Shown here: one piece after another, positions 1 to 64,000 of the stretch
Position numbering within the stretch: the stretch's first letter is position 1
How the letters are laid out: each line of letters opens with the position of its first letter
From: Pycnococcus provasolii
Taxonomy: Eukaryota; Chlorophyta; Pseudoscourfieldiophyceae; Pseudoscourfieldiales; Pycnococcaceae
Reading direction: 5' to 3'
NCBI GenBank assembly: GCA_938743325.2
Contig: OW568865.1
Coordinates: forward strand, 1,054,001-1,118,000
Length of the DNA: 64,000 nucleotides
Translations under genes and position numbers: made by a program
The notes under the pieces: generated by a model
The model's database searches: none
What the model was told of the DNA's origin: nothing
What the model saw: only the letters and a program-made list of their open reading frames with translations

Positions 1-448
1 GCCGAGTGGAGGAGTTCCCGTGCCTCTGTACGTGCGTGTGGACGAAGATAAACCGACGCCATACAACGAAGACAGAGGACAACAGAGGTACTAAAAAATA
101 AAACATAAAAGCCGCATTTTTTTTCTTTTCTCTCCCTTTCTTTGTTGTAACTATTTGGTAAGCAAAAATACATACATACGAAATAAAAATGTGGTTTTCA
201 CGTTTCACTTCTTTGGAAAGGTTACACACACACACACACACATGTTTGTTTGTTTGTTCCAGCCATCATCATCTTCATCTTCATTCAACACAGAAGATGC
301 TGACAAGAACAAAAAAAAAAAAGAAACTTTGACTTTTCCCCATGTACCTCCGCATTTTATTTTTATTATGAAAAAAGAATTCTCCACACACACACACACA
401 CACACACACAATCAATCAACCACCCTCTCTCCACTCGCGCTTTTTACC
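1..448. other. Gene-free left edge with CA microsatellites
   Basis: No coding sequence is recognised here. The stretch is the 3' flank of the sterol methyltransferase, whose stop lies at 449-451. It contains two CA dinucleotide runs, about 223-242 and 385-410, and several short A or T homopolymers. The CA runs explain the histidine/threonine-rich translations seen in this region, which I do not regard as genes. Confidence 0.6.
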
Positions 449-1805
449 TTACTTCAGAGGCTTCTGGCAAACAACCAAGTGCATGGGTGTGAAGATGCCC
501 GTCTCACCACCCGCAGACAAGTCGTACGTCACGTCCACGAGCATGCGGTGAACCTCCTTCGTGCCCTTGGGCGCGACGCCGAGGAACTGCAGAATGCGAA
601 CGACGACGTCGTTGCGGTTGTACTCAGCCTTTCCAATCTTGATGCGGTCGTACCAGTTGCCGTGCGTCGTGTAGCCAGGGTGCGGCTTCAACGCCAGGTC
701 CGCTGTTCGCAGCACCTTGAAGCCAACCTCCTTCGCAGCCTCCTCAACATCCGTGTACGTGCGCATGTCAGGCAGAGCGTTGCCGTGGTTGATGCCCTCG
801 ATGATCTCGACGTGGCGCTTGTTGTTCTTGTCGAACATCGGCGTCGTCACCCACTCGTACGTCGCGAAGTAGCCTCCCGGCTTGAGCACGCGGTAAGCCT
901 CCTTGTACACTTCCTTGATGGCTGGCGCGTGGCACGTAGCCTCGACGGCGTAGCAGCCGTCGAAGCTGTTGTCCTCGAACGGCATCTCGAGGAAGTTGCC
1001 CTGGACCACCTCGCACTGCTTGTCGAGTCCCGCGCGCTTGTTGTGGCTGCGGCAGCGCTGCACCTGGTAGTCGTTGATGGTGATGCCCGTGACGTTAGCC
1101 CCGCTATGTCTGGCAATGACGCGCATCGGGCCACCGACGCCGCAACCAATGTCGAGCGCCTTCATGCCCTTCTTGAGCCCAGCGCAGTCGGAGATGTAGT
1201 GCTCGTGCATCTCCTCCGCCGCCTTGTGCGACTTGGCCTTCACCGGCGGGCTGAAATGGAAGCTCTGTCCCCATCCCCACTCGTAGATGTCCGTGACAAG
1301 GTTGTAGAAGGTGTTGACGAACGTGGGAGCTTTCGTCTTGTCGCCAGACTGGACTGCTCCATCGGCCTGTATTGCATAATGAATGTGGGTGTTAGTGGGT
1401 TTTATTTTGATGATGGTTGTCGTTGTGGTTTGACTTTGATGATGATGATATTTGTTTGTTTGTTTGTCGTACTGCGTTGTTGTAAAGTGTGTGTGTGTGT
1501 GTGTGTGTGTGTGTTAGTTTCCTTTTGCTTACTTGCACTTTGCTTGCTTGCTTGCAAGATAAGGTAAGGTAAGGTAAGGTAATGGCTGGCTTACCCTGCG
1601 TGAAGTAGTTGTCGTACGCGTTCCAGTGTCCTTCCACCTCGCCCTCCTTAATCGCCTTTCCCCCACCTCCGCCGAGGTCGGTTGCGCGCGGCACGGATCG
1701 CATGCCGTCGCGCGACCTGAGCGCGTACACGCCGGCGAGCGAGACGCCGGCGGCGGCGATGGTTAGCGGCACGGCGTTGTCGCTGACGAACTCCGAGATT
1801 GTCAT
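449..1805 (-). CDS. SMT1: Sterol C-24 methyltransferase, two exons
   Basis: This enzyme transfers a methyl group from S-adenosylmethionine to C-24 of a sterol side chain, normally at the ER membrane. Exon 2 (449 to about 1356) carries the SAM-binding motif I LDIGCGVGGP, the sterol-methyltransferase block YEWGWGQSFHF and the CYAVEATCHAP motif. It ends after a C-terminal domain typical of the family. Exon 1 (1595-1805) starts at MTISEF and includes one hydrophobic segment (AVPLTIAAAGVSLAGVYAL) that could anchor the protein. Its donor is CAGG|GTAAG. The best-looking acceptor (ACAG at 1367) breaks the phase, whereas an AG at 1357-1358 keeps it and gives about 372 residues. The intron holds a GT run. 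Start choice: upstream of this ATG lies a pyrimidine-rich, charged low-complexity tract. The family is certain; the exact acceptor is not. Confidence 0.88.
1357..1594 (-). other. Intron of the sterol methyltransferase gene
   Basis: The donor GT is at 1593-1594 on the minus strand, after TTCACGCAGG. The acceptor is near 1357-1367. The intron contains a GT/CA run at about 1487-1514 and a pentanucleotide AAGGT array at about 1561-1580. The reading frame resumes with residues leading into the KTKAPTFVNTFYNLVTD block. The end nearest exon 2 is uncertain by about 10 bases. Confidence 0.65.
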
Positions 1806-2927
1806 GATAGAGAAAATGATCGTGCACGATGTGATCGGAAAGCTCCCCGCGGAGAGGGCTGAGGGCGGGGCCGGGGGAGGGGAAGGGAGAGAGGGGGGGA
1901 ACTGGGAATTGATTCTCAACTTCACCTTCAACTTCACCTTCTCCTTCTCCTTCTCCTTCTCCTTCTCGTCGTCGGCGTCGGCGTCGTCCTTCTGGCCAAG
2001 TTCTTCCAAGGGTTGGGTGGGTCTCAGGGTCTGAGGTTGGTTGGTTCATTTGGTTGGCCTTGCCGCGGTTCACGAGTGTTGGTCCGTGGTCACTTGGACT
2101 TTGGAGGCACTTGCGTTGCGTTGGTGAATTGGTGCGTGAATTGCCTTCCAATTTTCCAAATAATAAGAACTATGTAAGGGGATGATGGCACGCGCGATCC
2201 CGTTAATTAGACTATTGACGACGTCCAACAAACGGACGAGAGACCTGGATGACAGAACATGATGGTGCCGTGCTGCAAACAATGCTGGACAATCCATTAT
2301 CCATGAATATAGTCGAGAGACGAGAGCGCGCGCGCGCCGCGTGCTGTTCCAGTGTTCCGTGCGAAAAAATGCAAGTAGACGACGGACCTTGGATGGTAGA
2401 CGGGCCAAGGACTGGTGATAATTTAACGGGTACGCAAGGCGAGCACACGCGCGACATTGCAAGCTCTTGCAAGGTCGCGGCCGGCGAGGAATTTTACCGT
2501 AGTACTATGGATAACTTAGCCAACTATGGATAGTTTGATTGGCGCACTTGACGTCATGGGAGAACCGAGAGAGAGAGGGAGAGAGGCTTGCACCTAATCT
2601 TAAGGCTAGGGAGAGTGGTATAAACGGTTTCGCGGTGATTTCACGTATGTAAGTTTTAGGCTATTCATGTGAAGAGTTCCTTGTTTACATATATTTTTTC
2701 TGTTGATCAAGGTGGTCAAGACTCCCGACCCATGAGCGAACTGACTGGCTGGCTGGCAAGCTCCCGGACGACGTGGCCTGCGAGGGTGGTATCCTGTGGT
2801 TCGTTGTGAAGAAGGTTCAGGAGGAGCTGTTGTTTTTTTTGGTGTTTGAAGATTTTGTGTAAAAGACGATAGCAGTTGTCGTCATGTTACTTTCCCCTCC
2901 CCTCCCCTCCCCTCCTCCCCCCCCCTA
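1806..2927. other. Intergenic: SMT promoter side and PKS 3' flank
   Basis: This 1.1-kb stretch separates two minus-strand genes, so it should hold the PKS 3' untranslated region and the methyltransferase promoter. It includes a CTTCTC-type pyrimidine tract (about 1920-1980), a TATAAA at about 2619-2624 on the plus strand with no matching gene, and a C-rich run just after the PKS stop (about 2891-2927). Several short open frames occur but none resembles a known protein. Confidence 0.5.
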
Positions 2928-5900
2928 TTATTTCAATTCCTGTACAAGTCTCTCCATGTCGTCCTCACCCAACACCGTTCGAGCTGCTCTCAGTACATCC
3001 TCGATGAGCCAACCTCCGCCTTGCACCTGCGGTCCAAGCGAGGGAAGGCTTCGAAGCTTCGCGGCGACCGGCGGCGGCAGCCGCGAAGCCGCCTGGATAA
3101 GCCCCATCGCTGAAATGACCGTAGTCTGTGCCTGCGGCGGCGGCAAAGGCGAAGGCGAAGGCGTCCGCGCTGGCGGCGGCGGCGACAGTAGAGAACGCCA
3201 CGCGCTTCTAGAATTTAGCAGTGTCTTGCGCCGTCCATGCCTATCACGGCCAGGCCTGCTGCGCGAACCGCTCGTTGCCGCAAGTCGTTGTCTTGAGGAC
3301 GGCATCCGAATGCGATGCCGTTCCGGCGGAAGCAGCGCGGGTTCGTTGCAAACCCAGCCCACAGATTCCAGTGCCTTGCGCAGCGCGTTGTCGAAGTAAA
3401 ACGAATCTTCCCCTTCGCGCCGTGACATCGAGAAGTGATCACCAGCAACGGTAACCACCTCCAACTCATCCGCATGCTCGCTCCAGGAAATGCCGTGCAC
3501 AAAGCTTGCGTTTGGATCTGACGCGTCGTCGTCAACGTACGGCAACTTATTCCCTTCGGCTGCCTTCAAAAATAGAAGTCGTGCCGGTGCACGGAGCCGT
3601 CCTTCATTGGATTCGAAGCGGTGATGCCGCAGGTCGCTCACCCACTCTCCGCTCTTAAGAGCACGGCAAATCTCTCGCAGACGCTGTTCGCAGCCGTCAA
3701 GATCGAGCGTGTTGTCGTCTTCCGTCAACCTCATCACGGGCAGAAACGTAGCGAGCTGTCCGTGGTAATCTTGATCTTCAAAACTGCTTTCGTACACGTT
3801 CACGACAAGGAGCATCGTCCGCATCAGCTCGACGAGGTCATCATCTGTGACCAGAGATTCGTAGAAGGCCTCGAGGTCCTCCTCGGCGACAAGGTCCTTC
3901 GGGGGACGTGGGACAATAGGTCGGACTTGAGTCGGATGCGGGCTGTCCATCAGAACCACCATTCCCACCTTCAAGCCGAGTTCCTGGAGTTGCATTGCCA
4001 CTTCCAGTGCTACGACGCCGCCATACGACGTGCCCCCAAGAATAAACGGCGCGTATGGTGTCGTTTCTGCTTCGACATCGTATCTTTCGCCTGCCTGCAC
4101 TTGCGCGCGAATTTCGTCCGTCATGCCCGGGTGCGAATGTAGAAGATCCTGGACGTGCTGCCTTGCGCGATCTGCGATGCACAGGCTGTTGTCTTTCTCA
4201 AGGATAAGAACAGGCTGTCCGGACCATCTCAAGCGATCCAGTAGATGCGTGTAGACCTGGGCGCCCGCCGCAATTTCTGGCGCTGCAAGATAAAGCGGAA
4301 TGATTGTTTTGGACGCAAGCAGCGGTTTCACGCTAGATTTCCTCCGATTCACCTGCGAAGAGGTTGGGTCTACCTCCACTTGCATTGCACTCAGCAGATC
4401 ATCCCGCGCATATTCGACGAGCAAGTGATTCGCCACCTCAGAAATCGAAGCGTAGTCAAACAGCAGCGTGGCCGGAAGATCAAGGTCGAATGCTTCAGCC
4501 CAGCGCCTGCGAAGCTCGAGCGCACCTCTGCTGTCCAGAATCCCAGAAACGACGAGCGGGGCATCGACGTCAATGTCATGTTGCAATAGGTCATCTGCAC
4601 TTAAAAACATCTCCCTCAGAATTCTCTCAATTGCAGGTTCCTTGCCCTCGTCGCGCAGCAGAATCGCAGCCTCTCGCAGTACGCCAGAAATGGATGGTGC
4701 ATTCAGCTCCTCGACGTCAATTTTCCCTTCGTCGTTGCGGTACTCGATGTCTGAAAAGGTTTGGGGCTGATAGAACCCCAAAAATACGCCATGTGCAGTA
4801 AAACGATTCGTAGCAAGATTGCTCGACCGAAATATTGCAACACCTCCATCGCCAGAGTGTCTTCTGGCAAATGCGCTCAAAGCCGTCGGCGTCCCCTTCA
4901 TGAGCATTTCGAGAGAATCGTGTGTAGCGTCTCCTCCAATCAGCAGCATGCTGCGGCGGCCACGGCGAACGCCAAGCAGTCCCGGGGTCCGCGCAGCACC
5001 TCGCGTCGCATCGACGCCCTTGCCTGTCTTGAACGAGGCTTGCGCAGCATTCACCGTCATCAACCGCGCGAGGCGGCCAACGAGTCGTTTCGTTCCACCT
5101 GCCAGTGCAGTCATGACGATGTCACCGCGCACAAGATCGACCCGCAATGTGCACGTGGTTTTAGAGCCACCACCTGCCCCCGCGATGAGCGCAGCGTCTT
5201 TCAGCAATGTACTTTTTGATTTCCCCAATGCTCCGCCTGCGCCAAGGCAAACATCGGCAGCCGCAAAAAGCTCAAGACTGCTTTGTGGGACGCGCACATG
5301 AAACACGCCCGAGCCAGAAAATCTCGCACCATCCAGTGCTTCCACGAGCACAGGAGCCACCCACCTCGATTGCCTCTGCCAGACCCGGCGAGGCAGGTTG
5401 CGCAGAACAGTCGCGTCAGGCATGCTTAGTACCGCGTGCGCATTCGTACCGCTTGCGCCAAAAGAGCTGATACCCATCGATGTATTAGAGAATGTCACCG
5501 CGCCTGCGTGTTCTCTCTGCACATGATGCTTTTGAAGTGCCACATGCGGATTCACAAACCTCAAGTGCAGAATCGGCGCGAATGCCTGTTTCCTACCATA
5601 CAACGAAGCCGCCGTGCACAGCGCCACCGCGCCAGCGGCAGCTTCTTGATGACCTGTACTTCCTTTCTCACTCAAAAGGCGCAACGCCGAAGACGCCCTT
5701 CTCTTCTTTAGTGCCTCATTCAGCGCACCCACCTCAATTGGATCACCGAGCGCGCTCCCGACCCCGTGCAATCGCACCCCCGAGATCGTCGTCGCATCGC
5801 ACTCGCTGAGTGCCGTCATGATGCAAGCCTTCTGGCTTGGGCCATGAGGTGCCGTTAAAGTCGCAGAAGTCCCATTCGCCGTCACCGCTGCCGCGCGGAG

Positions 5901-6563
5901 GAGCACAGAGGTGCCTTGTCCATCGCCAAGCAATAATACACCATCAGCCTCTCCTCTCACATGCCCACTCGCGTCAGCATCCAGCGTCTTACACCGTCCA
6001 TCTGCCGCAAGCAATCCAGCGCGTTGCAAGCTCGCCGTAGAATCCACATGACAGAGCACCACCACACCACCAACCAAGCTGCTCGCATTACCAGATTTCT
6101 GCGCATACTGCGCCGCCACGAGACTAGACGAGCAAGCCGTATCGATGCTAGCCGTGGCGCCATGCAATCCGAATTGGAAGGCTAGTCGCCCTGAAGCAAC
6201 GCTCGCCGCATGGCTCGTGAAACTGTACCCATCTGCTCCATGGCCGAAAGCTTTTGCCACAGCACTGTAGTCAGCTGAGCCGATGCCGATCGCGACACCA
6301 CATTCCGACGATGTAGTTTTCCCAACTGCCTCCAACGACGACAAGAGCAGAACACGCTGCTGCGGATCCATCAGAATCGCCTCAGCCGTTGGTATACCAA
6401 ACACTGCAGCATCAAACGCATCAGGAAGGCGTGCAGCTGAAGCAAGTGCTGCGAAACGCGGTGCCCCAGCCTGATCGACGTCCCATCTTGAGTAAGGTAC
6501 AACCGCTGACATGTCGAACAGGATTTCCATATCGAGCGACTTCTCATTCTGCGACGACCAGCT
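2928..6563 (-). other. PKS module 8 and release: KS-remnant-ACP10-thioesterase
   Basis: The KS has Cys12769, but its first histidine motif is altered to HGVGSALGDPIEV and the second reads STGHQEAAAG, so the triad residues remain. The 300-400 residues after it look like a shortened DH/KR remnant with no catalytic motif. ACP10 has GILDS (Ser13303). The thioesterase has GGTSYGGVVALEVA with nucleophile Ser13471 and a late GDHFSM histidine. A proline/serine-rich tail of about 150 residues follows. The terminal unit should be an unreduced extension released by hydrolysis or cyclisation. Confidence 0.78.
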
Positions 6564-9500
6564 CACGACACCTAGAGCTTCACCGTTCACCGCCACACTC
6601 CTGTCCACAATTTCGTCCACCAAATCCTCCTCCATATTATCCTCAGTCATGCAGCTCACGACATACTGCGTCATCGAGCTTACCGTCGGATAGTCAAACA
6701 CAAGCGTTCCTGGCAGCTGCAGCCCCATGCGCGTCTCCACAGCATTTCGTAATTCTACCGCACCTAGCGAGTCGAGACCCGCCGCCATCAGCGGCTCGTC
6801 TGCCGACACATCATTCCCAAGCACGCCGCGAACCGCCTCAGAAAGCTGCTTCTTCACATCCTCCTCGGACGCAGCAGCGTGCACCTTCCTTTGACGTCGC
6901 ACTGCCACTTGTGGTGCCTCCGCCTCGCCTGCGACACCAGCACTCTCACGAACATCGTCAAAAAACGCCGCATCCGCGTTGGCGGGCTGCTGTGCGAGAA
7001 AGCGCGTCCACTCAAACGGACTCACCGTCAGCACCGCGCCAGGTCCAGTCTTCTCTCTCAGCAGCGACGATAGCACACCGCCAAGCACCGCCAAGCCCAA
7101 CTCAGGCGTCACAACGCCAACACCAGCGCGCTCCATACGACCAATCGTGCTCTTATCATTCGTCGCCATGCCGCCGCCGATCCACGCACCCCACTGCAAG
7201 CTGATCATTTGTGCACCTGCATTCGCTGCGCCATGAGCAGACGCATCCAGCGCGGCATTCGCGGCACTATAGTTGGACTGCCCCGGCGAACCCAAAAACG
7301 CCGCCAGCGACGAAAATAGAACCTGCGCCGATACCGCGTTCGCGTGTGTCGCTTCTACCAGCTTTCCCAGGCTATCCACCTTTGCCGCAAACACTTGTCG
7401 CACGCCTGACGCGCGCTGCTGGACTAGCGTCGCGTCCGCGAGCACGCCGCCGGCATGCACGACAGCGTTCGGGCCATTTGCCGCCGTCACGACGGCGCGG
7501 TCGCCCGCGGTCGCGGCGTCGCAGCGCTGCATGCGCACGAGCGACGCCGAGGCGACCAGGGCCTCCAATCCCTCACCACGACGACCACTCCTACCAAGCA
7601 AATGCAGACGACAAGTCGACATGCTCGCGAGCCACGACGCCGTGAGAGTCCCGAGACTGCCCAGCCCGCCGCACACGAGCACGCCGTCGCCGACGCCGCC
7701 AGCGAGCACGTCGTCGCGCACCGCCCGCGGCGAGCACACCACGATCTTGCCCACGTGTCGCGCCTGCGACATCTGACGCAGCGCGGCGTGCGACCGCACG
7801 AGCGTGTGAGCGGTGGTACTCAGCGGCCGGTACTGCATGGTGCTCGCGCAAGTTGCCACCTGCTTCATGCCCCTGTGCATACCTCCAATCGGCAAAAAGT
7901 CCACCGCCACCAGCCGCAGCGTCGCATCAGATCGCTCAGCGCCGAGCGTCGCCGCCGTCCAGATGTCGCGCTTGCCAATCTCCACGAAACGAGCGCGAGA
8001 GGACATGCAGCTGACGGTCGCCGCCACGACGCCCGCGGACGTGAGCGAGTTGAGCACCACGTCGACGGCTCCGAGCGTCATCGACGCCACGTCAGGGAAC
8101 GTCGTCGCGCGCGAGCTGCCGACGTGGTGCACGCACGACGATCTCACCCAGTGCCGCTTCGCGCTCGACCCTGCGGTCGCGTACACCGTCGCATCAAGCA
8201 CACCCGCAAGCTGTGTCGCAGCCACGCCCACGCCGCCCGCCGCGGCGTGAACCAGTACGCGGTCGCCGCCGCGCGTGCGAGCCGCCTGGCTCAGCGCGAG
8301 GTCCACCGTCACAAACACCGTAGGCATGCTCGCCGCCGCCTCGTGCCGCAGATGCGCAGGCATGGCTGCGAACGTGTCGCCATACGCGTGCACGTAGTTG
8401 CCAAGGCATCCAGGTGCAAGGCCGAACACCGACTCGCCCACCCACGCGCGGGACGCCACCGTGCCCGCGCAGTCGCCGCCGGGATCTCCAGGATCACCTG
8501 GGTACATGCCGAGCACGTTCAACACGTCGCGGAAGTTGATGCCGACTGCCGACACACGCACGCGCATCATCGTCGAACTAACCTCATCACTTCCCGCCTC
8601 GACAACAGCGATAAGATCCTTGATTGCGCCACGCGGCTGCGGGCGCAGCTGCACAGCATGTTCGGGCGTCGCGGCGGCACAGCGGCGCACGCACGCCCCC
8701 ATCCAGTATCCTCCTCGATATGCATGGCCCTGCGCATCATCAGCAGCGGCGTCATGCAAACGTGGCACCCCCAACGCATACTCGTCTGCGTCCGTACCAC
8801 CAGTCAGAGCTGGATGTCGAATTTCCTGCATAGCCGTGCGCCACAAACCACGTATCGCGGCGCCGTCTCCTCCGCCTTTGCCGCCGCCGACGAGCCCGCC
8901 CCCTCCGGTCGCCACCGCACATGCCGTCTGCAGATGAACAGCCACGCTCTGCTCCGAATGATTCAGCAAGGATAATGTCTGCACCACGCTCAGCGCAGCG
9001 TACACAGACGATGAGATCCATGCCTGGACACTTGATGCACCGTCGACACGTATCATCGTCGTCGCATCCGTCGTCGCATCCGTCATCGCATCTGGCGGTG
9101 TCTGCGCAAGCCAGCTAATCGCGTACATCGCGTCGCGCGTCGAGTGTACCGCGATCTTCGTGCTCGTCGTAACCCCATTGGTCATCGGCTTCGCGACCAG
9201 CTCGCTCATGTGCATCAGCGTCGCGCCCGCATCCGTGCGCAGTCCAAAGCTGCATGTCACGTCGTTCACCCTCAACGGGTGCAGACGCGCCCACGCGTGC
9301 AAGCACACATCAGACGTCGCGCGAGACGCCACCGTGTACGCCGAGACACCCGCGGGCACGCGTGCCTTACCATCATCCACCACAGGTACGTCGAGCGCAT
9401 TGCCAAGCTGCATCGCCGCGTCGAGTGTTGCGGGGTGCATCAGCAGACCCGTGACACGTGTTTCTGCAGGCTGGCATACGACGCCCGTCGCCTCGTCGCC

Positions 9501-12500
9501 AACGCCACCCTTGCGCACAGCTTGCAGCATTTGGAACGCCGGGCCGTACATCAGCCCGATGCCGAGCATCTTCTCGTAAAGCGCGCACGCGCTCGACGCG
9601 GTGGTACAGCGCGCGCGCATTGGCGAAGCGACTTCGTTAGCAGTGCTGCTCAACGACGACATCATCCTCGTAACGATGCCGCGCAGGTGCGAGACACGAA
9701 CCCGCCCACTCGACCTTACGTCAATGAACCCGTCCACTGCTCGCAGAGCGCACGTCACATCAACATCACCCGCCGCTCCGTCGAGCACAAGTGGTGCGGG
9801 GATGCTGACATCGGTAAGGGCCGAACGACATGCTTCACCAACAATCAAAACAGCAACGGCACTCGCCGCCTCAAAATACCCAGCGCCGGGGAAGATGCCC
9901 TGGCCGCGCACGCGATGGTCGTGCAGATACGCAGCCACGCCGCGTGATCGCATCTCAATCATCGCCACATCCACGTCACCACACACAAGCATCGGATGCG
10001 CCGCTATCGTGACCCAGTGTCGCTCGCCCCTGCTCATAACTTTCTCAACACCACCATCACCACCATCATGGTGCCCAAACCCAATTTGCGCGTGCGCATT
10101 CGTACCCATGAAGGCGAACGAGCTCACGCCTGTCGCGCCCCTTCTTGAGTTCACAGTCGCCACCCTTGGTGCCAAGCACATGCCTGCACCGCTCATTGAC
10201 AACACCAAGCTCACGTGCGGATTCACAGCCCTTAGATGCAGCAACGGTTTCATCTCCATAGCAGCCGCGAGCACACCAACCACACCCGCCGCGGGCTCCG
10301 CATGTCCAACGTACGTCTTACTCGCCGACAGGATGCCCACGTGCTCCTTAAATAGCACAGCAACGGCTGCACCCACCTCGATCGGGTCGCCGAGTGCCGT
10401 GCCGGTACCGTGCATCTGCAGGCCCGTGACATGCTGAGAATTTCCTGCCGATCGAATCGCTTCCTGCTGCGCGGGTCCATTCGGCGCCGTGAGCGCACTC
10501 GATCGTCCATCTTGATTGATGACGCACGATCGAATCACTATGGATTCTTCCTGTGCAGCAGCAGCAGCAGTGTGTATGCCCAGCGACGCCTCGGAGCGAA
10601 CGAAGCCGCCCGCAGCAACATCGAGGCACTTGCATCGTCCTTCGCTGTCAAGCATCTGAGCAGACGAGAGTGCAATGGAGGATGTCGGATGGCACATGAT
10701 GTGAACTCCAAGGGTGGTGGAGGTGCACTTCAGGTGGTCATGGCAGATGGCCATCGCCACTAACGACGACGAACATGCCGTGTCGACAGTGCAGCACATT
10801 TCCCGCGAGTCGAATGTATACGACAGTCGTCCTGAGGCAACACTCTGCGCCACACCCAAGGCGGAAGATGTTTGAAGCACATTGAAATGATAGGGAATCT
10901 CGAGGAATTTCGAATAGCCCGACGGCGCGATGCCAACTCCAACACATCCAATACCACCACTACTACTGCATGTGGCCAGCGCGGTCATAAGCAACATGCG
11001 CTGCTGCGGGTCCATCAGTGCCGCCTCCGCGGACGAAATGCCAAAGCACGTCGCATCGAACAAGTCGACGTCATTTAGGAAGCCGCCGAAGCGACGCACG
11101 AGATCTGCGCTCCTCGCACCCACATCTCGGCTGAACAGTTCCTCCGCGTCCCATCGCTGGAGCGGAATACAACCAACAGCATCCTCGCCGTCTCGTTTGC
11201 CAGGTGTACAACCCGCCGACGAGATCAGGAATGGCATACTGCTGCCGCCAGTCTTGACACGTTCGCTTTCGCTTTCAGCGATATCAGCAGTGCTTTCGTC
11301 GACACCACCTTGACTACTTCGAATGTACGATGCCATCGCAGACACGGTCGGGTAGTCAAATACGAGTGTGCCTGGCAGCTGCAGTCCCATACGCGTCTCC
11401 ACGGCATTTCGTAATTCCACCGCACCTAGCGAGTCAAGACCTGCAGCCATGAGCGGCTCGTCAACCGACACGTCCGACCCGAGCACATCACGTACCAACT
11501 CAGACAGCTGTTCTCGCACGCGTTTATCGTCTCCAACGTCTTGCTTTGTCCTGTGCACCTGCTTCGCCTCTGCCACCACTTCGCGTCTCCTCCTTTTCAT
11601 CCTGACCTCATCATAGAACGACGCTCGTGCTCGATCGTTCCCCTCCTTCTCCAAAAATCGTGACCAGTCGAACGGAGTCACGGTCAGCACAGTGTCATGC
11701 GACGTGGTGGAAGATAGCACACCGCCAAGCACCGCCAAGCCCAACTCAGGCGTCACGACGCCCACGCCCGCGCGCTCCATGCGTCCTATCGTGTTCGCAT
11801 CATTCGTCGCCATGCCGCCACCGATCCAAGCGCCCCACTGCAAGCTAAGCACCTTGCATCCTCCCTTCTGCGCAATATGAGCATAGGCATCCATCGCCGC
11901 GTTCGCAGCACTGTAGTTGGACTGCCCCGGCGAGCCGAGCATCGCGGCGAGCGACGAGAACAGCAACTGCACGGACACCGCATGCGCGTGCGTTACCTGA
12001 ACCAGCCTATCCAAGCTATCCACTTTAGCGGCGTACACGCGACGCACGCCTGACGCGCGCTGCTGCGCAAGCGTCGCGTCCGCAAGCACGCCGCCCGCAT
12101 GCACGACGGCGTTTACGCCTTCGTAGCGGCCTTCCCAATCTCCCGCATTCGCGGCATCGCAGCGCTGCATGTGCACGAGAGACTTGCTTCTCATCCTCTC
12201 AACAACCTTGCTGCCTCTATCGGCAACCCGTCCAGACCTGCCAAGCAGGTGCAGGTGCAAATCACAGGTCGCCATGCTCGTTAACCACTCCGCGGTCAGC
12301 ACCCCAAGAGTGCCAAGCCCGCCGCACATCAGTACCCTGCCACCACCAATGCCAAGATATGTACCACCACCACCACCACCTTCTCCTCCTCCTCGGAGCT
12401 GCACACGACACACGCGCGCACACATCCACGTTGCACCTCGACACTCCATTTCATATCCTCCTCTCGCATCGTCACCAACACGACCGAATGCTGATGGTGC

Positions 12501-15500
12501 AAACACATCGACATCTGTACCAGCCTTCAGAATCGGATGCCGACATTCTTGCATGGCAGTGCGCCAGAGACCTCGCATCGCGGACAGCATGCAGTCACGC
12601 TTTGCACCCCCCGTGTCCAGACGAGCAAGTGACGAAGAACCAAAGGTCTGCACCACGCTCAGCATGGCAAACAAGGAGGTGAATGACGACCAAGACGTCG
12701 AATCCAAAGATATTCTCGCGGGCAACACTGCTCCCCCGAACGTCTTCGTGCTGCTACTTGTACACACCCACCGGATCGCGTACACAGGATCGCTTTGTTC
12801 TTTCACGATTTCCTTCGTCTTCTTCGCCTTCGCGACGACAACCTCATTCATGTGCATCAGCGTCATACCCGCGTCCGTTTGCAGTCCGAAGTCGCATGCT
12901 CTTGTCTTCTGCATCTGCGCCCATGCATGCAAGCACTCATCTGACGTCGCACGCGCAGTCGTCGTGTACAGCGCCATCGCCGTGGGTACACTATCCTCAT
13001 GATTGCCGAGCAGGTGCATCGCCGCATCGAGCATCGCGGGATGCATCAGCAAACCCACGACTCCCAACTGCACAGGCTGGCAAACGACGCCTGTCGCCTC
13101 GTTGCCACCAGTGTGCACGTGCACCGCTTGCAGAATCCCTGCGCTTGATGATCGATTTGATACAATGGTGCAGTGCGCTCGCATCGAACTTGCATCCCTG
13201 CACTCGAACGAGCCACTGCTTTTTGGCACATCCTCCTCCGTCGTAGTCATCCTCGTCACACTGCCGTGCAGGTACGAGACGCCTCCAGAACGCACGTCGA
13301 CGTGTCCATTCGTGTCACCAAGGGTGCAGCTAAGAACATCATCGCTCCCACTCGAGCTCACAACAGGGATGCTGATGTCCAGCATCGTGATGCCTTGCCC
13401 AAACTCATGGATCGTATTCCTCACGCAGGCCACGGCGAATTCAAGCAGCACGGTGCCGCCAACATTCGCTCGCTCGGAACACACAAAACGGATCTGGGAT
13501 GAGACCCTCCTGTTATTGTCGTACAAACGAACGAAACTATGCGAAGGAACCGTGATCCAGTGCCGCTCAGCATGATACACGCCACGCAGACGGCGGGCGG
13601 TACCCACCGCCGCTTGATCGACGTCTTCACGCAGACCAAGAACCGCATGCGCATTCGTGCCCATGAACGCGAACGAACTCACGCCAAACATGCCTTCGCT
13701 ACCCTCACTAGTACTACTCTCTACCCTGGGTGCCAAGCAGCATGCACCAGCTCCGTCCATCGAAAGCACGACGCGCACGTGCGGATTGACAACCCTTAGA
13801 TGAAGCATTGCACTCACACCTCGCTCGGCAACCATTCTAGCAGCCGCAAGCACGCCAAGCACACCCGCCGCGGGCTCGCAGTGTCCGACGTACGTCTTGC
13901 TCGCCGTCAGAGTCAGACGCCCGTCGCCGCCGCTCATGACAGCAACAGCTGCACCCACCTCGATCGGGTCGCCAAGTGCCGTTCCTGTGCCGTGCATTTG
14001 CAGACCCGTCACGACAAGTCCACGCATCATGGCTCGTCGCATCACATCCTGCTGCGCGGGTCCATTCGGCGCCGTGAGTGCGCTCGATCGTCCATCCTGG
14101 TTGACAGCGCATCCTCGCAGCAGCACCGCGCCGTTACCACCGCCCTCCCCGGCAATCATCTGCACAGCCGCGCTCGCCTCACCGCGCACGTAGCCGTCCG
14201 CACTGCCATCCAGCGTCTTGCACCGTCCATCGGGGGCAAGCATGCCCGCGACTGCAAACATCTTCGTCGTCGTCGACATCAACAGCATGTTCACGCCATT
14301 CACCAAAGACGAATCCTTCGATGACTGGATTTCGCGCATGCCAATCATCGTCGCCACCAACGAAGACGAGCATGCTGTGTCGATACTCATCGAGACTCCT
14401 GAAAAGTCAAACTCGTACGACATGCGACCAGAGCAAACGCTCAGCGCGGTGCTCGTTGCGGAGTATCCAGAGATACCTGGCACATGAGCTAACATGTATC
14501 GAGCATAGTCGAAGCTCGATATACCCACGAGAATGTTTGTTCGCAGAGCCGTCCCCTCAGCCTGATACGCCGTCGCCGCGAGTGTCAGCAGCATGCGCTG
14601 CTGCGGATCCATGAGCACCGCCTCCTTAGACGACATGCCAAGGCACGACGCATCGAACATGTCCAAGTCGCGCATGAAGCCGCCAAACCGACGCACAATC
14701 GAGACGTCGTCGCATCTCCGCAGTGCGTCCGCTTCCACGTCCCAGCGCTCGAAGGGGATGCCCTCAATGCCATCTGCGTACTTGCTCTCTTCCACGTGAC
14801 TACCAGGCGTGCGTGCCGCCGAAGAAACCAAACTTACGGTCACCTTTTCTCCAACAACCACTTCATCCATGTCCACGTCGTCGTCAGCAGCGAGATCCCC
14901 GTCGTCGGGTGCAAGCCTCGATGTCACGTACTGCGTCATCGCAGACACCGTCGGATAGTCAAACACAAGCGTTCCCGGCAGCTGTACTCCCATACGCGTT
15001 TCCACAGCATTTCGTAATTCTACCGCACCAAGAGAGTCAAGACCCGCCGCCATCAGCGGCTCGTCAGCCGACACATCATTCCCAAGCACGCCGCGAACCG
15101 CCTCAGAAAGCTGCTTCTTCACATCCTCCTGCGAGACATGAATGGCATTTCCAACACGTTTGCTCTCACCACCACCACCACCACCACCACCACCACCACC
15201 ACCAGGAGCCTCCTGTGCAACAAGTGCAATTTCCGAAAACACCACTCCCAGCCCACTCTTCACATTCAAAGGCTTCAAGAAGGTTGGCCACACAAAGGGC
15301 GAAACGAGCGTATCAGATGGTTCTCCACCTACCATCACAACACTCCCAAGACCCACAAGCGCCTGTCGTGGCGTGAGTGCACCCACGCCCATCGCTCGCA
15401 TGCGCTGCAGCGTCCCACTCCCACCCGCCATGCCACCTCCCGCCGCGTCATTCCAAGCACCCCACTGCACGGACAAACCCACGCGACCAGAGGCTTTCAG

Positions 15501-18500
15501 AAGCTCACACGCGGCATCGAGGCTACGATTCGACGCGCCGTAATTCGCCTGACCAGGTGAACCTAAGAATGCGGTAATCGAGCTGAAGCAGAGAAAACTT
15601 GCGTCGCCATTCAAATGCACCCTTTGAATGGCATTTTCCATGCCCCCAACCTTGGGTGCCATGGACGTGCGAACACGAGACGCCGTCTGGTTGGGAAGCA
15701 TCGCATCTGCGAGCACACCCGCGGCGTGCACGATGCTCTGCACCGCACGCATTCCATCCACGCTTGCAGCTGCTTCTGCAGATGCCGACGAATCGCCGCG
15801 GAGGAGCGAAATGCTTCCCGTCCACTCGTGGAGAAGACGCAAACGGCCACCACCACCGCTTCTTCGGCCCGTTCGGCCCACCATCACAACGGAACGCGTC
15901 ATCCTCGATTCGGCAAGCCAGTCAGCCATGTGGCTACCAATGGCGCCCATACCACCCGTAATTAACGTTTGACGACACAAACCACCAGCCATCGCTGGAT
16001 GGTGCTTTCTCATCACCACAATCTTACCCACGTGACGCGATTGAGACATCTGCCGAAATGCATTTCGCGTATTCCCCAGCGTGTGCTGGATCTGCGGTAG
16101 GGCGTTGATCTCGCCCGCGGCGCACATCACGCACACACGACGCGCAAGCTTGCCGAGCAGCTGCGTCGTGAGAAAATCAACCGCAACGTACCCGAAGCGA
16201 ACATCCGCGCGCTCATGGCGTGCTGCGGCTGCGCTGTACACGTCGCGTTTTCCAATCTCCACGAAGCAGGGATCCGCGACGTGCCCAAGAATCGCTAGCG
16301 CACCCGCCACGTAGCCAGTGCTCGTCAGCGAGTTGAATATCACACGCGCACCACCATGCCTGCTCGTCATCATAGCACCCATCTCAATCCAGTGGTGTGT
16401 GCGCGACGATGAAACCTCGCTCACTGCCATCGTGTTGCGGCATAGAGCACGCTTCCAAGACGAGCCTGCGGTTGCGTGTATTCTTGCACCCACCACACCG
16501 CGCAGAAGCTGCATGGCGGCAAATCCCACGCCGCCGGATGCGGCGGGGAGCACGACAACGTCGTTCGCACGCACGCGCGCAGCCTGCGAAAGAGCAAGCT
16601 CGCACGTCACGTACACCGTTGGCATGGTCGCGCACGCACCGTACCCGATGTGCGCCGGTGCTTCCGCAAGCGTGCGCGACGATGACACGACAAATGACCC
16701 GAGGCATCCTGGCGCGAATCCGAGCACTGCATCGCCGACACGAACATAAGAACTCGCACAAGAATCACATCTCACCACGACACCCGCACAGTCGCCGCCG
16801 GGATCACCAGGATCGCCGGGGTACATCCCGAGCACATTCAGCACGTCGCGGAAGTTGATTCCGACAGCCTCCACGCGTAGCGATGCCGTCGTCGCGTCGC
16901 CTTGCGTCGTCGCATCATCCACGACGAGTGTCAGCTGAATTCCTCTTAGCGATCCGCGCGGCTTGGGCAGAAGCTGGAAGCGATCGGACGCGTCTCGTAT
17001 CGACTGCTCACGCCTTGCTGGAACCACCTTCGCGATATGGCGAATGGTTGCATTCTGGCGAAGCGCAGCGAGGCAACCTTCGTCGTCCGTCCCCGCCCCC
17101 GCGCGTGCGAAGCGTGCAAGGGAGGCTGTCGCATCAACATCCAACAGACGCGTCGGAACGTTCGCAGCCTCTTGTTGAATCGAACGAGCCATGCCGTACA
17201 GCGAAGCTGCAGTCAAGCTTCTTGCAGGCCGTGCGGGCGACGCCGCAGTTCCTGGCTGGATTCCTTCCACGGTGCGGTAAATTGTCGTTGTCCTCTGCAT
17301 CATCTGCGCGGTGACGAGCATAGCCGCCAAGGCACGATCAGCAGCCACGCCGCTATCAAGCACAAATTTGCGTCGCGTGGTACTGTCCAATGATGCAGAC
17401 AAGAGCGGTGGTGATATCGCACGGCGGTATGGATAGGAGCACTGGTACTCCTCAAAACGCGACACTGGCCACGTCACGGAGTAAACGCACGGCGTCGTGA
17501 GGTTGTCTGCTGCTAACTTGCTTGCAGCAGCAGCAGAAGATGATCCCTGGCTCGCCGCCGCCTTGGCCAGCAGTCCCGTCACCGTACAAACAGCACCCTC
17601 CCCACATTGCCCACCAAAAATACCGTAGTCTACCAAGGCACCAAAATCATCCAGCTGCCGTGCAGCCGCCACGGCGTGAAGCACACCACCCGACCGTTCC
17701 GTGGCACCCATCATTGAGGCACTTGATGCGGGTGCAAGCCATGCCGACGAGCCATCGGAGGCTGCGGGTGCACCCGCACGCTTCGATGCAGGTGCAGGTG
17801 CAAATAGCGTGCACCGTTCCCATCCCGCCGGAACGCGTGTGACCGCGGGTGCATCCGCCTGAGCGACGCCCTGCACCACCGCACCGAGGTGGAAGCTGCC
17901 GTCAAGTATGCTCGGATGCACAAGCCAGCCGTGTGCACGCCCACAGCCGTCTAAAACGTGCAGCGTGCCCTTCGCCGCGGGGAGTTTTCCCTCGGCGGCA
18001 TGCCGAATGCCAGACAACGTGCGGAAGCGTGGTCCATACTGCAAGCCAACGCGTCGAAGGGCGGCATAAACGCCGGTGTCACTCAGCGGGATGGCAGCGG
18101 CGGCGGCGGCGGCTGACACCTCCGAACCGCTTCTACCACCATCACAGCATTTCATCGGATGTGTTCGCACGTCGCCACGAACAAGCGACGACGGCGTAAC
18201 CGTCGCAGCTTTTTCGCCAACGCTTGGCATCTCCCAACCTCCGCGGAAGTGAAGCATGGGGCGATGATGATGACTTCGCTTGGTTGTCGTCGACGCCTCG
18301 AACATTCCCTCGCGCGTGTCGACTTGAAAGGTGAGCTCCATGCGTTCGGAAATGTCATTGGAAAAGACAAACGGCATGGGAATCACGCAATCTCTCAATC
18401 GGCACGTCTTCGCCTCAGCTTGCAGCGAAGCTGTGGCGGCGAATGCGTACTCAGCATATCCAGCACCAGGATAGAGACCTTGGCCATTCACGCGGTGGTC

Positions 18501-21500
18501 CTGGAGGAAGCTGAATTCGTCACGCTCGATGTGCGCCGCAAATCGAACGACAGGCGACGAAGCTGCGATGATAATTGCGTCCACCGCATCCGTCAAGGCA
18601 TGCGCAATGGGCATCGGCCAAACTGGTCTCAGGGCACGCCACAGCATGTGTGACGCCGACGGCGGCGATGTCATCGCCTCAACCTGTTCAAGCATCGCGT
18701 GGGCGTTGCTTCCCTGAAACGCAAATGCGCTCGTGCCCACGACGCCGTCGTCACGGCCTACCATAAAGCCGCCACCATGCAGTGCCTGTCGAGGCATGTG
18801 CAAGGTACGCTTTTTCGTCGTTCCCAGGCTTGCCACGTGAGGATTGATGGACGTGAGATGGATCAGTGGTAGATTCGCACGTCGCCTGACGGAAAAGGCG
18901 GCATGCGAAAGCCCGGTGACACCAGCCGCCGGCTCGGTGTGACCGACGTACGTCTTAGCTGACGTCACGCTGAGCGGCGTTGTCGTTCTCCCATGCTGGA
19001 ATGCCGAGATGAGTGCACCAACCTCGACGGGATCGCCAAGTGGCGTACCCGTGCCATGCATCTGCGCGGCAACGACGTGAGCATTGGGACCAAGTTCCAT
19101 GAGTGCTCGGCGTAGCACATTCCCCTGACTTGGCCCATGAGGTGCCGTGAGACTGGAGCTTCGACCATCTTGGTTGATGGCAGAGCTTGCGAGGATCGCC
19201 AGAGGCGAGGCGACATCGACGTCGCGCACCGCGAGCATGACACCGTGACCTTCTCCACGCACGTAACCGTCTGCTCCGCCATCCAGCGTCTTACATCTTC
19301 CGTCAGGAGCGAGCATGCCCGCGGAGTGGAAGCACAACGTGGTGGCAACGCTGAGCGTGATCGAGACGCCGGCAAAGAGCGCAGCTTCGTCGCCGCCGTC
19401 GCGCAAGATGTTCGTTCGACTCGTGTGCGCCGCGATCAGGCTCGCACTGCAGGCTGTATCGATCGCAAAGCATCCGCCGCTGAGCGCGTACGTAAACGCC
19501 AGCCGTCCTGCGGCGACGCTCAAGCCGCTTCCCGAGTTGACAAATGCTCCGGGACCGCCGTGCGCAAGGCTCATCTGCAGGTACTCGCACGTGCTGATTC
19601 CCACGAACGTTGCGCACGCTCGCGAAACAGATGGGAAGCTGCGAAGACACTCGAGAGCATCCATGAGAAGGAGACGCTGCTGTGGATCCATCACGCGCCC
19701 TTCGCCCTCCGCGATGCGGAACGGTCCGAGCTCGAAGCGAGACACGTGTGCAATGTATCGTCCAAATCGAGGGATGGCGCCGTCCGATGGAGATGCTCCA
19801 GGTCGCGTTGATGGATTTGCTGGCAGCCTGTCTTGAAAGAGTGCCAACGCCTCAATTGCATCCCCAAGAAGCGCCCCACCGCCAGCCTCGGGAAGGAGGC
19901 TGTCACTTGCAGCTGCAAGGATCACCTTCGAGGTGTAAGATGACGAGGACGACGGAGTCATCAAAGACTTTGCAAGCTTCAGAGTACCACCATCACGACG
20001 ACGATGATTTCGTCTTCTTGGCTTGCGTGATTGTGCCGCAGCAATGTGATTTGTGAGTGCTGCCAAAGTTGGGTAGTCAAAGACAGATGTTGAGGAAAGG
20101 TCAGCGATGCCATGACGATCTCGCAGCGCGTTGATGAATTCCACCGACCCAATGCTGTCAAGTCCCACTTGCATCAAAGGAGCATCCAACTCCACGTTCA
20201 TGGCATCCATACCGAGCACCGATGCGAGCGCCTCGCGAACGCCACCTTCGATGGCTGAGCGTTGTTTCTCCATGATGTCCTCGTCCTCGTATTCCTCCTC
20301 ATAATCCTCCTCCTCATAATCCTCCTCCTCCTCCTCATAATCTTCCTCCTCCTCTTCTTCTTCTTCACCTGAAGAAGAATCACCACCACCACCACCAAGG
20401 CTCACCATGAATGTCGCAAGTGCTTCCACGGTGGGGTAGTCGAGCACAGCCGTACCGGGCAACTCCACTCCAAACGAGGATGCCATTCCATTCCGCAGAT
20501 CCACCGCGCCAAGCGAGTCAACACCAGAAGCCATGAGTGGTGCATCGAGCTCTACATTGTCAATGCCAGTCACCTCACGTATCATGCTCACAATGGAATC
20601 TGACACCGAGCTCAAACTCAGCGTCGTGACATTCTTGTTCGTCGCCACGCGACGACGTTCCCCTTTTCGGCTTCGCGCCGACGTTCCCACTCGACCACTA
20701 CTACTGTCCATCAAAAGCTCTCGCAGCTTTCTTGAAAACGTCTCAGAGGAGGCGAGAAGGGTAAGACCGGCGCATACACCGCCGCCCCTGGTTAGTCCGA
20801 AGCCAATGATGTCAAGGCCATGTGCCGGCTGCAGCAGACCGAGGCCAATGCTCGCCGCTCGATCTCTAATCCCCTTGGTGCCTGACGCCATACCAGCCGC
20901 AGCCCACGGACCGAATTGCACGCTCGCAGCTGTAAGGACGGTAGAGGCAACGATAGCATCCAAGGCTGCATTTGCCGCCGCGTAATTCGCCTGACCAGGC
21001 AAAGATAGGAGCGCCGCGACACTGCTCAGCACGAGCAGGCTCTGCAGTGGCATGGCGGTGTACATGGTACAGCACGCAAGGGCGGGTGGCAGCTTCGGTG
21101 CGAAGACGGCGCGTACGCCAGAAGACGTCTGGTTGCGTGCAGCAGCATCCGCTAATCTGCCCGCGGCGTGGATCATCCACTGCGACGGATCTGAAAACAA
21201 GACGTGCTTCACATCCGCCGAGCGTGAGACGTCAGCCATTGCCATCGTGTGCATGCAACCCGCATCATTCTCGCCGATCCTCGATCTGCCACCACCACCA
21301 GATGGTTGGCGCGAAACGCCAACCACCTCGCGCACGATGCACGCCTCCACAAGCCAGCGACGCACGAGTATGCCAATGCCTCCCGCACCTCCCGTCACAT
21401 GAACGCGTGCGTCGGGAATAGGACGATGTGGAATCACGGCACCATCGTCAAAACGTACAGCCACCTTACCAGCTCCGGGGGATGGGCCACGCATCGCGCA

Positions 21501-24500
21501 CACGAGTGCCCTGCGCGCATCCAGGCTGTCAAACGTCGCCGTGGATGGCGGAGACACGATGCCAGCATGCATGCCAAGAGCAAGCTGGTGGAGCAAATGC
21601 GAGAGAGGCGACGCGGGCATGTACTGCGGGTTGCGATCGCGAGCGGCGCCAACCACCAAAAGGGCATGCGTGACATCCTCTCGTTCCGCGGCAACGGCGG
21701 CGTGCGAACGGATCAGACGCTTGCCAATGTCTGCGACGCGCCCACCGACGCCGAGCGTGGCAAGCGTCGCGTCGAACAGTCCAGGCTGCGTCTGCATGCC
21801 GCCAGCGAGGGCGGCGGAAACGCCACCTCCCGCCGTCAGCGTGGTAATGTCAGCCGCAAATTGCGATCCTCGCGATCCAGAGTACAAAATATGGCGTGCA
21901 TGTACGTCACGACGCAGGAAGCTGCGCTTCGCCGGCGAGCTGGCTGTGCCAAACACCGCACCGTCGAGCATGCGTGCCGCCGCAAGGCCCACGCCCGTGC
22001 CCACGCCATGTATCAGAAGAATGCGTGGCGTGTCTCCCTCCACCGCGGCAATCGCATGAGCTGCGGTGACACATACGGTGGGCGACGCCGCGAGCGCGTG
22101 CGGGGAAATCGCACGGGGAGCGGCGGCAAGCAGCTTCGACGAACACCAGTGACGGCTCGCAAGGCATCCTGGCGCGAAGCCAAACACGGCGGTTGTCGGG
22201 AGCATAAACAAGCCACCCTTCTCCTCGGTTTCGGACACGTAGCCATGCAGCTCTCCACCAGGACGTCCAGGATCGTAGTTCGGGCCCGCGGGGTACATGT
22301 CGAGAACATTCAGCACGTCGCGGAAGTTGATCCCTACCGCAGTCACCACGAGGCACACATCTGTATATCCCGGCTCAGGACAACCCGTGCGTGCGGCAAT
22401 GTCGTCAATGCCGTACCGCACGCGAGAAATGGATCCACGTGGCGATGGCGCCTCGATGTGAAGTGCTCGTGATGTCAAGCCTGACGCGGCGACAAGGCGC
22501 TGCTGTGGAACAAGACGAGCCTCGTGCCACGTTGTCGCGTGCAGGGCAACGACATCCTTTTTGAGATCATGATTGCAAATGCTGCCAAGAGGAACTCGTG
22601 ATGCGAGCGACGTGTGAAGCTCCGTCGGCTCGTGCTTGGCGTCACCAATTTCGTTTTGGATCGTTTGAAACGCCGCAATGCATGATGCTGCTGCGGATGA
22701 GGCATGTGGATCAGCAAGGCGCACGGGAACCAAATCGTTCATAACTTCCATGCTGCTGCGCAGCGAAAGTGGATGCCGCAATAACGTGGCAAAGTGCAAG
22801 AGAGTTTGGCACATGCGCACGGCACCGGGAAGCATTGGCTTGGCAGAGTGCAAGTGGTGGTATCGTGCATGCGTGCTCACTCGCACAGAGGAGGCGTGCA
22901 CAGGTGGTGGACATGTGGCATCGACGACCGCCTGCGCGGCAACCCACGTCTTGGTATACAGCGTGCCAGCAGTCGTCGTCGATGAGGCGGTGGCTACGAG
23001 AGATCCGGACGTAGCTTTCGCGAGAGTAAATGGACGCAACGAAACATCGAGAATCGAGCCATCTTCCCCCCAATCACCCAGGTGGAACGACGCGAGCGTA
23101 CCGTCGTTGCCATCCGATGTCGCGCACGAGGCGACTTCCACATTCGCATGTGTTGTGCGTGTAACATGAACCAGCGCAATAGATGCCGGTACTCGCAGGG
23201 CAGCGTCGCCGTCGCGTGTGGCAAATGCCATCGCCGCACCCGTTTGGAGTGCACAGTCCAGAACAGCGGGGTGCATGCCGGCATACGCGCGTGCGTCCTC
23301 CGAGTTGGTGATCGTGCCAGTGCATGCCGACATGCGAACGATGCGCTGGAATGCAGAGCCGTACTGCAACCCATGGTCGCGGAGGTTCGCCACGAAGTAC
23401 GCTCGATCCAGTGCATGCTCTCGGACGCATGCACCACCCGCTCGGCATAAACCTGATTTCTCGATCGTCTTCATCATGGTGGCAGCTGACTGCACAAAAC
23501 CTTTCGCATCCTGGTCATTTTTTCCACCTCCTACTCTTCTGCGCTGTAGCGCACGTGCCGTTATCGCAAACGCGCCATCTTGCAAGTTGATTGCACACGA
23601 CATTTTCAAGTTGCGCACAATCTCAATCGCTTGCAGGAGCACGACATGCGCGAGCACGATGGCGTCAGAGGAGCCTGCCACGTCGGCAGAGGCTCTTGCC
23701 ACCTCGAGCGTCGCCGTGCCAGGAACCAAAGCCTTGCCCGCAATGACGTGGTCTTGAAGGTACGCCGCGGACGCGGTGTCAAGATGTGCCACGCAAGTAA
23801 GTGTCGCTGTCGACGATGCGACACGAGCCAGCAGCGAATGCATGCGAGGTTCTACCGCGCATCGGCGGGCGCGACACAGCACACGTGTTGACGACGCGAG
23901 GCAGGTCAAGCCATGCTGCTGCGGTGACCTCCGCGACGCCACGATGGCATGCGCATTCACACCGCTCATTCCAAACGAACTTGTTCCGGCGTGAGCATGC
24001 ATCTGTTTCGGTACGCCTGTCATGTGCGCGCGTGCCGCGCTGCCAAAGCCAATCACACGATCCTTCTCCGTGTGTGCGCCGGCGACGTGTGGATTGACGT
24101 TCCTCAAGTGAGTCATGGGAATGACCACACCGCGTGCGCAGCTAAGCTGCGCGAGAAGGAGGCCCATCAGGCCCGCCGTCGACTCCGTGTGTCCCACGTT
24201 GGACTTTGACGCGCACGCGAATGTCACCGCAGACGACGACATCATACCGTCGTCACCATCACTGACTTCGCCATCATCCATACTATTCTCGGGTGCTGAA
24301 TCTCGTCGTAGGGCGTCAAGCAGCGCACGAATCTCAATCGGATCGCCCAGAGGCGTGCCGGTGCCATGTAGACTCATTTGGGTAGCAGCCGTCACACCTT
24401 CGCGCGCATCACGCAGCGCAAGACGAATCAGCGCTGACTGGCTTGGACCATTGGGCGCCGTCAGGCTCGAGCTTCGTCCGTCTTGGTTGACCGCGGAGCC

Positions 24501-27500
24501 TGCGAGTGAGACAGCCGCCGTGGCGCTTGAAGAAGAGGTGCCGCTGATCACCTGGAGGGCTGCGACCGCCTCTCCACGACCGTAGCCATCACCAGATGCG
24601 TCGCACGTCTTGCATCGCGCATCCGGCGCAAGCGCGGAAAGGGCAGAGAGATTCGCAAAAATGGGAACGTCGAGGCACAAATTCACGCCAAGCGCGAGAC
24701 TGTCGATGAAGTCGTGGCGGGCACCGCGAACCGCCATGTGCGTCGCCACGAGCGAACTTGAGCATGCGGTGTCGATGGCAGCGCTCGGTCCCACCAAGTT
24801 GAGGCGATATCCCACGTGCCCGGCAGCCAGAGAAAGCCCGCTACCAAGCACGGCGGCGGACGAGCCGAAGATGCCAAAGTGACGAAGGATGTCGGGTAGT
24901 TCTACCCAGCACTGGCCGTAGAAAACGCCGCACGACGTCGGAGACGATGTGAGCGCCGCCACCCTCGAAGAAGAGGAAGACATTCGAGCGATGGCGGCAT
25001 GTTCGACAGCTAATCGCACCTGCGGGTCCATGTATCCCGCTTCCGCGGGTGACAGGCGGAGCATCGTCGTGTCGCAATCTGCCGTGACATGGGGAGGCAA
25101 GAAGCTGCCCAGATGTGTGCCAAGCTTGAGCTTGGAGGTGGTGGATGCCACCTTTGAGCCCACCAAGCGCTCGCGAGGGAAGTATTCGCATGGATCGCGG
25201 TTGGAAAGGTAGCCAAGCATCGCATTCTCTGTTGTACGCGCCATGGGCGATTCAAAACTCCATGCGGCGATCGACGCGATGGCGCGCACGTCGCTGCTAG
25301 GAACGAACCGCGCAGGTGTTGCGACGTGGCTACCCTGCGCGGCGACGACTGTGCGCGAGGCGGCTGCACGCGCGGCGTGCGCGGCAAGGTCGTCTTGAAC
25401 AGCCTTCTGCCCCTCCGTCGCCCAGTCACTCAGCGCCGCCGACGCCATGGCAGACATGTCCATCTTTGCCATCATCGCCTCACGATCGAACAGGTCACGA
25501 TCGCGCGGATTTCGACCACCGCGTGCTTGGCGCGGCGGCGCGCTTGCCTCAACGAAGGCGGCAATCGCTGCAGCGCTGGGATGGTCGAAGATGAGCGTGG
25601 CTGGAAGCTCCATGCCAACCGCGTTGGCGAGGTTGTTGCGCAGCTCGACGGCACCGAGCGAGTCGAGGCCCGCATCCATGAGCGGTGCGCTTGCGTCGAT
25701 GTCGTCGCCGGTGCCAAGAGCCTCGCGCGCCAGACGAGAAACGATCGCGATCGCAGGCTCGGCGGCGGCATCGGCATCGTCTCCCGAGCCGTCCGCGAGA
25801 TGTGCGAACATGTCCACGTTTGCGCCGATGAGAGGGTGAGATGGCCCGCTGTAGAATCCTGGGACATGCACCCACCGTTCCTTGGTGCACGCCAAACCAC
25901 CGTGCACGGAGTACGCACGCTTGCCGTCCGCGTCAACGTGCAGGAGATAGAACTGGCCTTTGACTTTTGGCCGGGTCGTCGTTGGCAATGCGAGGCGACC
26001 ATCCACCGTCCACAGTGAGGCGTATCGCGCACGCATCTCAACGTACTCCGCCGGAGTTAGGTGCGTGCGCCCTTCGAGGCGATCGGCAAGGTTGCCCAAG
26101 GAAATGGGCCGACGCACGCGAAGCACGTACAACGTTGCGACGTACCCCGATCCAAACGAATACATGCCAATCCTTGAGGGTGCCGAGCGACCTTCGAGGT
26201 TCTGCGGTAGGAAAATGCTCGCGGCGTTGTAGAGCACCGTGCACGTGTACGCGTTGCCAACGCCCTCGCTGATCGTAAGTCCGGGCGCCATGATGCTGTC
26301 CCACACCTCCTGCAGCTTTGCATCAGAGCCATCGGCGCCAAACTCAGCCACGATGAGCTGACGGATCGCCTTTTTAACCAGGCGCGTGTTTGGACTGTGC
26401 ATAGAAAGGCGATCCACGCTCTCCAACAGGCGCAGCGGCGGCTGCTCCAAGCCGGACGACGTCGCGGCGCTCGCGTCACGCTGCCTCGACGACCACAGCG
26501 CGGCACAGTCCTTGAATCCCGCAAGGTACGCCTCGATGCTCGCCGGGCCGTCGAGGTGCGCGTACGGGCGATGATCAGCCACTGGCTTGTGGAAGTCGTA
26601 CGTGTCGCGCGAGGTGGTCGCACGGATCGGCTCGATCGAAAGCGCGGCGTCGGGCGTGACGAGAGCCGCGACGGCCATGGCGGTACCCGCAAAGTGGTAT
26701 CGCTCGGGGTAGCATGCAATGTCCGATGCCACGACGACGGCGTAGCGGCCATCCCATGCCTCCGACTGCATCCAGTCAAATGCGTCGAGGAGTGCCGCCG
26801 TGCCACCGTAGCACGCGTGGATGTGGTCAACGCCCTCCACGTCTGCATTGCCGACATGCTCGCAGAATCGGCTGAGAAAACTCTTGATGCTCTTAGACTT
26901 GTCCACCTGCGATTCCGTGCCCACGTCGAGTCGACCAATCTGAGAGGGATGCAGCCCCGTCTGCCGCAAAAGGCCCACGAAGGCGTTCATCGCGAGCGAC
27001 ACGGGATCCTCGTCATCGTCGACGAATGTGAGCGACTTCTGCCCAAGTGCCCCAACGTATTTTCCCTGCACGCCATCGTGCTCCTCAAGCTCAGCCTGGT
27101 CTACGACGTACTCGGGGACGTGCACGTAGATGGCGCTGATGCCAACGTCGCGCGCCCGGCCGAATGCCGTTCCTTCGGTGGCGCTTTCGTGCGCATCTGC
27201 GGCTCCGTCACCCTCCGCGCTGGCGCGTTGGCGGCTCTTCTCTTTCTCCTGCTCGGCAACGAACGCGAAGGTCTCCGCCTGCGTCCACGCCTCGTGGCGC
27301 AGAAGGCTGTCCCACATGGTGCCGCGGCTGGCGCCGGGCAGGCGCAAGGGAACGTGCGTGAGTGCAGAAATGTTAGGACGCCACTGCAGCGCGCCACGGT
27401 GTTCGCGCATCCATTGAAGAGGCACTGCATGATGGTGAAAGCTGCCTGCGTACGCCTCCGCCAGGGAGATGGCGAGCGCGTGAGCATCCTCGCGCTTTGG

Positions 27501-30500
27501 AACGACGTGCGAGACCATTCCCGCAGCCACCATTGTGCTCGAATCCATCGGCGTGACCGAAAGAAGCATGGACGCCGCTCGGCGCCATCCACCGCGAAGT
27601 GCACGTGGAACGTTGTACGACGAGCCGACACCAGGCGTCAGACCCACGCCAAGGAAGTTGAAAGCCATGCTCGCATCGTCGCTCGCGACGCGTACGTCGC
27701 TCCAAAGGCTCAGCGCCATGCCCGCGCCGATCGCACGGCCGTGCACCGCGGTGACGATGAGCGGATTGCGCCTTCTCATTCCCGGATCTTCGAAAAGCCG
27801 CGAGAATGTGCGATACAGCCGAAACAGTTCCGCGGCATTCTGTGCCGTCGTCTTCGCCTGAATCGCCGCATGTCCTTTGGCACCCGTCAGTCTTCCACCC
27901 GTGCAGAAGTGCTCGTCCCGAGACAGAACCACAATCGCTCGCACTGTCCCGGCGTCCGCAAGCCGTGCAATTGTCGCGAGGTGGACCTCCATCTCGGGGA
28001 TCACCTCTAGCTCGAGATGTCGGCTGAGGAGAGCAAGCACAGCCACGCCCGTGGACTCGTTCACCTCCAACACAACGTGCTGATTCGCGTCTTTGCTGCT
28101 GCTGGATGATGAGCCGTGCAGCAATTCCGACATAAGCGCATAGCCATCCTCCACCGAAGCCACTGGAAGCTGCGCCTTCGCAGAGGCAACGAGTGGCGCG
28201 TACAGGCGTAGGTGCTCTTTCTGAGCTGCAAGCACCGATTCACGCTCGTTCGCGTCAGCGTATCTCTGAATGTCCATTCTGCCGTTGCGTGCCAGAATCG
28301 TTTGCAAGACAGCCTGCGCAAGCGGCGATGGCGACGTGGTATCATCGACTTTGTGGATCATGTGAACATCAGCCCGTGCAAGCGATGCGTCGGCGACATG
28401 AATCAAGGCGCTAGCCCACCAAACATCGCAACCGCCGTCACGAATCGTGCATGGTGCTGGAATGTCTGCAATGACATGTCCAGCATGTGAGGCGAGCTGC
28501 GCAATGAATTCGCAGCTCCATGCTCCATCATCTTGTCCATCGCGTTCATCCAGCCTGCTGTCTTCGTACACCACCACGAGTGCGGCGGTGCGATTGGCCG
28601 GGTTGGTGCGTGCACGCATCAAGGCTCTTGTTGCAGCGCGCGAACGGTTGGGATTGAACGTGATCTCGAGCATGCGAGGCATTTCCTCGGAGATGACGTG
28701 TACAATACCATCATCATCATCATCAGACGTCTCCAACATCATAGTCTGTGTCAACATGCTCTCGAGAGCTGCAAATATCGCGCATGAGCCATTCTCCAAA
28801 CTGATGCGTGGGATACGCGCGAGTCGTAGAATCTCGGCACGGTGATTTACCGTCACCGTCACATCATCCGCCACCTCGTGCACAATACCGTGATCAAGAA
28901 GCGTCTCATGCGTAGCTGCATGATAGCCAAGCGCCACTGCGGCCATCGCGGCATCCGTCGTCACAATCTCCGCAAGTCGCATTGCATTGATTGTGCCAAG
29001 CATGGTCGGCTCCGGCGAAGAGGCGTGAGCACAAAGAAGTCTCGGAGAGTCGTTCTTCGATGCGATGCGCCACGTCGCATGCATGAAACAAAATGCTTGT
29101 AGCTCGCTCAGCGTTGACTCGCTTCGATCTTCCCCACGCGCGTTCGAGACAATCGCACACAAAGCGTGCACGCGCGTGTTGCACATGACGTGATGCAGAC
29201 GAAGTAGGCGCTTGCAAAAAGCATGCGTTGTGCTCACCACTGGAGGAGTCTCCGCATTTCCTCCACCGCTGTGCAATTCAAGCACGATCGTTGCGAAATC
29301 TGATTGTGCAGCATGCTCCACGAGTTCGAGCACGCCCAGGGGAATGCACGTCGATGCGAACGGGATTTGAATGCGAATGACTCCGTTGTCTGCACCCGCA
29401 ACCAGCCAGTCGCTTTGGTAATCGCCGTCGTTTTCTCCTTCAACCCTGGGCTGTGTTAACCATGCCACGGCACGGGCCTCGCGTAAAACATCTGGCAGCG
29501 ACATATCGGCTACCACAGATCTACGCTCGTGCTCGCGCCAGAGCACGTCGTCAGTAGTGCTTGCGACGAAGGCGGGAGCATTGTCCTGTGCTGCATCGTC
29601 ACTTTTGCACAATAAATTAAGCGCGTGCTCGAGACGATCCTCCCCTGGCCTCTCGACGACGTGCCGCAGACGAGCTGTACGGAGCAGAGCGCCTTCTCCA
29701 GCACTTTCGAGCTTCTCACGCCAGAAAGCCTCATCCTGGTTGGAATGCTCGGCCACGAGTGACTCGGAGCCTAGGAATGCCTTCCATCCTGCGGGAATCA
29801 CATCTATGTCACCGCACAGCATGGCTTGCACTTTTGACGCTGCGGCAGCACCACATCGGCGATAGACTTCAGTGTATGCCGCACCACACCAAAGCATATC
29901 AATGGGAAAAGCACCTCTGTCTCTGCTGCACTCATCTGACCATGTCACATTCGTGGGAAGCACCGCGCCAACATCGCAAGAAGCAAGCACAAGGATGTGC
30001 CTTGCATCCAGTGCTGTGTGATCCACAAACACGGCAATCGTTGGCACGGGCAGCGCTCTCATTGCGTGCACGAATTGACGAATCGTCAGTGCCCATGTCT
30101 GCACGTCGGCCTCCTCCTCAGCTTCCTGTTGTTCTTGCTGCTGCTGTCCATCAGCATGTGATCCAATCTGTACCAAAACACCGCGCAGGTTGACGTGGTG
30201 ATGGCGTCGGTGACGTCGTCGAGGGGAAGCGAGCGTCTCCATGATTTCAATGCCACGACGCCACGATGCGAGAGAGTTCAACGGCATGGGTATGGTGACG
30301 ACAGGTGGCAGTGAGTCCAAGTCTACGACGCTCGACGTCGGCGCACTTGCCGCATCAACACCTCTTCTTTCGTGAAGCCAAGATGCAATCGCCTCCTCCG
30401 CCACCGCCGCATCTGGCACCACCATGTCGACAAATCCAGCCGCGTGACATGTCTCGGCATCCCACGTGGTGCCTGCGCCAGCCCAGCGCTGCACGACGCG

Positions 30501-33500
30501 AGGTGCAAGTCGCCGCGCAAGCGCAAGTGACACAACGCCAGGCAGAAGCCCACGAGTCACCTCAGGGAGCCCGACATCCGCCGTCGCTTCGACAACCGCG
30601 AAGTCGGCGAGCGCGGGAAACATCGTACCTCCACCTCGCGTGCGGCCGCGCAGCACACACGCCATCGGAACGGAAGCTTCGTCCGCCAGCGCCTCGAGCG
30701 CTGCGCCAAATGCCTGTAGTCCGCTGACAAAACCAGCAGCCCCTCGCGAAGGATCACCGCCGAGGCAAAAGTCGCCGCCCGAACGGTCGGACGCCGTGAG
30801 CACGAGCGCGCGCACACCGCTCTGCTCGTCTGCATATGTCGCAAGCGCGGTGAGATGCTCCAATAAAGCCTCAGTTAGCAGAGCGGTGTGCCACCTCACC
30901 CACACAGCTCCCGTGATGGTGTCGTACGAAATCTCAGCGTCGTCCGTCTCAAGACTCGCTCGCCGCTTGTCATCTCCTTGGAGCCAAGCGAGCAGGCGAA
31001 CGACGTGCGATGATACCGACGTCTCCTCAGCTTTGCTGTCCTCATCAGCCCTACTCAACTTTGGATGAGCGTAGACGACACCTGCAAGACGAGCGGACGA
31101 CTCGGCGTCCGCCAACTCGACGTCGTACGTTGACGCCGACTCCTCGCCATGCACAGCCAGGCTCAGCCAAGACGAGGACTTTGACGTGGAAGGCGGTGCC
31201 TGCCACTGCACCACCTCCGCCGCGTGCGGGATGAGCACGGAGGATGGGTCAGCCGACAGCGACGCAGCGATGTGTGCTCCAGCTGCGAGAACGTGCACAT
31301 GCCATCCCACGATGCCATCGGCGCGGGAGATTCCTGGTTCGTCCTGCCGCAAAAAGGCCCGCGCGAATGAGCCCGAATCCAACGTGGCACCGTGATTTGC
31401 ATGGCCCACGTGACACCACGCCGCGATGGCAAGTTGCAGTTTCGAGTCCCTCGCGAGCGAGTGCGGCGCGCACTTTTCCGCCGCGCGCCATGCGTGGTGA
31501 GGCGGCGCCGTGCTGTTTGCGTGCAAGAATGCAGCCTTCGTGTTGGTGCGCACGAACGTCGTGCGCAGCAAAAGGTTCGCCTTCTTGCCGCTTTCGTCCG
31601 AGTCGAGCGAATGTGGCGACGACGGCGACGACGTGACTTCCACTACAGCTGACACCGTCGTGCTGATTGTCGCGTGCACCACGTCACGTCCGTCGAACGA
31701 ACCAACGTGGCTGGCAAATACAAGAGCGCATGCGTGAAAGGCTGCATCGGGCACGGACAGGCTCTCGACGGCCGCGAAGGCCAGCTCAATCCAGGCGGTT
31801 GGCGCCATCGCCGCAGCTGTTCGACTGTTAAGGTTATCGACGTTCGGTGACGACACGGCGTCAAGAAAGCGCGATACCGCATTCATGCGAAATGCGACGC
31901 GGCGGCTCGACGGCACGTATCTCTCAGATTCCACGGCGGCTGGCATGCGGCAGGCGCGAGCTGCTAGGGCGCAGCGCTTCTGGCGAAGCGTCGTTTTATG
32001 GCGCGTGTACCGGCCGATTGTCTCCGACACATCGCGCGGCTTCGTCGCGCACTTTGCAACGGCGTGCGCGTTGACTCCGCTCATGCCGAAGCTGCTCGTA
32101 CCACAAATCGCGCTTTCTGGTGAGCTTGAAGGGCAGCTTGCAGCATGCTGTCGACTGCCCATGACACAGATGCCAGCCTTGGAAGCTGCATCAAGTGTCT
32201 GTGTGACAAGCGGATTCATGTCACGAAGTGATGCAAACGGGGGCCGCATCGCGCCGAGTATCATCGCGAGCGCGAGCAGAGCGCCGGTAAGTCCCGCCGA
32301 GCTTTCCGTATGTCCGACGCTAGCCTTGGACGAGCCTATCGCAGCTGTCACACCGCCGGACAGCGCATCAGCAAGCGCCTTCGTCTCGATCGGGTCACCG
32401 AGCGACGTTCCCGTTCCGTGAAGGCTGATAGCGTCCGCCGATGTCGCTGTGGAATCCACTCGTGCCGCCTGCTCAAACGCCGCACCAAGCAAGCTTGTCT
32501 GCGCTGGCCCATTCGGCGAGGTGAGACTGCTGCTCCTGCCATCCTCGTTCACCGCCGTGCCCAGCAGGACTCCCACCATCTGCGTCGTCGTCGTCATCGT
32601 CGTCGTGGCGTCATCGCGCGCGAGAAGCATGCATGCAACTGCCTCCGATCGCCCGTATCCATCCGCCTCCACCGCAAACGTCTTGCAGCGACCATCGGCG
32701 CTGAGAGCCTGCAGGGCCGCTATACCACACGTGTTCTCGACGAGCTGCATCAGATTCGTGCCGCCAGAGAGCACATGTGGATCCGTTCCGCGCACGCCGA
32801 GGTGCGTGGTGACAAGCGAGCTTGAGCATGCCGTATCTAGCGCGACGCATGCACCAACGAGGTTGAACGTGAATGACAGCCGACCAGCCAAGAAGCTGTG
32901 CCCAGAGCCAGTGCCAGCATAGCTCGACCCGATACCTAGCGACATCTTCCACAGCAATTGTGCGTACTCTGCAGGCCACATCGAGCCCACATAAATTCCC
33001 GTCGCGGTGGGTGGCATGGCGTGCGCACCATCGTCGTACACGGCAAACGCCTGCTGCACGAGTGTCATCAAAAGGCGATGCTGAGGATCCATGGCATTCG
33101 CCTCGGGTGTACTTATGCCGAATGCCGCTGCGTCGAATACAGCCCACTCATTCAAAAAGAAGCCGCCGAGGCGCGTGTTGCACGTCATCTGGCCTTGACG
33201 AGGCTTCGGCGAGTAGTAGGCCTCCGCGTCCCAACGCTCGAACGGCGTGCGACACTGCACATCGAAGCGCATGTTACTGCTCACTGGAGCGAAGCCAGGG
33301 CTGCAAGATGCACGCACGGAATCCGGCGACGATTTGGTGCCACCATCTGCCGCGGCGAAGCCACGACTGCGCAGCTGCTCGGGGTACTGGCTTGCAGTCG
33401 TGGCGATGTACCACGAGGATGTGTGCGCCGTGCTTTCACTCCTTGTCCTTGAAGTTGTGCGAATAAGTGCAGCAGCCGGCAGCAGGAGATCGCTCGCGTG

Positions 33501-36500
33501 CTGCATGATGTGGCGTGTCGTAGGAAAGTCAAACACGAGTGTCGCAGGCATGGGTACGCCGAGCAATTCTTCCAAGCCTCGGCTTAACGCCGTTGCCGCG
33601 AGACTGTCCACGCCCGCATCCATCAGTGGAGCATCGAGTCCTGGTGGCGATGCACTGCCGACAGCCTCCGCGACAAGCGCCGGGATGCGCTCGAGGGTTT
33701 GTCTAACGCGCGCTTGATCGGCTGCCGTAAACGTATCGCCGACGATGATGGATGACGAACCAGAGATGCGATTGGCGGAGAAGCTTGGCTCCTCAGCACA
33801 CGGCAGATTCTCGTACAAAGTGGAGCGGAGGCTGGCTAGTGGCAAGAATCGCTGCCACACGAAGGATGATGCTGCGAACACACATCCATCTCCACTCATC
33901 ATAGATCGCGTGTCGTCAACAGCCATCAGCAGGTGAGCAATGACGGTGAGGCCAGCGCTGGGGGTTACCACGCCTACTCCTGCGGCACGAGCAGCATCCG
34001 TCACCGCAGTGTCCGCCATGCCGTCGGCGAGCTCCACCCATGGACCCCACTGGACGCTCGAAGCTAGGCAAGTCCCAGCGTCTCGCATAAGCAGAATGCG
34101 AGCATCCAGTGCGGCATTCGCCGCAGCATACGAGCTCTGTCCGGCGTTAGAAACGAGTGTTGCGGCACTGCTGAAGGCGATGACACGGCTAAGTGGTGCT
34201 GCGTGAGTACCCACGCCAAGCACCTGCTCTGCCACCCGCACCTTGCTCGCCCAGCTCAAGCGCCAGTGGGATGGTGTCTGACGAAGAATGGAAGCGTCAA
34301 GCTTTGCGCCGGCACAAAGCAAGACCGTGCATATGCCGCGAAGCGTACCCTTGACCGCCAGACGAGCTTGCTCGCCGGAGGCGGCGTCCGTGCGCATGGT
34401 GGCTACAAGTGTATCGCGGTTGGCCAGCGAGCTATTGGCTACGCCTTTCTTGCCTTCACCACTGCGGCCTGAGCGGCTCGTCAGCACTATCGTGCGAAGT
34501 TTGCAGAATGAGTCATCTGCCATCATCTTCGCAACCACCTGTCCAATGGCACCCGTTCCACCTTGAATGACCGACCGACGAGTGCGTTCTCTGCACGCTC
34601 TTGAGTTCGTGCAATGGACCCGTTCTGGCAGTCGCAGGCTGAGCGTCTTGCTGAGCGCTGTGCTGGCACGCACTGCGAACAAACCCTCCTCTGCTTTAGG
34701 TACTCGAATAGTCGTTGGCACATCACCTTTCGTTGAAAGACGGATCGTTGGCCATGCCACACTACGCTGCATCTTTTGGACGTTTGCTATGTCCACGTCG
34801 AGCGATTGGTATGCGTCAGCACGAATGCGACGTTCGACGAGTGCCACGCTGAGCACAGAGTCTATGGCCACGGCATCCTCAAAGTGCGGAGAGCCAGACA
34901 AGCTTGGAGACGGCGACGTCATCCAGCCTCCGAGCGATCCTTGCGATGCGATGGTTCTTAGGCTGATGCGCACCACATCGCGAATGCTGGTGAGAAGTTG
35001 CGCAAGATTCATTGCCGCATTCGACTGTCTTGCCGCAAACGTGGGAGCATAAGGTCCCACAATTCTCGGTAGAGATTGGCTTGTAAGGCGTGCGCGCCAG
35101 GTAATAGAGTATGCTGTGAGCTGTTCCACTCCTGGCGTGGTGTGATCATCAGCGTTCCTGCTGGCCACCTTCATTACAAGGCTATTGGCCGTGACCGCCA
35201 CATTACCACCTTGTACGATTCGATGGTCCGTCGTGTCATCAATCCCATGAACACTGACTCGCGCTCTACCGACGGACAGAGAACTTGCAATGGTCAGCAT
35301 TCCAAGCGATGCCGGGATCTTTGCGGAGATATTGTTCGTGCCATCCATAGACATCAACGACTCAGATTCGGTGAGCATTGCAGCCTGAAAAGCCGCGTCA
35401 AGCAGTGAGGGATGCGTGAGGAATCCGCTGCGTGCGTGGCTGTGCTCCGGCTTCACGCGTACAAGAGCACTTCCACCACGTTCTAAAATACGCAAACAAT
35501 GCAGGCTCTGAAAAGCTGCTCCATATTCCAATGACTTTGAGGCTCTTGCATATGCGTAAATCACAGAGGCGCTCACGGGCAATCCAATAGCGGTGCAATC
35601 ACGCAGCAGTCCCTGTGCAGTCTCGTTCTGAGCAGGTTGGCGATGCAGTGCGGCGGATGCTGCAGGTACGATCGCCCGGCGAATGCTCGTGCATGCGCGA
35701 AGTCGATCGCTCGTGCTAAGTAGAAGTGTGCCGGTGGGTAGGCTGACATCTGCGCAAAGACGTCGCTCTGTCGCAAGATTCACAGGAGCAACGAAACTCG
35801 TGCCAACGATGCCTGGGCTAGACATCGTCGTAGTATCTTCCGCCGTGTATGCAAGCCAAAACGCGATATCCAGCAGCGCCGCCGCGGGAAGCAGAGGTAC
35901 TCCAGCGACGATGTGATCACGTAGAAACGCATATGATGGAACATCGCGTAGATCCGCCGAAGACACCGAAACGTAGGGTGCTTCGCACGGCAAGGGACTT
36001 GGTGGTGGCAACGGCGCATCGGAAAGCTGCGACACGGCTAGCGCATGCATTTCCATGTTTGATATCCAGAAGAATCGCGGATGGTACACGCGTCGCACCG
36101 ACGATGCAACGACGCAATTTTTGTGTGTTCGCGCCAATGCCACATTGGCATTGGTTCCCTGGAAGGCAAAGGCGCTCACGCCACCCGCGGCACACGTTCC
36201 TTGCTCGTATCTTCCAAGGTGCTGGCGCGCAAGATATGCGTAGGACGACGCAGTGGTGACTCCACTCTCTGGAAGACTCGCGGCCACAAAAGCGTTCACA
36301 CTTCGCAGGTGGATGATTGCCTCGTTCGCGGTATCATCGAGGCGTAAAGCAAGAGCAGCCAAGCCCACGCCGCCACTTGCCGGCTCGGCGTGTCCCCATG
36401 CGCTCTTCCGCGCGGCGAGGCTGACGCTCTCCGCTCTGCTCGCCATTAGCACGGCTGCAGCCACGGCACCAACCTCAATCGGGTCGCCGAGCGGCGTTCC

Positions 36501-39500
36501 CGTGCCGTGCAGATCCACGCGCATCACGCGGTCAAGCACCGATCGCAAGCTCGCCGCTAGTACACGCTGCTGTGCGGGACCGTTGGGTGCCGTGAGAGCG
36601 CTGCTGCGTCCATCCTGGTTGACTCCGGAACCTGCCACAATCACCCCACCATCACCACCACCAACTGCTGCCACCATCGTGCAAGCCTCGGATCGCACGT
36701 AGCCATCGGCACCTGCGTCGAGTGCCTTGCAGCGTCCATCAGGCGCGAGAAACCCGCCAACCTCGAAGAGGCGCGTCGTTCGGTCCATCAAAAGCAAGTT
36801 CGCGGCACCGCTCAGCAGCGAAGGTGCTGCTCCATGCGCTGCTGATCTCGCAGCATGTTCGCCCAGCGACATCGCCGTCAGCGCGCTCGAGCAGGCTGTA
36901 TCGCAGCACACGGCGGCACCGCCAAGGTTAAAGAGATAGCTCAGGCGTCCCGAGGCGACGCTGAGAAATCCACCAACTGCAGTGTGCGGCGTGATGCGTA
37001 CACCTGATGCAAGAGTCATCGGCAAATATTCGGCAGCCGCAATTCCAATCGCAACGCACGTCGTGGGGAAAGCATCCTTCTCCACGGAGGTGGAAAGCGC
37101 CTCTCCTGCACGCACGCAGAGCATTCGCTGTTGAGGATCCATGGCTCGACTCTCGCTTGTCGTGAGTCGGAAGGCGGGTGCATCGAAGTGACCGGCATTT
37201 GCGAGGAAAGTGCCAAAGCGCATGCCGCCACCTTTCGTGGTGCGGCTGCCACCATCAACATCGTGGCGAAGTAGCGGACAAACTGCAATGGCGTCTTCGC
37301 ACATTTCCTCTGTTGCGAGAGCCATGTTCGCAGTCATGTGTGCCAGCACCAAGGGTTCTGCCACCATCGCATCTCGATCCTCAGGTTTTTGCACAACTAA
37401 TTCGCCGTCTACATCCATGTCCGTCGTCAGCGTCGATGCAACGTACGCAGCAAGACTGGCGATGGACGGATAATCGAAGATCGCCGTAGCGGGAAGGCTT
37501 AGTGCCACGGCGGCGTCAGTACCGTCCCCGCCCGTGTTCAGCACTTGTCGAAGCTCCACACTTGTGAGTGAGTCGAGTCCAGCATCCATGAATGGCTCAT
37601 TGACATCAAGTTCACGGCCGAGCACCGATGCGGCTGTGCGCGAAATGTAAGCGATTGTCGCATCGAGAGTCATGTGAAGGTGATGTCGTCGGGCTGCACG
37701 TTCCTCCGTTGGTAAATCGATCTTGACGGCGATATCCTTTGATGTAGTGGTATCGCAAACATCTTGAAAGAAGGGAGCGTTGTGCACGCACACCGCTCCA
37801 GAAGCAACCAGTTTAGGAAAGTCAAACGCACTGCCAATGAGATGCAATCGGAATGTTGGGTCGAGAGTAAGAGCCAGTACGGCAAGAGCCTGGCGTTCCT
37901 GCATGAATCCAAAGCCTGCACTTTCAATTCGACTAAGCACAGACGCTGCCATTCCACCCGACTCACCGCCCCAAGCTCCGTACTGTATCGCCGAACTTGT
38001 CATGCCCGTCACAAGGCGGCAGCCGTCGAGTGTTCGTGCCATCGCCTCATTGGCAAATGCATACGTCAGCTGACCTTTATTTCCCAGAAGCCCGGCAATG
38101 CTTGAGAAGCCGACGAAGGCACACATCGGTGAAAATTGCGTCGACGCGAGCACTTCCAAGGTCGCATTTTCCTTGGGTGGTAGGACTGCACGCACACCCA
38201 AAACTCGCTGGTTTGCAAGGCTCGCATCCGCCAGAACTCCTCCAGCTTGCAGAACGGCGGCTAAGGGTGATGGCGGCGGAGATGTGCCAAGGAACATCCG
38301 CGCATCGGCACTGCATGCGGCGTTCGTGCGAGACAGTGTCACCACTGGGGCGGCGTGCTCAAGCCATGCAAGCGAACGCCGCGGTGATGCCCTTCCCGAG
38401 CGACCTGATAGCACCAGGTTGTGTACACAGGCATGCTCGACCAGCCAAAGCGCGCACACGCCACCGAGGACACCCAATCCGCCGAGGATGGCTGCCGAGT
38501 TCGCTGCAAACGCCGGAAGAGCAAATGCTCGGCCTCCTGCGCCGGCACTTTTGATTGCAATGAGCTTGCCGATGTGGGACGCCTTGGCCATGGTGCGAAG
38601 CGCAGAGCGCGTTCCGCCGACAAGAGCGAATGTCGATAGAGGCAGAGATCCAGCAGCCTCGGAGGCGTGCACATGCGCTGCAACACGGGCAATGCGCTGT
38701 TCAATCGCACTCGCGTGCATGAGATCCAGTGCCACAATATTTGCGCGCAGATCCCACCTCTCGCTTGCAATCGCGTCCGCTCGCCAGATGTTCCGCTTCG
38801 ATATCTCGGCAAACGTGCCGGTGGGTGCGAGGTTTGCCATCGTGGCTGCGACAAATCCGGTACTGGTCAGGCTGTTCAGTGCGAGCACCGTCGGAGTTTG
38901 TAAAGTGGCGAACGTTTCTGCGAAGCACGTGCTGCGACTGCTTGCAACCGCAACCGAGTCGCACGGAGATGCAAATGAGGAGGCCCATCGGCGCGCTGCC
39001 GATCGCTTCGTCGACGTTCCCGCAGATCCGTGGATGGCGAGGTGCAGGTGGCGTGCAAGCCTCGCACTCGCTAGGCCGACGCCTCCAGACACGCCGTGCA
39101 CAATCATTGCAGATGGCACAGTAGTGCGTCGCGTCATGAGCGCAAGGCAAGCATCCGCCGTGAGTGTGACGGTGGGAATGGACGCAGCTTCGCCTACACA
39201 TAGTGACGCTGGCATTGGTGCGAGCAGGCGTGCGTCAGCATCCACAACGCGCGTGCCCAGGCTGCCAAATGCCTGGCCGAAGAGCGCGGTACCCAAGGGT
39301 AGCGACGAAGACACGGCAACGGCGCCTGCGCAATCTCCGCCGGGTGCGCCAGGATCACCGGGGTATAAGTCGAGCACATTCAGCAAGTCGCGAAAATTCA
39401 AGCCCACTGCGAACACGCTGAGATGAATGGCGTGACGAGGATTGGATGGCGACGCGCAGGTGACGGGCACCGCGCGAAGGGAAGCGATGCTCCCTCGTGG

Positions 39501-42500
39501 ACGTGCAATGAGATGGAAGGCATCCTGCCAATCGCTCACGCTCGCGACGGAGCGTTCCGTTGGTCCACTCACAAGCTGCGCAGTACTCACCGACCCGCTT
39601 CGTACTGCGACGCCAAATCCTCCTCGCGTCGACATCAGCCCAGGTGCACTATGCACAGAACATTTCGCGGATGATAGATCGTCGCCATCGCACGCCACCG
39701 CGGTGGTTGTTGGCGAAAGCTCGAGCGATGCCGTGCGAAGAGCTGCCCACGCCCCAGCTGCCGACGATGACGACCGGTTCCGTTTGCGGGTAACTTCAAA
39801 GATCGACGTCAGCAATGCTCCATGCGTAAGCATACGCAGATATCCGTGATCACGGGTCTGCACCACATCCAGCAGCGCAAGGAGGAGACGATGAGCTTGC
39901 ACGTTGAAGACGTGCCCACACCTTTTCCCCATTGTGAGCGAAAGGGCGGATTCGTCTTGCCGATTCACATCTCTCATTGATGGAGGAACTGACGTGATAG
40001 CAGTGCGCCATGCAACCTCGTAGGCGCATGTCACCTTGGCATCTGCATCCGCAACTGTCGCGGAATGTTTTGTTGCCACGGACTTCGTGACGAGTCCGCC
40101 GACTATCATGACAGGAATCGTCGAATCGGCGTTGTCGCGGAAATCGTGATCAGACGATCCATCGTCGTGGACTTGCACGTGCAGCGTGTGCAGTGCTTGC
40201 CCCATGCTCCGCCGCATCGCAACGATTGCGCGAAGTGCGGAAGGAACTTTTAGCTGATGTTGCGCGATGCCACCAGTGGTGCCCTTGTCGCTGTGCTGTC
40301 GCACATCTCTCGCCAGAGATGCGTGCAAGCCCGCATCGAGCACGCCTGGTGCCAATCCTGTGTATGCGCAAGCACTTTCGTCGTCACCAACGACCTGTGC
40401 GCTGATGCGAGTGCCACAGGTACGCAGGCTTGTCGCCACCGCAAACGATGACCCATACTGTAGCCCGGCGGGAGGTAACCACTCGCGGTAGAAAGGTGCG
40501 GATGCGATGGGATGCGTGGTTGACGCACGTTGCACGCAGATCGTTTGTGTGGAGACGCACGAATTCGTGGCTTGCGTATGCTGCAGCGCGATTCTCTGCA
40601 CGTGCGACGTCACGAAAGGTGTGCCGGTCGAAGGACGCACGGCAGTAGCTCCTGTCTCAGCACGCCACTCGACGACCACCACGACGGCGGCAGCTGATGA
40701 CGAAAGATTGCACGCACGTACAAAGGTCACACTCACCACTGCTCGACGGCTCGCCTCATGATCTCCTTCTCGACGGATATTGCAGAGCACCTGCGACGTG
40801 GCGAGAAGTGCCTCGAGCGACGCAGCACCGGGCAAGATTGATTGTCCGCTGATCCGATGCTCCTTGAATCGAGCGTCGAGCTTCAGTGCCATCACGTCAG
40901 CGGACGGCTCGAACGAACCGACGAGCGCACGGAACGGTGGGCGCACGCTCACCCAGGAACCATGCGTGAGGCGGCGGTGTGTACCAATGACGCCACGACG
41001 CCAACTGTAAGACGCCGGGGCATGAGGACGCAGTGTAGCATGTGCATTCACACCGGACATGCCAAAAGCACTGCAGCAGTAGCAAGACACATTCTCATGA
41101 ACACTTGCAATCGCGCTGCCCTCGCCCCCGCGACTCACGCCAACTGATTTGGTGGCGAGAATTGCCGCGACGTGCGCGTTGAGACTTCGACACAGAACCA
41201 GAGGCACGGCGAATTGTGCACGTGCGGCACGTTCGAGCATGGCGAGCGAGCTAAGACCCGCAGCCGCCTCCGTATGCCCGACGATCGATTTGGTTGCCGT
41301 GAGTGTTGGTGGGATGAGAGAGGAGGCGGTTGTAGAAGACATCGCGTCGACGAATGCCGCCACTTCGATCGGATCCCCAAGAGGCGTTCCTGTACCGTGC
41401 AAGTTGTGCACCGCTGGCGCAATTGCAGAAGCTGAGGAAGCTGCCAATGCAAGCGACGTGCGCACGAGACGCGCTTGGCTTGGGCCGCTTGGTGCCGTCA
41501 GTGCCGTCGACCTTCCATCCTGGTTCACCTCGGCGGAAAGCAGGAGCATGGATGCACCGAGCTCGGGACCATTCTCGTCCGCGTCGGATGCGACAAGCAG
41601 CATTGCTACGCTCGCCTCGCCTCGCCCAAAGCCATCGGCAGATGCGTCGAGTGTTTGGCATCTTCCCACTGCGCTGAGTGCCCCAAGCAGGGTGATGTGT
41701 GCGGTTGTCTCGAATCGCAGGCTAGCATTCGCGCTCGGAACGAGCGCGTGGCGCGCTTGCCCATCGACAATCTCCAGGCGAGCGACACGCGTCGCAACGA
41801 GCGATCCAGAGCATGCCGTATCAACGCCTGCACAAGTGCCCCCGAAATTGAAGACGTACGAGAGTCGTCCGCAGAGAAATGCACCTCCATATCCTGTCAT
41901 CGCGGCGGCATTGATGGCAGTGCCACAGTCGATGGCAAGGTATGTGCGCATCTCATCCCACATTGTCGCGACGACCACCGCGGCACTCTGCCTTGCCATC
42001 GTCGTCATGTCTGGCTTCGTTGCAAGCACCGCGTCGGAGTCCTCGAGTGCAAGCAAGTGGCAGGGATCGATGCACGCCGCCTCCGTGGATGTGAGCGTGA
42101 AGCGACCTGCATCTGTCACAAATGGTGGTACGGCGAGCACGTGTGCAAAGTATCCCGTCCTTTCGCCGAATCGGTCGTATGGTGCGCGCCGAGCCGCATC
42201 TCGGCCAACGATAGATTCTGCCGTCGTCTCGCCAACCGCACTTGGGAAGAGCGAAGATGGCGCCAGTTGCGCCGATCGACCCGCCATGGATGCGATGTGA
42301 ACCGCTGTGCTGGATGCATCGGATACGACGGCTCGGTAATTGTTCGTCTCTTCGTTGAGCACCTGCACATCATTCTGCTGACGATGAATGTACCGAGTGA
42401 TGGCCTCCACGGTGGGGTGCTGGAAAACGAGAAGAGCGGGTATGCGATCTGCGACGATGCTTGGGAACGCACGCAAGACTGCGGTGTGCAAATCCACCGC

Positions 42501-44438: not shown

Positions 44439-44717
44439 AAGAACCCGAGGAAAGATTTGGGCTTTTTCGGCTGAGGGGCGACAACCGCTTGGTTTGGATT
44501 ATGTAGTAGACGGTTAAGTTGAAACGGATTTGTAGTTGTCCGAGGAATTCACAAGGGTTAGGGTTAGGGACTGGGTTAGGGTTAGGGCCCACCCGACGCC
44601 CGAAGAACTACAGTGCATGTTTTGGTCGGGTTTCAGTAGTACTAAAAGGTCGGGCGGGTCGGGGTTTTACAATGGTGCAGGCTCCAGGCCCTCAACTTTA
44701 CTTCATGACGAGCTCTT
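44439..44717. promoter_or_regulatory. PKS 5' flank with TTAGGG repeats
   Basis: This short gap lies between the PKS start codon and the stop of the FYR-domain gene, both on the minus strand. It contains two clusters of TTAGGG-type repeats at about 44554-44570 and 44573-44587, some 115-150 bases upstream of the PKS ATG. It must hold the PKS promoter. No clear TATA box is seen. Confidence 0.55.
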
Positions 44718-46409
44718 TCACGCGCAAAATTCAGCCAGCTTGCGCACCTTCTTCCGCCCGTCCGTACGCACGCCAGGCATGCCGCAGTACTTCGCGAAGT
44801 CGCCGACGCGCTCAGCCAACCACGACGAGTACACCTTGTCCTCCGGCTGCTGCAGCAACGTCAAATACGCGTTGAAAAACGAGCTCGCGGGAAATGGCGG
44901 CATCGTCGTTTCCCGAACCTTGGCCACGGCGGCAGCGGCTTGAGCAATCACAAGCTCTTGGCGCCTAGCAAGCTTTGCGGTAGCAGCAGCAGTGAATCCT
45001 CCTCCTCCTCCTCCTCCTCCTCCCGCCGCTTTCCTCTTCTTGTTCCTGCTCCTGTTCCTGTTTACCACCAGCAAATCTTCCGTATCCTTCCAATGCAGAA
45101 ACTCTTCGTCATCAGGAAGAAGCAGCGGCGTTCCTCCCATATCCATCGGATCACGCATGCGCATGCCACCACCACCGCACAAGTTCACCTGATAGTCGCT
45201 ACCCACGCGGGACTCCTTTAATGGAAAGAGAGGACGCTTCGAAGCCTGAGCCTTCTGCTTGCGCCCTCTTCCTCCTCCTCCTCCGCCCCTTGAATGCAAC
45301 TTAGGGCTACTTTCGCCAACAGGTTTGCCCGCGTCGCGGCGCGCGCGGCGCATGAGCCGCACATCGAGTCCAGCTGCCATATCGTCGTCTTCATCGACGT
45401 CCATTGACGTCATGCTCGGTGACGAAATCATCGTCCCATTGTCGTACTCGAGCAAGATGGCTTGTATGGCCCGTTCGCGTGCACGCTCCGCAGCTGCCTT
45501 CTTCTCAGCTTGAGCCTCTCTCGCCATTTCCGTCGCAAGCTCCACCGCCCTGTCATCTGCGGCGATCGTATTAGCAAGCCGTCGGATCGCACCCCAGTCA
45601 TCATGCGCCGGTGCTGGGAAAGCGTCGCGAATGCGAAAAGGCTTCTGTTGTACAACTCCACCAGCCGTCGTCGTCGTCGTCGTCGCCGTCATTGCTTGCA
45701 GGTTCGTCTTCGCATCACCTATGGTGACGACGCCAGCGATAGTAGCAGTAGTAGTAGCAGCACTACTTTTGTTGTTGTGCTGCTGCTTCTTATGTCCCAG
45801 TGCACGAAGCACCGTCGCGTTTGTCAGTCCCACAGCTTCCAGACCTGAGCGAGGCAGTTTCGCCCTCACGTCAGCAGTAAGGCGGTGATGCACGCGCAAT
45901 AGAAATGTCGTCCATACCTCTGTCGGCGATTTTCCTGACACCACGGAATACTGAGGAGGAGCGCTTGTCTTGGATTCGCACCAGCTCATTTGAAATAATT
46001 TGTTGTTGTTGTTGTTGTTGTTGCTGTCGGAATGTCGAATCGCGAAGTACACGTCTTTCATGTTCGGAATGTGAAGCTGCACACGATAGCTCTCCGGGTA
46101 TGGATGCCACGCACGGTCGAGTTCGCTGTAGAACACGGGTGGTGACGTCGACGAATTGTTTGGCAGGAGGAGAGGCACCGGTGGTGGGCACGGCTGCTGC
46201 TGCTGCTGCTGCTGACCTTCTTCTAATGTTGGTTGTTGTTGTTGTTGCGGTATCTCCCACACCGTCAGATGTAACGTGGTTGTGGTTGTGGTGGTAGTCG
46301 TCTGCTGATGATGATGACTGCTGCTGCCGCCGAGAGGGACCATCAGTATGGCGGAGTCGACGGCGACGACGACGGAGAAGGGAAGGCGCAGTAACGGCGC
46401 CGCCGACAT
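44718..46409 (-). CDS. FYRN/FYRC-domain nuclear protein with Gln/Asn-rich tracts
   Basis: FYRN and FYRC are paired phenylalanine/tyrosine-rich motifs found together in chromatin regulators such as trithorax-type methyltransferases and JmjC proteins. Numbered from the longer possible start at 46529, FYRN-like sequence spans about residues 143-190 (PYPESYRVQLHI, VYFAIRHS). FYRC-like sequence spans about 195-245 (SGKSPTEVWTTFL, then SGLEAVGLTNATVLRAL). The rest is low complexity: polythreonine, polyglutamine, polyasparagine, and basic clusters (RGRKQKAQ, RNKKRKA) that look like nuclear signals. No SET, PHD or JmjC domain is present. I prefer the start MSAAPLL at 46409, because the longer frame crosses the divergent AP2 gene's promoter. 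The C-terminus is lysine/arginine-rich and unassigned. Confidence 0.72.
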   Translation of the reverse strand: MSAAPLLRLPFSVVVAVDSAILMVPLGGSSSHHHQQTTTTTTTTTLHLTVWEIPQQQQQPTLEEGQQQQQQQPCPPPVPLLLPNNSSTSPPVFYSELDRAWHPYPESYRVQLHIPNMKDVYFAIRHSDSNNNNNNNKLFQMSWCESKTSAPPQYSVVSGKSPTEVWTTFLLRVHHRLTADVRAKLPRSGLEAVGLTNATVLRALGHKKQQHNNKSSAATTTATIAGVVTIGDAKTNLQAMTATTTTTTAGGVVQQKPFRIRDAFPAPAHDDWGAIRRLANTIAADDRAVELATEMAREAQAEKKAAAERARERAIQAILLEYDNGTMISSPSMTSMDVDEDDDMAAGLDVRLMRRARRDAGKPVGESSPKLHSRGGGGGGRGRKQKAQASKRPLFPLKESRVGSDYQVNLCGGGGMRMRDPMDMGGTPLLLPDDEEFLHWKDTEDLLVVNRNRSRNKKRKAAGGGGGGGGGFTAAATAKLARRQELVIAQAAAAVAKVRETTMPPFPASSFFNAYLTLLQQPEDKVYSSWLAERVGDFAKYCGMPGVRTDGRKKVRKLAEFCA

Positions 46410-46578
46410 GGTTAATTTCTCTTCGTTCGTCGTCTGGACGGACACGGGAAAAGCCCAAAAACTGAAAACTGACCTGACCCATGGTAGAGGCGGAGGCTTT
46501 TTTCTTCGCTCGGAGAGGTGGAATTCCAATTCGATGGGACTGGGGAACGGCGCGGAGAGTCAAACCCCCATTCTCATC
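46410..46578. promoter_or_regulatory. Shared divergent promoter of the FYR and AP2 genes
   Basis: About 170 bases separate the preferred start codons of two head-to-head genes. Both genes have longer alternative frames that run into and across this gap, which is why the shorter starts are preferred. No TATA box is apparent. Confidence 0.5.
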
Positions 46579-47691
46579 ATGATGGTGGACGCGCCCGCGT
46601 CCGCGCCGTCCAGCAACCAAGAGCACGATGAGGCTCGTGTTGTTGTTGTGCCTTCTTCTTCCGTGCTTGCATCAGACGAACACATCGATGTGGTGGTGCT
46701 CCCTGCCTTCCCTCCGTTCCCAACAACAATGAAGGGCGAGAAGGATGGCACAGTGCGTCGTAATATCTCGTGGGATACGACGAGAAACCAGCTTCGATTC
46801 ATGACCCCGGAAGGCGTATCACTCAAGCGCACTACTGGCGCATTCGACGACGATACCACGAACAAGATGAAGGACGACTTCGTGGAGACGCAGCAGGTTA
46901 ACGACCGAGTCAGTGATGATGGCATTCGCCAACCACCGCCGGAGAAGAAGATGCGCAACAACATGCCAGAAGGCAATGTCGAGGAGGAGGATTCTCCTCT
47001 TGCAGTAGTGGAGATTCAACCTCGTGGCCGACCTCGCAAAAATCCTCAACCAAGTCATGAACCTGCCGCGGCTTTGGTGCAACAACAACCCGCGCAGCCA
47101 TCACTTGCCGACGCAGTGCCGTCGGTCGGAAAGTCAGCATCAGGAAAAGTCAATTCCAATTCAGGATATCGCGGAGTCAGTTTGCAGAAAGGCACGAACA
47201 AGTTTATGGCAGGGGTTTATGCCCAGGGGAATTCAAAAAGGATCTACCTAGGCGTTTACGACAATGCCGAAGAAGCGGCGTTCGTGCGCGATCGCGCTTG
47301 GCGTGATGTGGGCAAAGATCTATCTATGCTCAATTTCAACGATGAGGTTCCCATCCCGCAGGAGTACCTCGCATCCGTCGCAAACGCCAGCAAGATGGTC
47401 GCATCGCATACCCGTCGTGAGGCGGAGGCCACGCAACTAGGCGTTCCTCGTCGTGAAACCGCTCGGAGCGAGCACGAGTCTGCTCCGGCGCCGGCTCCCT
47501 CCTCCTCCTCTGTTCCTCCTCCCACCATCGTCAACAACAACTGCAACAACTACAACTACAACATCTACGGCGCGGCGACGCTTCATATCACCCACACTAC
47601 TAGCTCCGCAGCAGGTGGCATGCCTACTACTACTACTACCCACCATGTTGCGCAAGCTGCATCACCACCACCACCACAGCACTCTGAATGA
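46579..47691 (+). CDS. AT-hook and AP2-domain DNA-binding protein
   Basis: The protein has one AT-hook (RGRPRKNP, near 47023) and one AP2 domain (about 47158-47340). The AP2 domain begins SGYRGVSLQKGTNKFMAGVY and includes IYLGVYDNAEEAAFVRDRAW, the WRAR/ELAF-like core of the fold. AP2 domains contact DNA through three beta strands; an AT-hook binds the AT minor groove. A basic QPPPEKKMR cluster may aid nuclear import. The tail is rich in Asn, Tyr, Thr and His. The chosen start is MMVDAPA, giving about 370 residues. An in-frame start at 46348 would overlap the divergent gene. The role is presumably transcriptional; targets are unknown. Confidence 0.82.
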   Translation: MMVDAPASAPSSNQEHDEARVVVVPSSSVLASDEHIDVVVLPAFPPFPTTMKGEKDGTVRRNISWDTTRNQLRFMTPEGVSLKRTTGAFDDDTTNKMKDDFVETQQVNDRVSDDGIRQPPPEKKMRNNMPEGNVEEEDSPLAVVEIQPRGRPRKNPQPSHEPAAALVQQQPAQPSLADAVPSVGKSASGKVNSNSGYRGVSLQKGTNKFMAGVYAQGNSKRIYLGVYDNAEEAAFVRDRAWRDVGKDLSMLNFNDEVPIPQEYLASVANASKMVASHTRREAEATQLGVPRRETARSEHESAPAPAPSSSSVPPPTIVNNNCNNYNYNIYGAATLHITHTTSSAAGGMPTTTTTHHVAQAASPPPPQHSE

Positions 47692-48069
47692 GATGCGAAG
47701 TTGCGAACTGTAATCGATCGATCTTCGCTTTCATTGGGTTACTACACTACGACCTCTTTCCTTTTTATGGTTACCTGTTAGGGTTAGGGTTATCCATCGG
47801 GACGCCGGGGCCGGGGCGGGGAGAAGTAGACACTTGGGTGGACAGAAATCGCAGAATTTCAATCGATCGATCGTCGTCTCCTACCACGACTCGTACCGAG
47901 GTATAAAAAACGTTCTGAAAAACGGTTTGTAGAACAAGAATTTTGGCTTCACACTTCTCATTTCTGCTTGTACGGAGCAGTCCCCCCGTGACTCAAAATT
48001 CGCGATCCATTTTCGCAAGAAAGCAGTTGCGCATTCCTCATCAGCGGCTTAATACAACAACGTCCATCC
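47692..48069. promoter_or_regulatory. Subtilase promoter region
   Basis: This gap carries TTAGGG-type repeats at about 47777-47792, a GATCGATCGATCG-like stretch (about 47862-47874), and a TATAAAAA at 47902-47909. The TATA-like box lies about 160 bases upstream of the subtilase start and is well placed for a plus-strand promoter with an untranslated leader. Confidence 0.5.
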
Positions 48070-51000
48070 ATGGCGGCTAAGAAGCAATGGCGGGTGCGCC
48101 GTCCCTCCTCCTCTGCCGCCGCGGTACCGAGAATTCAACGCGCAACTTCCACCGCGATGGTGGGGATGGTGGTGGTGGTCGTCATGATGTTGCCGTTCCT
48201 CTTCTCTGTTGTCCGTGCCAACAACAACCTGAACTCCTCCGACGACGACAACAGTTTCTACAATGACAACGACGTCGTACGTCTGCGTGCGGGTGTCGTG
48301 CGTGCACCACCAACAATGCACTTGCGCACATTCGCGACGTCAAACAAGCAGCAAGAGGAGGAGCAGCAGCAGCAACCAATCGCAACAGACCAGCAGCAGC
48401 AGCAGCAGTACGTCGTTGCACTCAAGCCTCGTCACGCAACTTCGCAGATCCAGAGGCTCCTCAACGACGTATCACCAGCTTCCATCATCGTGTCTTTCAA
48501 TTCACCTCGAAGCTACATCGTGCTCCTGCCGGATAAGCAAACGGCAAAAACCTTGTCCGCCCACCCGAACATCTCGTTCGTTGCACCACTTGCACCGGAA
48601 CTTCGCGTTGATCCGGAAGTGTCGTCTCGAAGCCTCAGCAGCACCACCACCTCTTCCTCCTCCTTCCGTCTTGAGATCTCAGCAATCACAACCATACCGA
48701 ATTTCGACGATGCTGCCGCGTCACGTGCAATGCAACTTACCCTGGACAATCACAACCAAGCCTTCTGCAAGGCAAGCACGACAGATGACACATATCTTCT
48801 CTCCGTCAACTGCACATCGGATGACTTCAATCGTGTCGACGACTACATCAACAAGATCGCTCTCCTCTTAAGCACGGAGTTTCCGTCCTTCATTGCTTGG
48901 ATCGCACTAGAGCCGGCGCTGCACGTTGCAAACCTCAAGTCCGCCTCCATCATGCAGAGCGGTGGCCAGTCAACAACGCAGAATGCGTTTCCCATCTGGA
49001 AGCGTAATTTGCGCGGGCAGAACGAGATTGTGGGTGTGGGAGACACCGGCCTTGACGTCGATAGCTGCTACTTTCGTGATCCGTACGGGAATGCCGTCGG
49101 ACGCAACCACTCAAGTGTCCTTTCGTACCGCGGCGTGGCAGACTACAGGGACGATTCGGGACATGGGACGCATGTTGCCGGATCGCTGTGCGGCAGCGCC
49201 GGAACGAACGGACGCCCAGCGGACTCGATGTACGACGGCATGGCGCCGATGACCAAGGTGGTCTTCACCGATCTGGGCATATCCGATTCAGTCGCGATTG
49301 TCGCGCCACCTGGAGGCATGGCTGGACACTATCGCTACTCGTACGACCGTGGCGCTCGCATCAACAGCGACAGCTGGGGATCGGAGAGTCCGTACTACAC
49401 CACGCAGAGTGCAAGTGTCGATCGATTCGCCTGGGAGAACCTCGACTTCCTTCCAATCCTTGCAAGTGGCAACGACGGTGAGTACGCCCGTGGCATTGCC
49501 GCACCCGCGACGGCGAAGAACGGGCTCACGATTGGCGCAACGCTTGGTGCCGAGGGATCCAAGCCGAGGAGCGAGGGTGACGCGTTTCTACTCAGCGTCG
49601 ACGCGCCGGATAGCATCAAGGGCGAGACGATTCGCGTCCTCAAGGGAACGTTTGGCAAGTCGCTCGTGAGTGGCACCGTGTACACAGTCGCCTTCGCGGA
49701 TCCGGTGGACGCGTGCGTAGCAGATGCGCTCAGTGTGCGCGCGGAGGATGCGCGTGGCTCGCGCTTAGAGCGTGTGCAGTCGCCTCGCACGCCGATGTTT
49801 GGCGATTGGGAGCGCATTCTCGACATGTTGTACGGTGGATCGCGCCGACTGCAGCCGGAATCGCTGCAGCAGCAGCAAGAGAAGGAGATGGAGGATCGCC
49901 CCAAAGTTGTCAAATCTGCAAAGTCGTCGTCACCACTTGACAAGGAGACGCTGCTCGTGGTGCAGCGCGGTGGTTGCTACTTTTCTGACAAGGTGAAGGC
50001 GGCTCAGTCTGCGGGAGCGGGTGCCGTGCTCGTGTACAACAACCAGGACACGGGGTTCTTCAAGATGCACTACGCCTCGGCCGACGATGTCAACAAGGAT
50101 CAGCTAGACAGCGTGACATCCATAGCGGGAAGCAAGTACACGGGGTACCGACTGCAGGAGTGGCAGGAGAAGGCGGACGAGGTGGGAAGTTCGCTACGGC
50201 TGCGCGTTGTCGGCCTTGCACGCCCACCAAAGCAGCGCTTCGACAACATCGCAGAGTTCTCCAGCTTCGGCCCGACGATTGACGGTCGCCTCAAGCCCGA
50301 TCTGGTGGCGCCGGGGGAGCGCATCCGTTCAGCGTCGAGCGACATCTACGGCATATGCTCGACGTCGATCCTGTCCGGAACGTCGATGGCTGCGCCGCTT
50401 GTCGCGGGCACGGCTGTTCTCGTTCGTCAGTACTTTCGCGAAGGGTTCTATCCATCCGGTAAGCAGAACGCTGCGAACAGTAGACTGCCGAGCTCCGCTC
50501 TCATCAAGGCGGTTCTTCTGAACGGCGCGACGAACATGGAAGGTTTCACCGCCGACAGTGGACTTCCGCTCGAGCGTGCACCGTCCAGTCGCCAAGGATT
50601 TGGGCGCGTCATGCTCGGCAACTCGCTGGTGTTTGACGACGACAAGCGCAACATGTTCGTGTACGACTACCTCACGGAGCGTGACGCGCACGTGGTCGAT
50701 GACGAGGAGCACTTTTTCTGTGTGCACGTTCCCGAAGAAGCAGGATCCGTGGATCCGATTTCCATCACGTTGGCGTGGACCGACTACCCCGCGAGCTCGA
50801 GTGCATCGGAGGAGGAACCTCTACTGGTGAACGACCTCGACCTTGACGTGACAGTTCCCAGCGGAGAACGCCCAGCCGATATTGGAGGACTGAGCGAGTG
50901 GCCGGATCGCAAGAATAATGTTGAGCGATTGAAAATCGCGACGCCATCACCTGGAAAGAATTACGTGGTAAAAGTGAAGGGACACGCCGTGCGCCTGTTT

Positions 51001-51471
51001 CGATCGTACAGCCGAGCCATCGGCCAGCCATACGCGCTCGTCATCGTCGGACCTAGCATTCAGGTGAGGCGTCTTGCTGACGGAAAAACGTCCTGTGGTG
51101 ATGAAGAAGTCGACGACGACAAGAAGAAGAAGGAGGCTGCTGTGGCAAGGACGTCGACGAAATCGATGGGTGCATCCAACGCCGTGGCACAATCTGGTCG
51201 TCGTCGTGGAGATAATGACGGCGATCTCTTCGCTTGGCCTTCACCATGCGAATGTTCCAGCAGCGGATACAGCGCCGGTGGGTCGAGAGTGCCCGTTCGT
51301 GGTTGCGCCATGCATTCCGACGACGTGCAGCGTAAGTACTGCTACACTCGTGGGCCGTGCACTGCGTGTATTGCTACTGCTACTAATGGCAACAACAACA
51401 AGAGGGACTGTGGAACAAGTTCGCTGCTCTATAGCGGCGCGTACTGGAGGTACTGCACCACGGACGATTGA
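48070..51471 (+). CDS. Large S8 subtilisin-like serine protease with PA insert
   Basis: A 1,133-residue secreted or membrane-anchored protease. A hydrophobic segment near residues 35-50 (MVGMVVVVVMMLPFLFSVV) should act as signal peptide or anchor. Gln-rich and prodomain-like sequence follows. The catalytic triad is Asp325 (GVGDTGLDVD), His365 (SGHGTHVAG) and Ser772 (LSGTSMAAPLVAG). The oxyanion asparagine is in LASGNDGEYA. A PA-type insertion lies between His and Ser (about 620-690, LLVVQRGGCYFSDKVKAA). After the catalytic domain comes a beta-sandwich region typical of Kp43-type subtilases (ITLAWTDYP, LVNDLDLDV). The final 75 residues are cysteine-rich. The frame has no intron. The substrate cannot be predicted. 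Confidence 0.9.
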   Translation: MAAKKQWRVRRPSSSAAAVPRIQRATSTAMVGMVVVVVMMLPFLFSVVRANNNLNSSDDDNSFYNDNDVVRLRAGVVRAPPTMHLRTFATSNKQQEEEQQQQPIATDQQQQQQYVVALKPRHATSQIQRLLNDVSPASIIVSFNSPRSYIVLLPDKQTAKTLSAHPNISFVAPLAPELRVDPEVSSRSLSSTTTSSSSFRLEISAITTIPNFDDAAASRAMQLTLDNHNQAFCKASTTDDTYLLSVNCTSDDFNRVDDYINKIALLLSTEFPSFIAWIALEPALHVANLKSASIMQSGGQSTTQNAFPIWKRNLRGQNEIVGVGDTGLDVDSCYFRDPYGNAVGRNHSSVLSYRGVADYRDDSGHGTHVAGSLCGSAGTNGRPADSMYDGMAPMTKVVFTDLGISDSVAIVAPPGGMAGHYRYSYDRGARINSDSWGSESPYYTTQSASVDRFAWENLDFLPILASGNDGEYARGIAAPATAKNGLTIGATLGAEGSKPRSEGDAFLLSVDAPDSIKGETIRVLKGTFGKSLVSGTVYTVAFADPVDACVADALSVRAEDARGSRLERVQSPRTPMFGDWERILDMLYGGSRRLQPESLQQQQEKEMEDRPKVVKSAKSSSPLDKETLLVVQRGGCYFSDKVKAAQSAGAGAVLVYNNQDTGFFKMHYASADDVNKDQLDSVTSIAGSKYTGYRLQEWQEKADEVGSSLRLRVVGLARPPKQRFDNIAEFSSFGPTIDGRLKPDLVAPGERIRSASSDIYGICSTSILSGTSMAAPLVAGTAVLVRQYFREGFYPSGKQNAANSRLPSSALIKAVLLNGATNMEGFTADSGLPLERAPSSRQGFGRVMLGNSLVFDDDKRNMFVYDYLTERDAHVVDDEEHFFCVHVPEEAGSVDPISITLAWTDYPASSSASEEEPLLVNDLDLDVTVPSGERPADIGGLSEWPDRKNNVERLKIATPSPGKNYVVKVKGHAVRLFRSYSRAIGQPYALVIVGPSIQVRRLADGKTSCGDEEVDDDKKKKEAAVARTSTKSMGASNAVAQSGRRRGDNDGDLFAWPSPCECSSSGYSAGGSRVPVRGCAMHSDDVQRKYCYTRGPCTACIATATNGNNNKRDCGTSSLLYSGAYWRYCTTDD

Positions 51472-51643
51472 TTGATGAGGATGGTGACTACGAACGAACT
51501 GTTGTGTGTGATTGTGATTGTGTTTGTGTTTGTTTGTGTGTGTGTGTAATTCGTGTGTAATTCGTGGTGAGGAGTCATGATACTTTGTAAGAATGATGAG
51601 AACTAAAACATCTGTGTTAACACGTTACCACCACCTCCCCTCA

Positions 51644-51925
51644 CCCCCCCCGGTCACGATTGAAACTTCCTGAGCTATCGCTCAAAAATTCTATTACTAA
51701 TTTATTACTTAAAAACTTACACTAAATTCTCCATAAAACTAACATAACATGAATGGAGAATTCCGTAAAATTTATAGTAATAAATAGGTAATAAAAAAAC
51801 GAAAATAATTTCGTAAGAATTTTAAGTAATAAAAACGAAAATAGTCATAATCGTCGCCTGAATTTCTTTAAGCGTTAATAAAATTAAATAAATTCCGCAC
51901 CCTTAATTAAAAGTTATTTAAAGAA
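51644..51925 (+). repeat. Left terminal inverted repeat
   Basis: This 282-base repeat matches 54381-54662 in reverse complement with a single difference, G at 51913. It begins with a C8 run and GGTCACGATTGAAAC and is very AT-rich inward. An internal short inverted pair (GAGCTATCGCTC) lies near its outer end. Confidence 0.92.
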
Positions 51926-52289
51926 TATCGTGAAAAGCAAAAAAAAAGCCCAAGAGCTTCTTAGAGATTTTTTGAAAAGGGTTGAATTCAATTTCAACAC
52001 TTCGTTTTTTTTTAGTTCTCCCTGATGTCAATAGCGGTGAATAAGGTTGATAGGTCGTTTTCCAGTTTCTTTTTCTCTAACTTTTCTTTTTGTTGTTTCT
52101 TTTGTTTTTCACGACGAGGTTTGACGACTTCTTGGTAATACTTTTTCTGGTACTGTTGCCTACGAAGCTTGTCTTTTGAAATTATTTTGGTGATTTTTAT
52201 ATAAAGCGTGTAATACATTTACAAAGCAATTTAGAATTGATGAAATATATTTTGATTTATTGTACGATTCTACCGAAGGGTTGAGTCGG

Positions 52290-52998
52290 GGTAAACGGTA
52301 GAGGGCCCCCTCTGAGGTGCCGAGCCGCGGGGTGGCTCGGCTGCTAGGGTTTAAGGTGGTCTCCCTCGGACCACCATTCCTGCTGCTGGTTGCGCTGTTC
52401 GCGCAACCTTTGCAGCCACACGTGTCGAGACGCGTGGGATCACTGACGTGATGAAGGGTGCTCCTGACTACGCGATCGCGCCGGAAAAGCGTGCAGCGGT
52501 AGAGGCTCTCTTCGACGTAGAATCAGCTCAGGCACCACTGTTGTCTGACAGCGCGCAAACGTTTTCTCGAACGTTCGACTCGGACTTCGCAACTGCTATT
52601 GCGAAGGCAGCCGCCAAAAAGGCGGCTGGGACCAAGTAATTGCGATTGCTCCTGCTCCTTCGCGGGAGCAGACCCGCCCTTGGCGGGCGTCGCGTGGCTC
52701 GGCTGCTAGCTTGAGGGTTAGGAGCTGTAAGACACGTTGGGAGCAGCTGGGTGCGAGCAGCCAGCTGTTGGAGTGGATCGAGGAGGGAGTTCCCGTAATA
52801 TGGAACAGGGATTCGAAGCGCCATCTGGAGAAACGGGGCTTAAGCTGCGATCGAGGACGATCCCTCGAACAGCTGTCGCCGGACGAGACGGAGTTCCTCG
52901 AGGCCGAAATCGAGCGACTGCTGTCCATCGGAGCTTGGGAGGAGTGCCCTGCGAGCGCAGTCTGCTGGGTCAGCAAGGTGTTCCTCGTCCCGATTTAG
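52290..52998 (+). mobile_element. Retroelement fragment (DIRS-like, fossil) nested in the inverted-repeat element
   Basis: A GC-rich block inside the AT-rich element. Its 3' part (about 52712-52998) resembles the region leading into the reverse transcriptase of DIRS-type retroelements, ending in a WVSKVFLVP-like block at the start of the RT fold. The 5' part contains a small Ala/Lys-rich frame (52448-52639) that may be an ORF1 end. A direct repeat of about 16 bases (GTGGCTCGGCTGCTAG) occurs near 52331 and 52693. The fragment is broken: most of RT, RNase H and recombinase are absent. A Ty3-like origin is a less likely alternative. Confidence 0.5.
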
Positions 52999-53166
52999 TT
53001 TTCAACAAAAGATAGAGGATAAAGAATGTATGTTAATAGATCAATCAAAAGCATATGCTAATTCGTGGAAACATATCAATCCAAAATACTTTCAAGGATT
53101 TCTTGGAAAGATTACTTCATTTAGAAAGACAAATGAGATAGACGGCATCGGTCTTTATTATGTTAG

Positions 53167-54129
53167 TCATACGATGGAGTGCGAGTTTACTGCTTGTGCG
53201 AGGCGGACAGTGGCTTTGTCGTGGACTTTCTCGTCGATCTCAGGGACGGTTCAACCGTCGAATCAATGATGCTGAGAGTCTTCGAATCAATTCGCGGTTG
53301 TGGATACCGCGTGTGGGCGGACAACGCGTTCGTGTCAGTTGCGTCCCTGAAGGCGACCAAAGATATGGGCGTCAACCTCAGCGGAACTACTCGCGCGAAT
53401 TACGGCTTCGACGACGAGCTGTACGCTAACAAGGACGTGAAAAACCCGGGCGACTGGGCGGCATCCGTGGCAGAGCCGGGTATCGCTTGTGTCGTGTGGA
53501 ACGACTCGACCAAGTGCCGATTCATGACGAACTGCGTCGATCCCACGGCGACAAAATCCGTCCAACGACGCAAGGCGGGCGTCAAGGGACGCATCAGTTT
53601 GCTTGCACCGCTCGTAGCGTTCCTGTATAATATCTTCATGGGCGGTGTGGACCGCGCTGACTCGCTTCGCTCGCACTTCACGACTAGGATGAAGACCAGG
53701 AAGTGGTGGCACGCGTTGTTTTGGTGGATGCTCGACACGGCGTTGATCAACGCTTACATCCTGTACCTTTCGCGAAAGCCTTCGCGGCCTCTCAGCCGTG
53801 AGGAGTTCTACCGCGTAATCTCTGAGCAGCTTATTGGCGAGGTCCCGAAGGCGGAGCAGAAGGATGCGAACTCAGCGAACCTCTCCATCAGCAGAAAGAA
53901 ATGGAAAGCGACTCCATCAGGAGCGCACGCGGTGCGAACTCAGGAGTGCTCGAAGCTTGATCCGACGACGTGGGAAAAGCGCGGGGAGTGCCGCATGTGC
54001 TCCATGATGCAGGTGCGGACGGAGACCTATGATGGCTGCAAAACTTGCGACACCTATCTTTGCGTCACTTGCATGACGCAATGGCACGAGATGAAGGTGG
54101 GGAAGCGCGTGAAGCGCGAGCCCTTTTGA
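53167..54129 (+). pseudogene. PiggyBac-type transposase, C-terminal half only
   Basis: About 320 residues match the second half of the piggyBac DDE transposase family. Visible blocks are RVYCLCEADSGFVVDF, WADNAFVSVASL (second catalytic Asp), FMGGVDRADSLRSHFTTR (third Asp) and the C-terminal cysteine-rich zinc-binding tail (CRMCSMM, then CKTCDTYLCVTC). The N-terminal half with the first catalytic Asp is missing: upstream the frame meets a stop and AT-rich unrelated sequence. There is no initiator ATG at its 5' end. It is therefore not expected to be active by itself. Confidence 0.85.
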
Positions 54130-54261
54130 TGATGTTGTAACTACGATTTGAAACTTGAGAAAGTTACTCTTGGGTGTCTCCTGAAGGTTAGTTCACGCCA
54201 TCACACTGTACATATCGTCTGCTAAGCCCCAGTTGAGAGGAACCAACTCAAACCCCTCTCT

Positions 54262-54281
54262 ACCCCGCATATGTGCGGGGT
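54262..54281. other. 20-base palindromic hairpin
   Basis: ACCCCGCA and TGCGGGGT flank a four-base TATG loop, giving a perfect GC-rich stem-loop about 135 bases after the transposase stop and inside the inverted-repeat element. It may be a transcript end or a transposon structural site. Confidence 0.5.
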
Positions 54282-54380
54282 TGGTCATTAAAAGGATATA
54301 GATACAAGAAATTTCTTCCAACCTCAAATGTTGTATACTGCGATTTCAAGAGCGTCATATCATTACTTATTAAATTTATT

Positions 54381-54662
54381 TTCTTTAAATAAATTTTAAT
54401 TAAGGGTGCGGAATTTATTTAATTTTATTAACGCTTAAAGAAATTCAGGCGACGATTATGACTATTTTCGTTTTTATTACTTAAAATTCTTACGAAATTA
54501 TTTTCGTTTTTTTATTACCTATTTATTACTATAAATTTTACGGAATTCTCCATTCATGTTATGTTAGTTTTATGGAGAATTTAGTGTAAGTTTTTAAGTA
54601 ATAAATTAGTAATAGAATTTTTGAGCGATAGCTCAGGAAGTTTCAATCGTGACCGGGGGGGG
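54381..54662 (-). repeat. Right terminal inverted repeat
   Basis: Mirror copy of 51644-51925, ending in GTGACC and a G8 run. It stops about 220 bases before the preferred RING-gene start codon, so it may form part of that gene's upstream region. Confidence 0.92.
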
Positions 54663-54882
54663 CCCTTGTTGTTGTTGTTGCTGCTGCTCCTCCACGAGCC
54701 TTTTCCTGTACAATGCCGATGGCTGACCACCGCCCTGCACGTTGTGTTTGCGCATCCACAACGAGGAGAACGATGAACCCCTAAACTCCAACAACGTCCC
54801 CGGGCGGATTTTCCCTATTGGAGCATCTTCCGTGATTTCCGTCTTCATACGAATTCGCAATCATCAATTCAATTCAGCGGCA

Positions 54883-55260
54883 ATGGCGAAGAAGATGATC
54901 TCATGGAACGAAGCGATGAAAGCGAGGGAGGGGAAACAACACCAACCTCTCCTCTTGGCAAGTCGCCTTCGACGTGAGAAGGAGGAGGCGGAGAAGAAGG
55001 AGGAGGCGGAGCGACGACGACAAGAACCTGCAATGACCTGGGAGGAGATTGTGGATGCTATCAATCCAGATGATCCGCTGTGGGACTGTGCGATTTGCAC
55101 GGAGAAACTGCATAGCGATGGGTATGCGTGCGTAAGTACGCCATGCGGGCACCATTTTCATGCCACGTGCCTGAGAAATGCGCTTCGAGCTTCGGCGCAC
55201 TGTCCGACGTGTCGCACGCCGTGTAGTAATGACTCGCGCCTGCTGCCCGTCTGTCTTTAG
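54883..55260 (+). CDS. Small RING-H2 protein, probable E3 ubiquitin ligase
   Basis: About 125 residues from the preferred start MAKKMISW at 54883; an in-frame start at 54742 would lengthen it by 47 residues. An acidic/basic helical stretch (REKEEAEKKEEAERRRQE), probably coiled coil, precedes the RING. The RING has CAICTEKL, then CGHHFHATCL and CPTCR, a C3H2C3 arrangement that binds two zinc ions and typically recruits E2 enzymes. No membrane segment is present. The preceding transposable element ends 221 bases upstream, so the promoter may have been altered by its insertion. Confidence 0.8.
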   Translation: MAKKMISWNEAMKAREGKQHQPLLLASRLRREKEEAEKKEEAERRRQEPAMTWEEIVDAINPDDPLWDCAICTEKLHSDGYACVSTPCGHHFHATCLRNALRASAHCPTCRTPCSNDSRLLPVCL

Positions 55261-55354
55261 ACTTCTTCTTGTTGTTATTACTGAAAAAGATGTTGTTGTT
55301 GTTGTTACAAGTATTTTTATACTACTACTACTTTATCAAACTAAATGACAAATC

Positions 55355-58300
55355 TCACGGCAACACGCCGTTTAGCAGGTACTGGTACTGATCGTACTGC
55401 CGTGTTCTCCACGCGTCGCAGCTCGAGTCAATGAGCTCGAGCACCGTCTCAATGACGGCATCCTCCGCGATGCCCAAGTGAAATCGCTTGCGCATTGCCG
55501 CCATGACGCGCGTGCTCCCAGCCTTGAAGCACGGGTACGCGCAGCTCTTCGACATCATCTCCACGAGAATCAAAAACTCCTCCGCATGCTTGCGAACAGC
55601 CAGGAATCCTTGGATCACGAGCACCTTGAAGTACTCGAACAGCTCCGACGGCTTGCCGTCGACGTCGCTGTCCATGAGCTCCATGTAGTCGCGCACGAGC
55701 TTGAACGGAGCCGTCTCGAAGCTCACGCCGCCGGGACTGTTGGTGAGCATGAAGCCAAAGTCGATGTGAAGGATGTGACCGGCACGGTCGAGCATGATGT
55801 TCCCGTTGTGCCGATCGCGGATGTTCAGCACGTAGCAGATGATCGAGTAGCCGGCAAGACTCTGCACGAAGTTGCGCTGCGCCCTGCGAAACTTGGCGCT
55901 GTCCGCGGGTCCAAACAGCTCGAGGTAGATATCTCGCAGGCTTGGCGTCGCACCGCTGCCGCCCCCACCCGTGCTCGGCGCGGCGGAGGGTGTCGACGCC
56001 CCGCTGCTCGCACCCAATGACCCGCTCGCAGATCGAGGCGTGAGCGATGCTGCCGGCAGCGCGGTCAGAAGCTCGCTCATGCTCGCGGCGCGGGTCGGCG
56101 AAGGTGGCGTTTGCGGAGGTGCGCTATCCTCGACGTGTGGAAACGCACCCGCGTCCTCGTCGACGTCACCAAGGTTCGGCGTCGATCCCGATCCCGCTAA
56201 GCCTCGGCGCAGGCGGCGCATCAGAGCCGCGCCGCGTGCCGGACGCGACGCGATGCTTGCGGGATTTGTGCTCGTAACATCCTCGCCAAGCACGTCGCGC
56301 TTGTACCTCGTCTTCACTTGATGTATGCTGAGCGCGTCAGGAACCACCTCAATGAATCCCGTCGAGCAGCCCGTCACGAGCACCTCATAAGGCCGAACCC
56401 AGAGGTTCAGGCGATTATCGCGGAAGATGGCCGCGAATCGCTTCAGCAGCTGCATGGCGAGCAGCTCCTGCCTCACGTCGTCGCCGCTCTTCACGATCAG
56501 CGCGCGCAGATCCCAGCCGGGCAGAGAGCCGTGCGGGCTCGTCGCGCGGATGCGAGCCTTGCGATCAGCCGAACGTTCGCCAAACACCAGCATCATGCCC
56601 GTGGTATCCAGCTTGTCGCCGAGGCGCGAGTCGGAGTTGCCCAGCTCCGGACTTGCCAACCCGCTGATGGTGCCGCGTCCGTGGTTGTGGCTGCTACGCA
56701 GCGGGCTGCTCGGCCCACTCGACCACACCACCTCGTCATTACGTCGGTCGGACAATCTCCGCTGCACGGGCAGAGTGCGCATGCCGTTCGCAACTTCGTC
56801 TGAGAGAAGCTCGAGAGCCTCGGCACTGGGCATGCGGTGGTGCTGCCGACTCAGTCGACGCATCGTGGGCTTGGGAACGGTCGACGTGGCTGCTACGTGT
56901 CGATGGAGCAGCTCGAACACCACCTCCACGCGATCTCCACCGCTTTCGACATTCATGTGCACTCGAACGTAGTCGCTGGCGGATGATCTTCGCGACGGCG
57001 AGTCTGCTGCATTTGCTGTCGCCAAACCCGCCATTGCCGCATCGATGCGACGCGAGATGCTGAGCTCTGACCGCGGTGAGAGCGGCGTGTGAGGCGAAGA
57101 CGACCTTGCGGGAGCCGCCTTCGCCGTCGCTTCGTCGTCGGCGTCGTCATTCGTGATATCGTTGTTCTCAGAAGATGGTGGTTCGGGAATTTTGTCTAAT
57201 CCTGGAATGGCGACAGGTGGTGGACGAGATGATGTACGCCTGCTTTGGTTGTGGTTGTTGATGTGGTTGTTGTGATGGTTGCTGTTGCTGTGGTGGTCGC
57301 CGTTGTCGAATTCGTCTTCCGCATGGTGATCGCCGTTGCCGTTGACGAGATCCTCGTCGTCTCCGCCAATCACCTCGACGAACACCATGAACGGCGCCTT
57401 CTCGCGAGAGTTGAGCAGCACGCTCTCCTCCGCAACGATGTTCACAACCTGCCTCGGGCGCACGTCGTTTCCCATGGGCCAGACGACGTCGGGAAGCGAT
57501 GTCTGCAGCACGTCGGAGATGCCGTCGATGGCTCTCTGCAGTGCACCCTGCCTTTCGTCGTACGGCATAGCCGCGAGTCCCGCCGACGCCTCGCACAGCG
57601 CGTACACGAGGTCGAGCGTTGCACCAAAAATTCCCTGCCTAGCACGTGGGCTGCCGACGATGCCGTCAAACTCGCTCGCGTCGCTGCCGCTGAGAAGGCT
57701 GGATGACGGGCTTGTGGGACTTCCAACGTGCGTGTGCGTCCGTCTGTGCGGCAGGTCCATCCCCGCGAGACGTTCGCGCAGTGGCACGGGTGGCTTCCAC
57801 GTTCCCGAGATGGAAGCCTGCTCCGCCTTCGACTTGATGGCTCTCGCCGCGTCGCTTCTGGGATGGTCGTCGACGAGCGCGGACAGCAGCCAGTACGCCT
57901 TGACGGCAACGCTGATGGATCCCGCGCACAGGTCGACGATGGCCCTCTCTAGGCTCTGCAGGTGCGGCCTGTACGCGACGTACAGGTTGCACAGCTGGCT
58001 GAGGTACTTTTCCACCGCCTTGGAGTTGAGCGTGTACAGCTTGTTGCATATGTAGTCGTGCACGCCTGGGCTGTGCGACTTGTACAGGTACTCGAGCGCG
58101 ATCCACTCGTTGAAGAAGTCGCTGTCGAATAGCCTGACGAGTAGATCTGGCTGCTGTTGGCTTGCTGAGGATATTTGCGACGAGACGGATCCCGGCGTGG
58201 ATGCGACACTGTTATTTCCACAGCTGCGTCGATCGTCATCATCTTCGGAGGAGTCATCGGAGGAGTCGTCATGCGAGTAGTAGGAGGAGGTAGGTGCCTG

Positions 58301-58657
58301 AGTTGGTGCCGATGCGTCCACTGAGGTAAAACGAGACGCACCCAAACCAACCACCACACCCGAGGCAACCCTTTTTCCTACCCCCCGAGATGGGTAGGAC
58401 GACGCAAGCTTTTGATGTTCCAACGCCAAGAGCGACACAGCCTCTACAGCAGACGAAGCAGACGCAGACGCTGACGTAGATGAAGACGAACCCAAACCAA
58501 CCACACCCGAAGACGAAGCAGGCGCAGATGACGACGACGAAGAAGCACCACCACCAGCAGCACCACCAGCACCAGCAGCAGCACCACCAGCACCACCAGC
58601 ACCTCCACCACCACCACCACCGCTGCTGCTGAGCCAAGGGCGGAACAGGTGCGCCAT
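55355..58657 (-). CDS. PI4KB: Phosphatidylinositol 4-kinase, beta type (PI4KIII-beta-like)
   Basis: An 1,100-residue intronless kinase that should make PI4P at Golgi/trans-Golgi membranes. The N-terminal 140 residues are Gly/Ala/Ser-rich low complexity. A lipid-kinase-unique helical region spans about 175-290 (LLVRLFDSDFFNEWIALEYL). The kinase N-lobe starts near 400 (NIVAEESVLLNSREKAPFMVFVEV) and is interrupted by a long disordered insert (about 430-700), then resumes at GWDLRALIVKSGDD. Catalytic loop: NIRDRHNGNIMLD with Asp near 949. Activation motif: HIDFGFML near 965. The C-terminus (FHLGIAED to QYLLNGVLP) matches the family end. Long inserts are common in PI4KB relatives. Confidence 0.92.
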   Translation of the reverse strand: MAHLFRPWLSSSGGGGGGGAGGAGGAAAGAGGAAGGGASSSSSSAPASSSGVVGLGSSSSTSASASASSAVEAVSLLALEHQKLASSYPSRGVGKRVASGVVVGLGASRFTSVDASAPTQAPTSSYYSHDDSSDDSSEDDDDRRSCGNNSVASTPGSVSSQISSASQQQPDLLVRLFDSDFFNEWIALEYLYKSHSPGVHDYICNKLYTLNSKAVEKYLSQLCNLYVAYRPHLQSLERAIVDLCAGSISVAVKAYWLLSALVDDHPRSDAARAIKSKAEQASISGTWKPPVPLRERLAGMDLPHRRTHTHVGSPTSPSSSLLSGSDASEFDGIVGSPRARQGIFGATLDLVYALCEASAGLAAMPYDERQGALQRAIDGISDVLQTSLPDVVWPMGNDVRPRQVVNIVAEESVLLNSREKAPFMVFVEVIGGDDEDLVNGNGDHHAEDEFDNGDHHSNSNHHNNHINNHNQSRRTSSRPPPVAIPGLDKIPEPPSSENNDITNDDADDEATAKAAPARSSSPHTPLSPRSELSISRRIDAAMAGLATANAADSPSRRSSASDYVRVHMNVESGGDRVEVVFELLHRHVAATSTVPKPTMRRLSRQHHRMPSAEALELLSDEVANGMRTLPVQRRLSDRRNDEVVWSSGPSSPLRSSHNHGRGTISGLASPELGNSDSRLGDKLDTTGMMLVFGERSADRKARIRATSPHGSLPGWDLRALIVKSGDDVRQELLAMQLLKRFAAIFRDNRLNLWVRPYEVLVTGCSTGFIEVVPDALSIHQVKTRYKRDVLGEDVTSTNPASIASRPARGAALMRRLRRGLAGSGSTPNLGDVDEDAGAFPHVEDSAPPQTPPSPTRAASMSELLTALPAASLTPRSASGSLGASSGASTPSAAPSTGGGGSGATPSLRDIYLELFGPADSAKFRRAQRNFVQSLAGYSIICYVLNIRDRHNGNIMLDRAGHILHIDFGFMLTNSPGGVSFETAPFKLVRDYMELMDSDVDGKPSELFEYFKVLVIQGFLAVRKHAEEFLILVEMMSKSCAYPCFKAGSTRVMAAMRKRFHLGIAEDAVIETVLELIDSSCDAWRTRQYDQYQYLLNGVLP

Positions 58658-58779
58658 TGATTTTATTTCGATTTATCCGGGGGGAGAGGAGGCAGATGCA
58701 GATGACTTCGGGCGGCCCCGCCCTCCCCCTCCCTCCAGGAACGAAACCTTCGGGGCATTCCGGGGAGGCGGTTAGGGGT

Positions 58780-59490
58780 TACTTCCTAGGGTAGGGTTAG
58801 CGGGATTCGGGGGATCCCTCGTTGAGTCTCCGGTGGAGTCGGCCTTTTCGTGGCTCCGGAAGGAAAAATCGGCCTCTCTCTTGGGCCTTGGGGTCGGTAT
58901 GCTTCTCCGCGAGTTTGCGCCTTCGTGCGTCAAGGCGCTCGTCGAACGTTTGACGAAATCTTGTCGCACCTGCGCTCGTCGCGTTTGCATCTGGCGCTGC
59001 GACCAGCTCGTTTCTATCCCCGGGAGATCTACGACGTCATCGGCACTCTTCAGTCTTCAAGGTTGGAACGGACGCGTCGCGCTTACGAAGCAGGCGCTTC
59101 GGGATCTGAGATGGTGGACGCGTCTCCGAGCCGAAGACACGGGTTGCCCGATCTGGCGGCCGATCGAGACATCGACGCTGCACACCGACAGGTCGGGCTT
59201 CGCCTGGGGAGCGGTGCTCAACGGCGAGCTGAAGGCGCGCGGGTACTGGTCGGCGGAGGAGGCGGAGGACCACATCACCCATGTTCTCCAAATCATGGAC
59301 TACCTCTTCGTTCGGACCGACGAAAGCCGAATTCTACTCGCTCATCAAGGCAGAGCGCGTGATGCGTGGCCCGCTGAATCCGATTCCGATCTCCCGGCGC
59401 ATCGAACTCTGGGGCAGGGCGGTGACGACGAAGATGACGACGGAGACTCATTGGCGATACTGGCCTCCCCTGAAATTTCGCGAATAGGGA
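58780..59490 (+). mobile_element. Retroelement RNase H-region fragment (DIRS-like, fossil)
   Basis: Sequence resembling the end of the RT and the RNase H region of DIRS-type retroelements: ALTKQALRDLRWW, then IWRPIETSTLHTDRSGFAWG, then LNGELKARGYWSAEEAEDHIT. The matching parts lie in more than one frame, so it is broken in at least two places. It lacks the rest of RT and any recombinase. It lies between the PI4K and BBS5 genes and abuts TTAGGG-type repeats at both ends. Age cannot be set from a single copy. Confidence 0.6.
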
Positions 59491-59761
59491 GGGGCCTAAC
59501 CCTAACCCAAGACCAGTGGAAACGTCCAACCCAACCACTCAGTGCAACCAACCCAGCCACTCAACTCAGTGCAACTAAACAAGGGCTGAAGGGTGGTACG
59601 GATTCAAAAACAGGCGTGGTTCAAACCCAGTGCGGCCCAACCACTCTGTGCGGCCCCACCATCTATGGAAGGCCTCCCAAAACTGCCCCGCGGGTCCCTC
59701 TCTGTCCGGCGAGGTGGTCCGGCCCCCCCCAAAGTCCCCAACCCGGCCGCGCCCTAATTCT
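59491..59761. other. BBS5 5' flank with TTAGGG repeat and a degenerate minisatellite
   Basis: CCTAACCCTAACCC lies at about 59495-59508, 255 bases upstream of the BBS5 start. It is followed by an imperfect array of units resembling CCAACCACTCAGTGC (about 59525-59660). No gene is seen. The promoter of BBS5 should be in or next to this stretch. Confidence 0.5.
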
Positions 59762-61260
59762 ATGATATCATACGCGCAGGCGCGCGCGATGGCCGCGGCT
59801 TCCGGGGCGTCAAGTGGTGGTTCTTCAGGAGGAGGAGCCCCGTCCAGTATGTCTTCAGGTGGTGGAGGTGGTGGCCTCGGTGGCGGCGGTGGCGGTATGG
59901 CGTCAACAGGTGTGCAAGACGCCATATGGCAGGTACTGCTTTTTGTATTTTCTTATTTTATTCTGCTTTTTGTTTTGTGTGTTTTGTGTGTTTTTGTGTT
60001 TGCTTCACTTGCTTGTTGACCTTGTGCGTGCAAGCTAGCGTGCAAGTATGAACGTAACGGAGAAGTTTGTGATAAATGGACGTAAGAAGTGCGGCCGGCA
60101 CTGCACGCCATTTCTCCCGCTCGTCGGAAGCTTCCCTCTTATAACACACACCCTGTGCCAAAAAACGAACACGCACATGAACAAGGACTGACGAGCCACG
60201 CACGCACGCACACGCACACACCTCTCCACCTCTCCACCTACAACCCTCTCAGGATCGCGAAATTCAGTTCGACATTCCCATACGCCAGCTCGAGCTGCGC
60301 AAGGGAGAACGCACGCTCGACATGCTAGACACCGTCGAGGATACCAAGGGAAACAACGGCGAACGTGGCGACCTTATTATCACAAATCTCAGACTCATAT
60401 GGTGGAGCCACCGCTCGAGGCGAACGAACCTGTCCGTGGGGTACAACGCCATCATCTCAATCAACATCAGGCAGGCGACCAGCAGGCTGCGCGGACCCAC
60501 GCAGGCGCTGTACGTGCTCACCAAGTACAACGGAAGCAGGTTCGAGTTCATATTCACCAACCTCGTGCGTAACTCGCCGAGGCTGTTCACCACCATACAG
60601 GCGGTCTTCCGCGCGTACGACACAACCAGGCTGTACCGCGACCTCAAGCTGCGCGGCGCAATCATACAGGACAACGAGCTCAAGCTGCTGCCGCGCGAGC
60701 AAATCTACTCCAAGCTGCAGGGCGTCTGGAACCTCAGCAGCGACCAGGGCAACCTCGGAACATTCATCGCCACGAACATTCGACTCGTCTGGTACGCGAA
60801 CCTCGCGCAGAACTTCAACGTGTCGATGCCGTACATCCAAATACGCAGCATCCTCGTGCGTGACAGCAAGTTTGGCCCGGCGCTCGTCATTGACACCACC
60901 GCGCGCTCTGGCGGCTACATCCTCGGCTTCCGCGTGGATCCGATGGAGAAGCTCGAGGAGCTGTTCAAGGAGGTGAGCAGCTTGTGGACGGTGTACAGCT
61001 CGAATCCCATCTTCGGCATGGACTACGTGCTTGAAGGGCAGCCGCAGACGCTCAAGGACGTCACGGTGAAGCGTGAGCAGGACGACGTCGAGGTGGTGGA
61101 CCAGGACCTGGAGTCGGGCCGCGACGTCTTCGCGGCGTACTACGCCGACTCAAGCAAGTCCACCGACCGCCAGCCCGTGTACTCCGAGGAGCTCGGGCTC
61201 GCCGTCGAGGAGCTGCGCGAGGACTTGACGATCGACGCTCTGTGGAATGTACTATCCTGA
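59762..61260 (+). CDS. BBS5: BBS5, BBSome subunit (two exons)
   Basis: BBS5 is a PH-like subunit of the BBSome, which carries membrane proteins in cilia, and it binds phosphoinositides. Exon 1 (59762-59932) starts MISYAQAR and encodes a Gly/Ser-rich leader ending VQDAIWQ. The donor is CAG|GTACTG and the acceptor CTCTCAG|GATCG. Exon 2 (60253-61260) keeps phase and gives about 392 residues in total. Strong family blocks: EDTKGNNGERGDLIITNLRL, STRFEFIFTNL-like RFEFIFTNLVRNSPRLF, GVWNLSSDQGNLGTFIATN, RDSKFGPALVID and YSEELGLAVEELRE, ending LTIDALWNVLS. The two DM16/PH-like repeats are complete. The Gly-rich leader is extra compared with animal BBS5. Its presence implies a flagellated stage. Confidence 0.95.
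59933..60252 (+). other. BBS5 intron
   Basis: A 320-base phase-0 intron with GT-AG ends. It is T-rich near the donor, with a pyrimidine-rich CACACACC/CTCTCCACCTC tract before the acceptor. No feature inside it is recognised. Confidence 0.85.
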
Positions 61261-61291
61261 GGGACTTCATTTAATTAACTTTGCTTACTAA

Positions 61292-61546
61292 TTAATTATG
61301 GGTCCGCTCCTCGTTGGCTGCTGAACCTTGCCTCCTCCTCGACGCTCCACGCGGCGTCCCACACCTTCTCCGTCGCCTCGTCCATCTCCACCATTCGATT
61401 TTCTCCGCACCTCGCGTCGGATGTGAGCTGCTGAGCAGGTTGTTCGCTTTCGCATAACTAAGCGACATGTTCGCGATCGCCGAGCGCGACGTCTCCTCCG
61501 CCTTGCGTGTCTCCAAAACTTCTGCGCTCATGTTCGCAGCCTGCAC
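61292..61546 (-). other. Coding-like segment, unassigned
   Basis: Two adjoining minus-strand stretches look coding but lie in different frames. The first includes EVLETRKAEETSRSAIANMS (about 61430-61540). The second includes MVEMDEATEKVWDAAWSVEE and ends at a stop near 61298. They could be a final exon pair, a gene with a frame change, or chance. I do not recognise the protein. A clean acceptor-like CTTAG lies between them. Confidence 0.3.
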
Positions 61547-61689
61547 ACCTTCCCCCTCATGTCACATGTCACATGTCACAGACAGCTTGCAAGGTTGGAC
61601 TCCATCCATTTTCGCATTTTACATTTTACGTAGTGGACGGAGCTTGTGGCAAGTGAAATTGCCGAAATTACACACACACACACATAATA

Positions 61690-61985
61690 TCACATAATCT
61701 GCTCGACGCTCTTGAAGTTCGGAAGGTGACTGTGAAGCATCGCTTCGAGGTAGCCGGAGCGATAGACGACATCCCAGGGAGACGGCGCATTCGGGTCATC
61801 CGATCGATCAAGGATGGCCCCCACGTCCGAGCACAAGTTGATGGTGAGAAGGTTGCGCAGACCAAGCAATGGCGTGGCGAATGTCGAAATGAAGTCCTCT
61901 TTCTTTGCGCAGGTGTAGATGCCAAGTCCGTCGCAGTACATCATACACAGCACTTGCATTTTCTTGCAGCCTGTTACACATTCAG
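61690..61985 (-). CDS. Small uncharacterised protein or terminal exon
   Basis: About 95 codons end in a normal stop after NFKSVEQIM. The sequence has balanced composition and looks coding (for example CAKKEDFISTFATPLLGLRN and SPWDVVYRSGYLEAMLHSHL). An acceptor-like TGTAACAG precedes GCTGCAAG at about 61974, so it may be the last exon of a longer transcript. An in-frame ATG (KKMQVLCMMYCDG) could start a free-standing protein of about 90 residues. Its 5' edge lies under 50 bases from the PsbP gene stop, on the same strand. Family unknown. Confidence 0.45.
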
Positions 61986-62014
61986 TTGTTATGTTGGGGA
62001 GCAGCACCCTCTAC

Positions 62015-62683
62015 TCAGAGGTCCGCTCTCAGGGAATCCGCGACGGCGTTTGTCGTTTCGACCGTCGCGTCGTCGCTGTCCTCAGCCGGAGCTTGCACGG
62101 TAATCACAACTGCGCGGTTCTTCGAGGGAACGTTTAGAATCGTGGTCACGTACACGAGCTGGTTCGTTCGTATGCAGACGACGTATGCGCCATTCGCGGT
62201 CATTCGCGTTCGTCGCGCGTCGACTTGCGCGGACTCGTCGAGACGCCGCGACGACGTTAAGATGGCAGACGACGCGTCACTGATCGTGCTGAAAGCGGTT
62301 TGACCAACAATCACCGTCACGGACATGTTCTTACGTTCGTCGTTGGGGTCGGCGTACACTTTGATTCCTCGCGCGGCGTTGAGCCGCCACGAAGAAGGGT
62401 ACGCGAATGAGTAAAACGACGACGACGACGACGACGACTCTTCCGTTAATCCACCACCACCACCAAGAGGCGCACCAAGTGAGGAATGGGCGCCGAACAT
62501 GCTACTGAAAAATGCTATTCCTCCTCCTGAAAAACCAAACAAAAAAGCACGGCGGAGAGGAAGATGAGCAAGAGAGGAAGCACGAGCACCCTTGAGAGGA
62601 GTCGTTGAAGTACACGCACATGCACATGGCTGACATGGCGACTTCCTAAAAGAAGGAGAAGGACGCAACATCTTCTTCATCAT
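62015..62683 (-). CDS. PsbP-domain thylakoid lumen protein
   Basis: Members of this family sit on the lumen side of photosystem II or assist its assembly. The start MMKKMLRPSPSFRK is preferred and gives about 222 residues; an upstream in-frame ATG at 62752 adds 23. The N-terminus is Ser/Arg/Pro-rich like a chloroplast transit peptide. Next comes a twin-arginine-like lumen signal (LPLRRAFLFGFSGGGIAF). The PsbP fold runs from YSFAYPSSWRLNAARGIKVYADP through NMSVTVIVG, FSTISDASSAILTS and ANGAYVVCIRTNQLVYVTT to VADSLRADL at the C-terminus. Which PsbP paralogue it is cannot be told by eye. Confidence 0.8.
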   Translation of the reverse strand: MMKKMLRPSPSFRKSPCQPCACACTSTTPLKGARASSLAHLPLRRAFLFGFSGGGIAFFSSMFGAHSSLGAPLGGGGGLTEESSSSSSSFYSFAYPSSWRLNAARGIKVYADPNDERKNMSVTVIVGQTAFSTISDASSAILTSSRRLDESAQVDARRTRMTANGAYVVCIRTNQLVYVTTILNVPSKNRAVVITVQAPAEDSDDATVETTNAVADSLRADL

Positions 62684-62752
62684 TAACGGAGCACAATGAA
62701 ATAATCGCTGCACGCAGAAACAGGTGGCAGAAACTATGAGTAGTCCTACCAA

Positions 62753-63794
62753 ACCACGAGACGGTTAAGTTAAGTTAGGGTAGTCACGATGGGATGATTA
62801 GGGTTAGGGTTAGCGCTAGGGTTAAGAGGGAGGGTAAGATTACTAATTAGTTATCGACTTATCGTAGAAGAGTGATTGTTACTAGAAGAAGGGGGGGGTG
62901 TCCCCAGTTCGCGGCGCGCCATCGCGCGCACGCATGATAGCGGCAGCGATGAACGCATGGAGCGTAGAGTGCGTATCGGATAACGTCAGGAGCGTGTCCA
63001 AAGTACGGTATTTATTTTCGAAAGCGTGATCGGTCGATTTCAATTGTTCAAGATATCATATTGTTGTCGCGGCGTATGCCGTATAACGCGAACAAGATGT
63101 TCCCTTATCTTGAATTCTTGACCGTATCTGGCCAGGATAAGGCTGCTGAAAGTGGTTTGACTACCTGCCACAACGGGAGGTTAGGTCGAGAGTTGTTTTC
63201 CACTATGCAGTTTCGCTTCGCGTTTCAGTTGTAGTCGAAGTTTTTGAAAACGGTAAAGTGTATTCGACGTCCAGATATGTATACTCAAAGGCTGTAAAGT
63301 TTCGTATGCTGTTTTAAGGTAGCGTAGCTGTTTCACAACTTGAGGCTCATAACCTATGAGAATATATATTCGTTACTTTTATTGTAAGGGAGAGGAAACC
63401 CTCCTGAGGGAGGTAGAAGGTGTCAACCTTCCCGGAGGCCGCGTCAACTCTTCTGACTTCTGGGGATTCTTAAAGTATCTCCCCTGGAACGTTGTCCAAC
63501 AGTGCATCCCCATGTCGACGTACAGTACGTCTCTGAGCACTCGTTTTCTCCCCTCCTGAACTCCCCCCCCTGACCCCGTGCTTTTCGATCTGGAGTTTGG
63601 CTAAAAAGGGGTCAGGCTGGATCCACACAGAGCTCCACGTCGGATTTGGATTAGGGAGTCCCACCCAAAACCTGTGCTGGAAAATAAAACAAATATCCCA
63701 CCGTTGGGTTACGCTTTTCTCCCCTACGCGTTTTCTTTTCCCATCACTCCTTTTTCCCATCACTTGCCTCGTCATCACTCCCTGCTATCATATC
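62753..63794. other. Gene-poor right flank with AT-richer block between G and C runs
   Basis: TTAGGG-type repeats lie at about 62797-62824, upstream of the PsbP-family gene. From about 62889 (a G run) to 63563 (a C run) the sequence is AT-richer than its surroundings and codes for nothing I recognise. A short frame at 63356-63559 is probably fortuitous. The bordering homopolymers recall those at the ends of the 51.6-kb element, but the sequence is different. It could be a long terminal repeat or another element's end; I cannot show that. Confidence 0.35.
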
Positions 63795-64000
63795 ATGTCC
63801 TCTTCCTCTCCGATGTACTGGTCCGCTTGGTTCTCCCCGTCCGCGTACGGCAGCCTTCCCGGTTCCATCACCTTCAAGGCTGGTTCCTCTCCTGGTGGTT
63901 TTGGTGGTTCCAAGGGTAGTACCATGAGTAGGGTCAGGTCCCGGGGGGAGGATCTTGTGCTTGTGGAGTCCCCTGGTGGTGGTGATGGAGTTGGTTTGGG
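63795..64000 (+). CDS. Open frame running off the window
   Basis: An ATG at 63795 opens a frame of at least 68 codons, MSSSSPMYWSAWFSPSAYGS onward, Ser/Gly/Pro-rich with RVRSRGEDLVLVESPGG. It remains open at the window edge. It may be the N-terminus of a host gene or a Gag-like protein of an element whose end is the AT-richer block just upstream. No domain is recognisable in the part visible. Confidence 0.35.
   Translation, partial: MSSSSPMYWSAWFSPSAYGSLPGSITFKAGSSPGGFGGSKGSTMSRVRSRGEDLVLVESPGGGDGVGL

Follow-up and report, generated by a model that had tools for sequence, protein, structure and literature searches.

Fused and trans-acting β-branching enzymes

As described in PMC10006238, trans-acting HMGS cassettes consist of five proteins and depend on a means of recognising the correct ACP, and the Trp flag of acceptor ACPs is not universal according to that source and PMC7618002. 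Fused enzymes have been described in haptophytes: PMC7073580 attributes in-line ECH/ECH/HCS modules to Emiliania huxleyi, three in each of two polyketide synthases (PKSs), and refers to haptophyte PKSs with a single N-terminal AT as “semi-trans.” The legend to Figure 7 of the same paper includes ECH and HCS in its list of Euglena gracilis megasynthase domains, and does not state whether the two share one module. In Alternaria, an HMG-CoA synthase has been suggested to install a branch via a β-branching type mechanism (PMC8102738).

Chloropicon primus is reported to have a GC content of 57.5%, 0.5 intron per gene, 12 PKS genes, and a near-complete flagellar gene set (PMC6731263). Transcripts indicate that HMG-CoA synthase is retained in chlorophytes without mevalonate synthesis (PMC6642084). 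The main text of PMC4661987, which covers chlorophyte PKSs, has no matches for “HMG,” “hydratase,” “crotonase,” or “hydroxymethylglutaryl,” and the open-licence literature covered here yielded no account of ECH-ECH-HCS in line in either bacteria or chlorophytes.

Architecture of the giant PKS gene and its third module

The window (the whole stretch of 64,000 nucleotides analysed) has a stop-free frame on the minus strand across 2931-44498. The giant type I PKS open reading frame in it (2928..44438, minus strand) encodes 13,836 amino acids, comprising a loading A-ACP, eight AT-less modules, and a TE; its start codon is GTG, and the next codon is ATG. The loading AMP-binding domain occupies 42708..44333 (minus strand; aa 36-577; Pfam AMP-binding, 9.5e-61; AMP-binding_C, 1.3e-15), and three overlapping Pfam scans over the entire PKS frame detected no acyltransferase family at E <= 0.001. 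An N-terminal A domain, no AT, a C-terminal TE, and megadalton size are features of chlorophyte trans-AT PKSs, and all are present. The catalytic Cys is kept in all eight KSs, and a KS-zero is therefore absent from the frame. The Trp-flag pattern DS.....W has no match anywhere in the frame, and a tandem ACP pair is located in module 4, not module 3. Neighbours of the PKS gene in the window, e.g., BBS5 and a PI4-kinase, indicate a eukaryote and nothing narrower; that the gene is algal is plausible.

Module 3 reads KS, crotonase A, about 730 aa without family, crotonase B, HCS, and ACP. Over 25449-33368, Pfam (E <= 0.001) returned seven families: the N-terminal (6.5e-42) and C-terminal (2.3e-21) parts of the KS, ECH_1 (5.9e-38 over two stretches) overlapped by ECH_2, HMG_CoA_synt_N (1.8e-50), HMG_CoA_synt_C (1.6e-22), and PP-binding (1.4e-11). 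No KR, ER, DH, or AT was found in this region at the same threshold. At such E-values chance is a remote explanation, and no stop interrupts the frame between KS3 and ACP3. An earlier note on this DNA had placed two crotonases and an HCS between the KS and ACP of module 3, covalently part of one giant eukaryotic PKS and without a KR, and this is supported, no KR having been detected. Its statement that it knew of no described eukaryotic PKS with this layout is not supported, given the E. huxleyi in-line ECH/ECH/HCS modules (PMC7073580, section 11).

The ketosynthase (32229..33266, minus strand; aa 3725-4070) carries TACSSS and HGTG motifs. Between it and crotonase A, 30969..32228 (minus strand; aa about 4071-4490) contains nothing above the Pfam cut-off; a dehydratase relic at aa 4080-4500 is unsupported, as several of 20 shuffled copies outranked it when scored with a model built from the DH regions of the window. 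The ACP (25551..25742, minus strand; aa 6233-6296; PP-binding, 2.9e-12) has the motif GLDSLGAVEL and no Trp flag, and it is the only one, tandem acceptor ACPs being absent from module 3.

Crotonases A and B are about 800 aa apart. The stretch between them (28104..30293, minus strand; aa 4716-5445, about 730 aa) has no Pfam family above cut-off, and aa 4717-5400 gave no match to PDB sequences at E <= 1. Faint signals of the C-terminal half of crotonases within it (ECH_1, E of 0.021; others, 0.0031, 0.019, and 0.12), which are no stronger than that of the unrelated 1-cysPrx_C (0.028) in the adjoining piece, are compatible with a possible degenerate crotonase-like segment near aa 5153-5236. AlphaFold2 (AF2) single-sequence models of the stretch had mean pLDDT values of 39.0 and 40.7 and were unusable. 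Foldseek with the second, low-confidence model gave no match at E <= 0.001; an enoyl-CoA isomerase ranked fourth (E of 0.048). An hhalign comparison with a crotonase alignment was weak, and its target rows included both window crotonases, voiding the positive control.

Kinship of the HMG-CoA synthase and crotonases

Judged from sequence, the HMG-CoA synthase domain (25902..27155, minus strand; aa 5762-6179; Pfam, 4.1e-50) is of the eukaryotic type and not of the PksG/CurD type. Its triad of E5842 (window position 26915), C5876 (26813), and H6014 (26399), read correctly in the earlier note, is intact, and the three columns hold Glu, Cys, and His in all 16 HMG-CoA synthase rows (the window and 15 of 15 others). 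The kinship with bacterial PKS-type HCS that the same note implied was rejected, since placing the domain in one clade with seven PksG-type rows lowered the log-likelihood by 85.3 (p-AU far below 0.001). In the HCS tree, the window groups with five in-line bacterial HCS (support, 96/93, falling to 92/90 with four rows dropped), and this clade is joined by the three eukaryotic HMGCS sampled, none of them algal (100/100). The window HCS sits on a long branch, and by identity it comes closest to human HMGCS1 (40%). In the comparison with eukaryotic HMGCS, which the earlier note had proposed, a clade of the window and eukaryotic HMGCS is not rejected (p-AU of 0.054; 0.052 on repetition), but the best trees favour the in-line HCS.

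Against TIGR01833 the window HCS scores 296.1 bits, passing the equivalog cut-off of 286.2; because the four in-line bacterial HCS scanned also pass (349.6 to 390.3 bits), this model cannot separate mevalonate HMGCS from in-line HCS. The two trans-acting PKS-HCS scanned reach only 119.4 and 99.2 bits. Nine residues beyond the catalytic His there is a Lys in the window, an Arg in 5/5 in-line rows, and a Lys in 3/3 eukaryotic and 22 of 23 other rows, compared with Gly in 7/7 PksG-type rows. The basic residue in the in-line HCS is a hint that acetyl-CoA may be the donor, although the argument is uneven because position +5 is Arg in the window but Tyr in 5/5 in-line rows.

Crotonase A (30384..30881, minus strand; aa 4520-4685; ECH_1, 4.4e-14) is ECH1-like, scoring 34.7 bits with the ECH1 model versus 14.4 with the ECH2 model. 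In a tree of 46 rows it falls on the ECH1 side with five in-line bacterial A domains (99/97). D4562 and E4626 fall in the columns that hold Asp and Glu in four plasmid ECH1 rows and probably occupy the places of PksH Asp68 and Glu137 as given in PMC7501309, an equivalence drawn through the ECH1 rows.

Crotonase B (27429..27974, minus strand; aa 5489-5670; ECH_1, 7.8e-22) is ECH2-like (71.8 bits with the ECH2 model versus 39.1 with the ECH1 model) and, like the aligned ECH2 rows, lacks Glu at both usual crotonase places. Its His at aa 5715 misses by a single alignment column the ECH2 His (PksI H230) that four of the five ECH2 rows have; that column holds Gln in ECH2 row L009, and the His is absent from all four in-line bacterial B domains that reach it. 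Support for crotonase B with the in-line B domains is 67/24, and measured by path it lies closest to generic crotonases.

The bacterial relatives are few. Of the 80 loci retained from the scan of bacteria and archaea, five have in-line ECH-ECH-HCS (L012, L013, L014, L015, and L079), and the contrast drawn in the earlier note with separate bacterial proteins does not hold for these; the remaining 75 HCS loci have frames of 388 to 700 aa. Four of the five are on metagenome-assembled contigs of 5.6 to 26.4 kb, for which contamination is possible. KS3 has no special likeness to the KS of L015, and evidence of sharing is therefore limited to the cassette rather than the module. No similar in-line HCS was found beyond the seed genomes among 386 sampled genomes of the Symploca phylum and 369 of the Thiosymbion class (best four or fewer candidates per genome), in which other matches had at most 176.5 bits and frames of at most 767 aa. 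The phylum search around the L014 genome took in five genomes, and viral contigs searched with the HCS alone and with alignment A2 gave no match. In-line HCS looks rare.

A putative self-contained module, its alternatives, and known systems

We consider it probable (about 0.7) that module 3 is a self-contained β-branching module whose cassette is of an in-line lineage founded on an HMG-CoA synthase of the eukaryotic type. The trees suggest that a small number of bacterial PKSs share this lineage with the window and that the trans-acting PksG/CurD lineage is a separate one. KS3 would build a β-ketoacyl chain on the module's own ACP, both domains being present and no KR having been found. The fused HCS, given its family and intact triad, would add an acetyl unit to the β-ketone, and crotonase A, in which both PksH carboxylates appear to be present, would dehydrate the HMG-type adduct. 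Crotonase B might then, less surely, decarboxylate the adduct to a β-methyl alkene that is passed to module 4. Because the cassette is fused, ACP3 may need no docking signal, and acetyl-CoA, not a donor ACP that a decarboxylating KS has charged, may be the source of the acetyl units; the genome may nevertheless encode a donor ACP and KS-zero in another place.

An origin within the alga, by fusion of its own ancestral mevalonate HMG-CoA synthase with host crotonases, would make the bacterial resemblance a product of convergence or long-branch attraction. The clade with eukaryotic HMGCS that the AU tests (0.054 and 0.052) left standing, the 40% identity to human HMGCS1, and a crotonase spacing of ∼800 aa rather than the 32 to 47 aa of bacterial cassettes are all consistent with it. 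We nevertheless regard this origin as unlikely, since the best trees place the window HCS with the in-line HCS (96/93 and 92/90), crotonase A independently joins the in-line A domains (99/97), and the order A-B-HCS is identical in the window and in bacteria. The final step of the pathway invites a different doubt: crotonase B may not be a decarboxylase, in which case β-branching would omit decarboxylation or finish by some other step, and the carboxymethyl branch would be kept or isomerised. Its ECH2 His is not securely aligned and is missing in the in-line bacterial B domains, and its place in the tree (67/24) is not firm; against this stand its preference for the ECH2 model (71.8 versus 39.1 bits), the loss of both usual Glu residues as in ECH2 rows, and the Gln of L009, by which the His is not universal even there. 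We give this outcome about one chance in four.

The ∼730-aa insert without family could also be decay in a degenerate module that is skipped, but the frame is open and the catalytic or attachment residues to be expected in KS3, crotonase A, the HCS, and ACP3 are in place, making a relic very improbable. That the HCS region was misjoined into the PKS during assembly is more improbable still, as a single frame spans KS3 to ACP3 and similar arrangements occur in E. huxleyi, as described in PMC7073580, and at the five bacterial loci.

What appears to be new here is the kinship of the window HCS with bacterial in-line HCS behind two crotonases. As it groups with in-line and not PksG-type HCS, β-branching synthases may have been recruited twice, and the PKS-fused HCS is a candidate answer to the retention of HMG-CoA synthase in chlorophytes without mevalonate synthesis. 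A broader scenario is tentative and, in our estimate, rather doubtful as a whole: β-branching would have arisen at least twice, and the fused eukaryotic-type form would use acetyl-CoA without donor ACP, KS-zero, or flag, would have been exchanged between bacteria and algae as one unit, and would explain the HMG-CoA synthase of some chlorophytes that lack a mevalonate pathway, while the insert may complete a crotonase trimer in cis via degenerate copies. If real, a fused donor-free module would give assembly-line engineering a simpler part and would serve as a natural control when asking what the ACP recognition signal does. A second synthase origin, if true, would alter the tracing of β-branching in genomes, because the NCBIfam mevalonate model TIGR01833 claims in-line HCS above its cut-off.

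Systems of the PksG/PksH/PksI type (mupirocin and virginiamycin), as far as PMC10006238, PMC7618002, and PMC7501309 describe them, share the window's kinds of enzyme and presumably its chemistry. In contrast to its single fused frame, they use separate proteins with a donor ACP and KS-zero; their HCS belongs to a different clade, and their acceptor ACPs are often tandem and Trp flagged, whereas that of the window is single and unflagged. The Alternaria cluster has a free HMG-CoA synthase and an enoyl-CoA hydratase beside its PKS, as separate genes, and the synthase is likened to the window HCS by description only (PMC8102738). The eukaryotic mevalonate HMG-CoA synthase is likewise free-standing, unlike the HCS fused into the PKS module. 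E. huxleyi, also compared by its published description only, has a single AT and three branching modules per PKS, compared with no AT and one such module in the window PKS. The bacterial in-line cassettes resemble the window in ECH-ECH-HCS order, eukaryotic-type HCS, and the kinship of crotonase A, but their crotonases are only 32 to 47 aa apart. L015 reads KS-AT-ECH-ECH-HCS-ACP and is cis-AT, unlike the AT-less window PKS; a reductase precedes the HCS in L012, the cassette stands behind an ACP in L013, L014, and L079, and the frame changes at the HCS in L079, none of which applies to the window. With chlorophyte multimodular trans-AT PKSs, as outlined in PMC4661987 and PMC7073580, the window PKS has in common an N-terminal A domain, the lack of an AT, and megadalton size.

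Architecture of the giant PKS and its third module

The giant PKS is encoded on the minus strand by one uninterrupted open reading frame, 13,836 codons long (2928-44438; the codon of residue n starts at window position 44438-3(n-1)). The frame is listed with a GTG start (44433-44438 region), but because an ATG follows directly, the real start is probably 44435, ATG being likelier in a eukaryote. Neighboring frames encode BBS5 (1.3e-137), a PI4-kinase (4.1e-39), and a subtilase (2.6e-35), and a DDE_Tnp_1_7 family transposase at 53179-54129 (1.5e-20), matching only the C-terminal part of the profile, is apparently a fragment. This gene content identifies the DNA as eukaryotic. Pfam best stretches and motifs, with domain-by-domain refinement for module 3 only, give a loading unit (A-ACP) followed by M1 (KS-DH-ER-KR-ACP), M2 (KS-DH-KR-ACP), M3 (KS-ECH-ECH-HCS-ACP), M4 (KS-DH-ER-KR-ACP-ACP), M5 (KS-DH-ER-KR-ACP), M6 [KS-(DH-like)-KR-ACP], M7 (KS-DH-ER-KR-ACP), and M8 (KS-ACP-TE). 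The catalytic Cys is present in all eight KSs (motif check). At the end of M4, a very acidic low-complexity linker lies between the two ACPs (about 20160-20525; aa 7972-8092).

Pfam places crotonase A of module 3 at aa 4520-4685, crotonase B at aa 5489-5670, the HCS at aa 5762-6179, and the ACP at aa 6233-6296, all on the minus strand. Translation and alignment bear out the HCS catalytic triad claimed in the earlier note (E5842, C5876, and H6014), as does Pfam the claimed lack of a KR: none was found at E ≤ 0.001 in 25449-33368, nor was an ER, DH, or AT. The two crotonases are separated by about 730 aa (28104-30293, minus strand; aa 4716-5445), in which no Pfam family exceeded its cutoff and no PDB sequence matched at E ≤ 1. 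Weak traces in this stretch resemble the C-terminal half of crotonases, and it possibly represents degenerate crotonase copies.

Affinity of the fused synthase and its bacterial relatives

Against the equivalog model for eukaryotic HMG-CoA synthase, the window HCS reaches 296.1 bits (cutoff, 286.2), and its best PDB sequence match is cytoplasmic HMGCS (2p8u; 1.2e-64), compared with 4e-13 for CurD and 9.1e-9 for PksG. In a 16-row tree it groups with three eukaryotic HMGCS (100/100), separately from six trans-acting PKS-HCS (100/100).

Bacterial relatives were sought by a profile search of contigs from 84,980 prokaryote species with an alignment of the window HCS, two eukaryotic synthases, and one myxobacterial synthase. 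Among the best 80 of the 160 relatives found, the HCS lies within a frame of 1,626 to 2,365 aa at five loci, all with two crotonases upstream, and in a frame of 388 to 700 aa at the other 75. The supposition that bacteria use largely separate enzymes thus does not hold for these five of 80. Their layouts are ACP-ACP-ECH-ECH-reductase-HCS (L012, alphaproteobacterial), ER-KR-ACP-ECH-ECH-HCS-GNAT/FeeM-like (L013), ER-KR-ACP-ACP-ECH-ECH-HCS (L014), KS-AT-ECH-ECH-HCS-ACP (L015, on a 679-kb Thiosymbion scaffold), and, in a Symploca MAG (L079), AT-DH-ER-KR-ACP-ECH-ECH in one frame, a second frame encoding the HCS together with an NRPS/PKS unit. The frame shift at L079:5959-6037, where the HCS begins, may reflect sequencing error or decay. 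The L012 reductase, which separates crotonase B from the HCS, is of the male-sterility type (L012:2422-3123; NAD_binding_4, 3e-62). Contamination is possible at L012, L013, L014, and L079, because these lie on MAG contigs of 5.6 to 26.4 kb. L012 to L015, the four in-line loci scanned, pass the eukaryotic synthase cutoff (349.6 to 390.3 bits), and the two trans-acting PKS-HCS scanned score 119.4 and 99.2 bits. Elsewhere, an Azospirillum locus (L009:6256-8838) encodes a KS without the catalytic Cys (SSGEASS) joined to a crotonase of the ECH2 type (254.8 bits); judged by its sequence, this protein is a KS-zero and an ECH2 within one chain. A crotonase (L110) also lies within a 7,589-aa open frame in the genome of the Chloroflexota locus L083.

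In a 39-row HCS tree, the window HCS and all five in-line HCS form one group (96/93), this group joins three eukaryotic HMGCS (100/100), and the PksG-type rows occupy another part of the tree (100/100). Placing the seven PksG-type rows in one clade with the window HCS, or with the window and in-line HCS, was rejected (log-likelihoods lower by 85.3 and 128.4, respectively). Grouping the window HCS with eukaryotic HMGCS was not rejected (p-AU, 0.054); when comparison loci L003, L047, and L084 and the Symploca locus L079 were dropped, the in-line grouping had 92/90 support and this alternative a p-AU of 0.052. From the tree tests and row dropping, therefore, separation from the PksG type is firm, and the placement leans toward kinship with in-line bacterial HCS rather than eukaryotic HMGCS. 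Nine residues after the catalytic His, the window, in-line, and eukaryotic synthases and 22 of 23 other rows have a basic residue, versus Gly in 7/7 PksG-type rows; five residues after it, the window has Arg and all five in-line rows have Tyr. We take both positions to be CoA contacts.

Crotonases and proposed chemistry

In a 46-row crotonase tree (including 23 generic crotonases), window A groups with in-line A (99/97) on the trans-acting ECH1 side, and window B possibly with in-line B (67/24). When generic rows were omitted, B adjoined trans-acting ECH2 (89/90), a tree on which we set no reliance. D4562 and E4626 of crotonase A align with the Asp and Glu of four plasmid ECH1 rows and would occupy the places of Asp68 and Glu137 of PksH, in which, according to PMC7501309, dehydration needs Glu137 and is also influenced by Asp68. 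The motifs GGGxxFP and RGxLPGxVS are common to crotonase A and the in-line A domains in the alignment. Crotonase B, like the ECH2 rows, has no Glu at the two usual crotonase Glu places. Its His 5715 is one column off the position at which four of five ECH2 rows have His and the fifth, L009, has Gln; no His is present there in the four in-line B domains long enough to cover this region.

These features suggest that the module 3 KS would extend the chain to a beta-ketone, on which the fused HCS would perform aldol addition; crotonase A would then dehydrate the adduct and, less surely, crotonase B would decarboxylate it, a beta-methyl alkene being handed to module 4. Canonical trans-acting cassettes comprise a donor ACP, KS-zero, HMGS, ECH1, and ECH2 (PMC10006238 and PMC7618002). 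No donor ACP/KS-zero pair was found within the giant PKS frame; one may be encoded elsewhere in the genome, or, as we infer, acetyl-CoA could be the direct donor.

Comparison with known systems

The earlier note knew of no described eukaryotic PKS with this layout, but PMC7073580 describes E. huxleyi PKS modules with two ECHs and an HCS and proposes the same function. Because of this precedent, an in-line ECH/HCS module is not a new idea for eukaryotes. The literature examined makes no mention of kinship to bacterial in-line cassettes, of in-line HCS being apart from PksG-type HCS, or of such a cassette in an AT-less, chlorophyte-like PKS. Chlorophytes and rhodophytes without the mevalonate pathway still have HMG-CoA synthase, among chlorophytes mainly in Trebouxiophyceae, and co-option has been suggested (PMC6642084); PKS fusion is a candidate, testable explanation for part of this retention. 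Bacterial in-line cassettes differ from module 3 in having no counterpart of its ∼730-aa inter-crotonase stretch. In its N-terminal A domain and absence of AT, the giant PKS resembles the chlorophyte PKSs described in PMC7073580 and PMC4661987.
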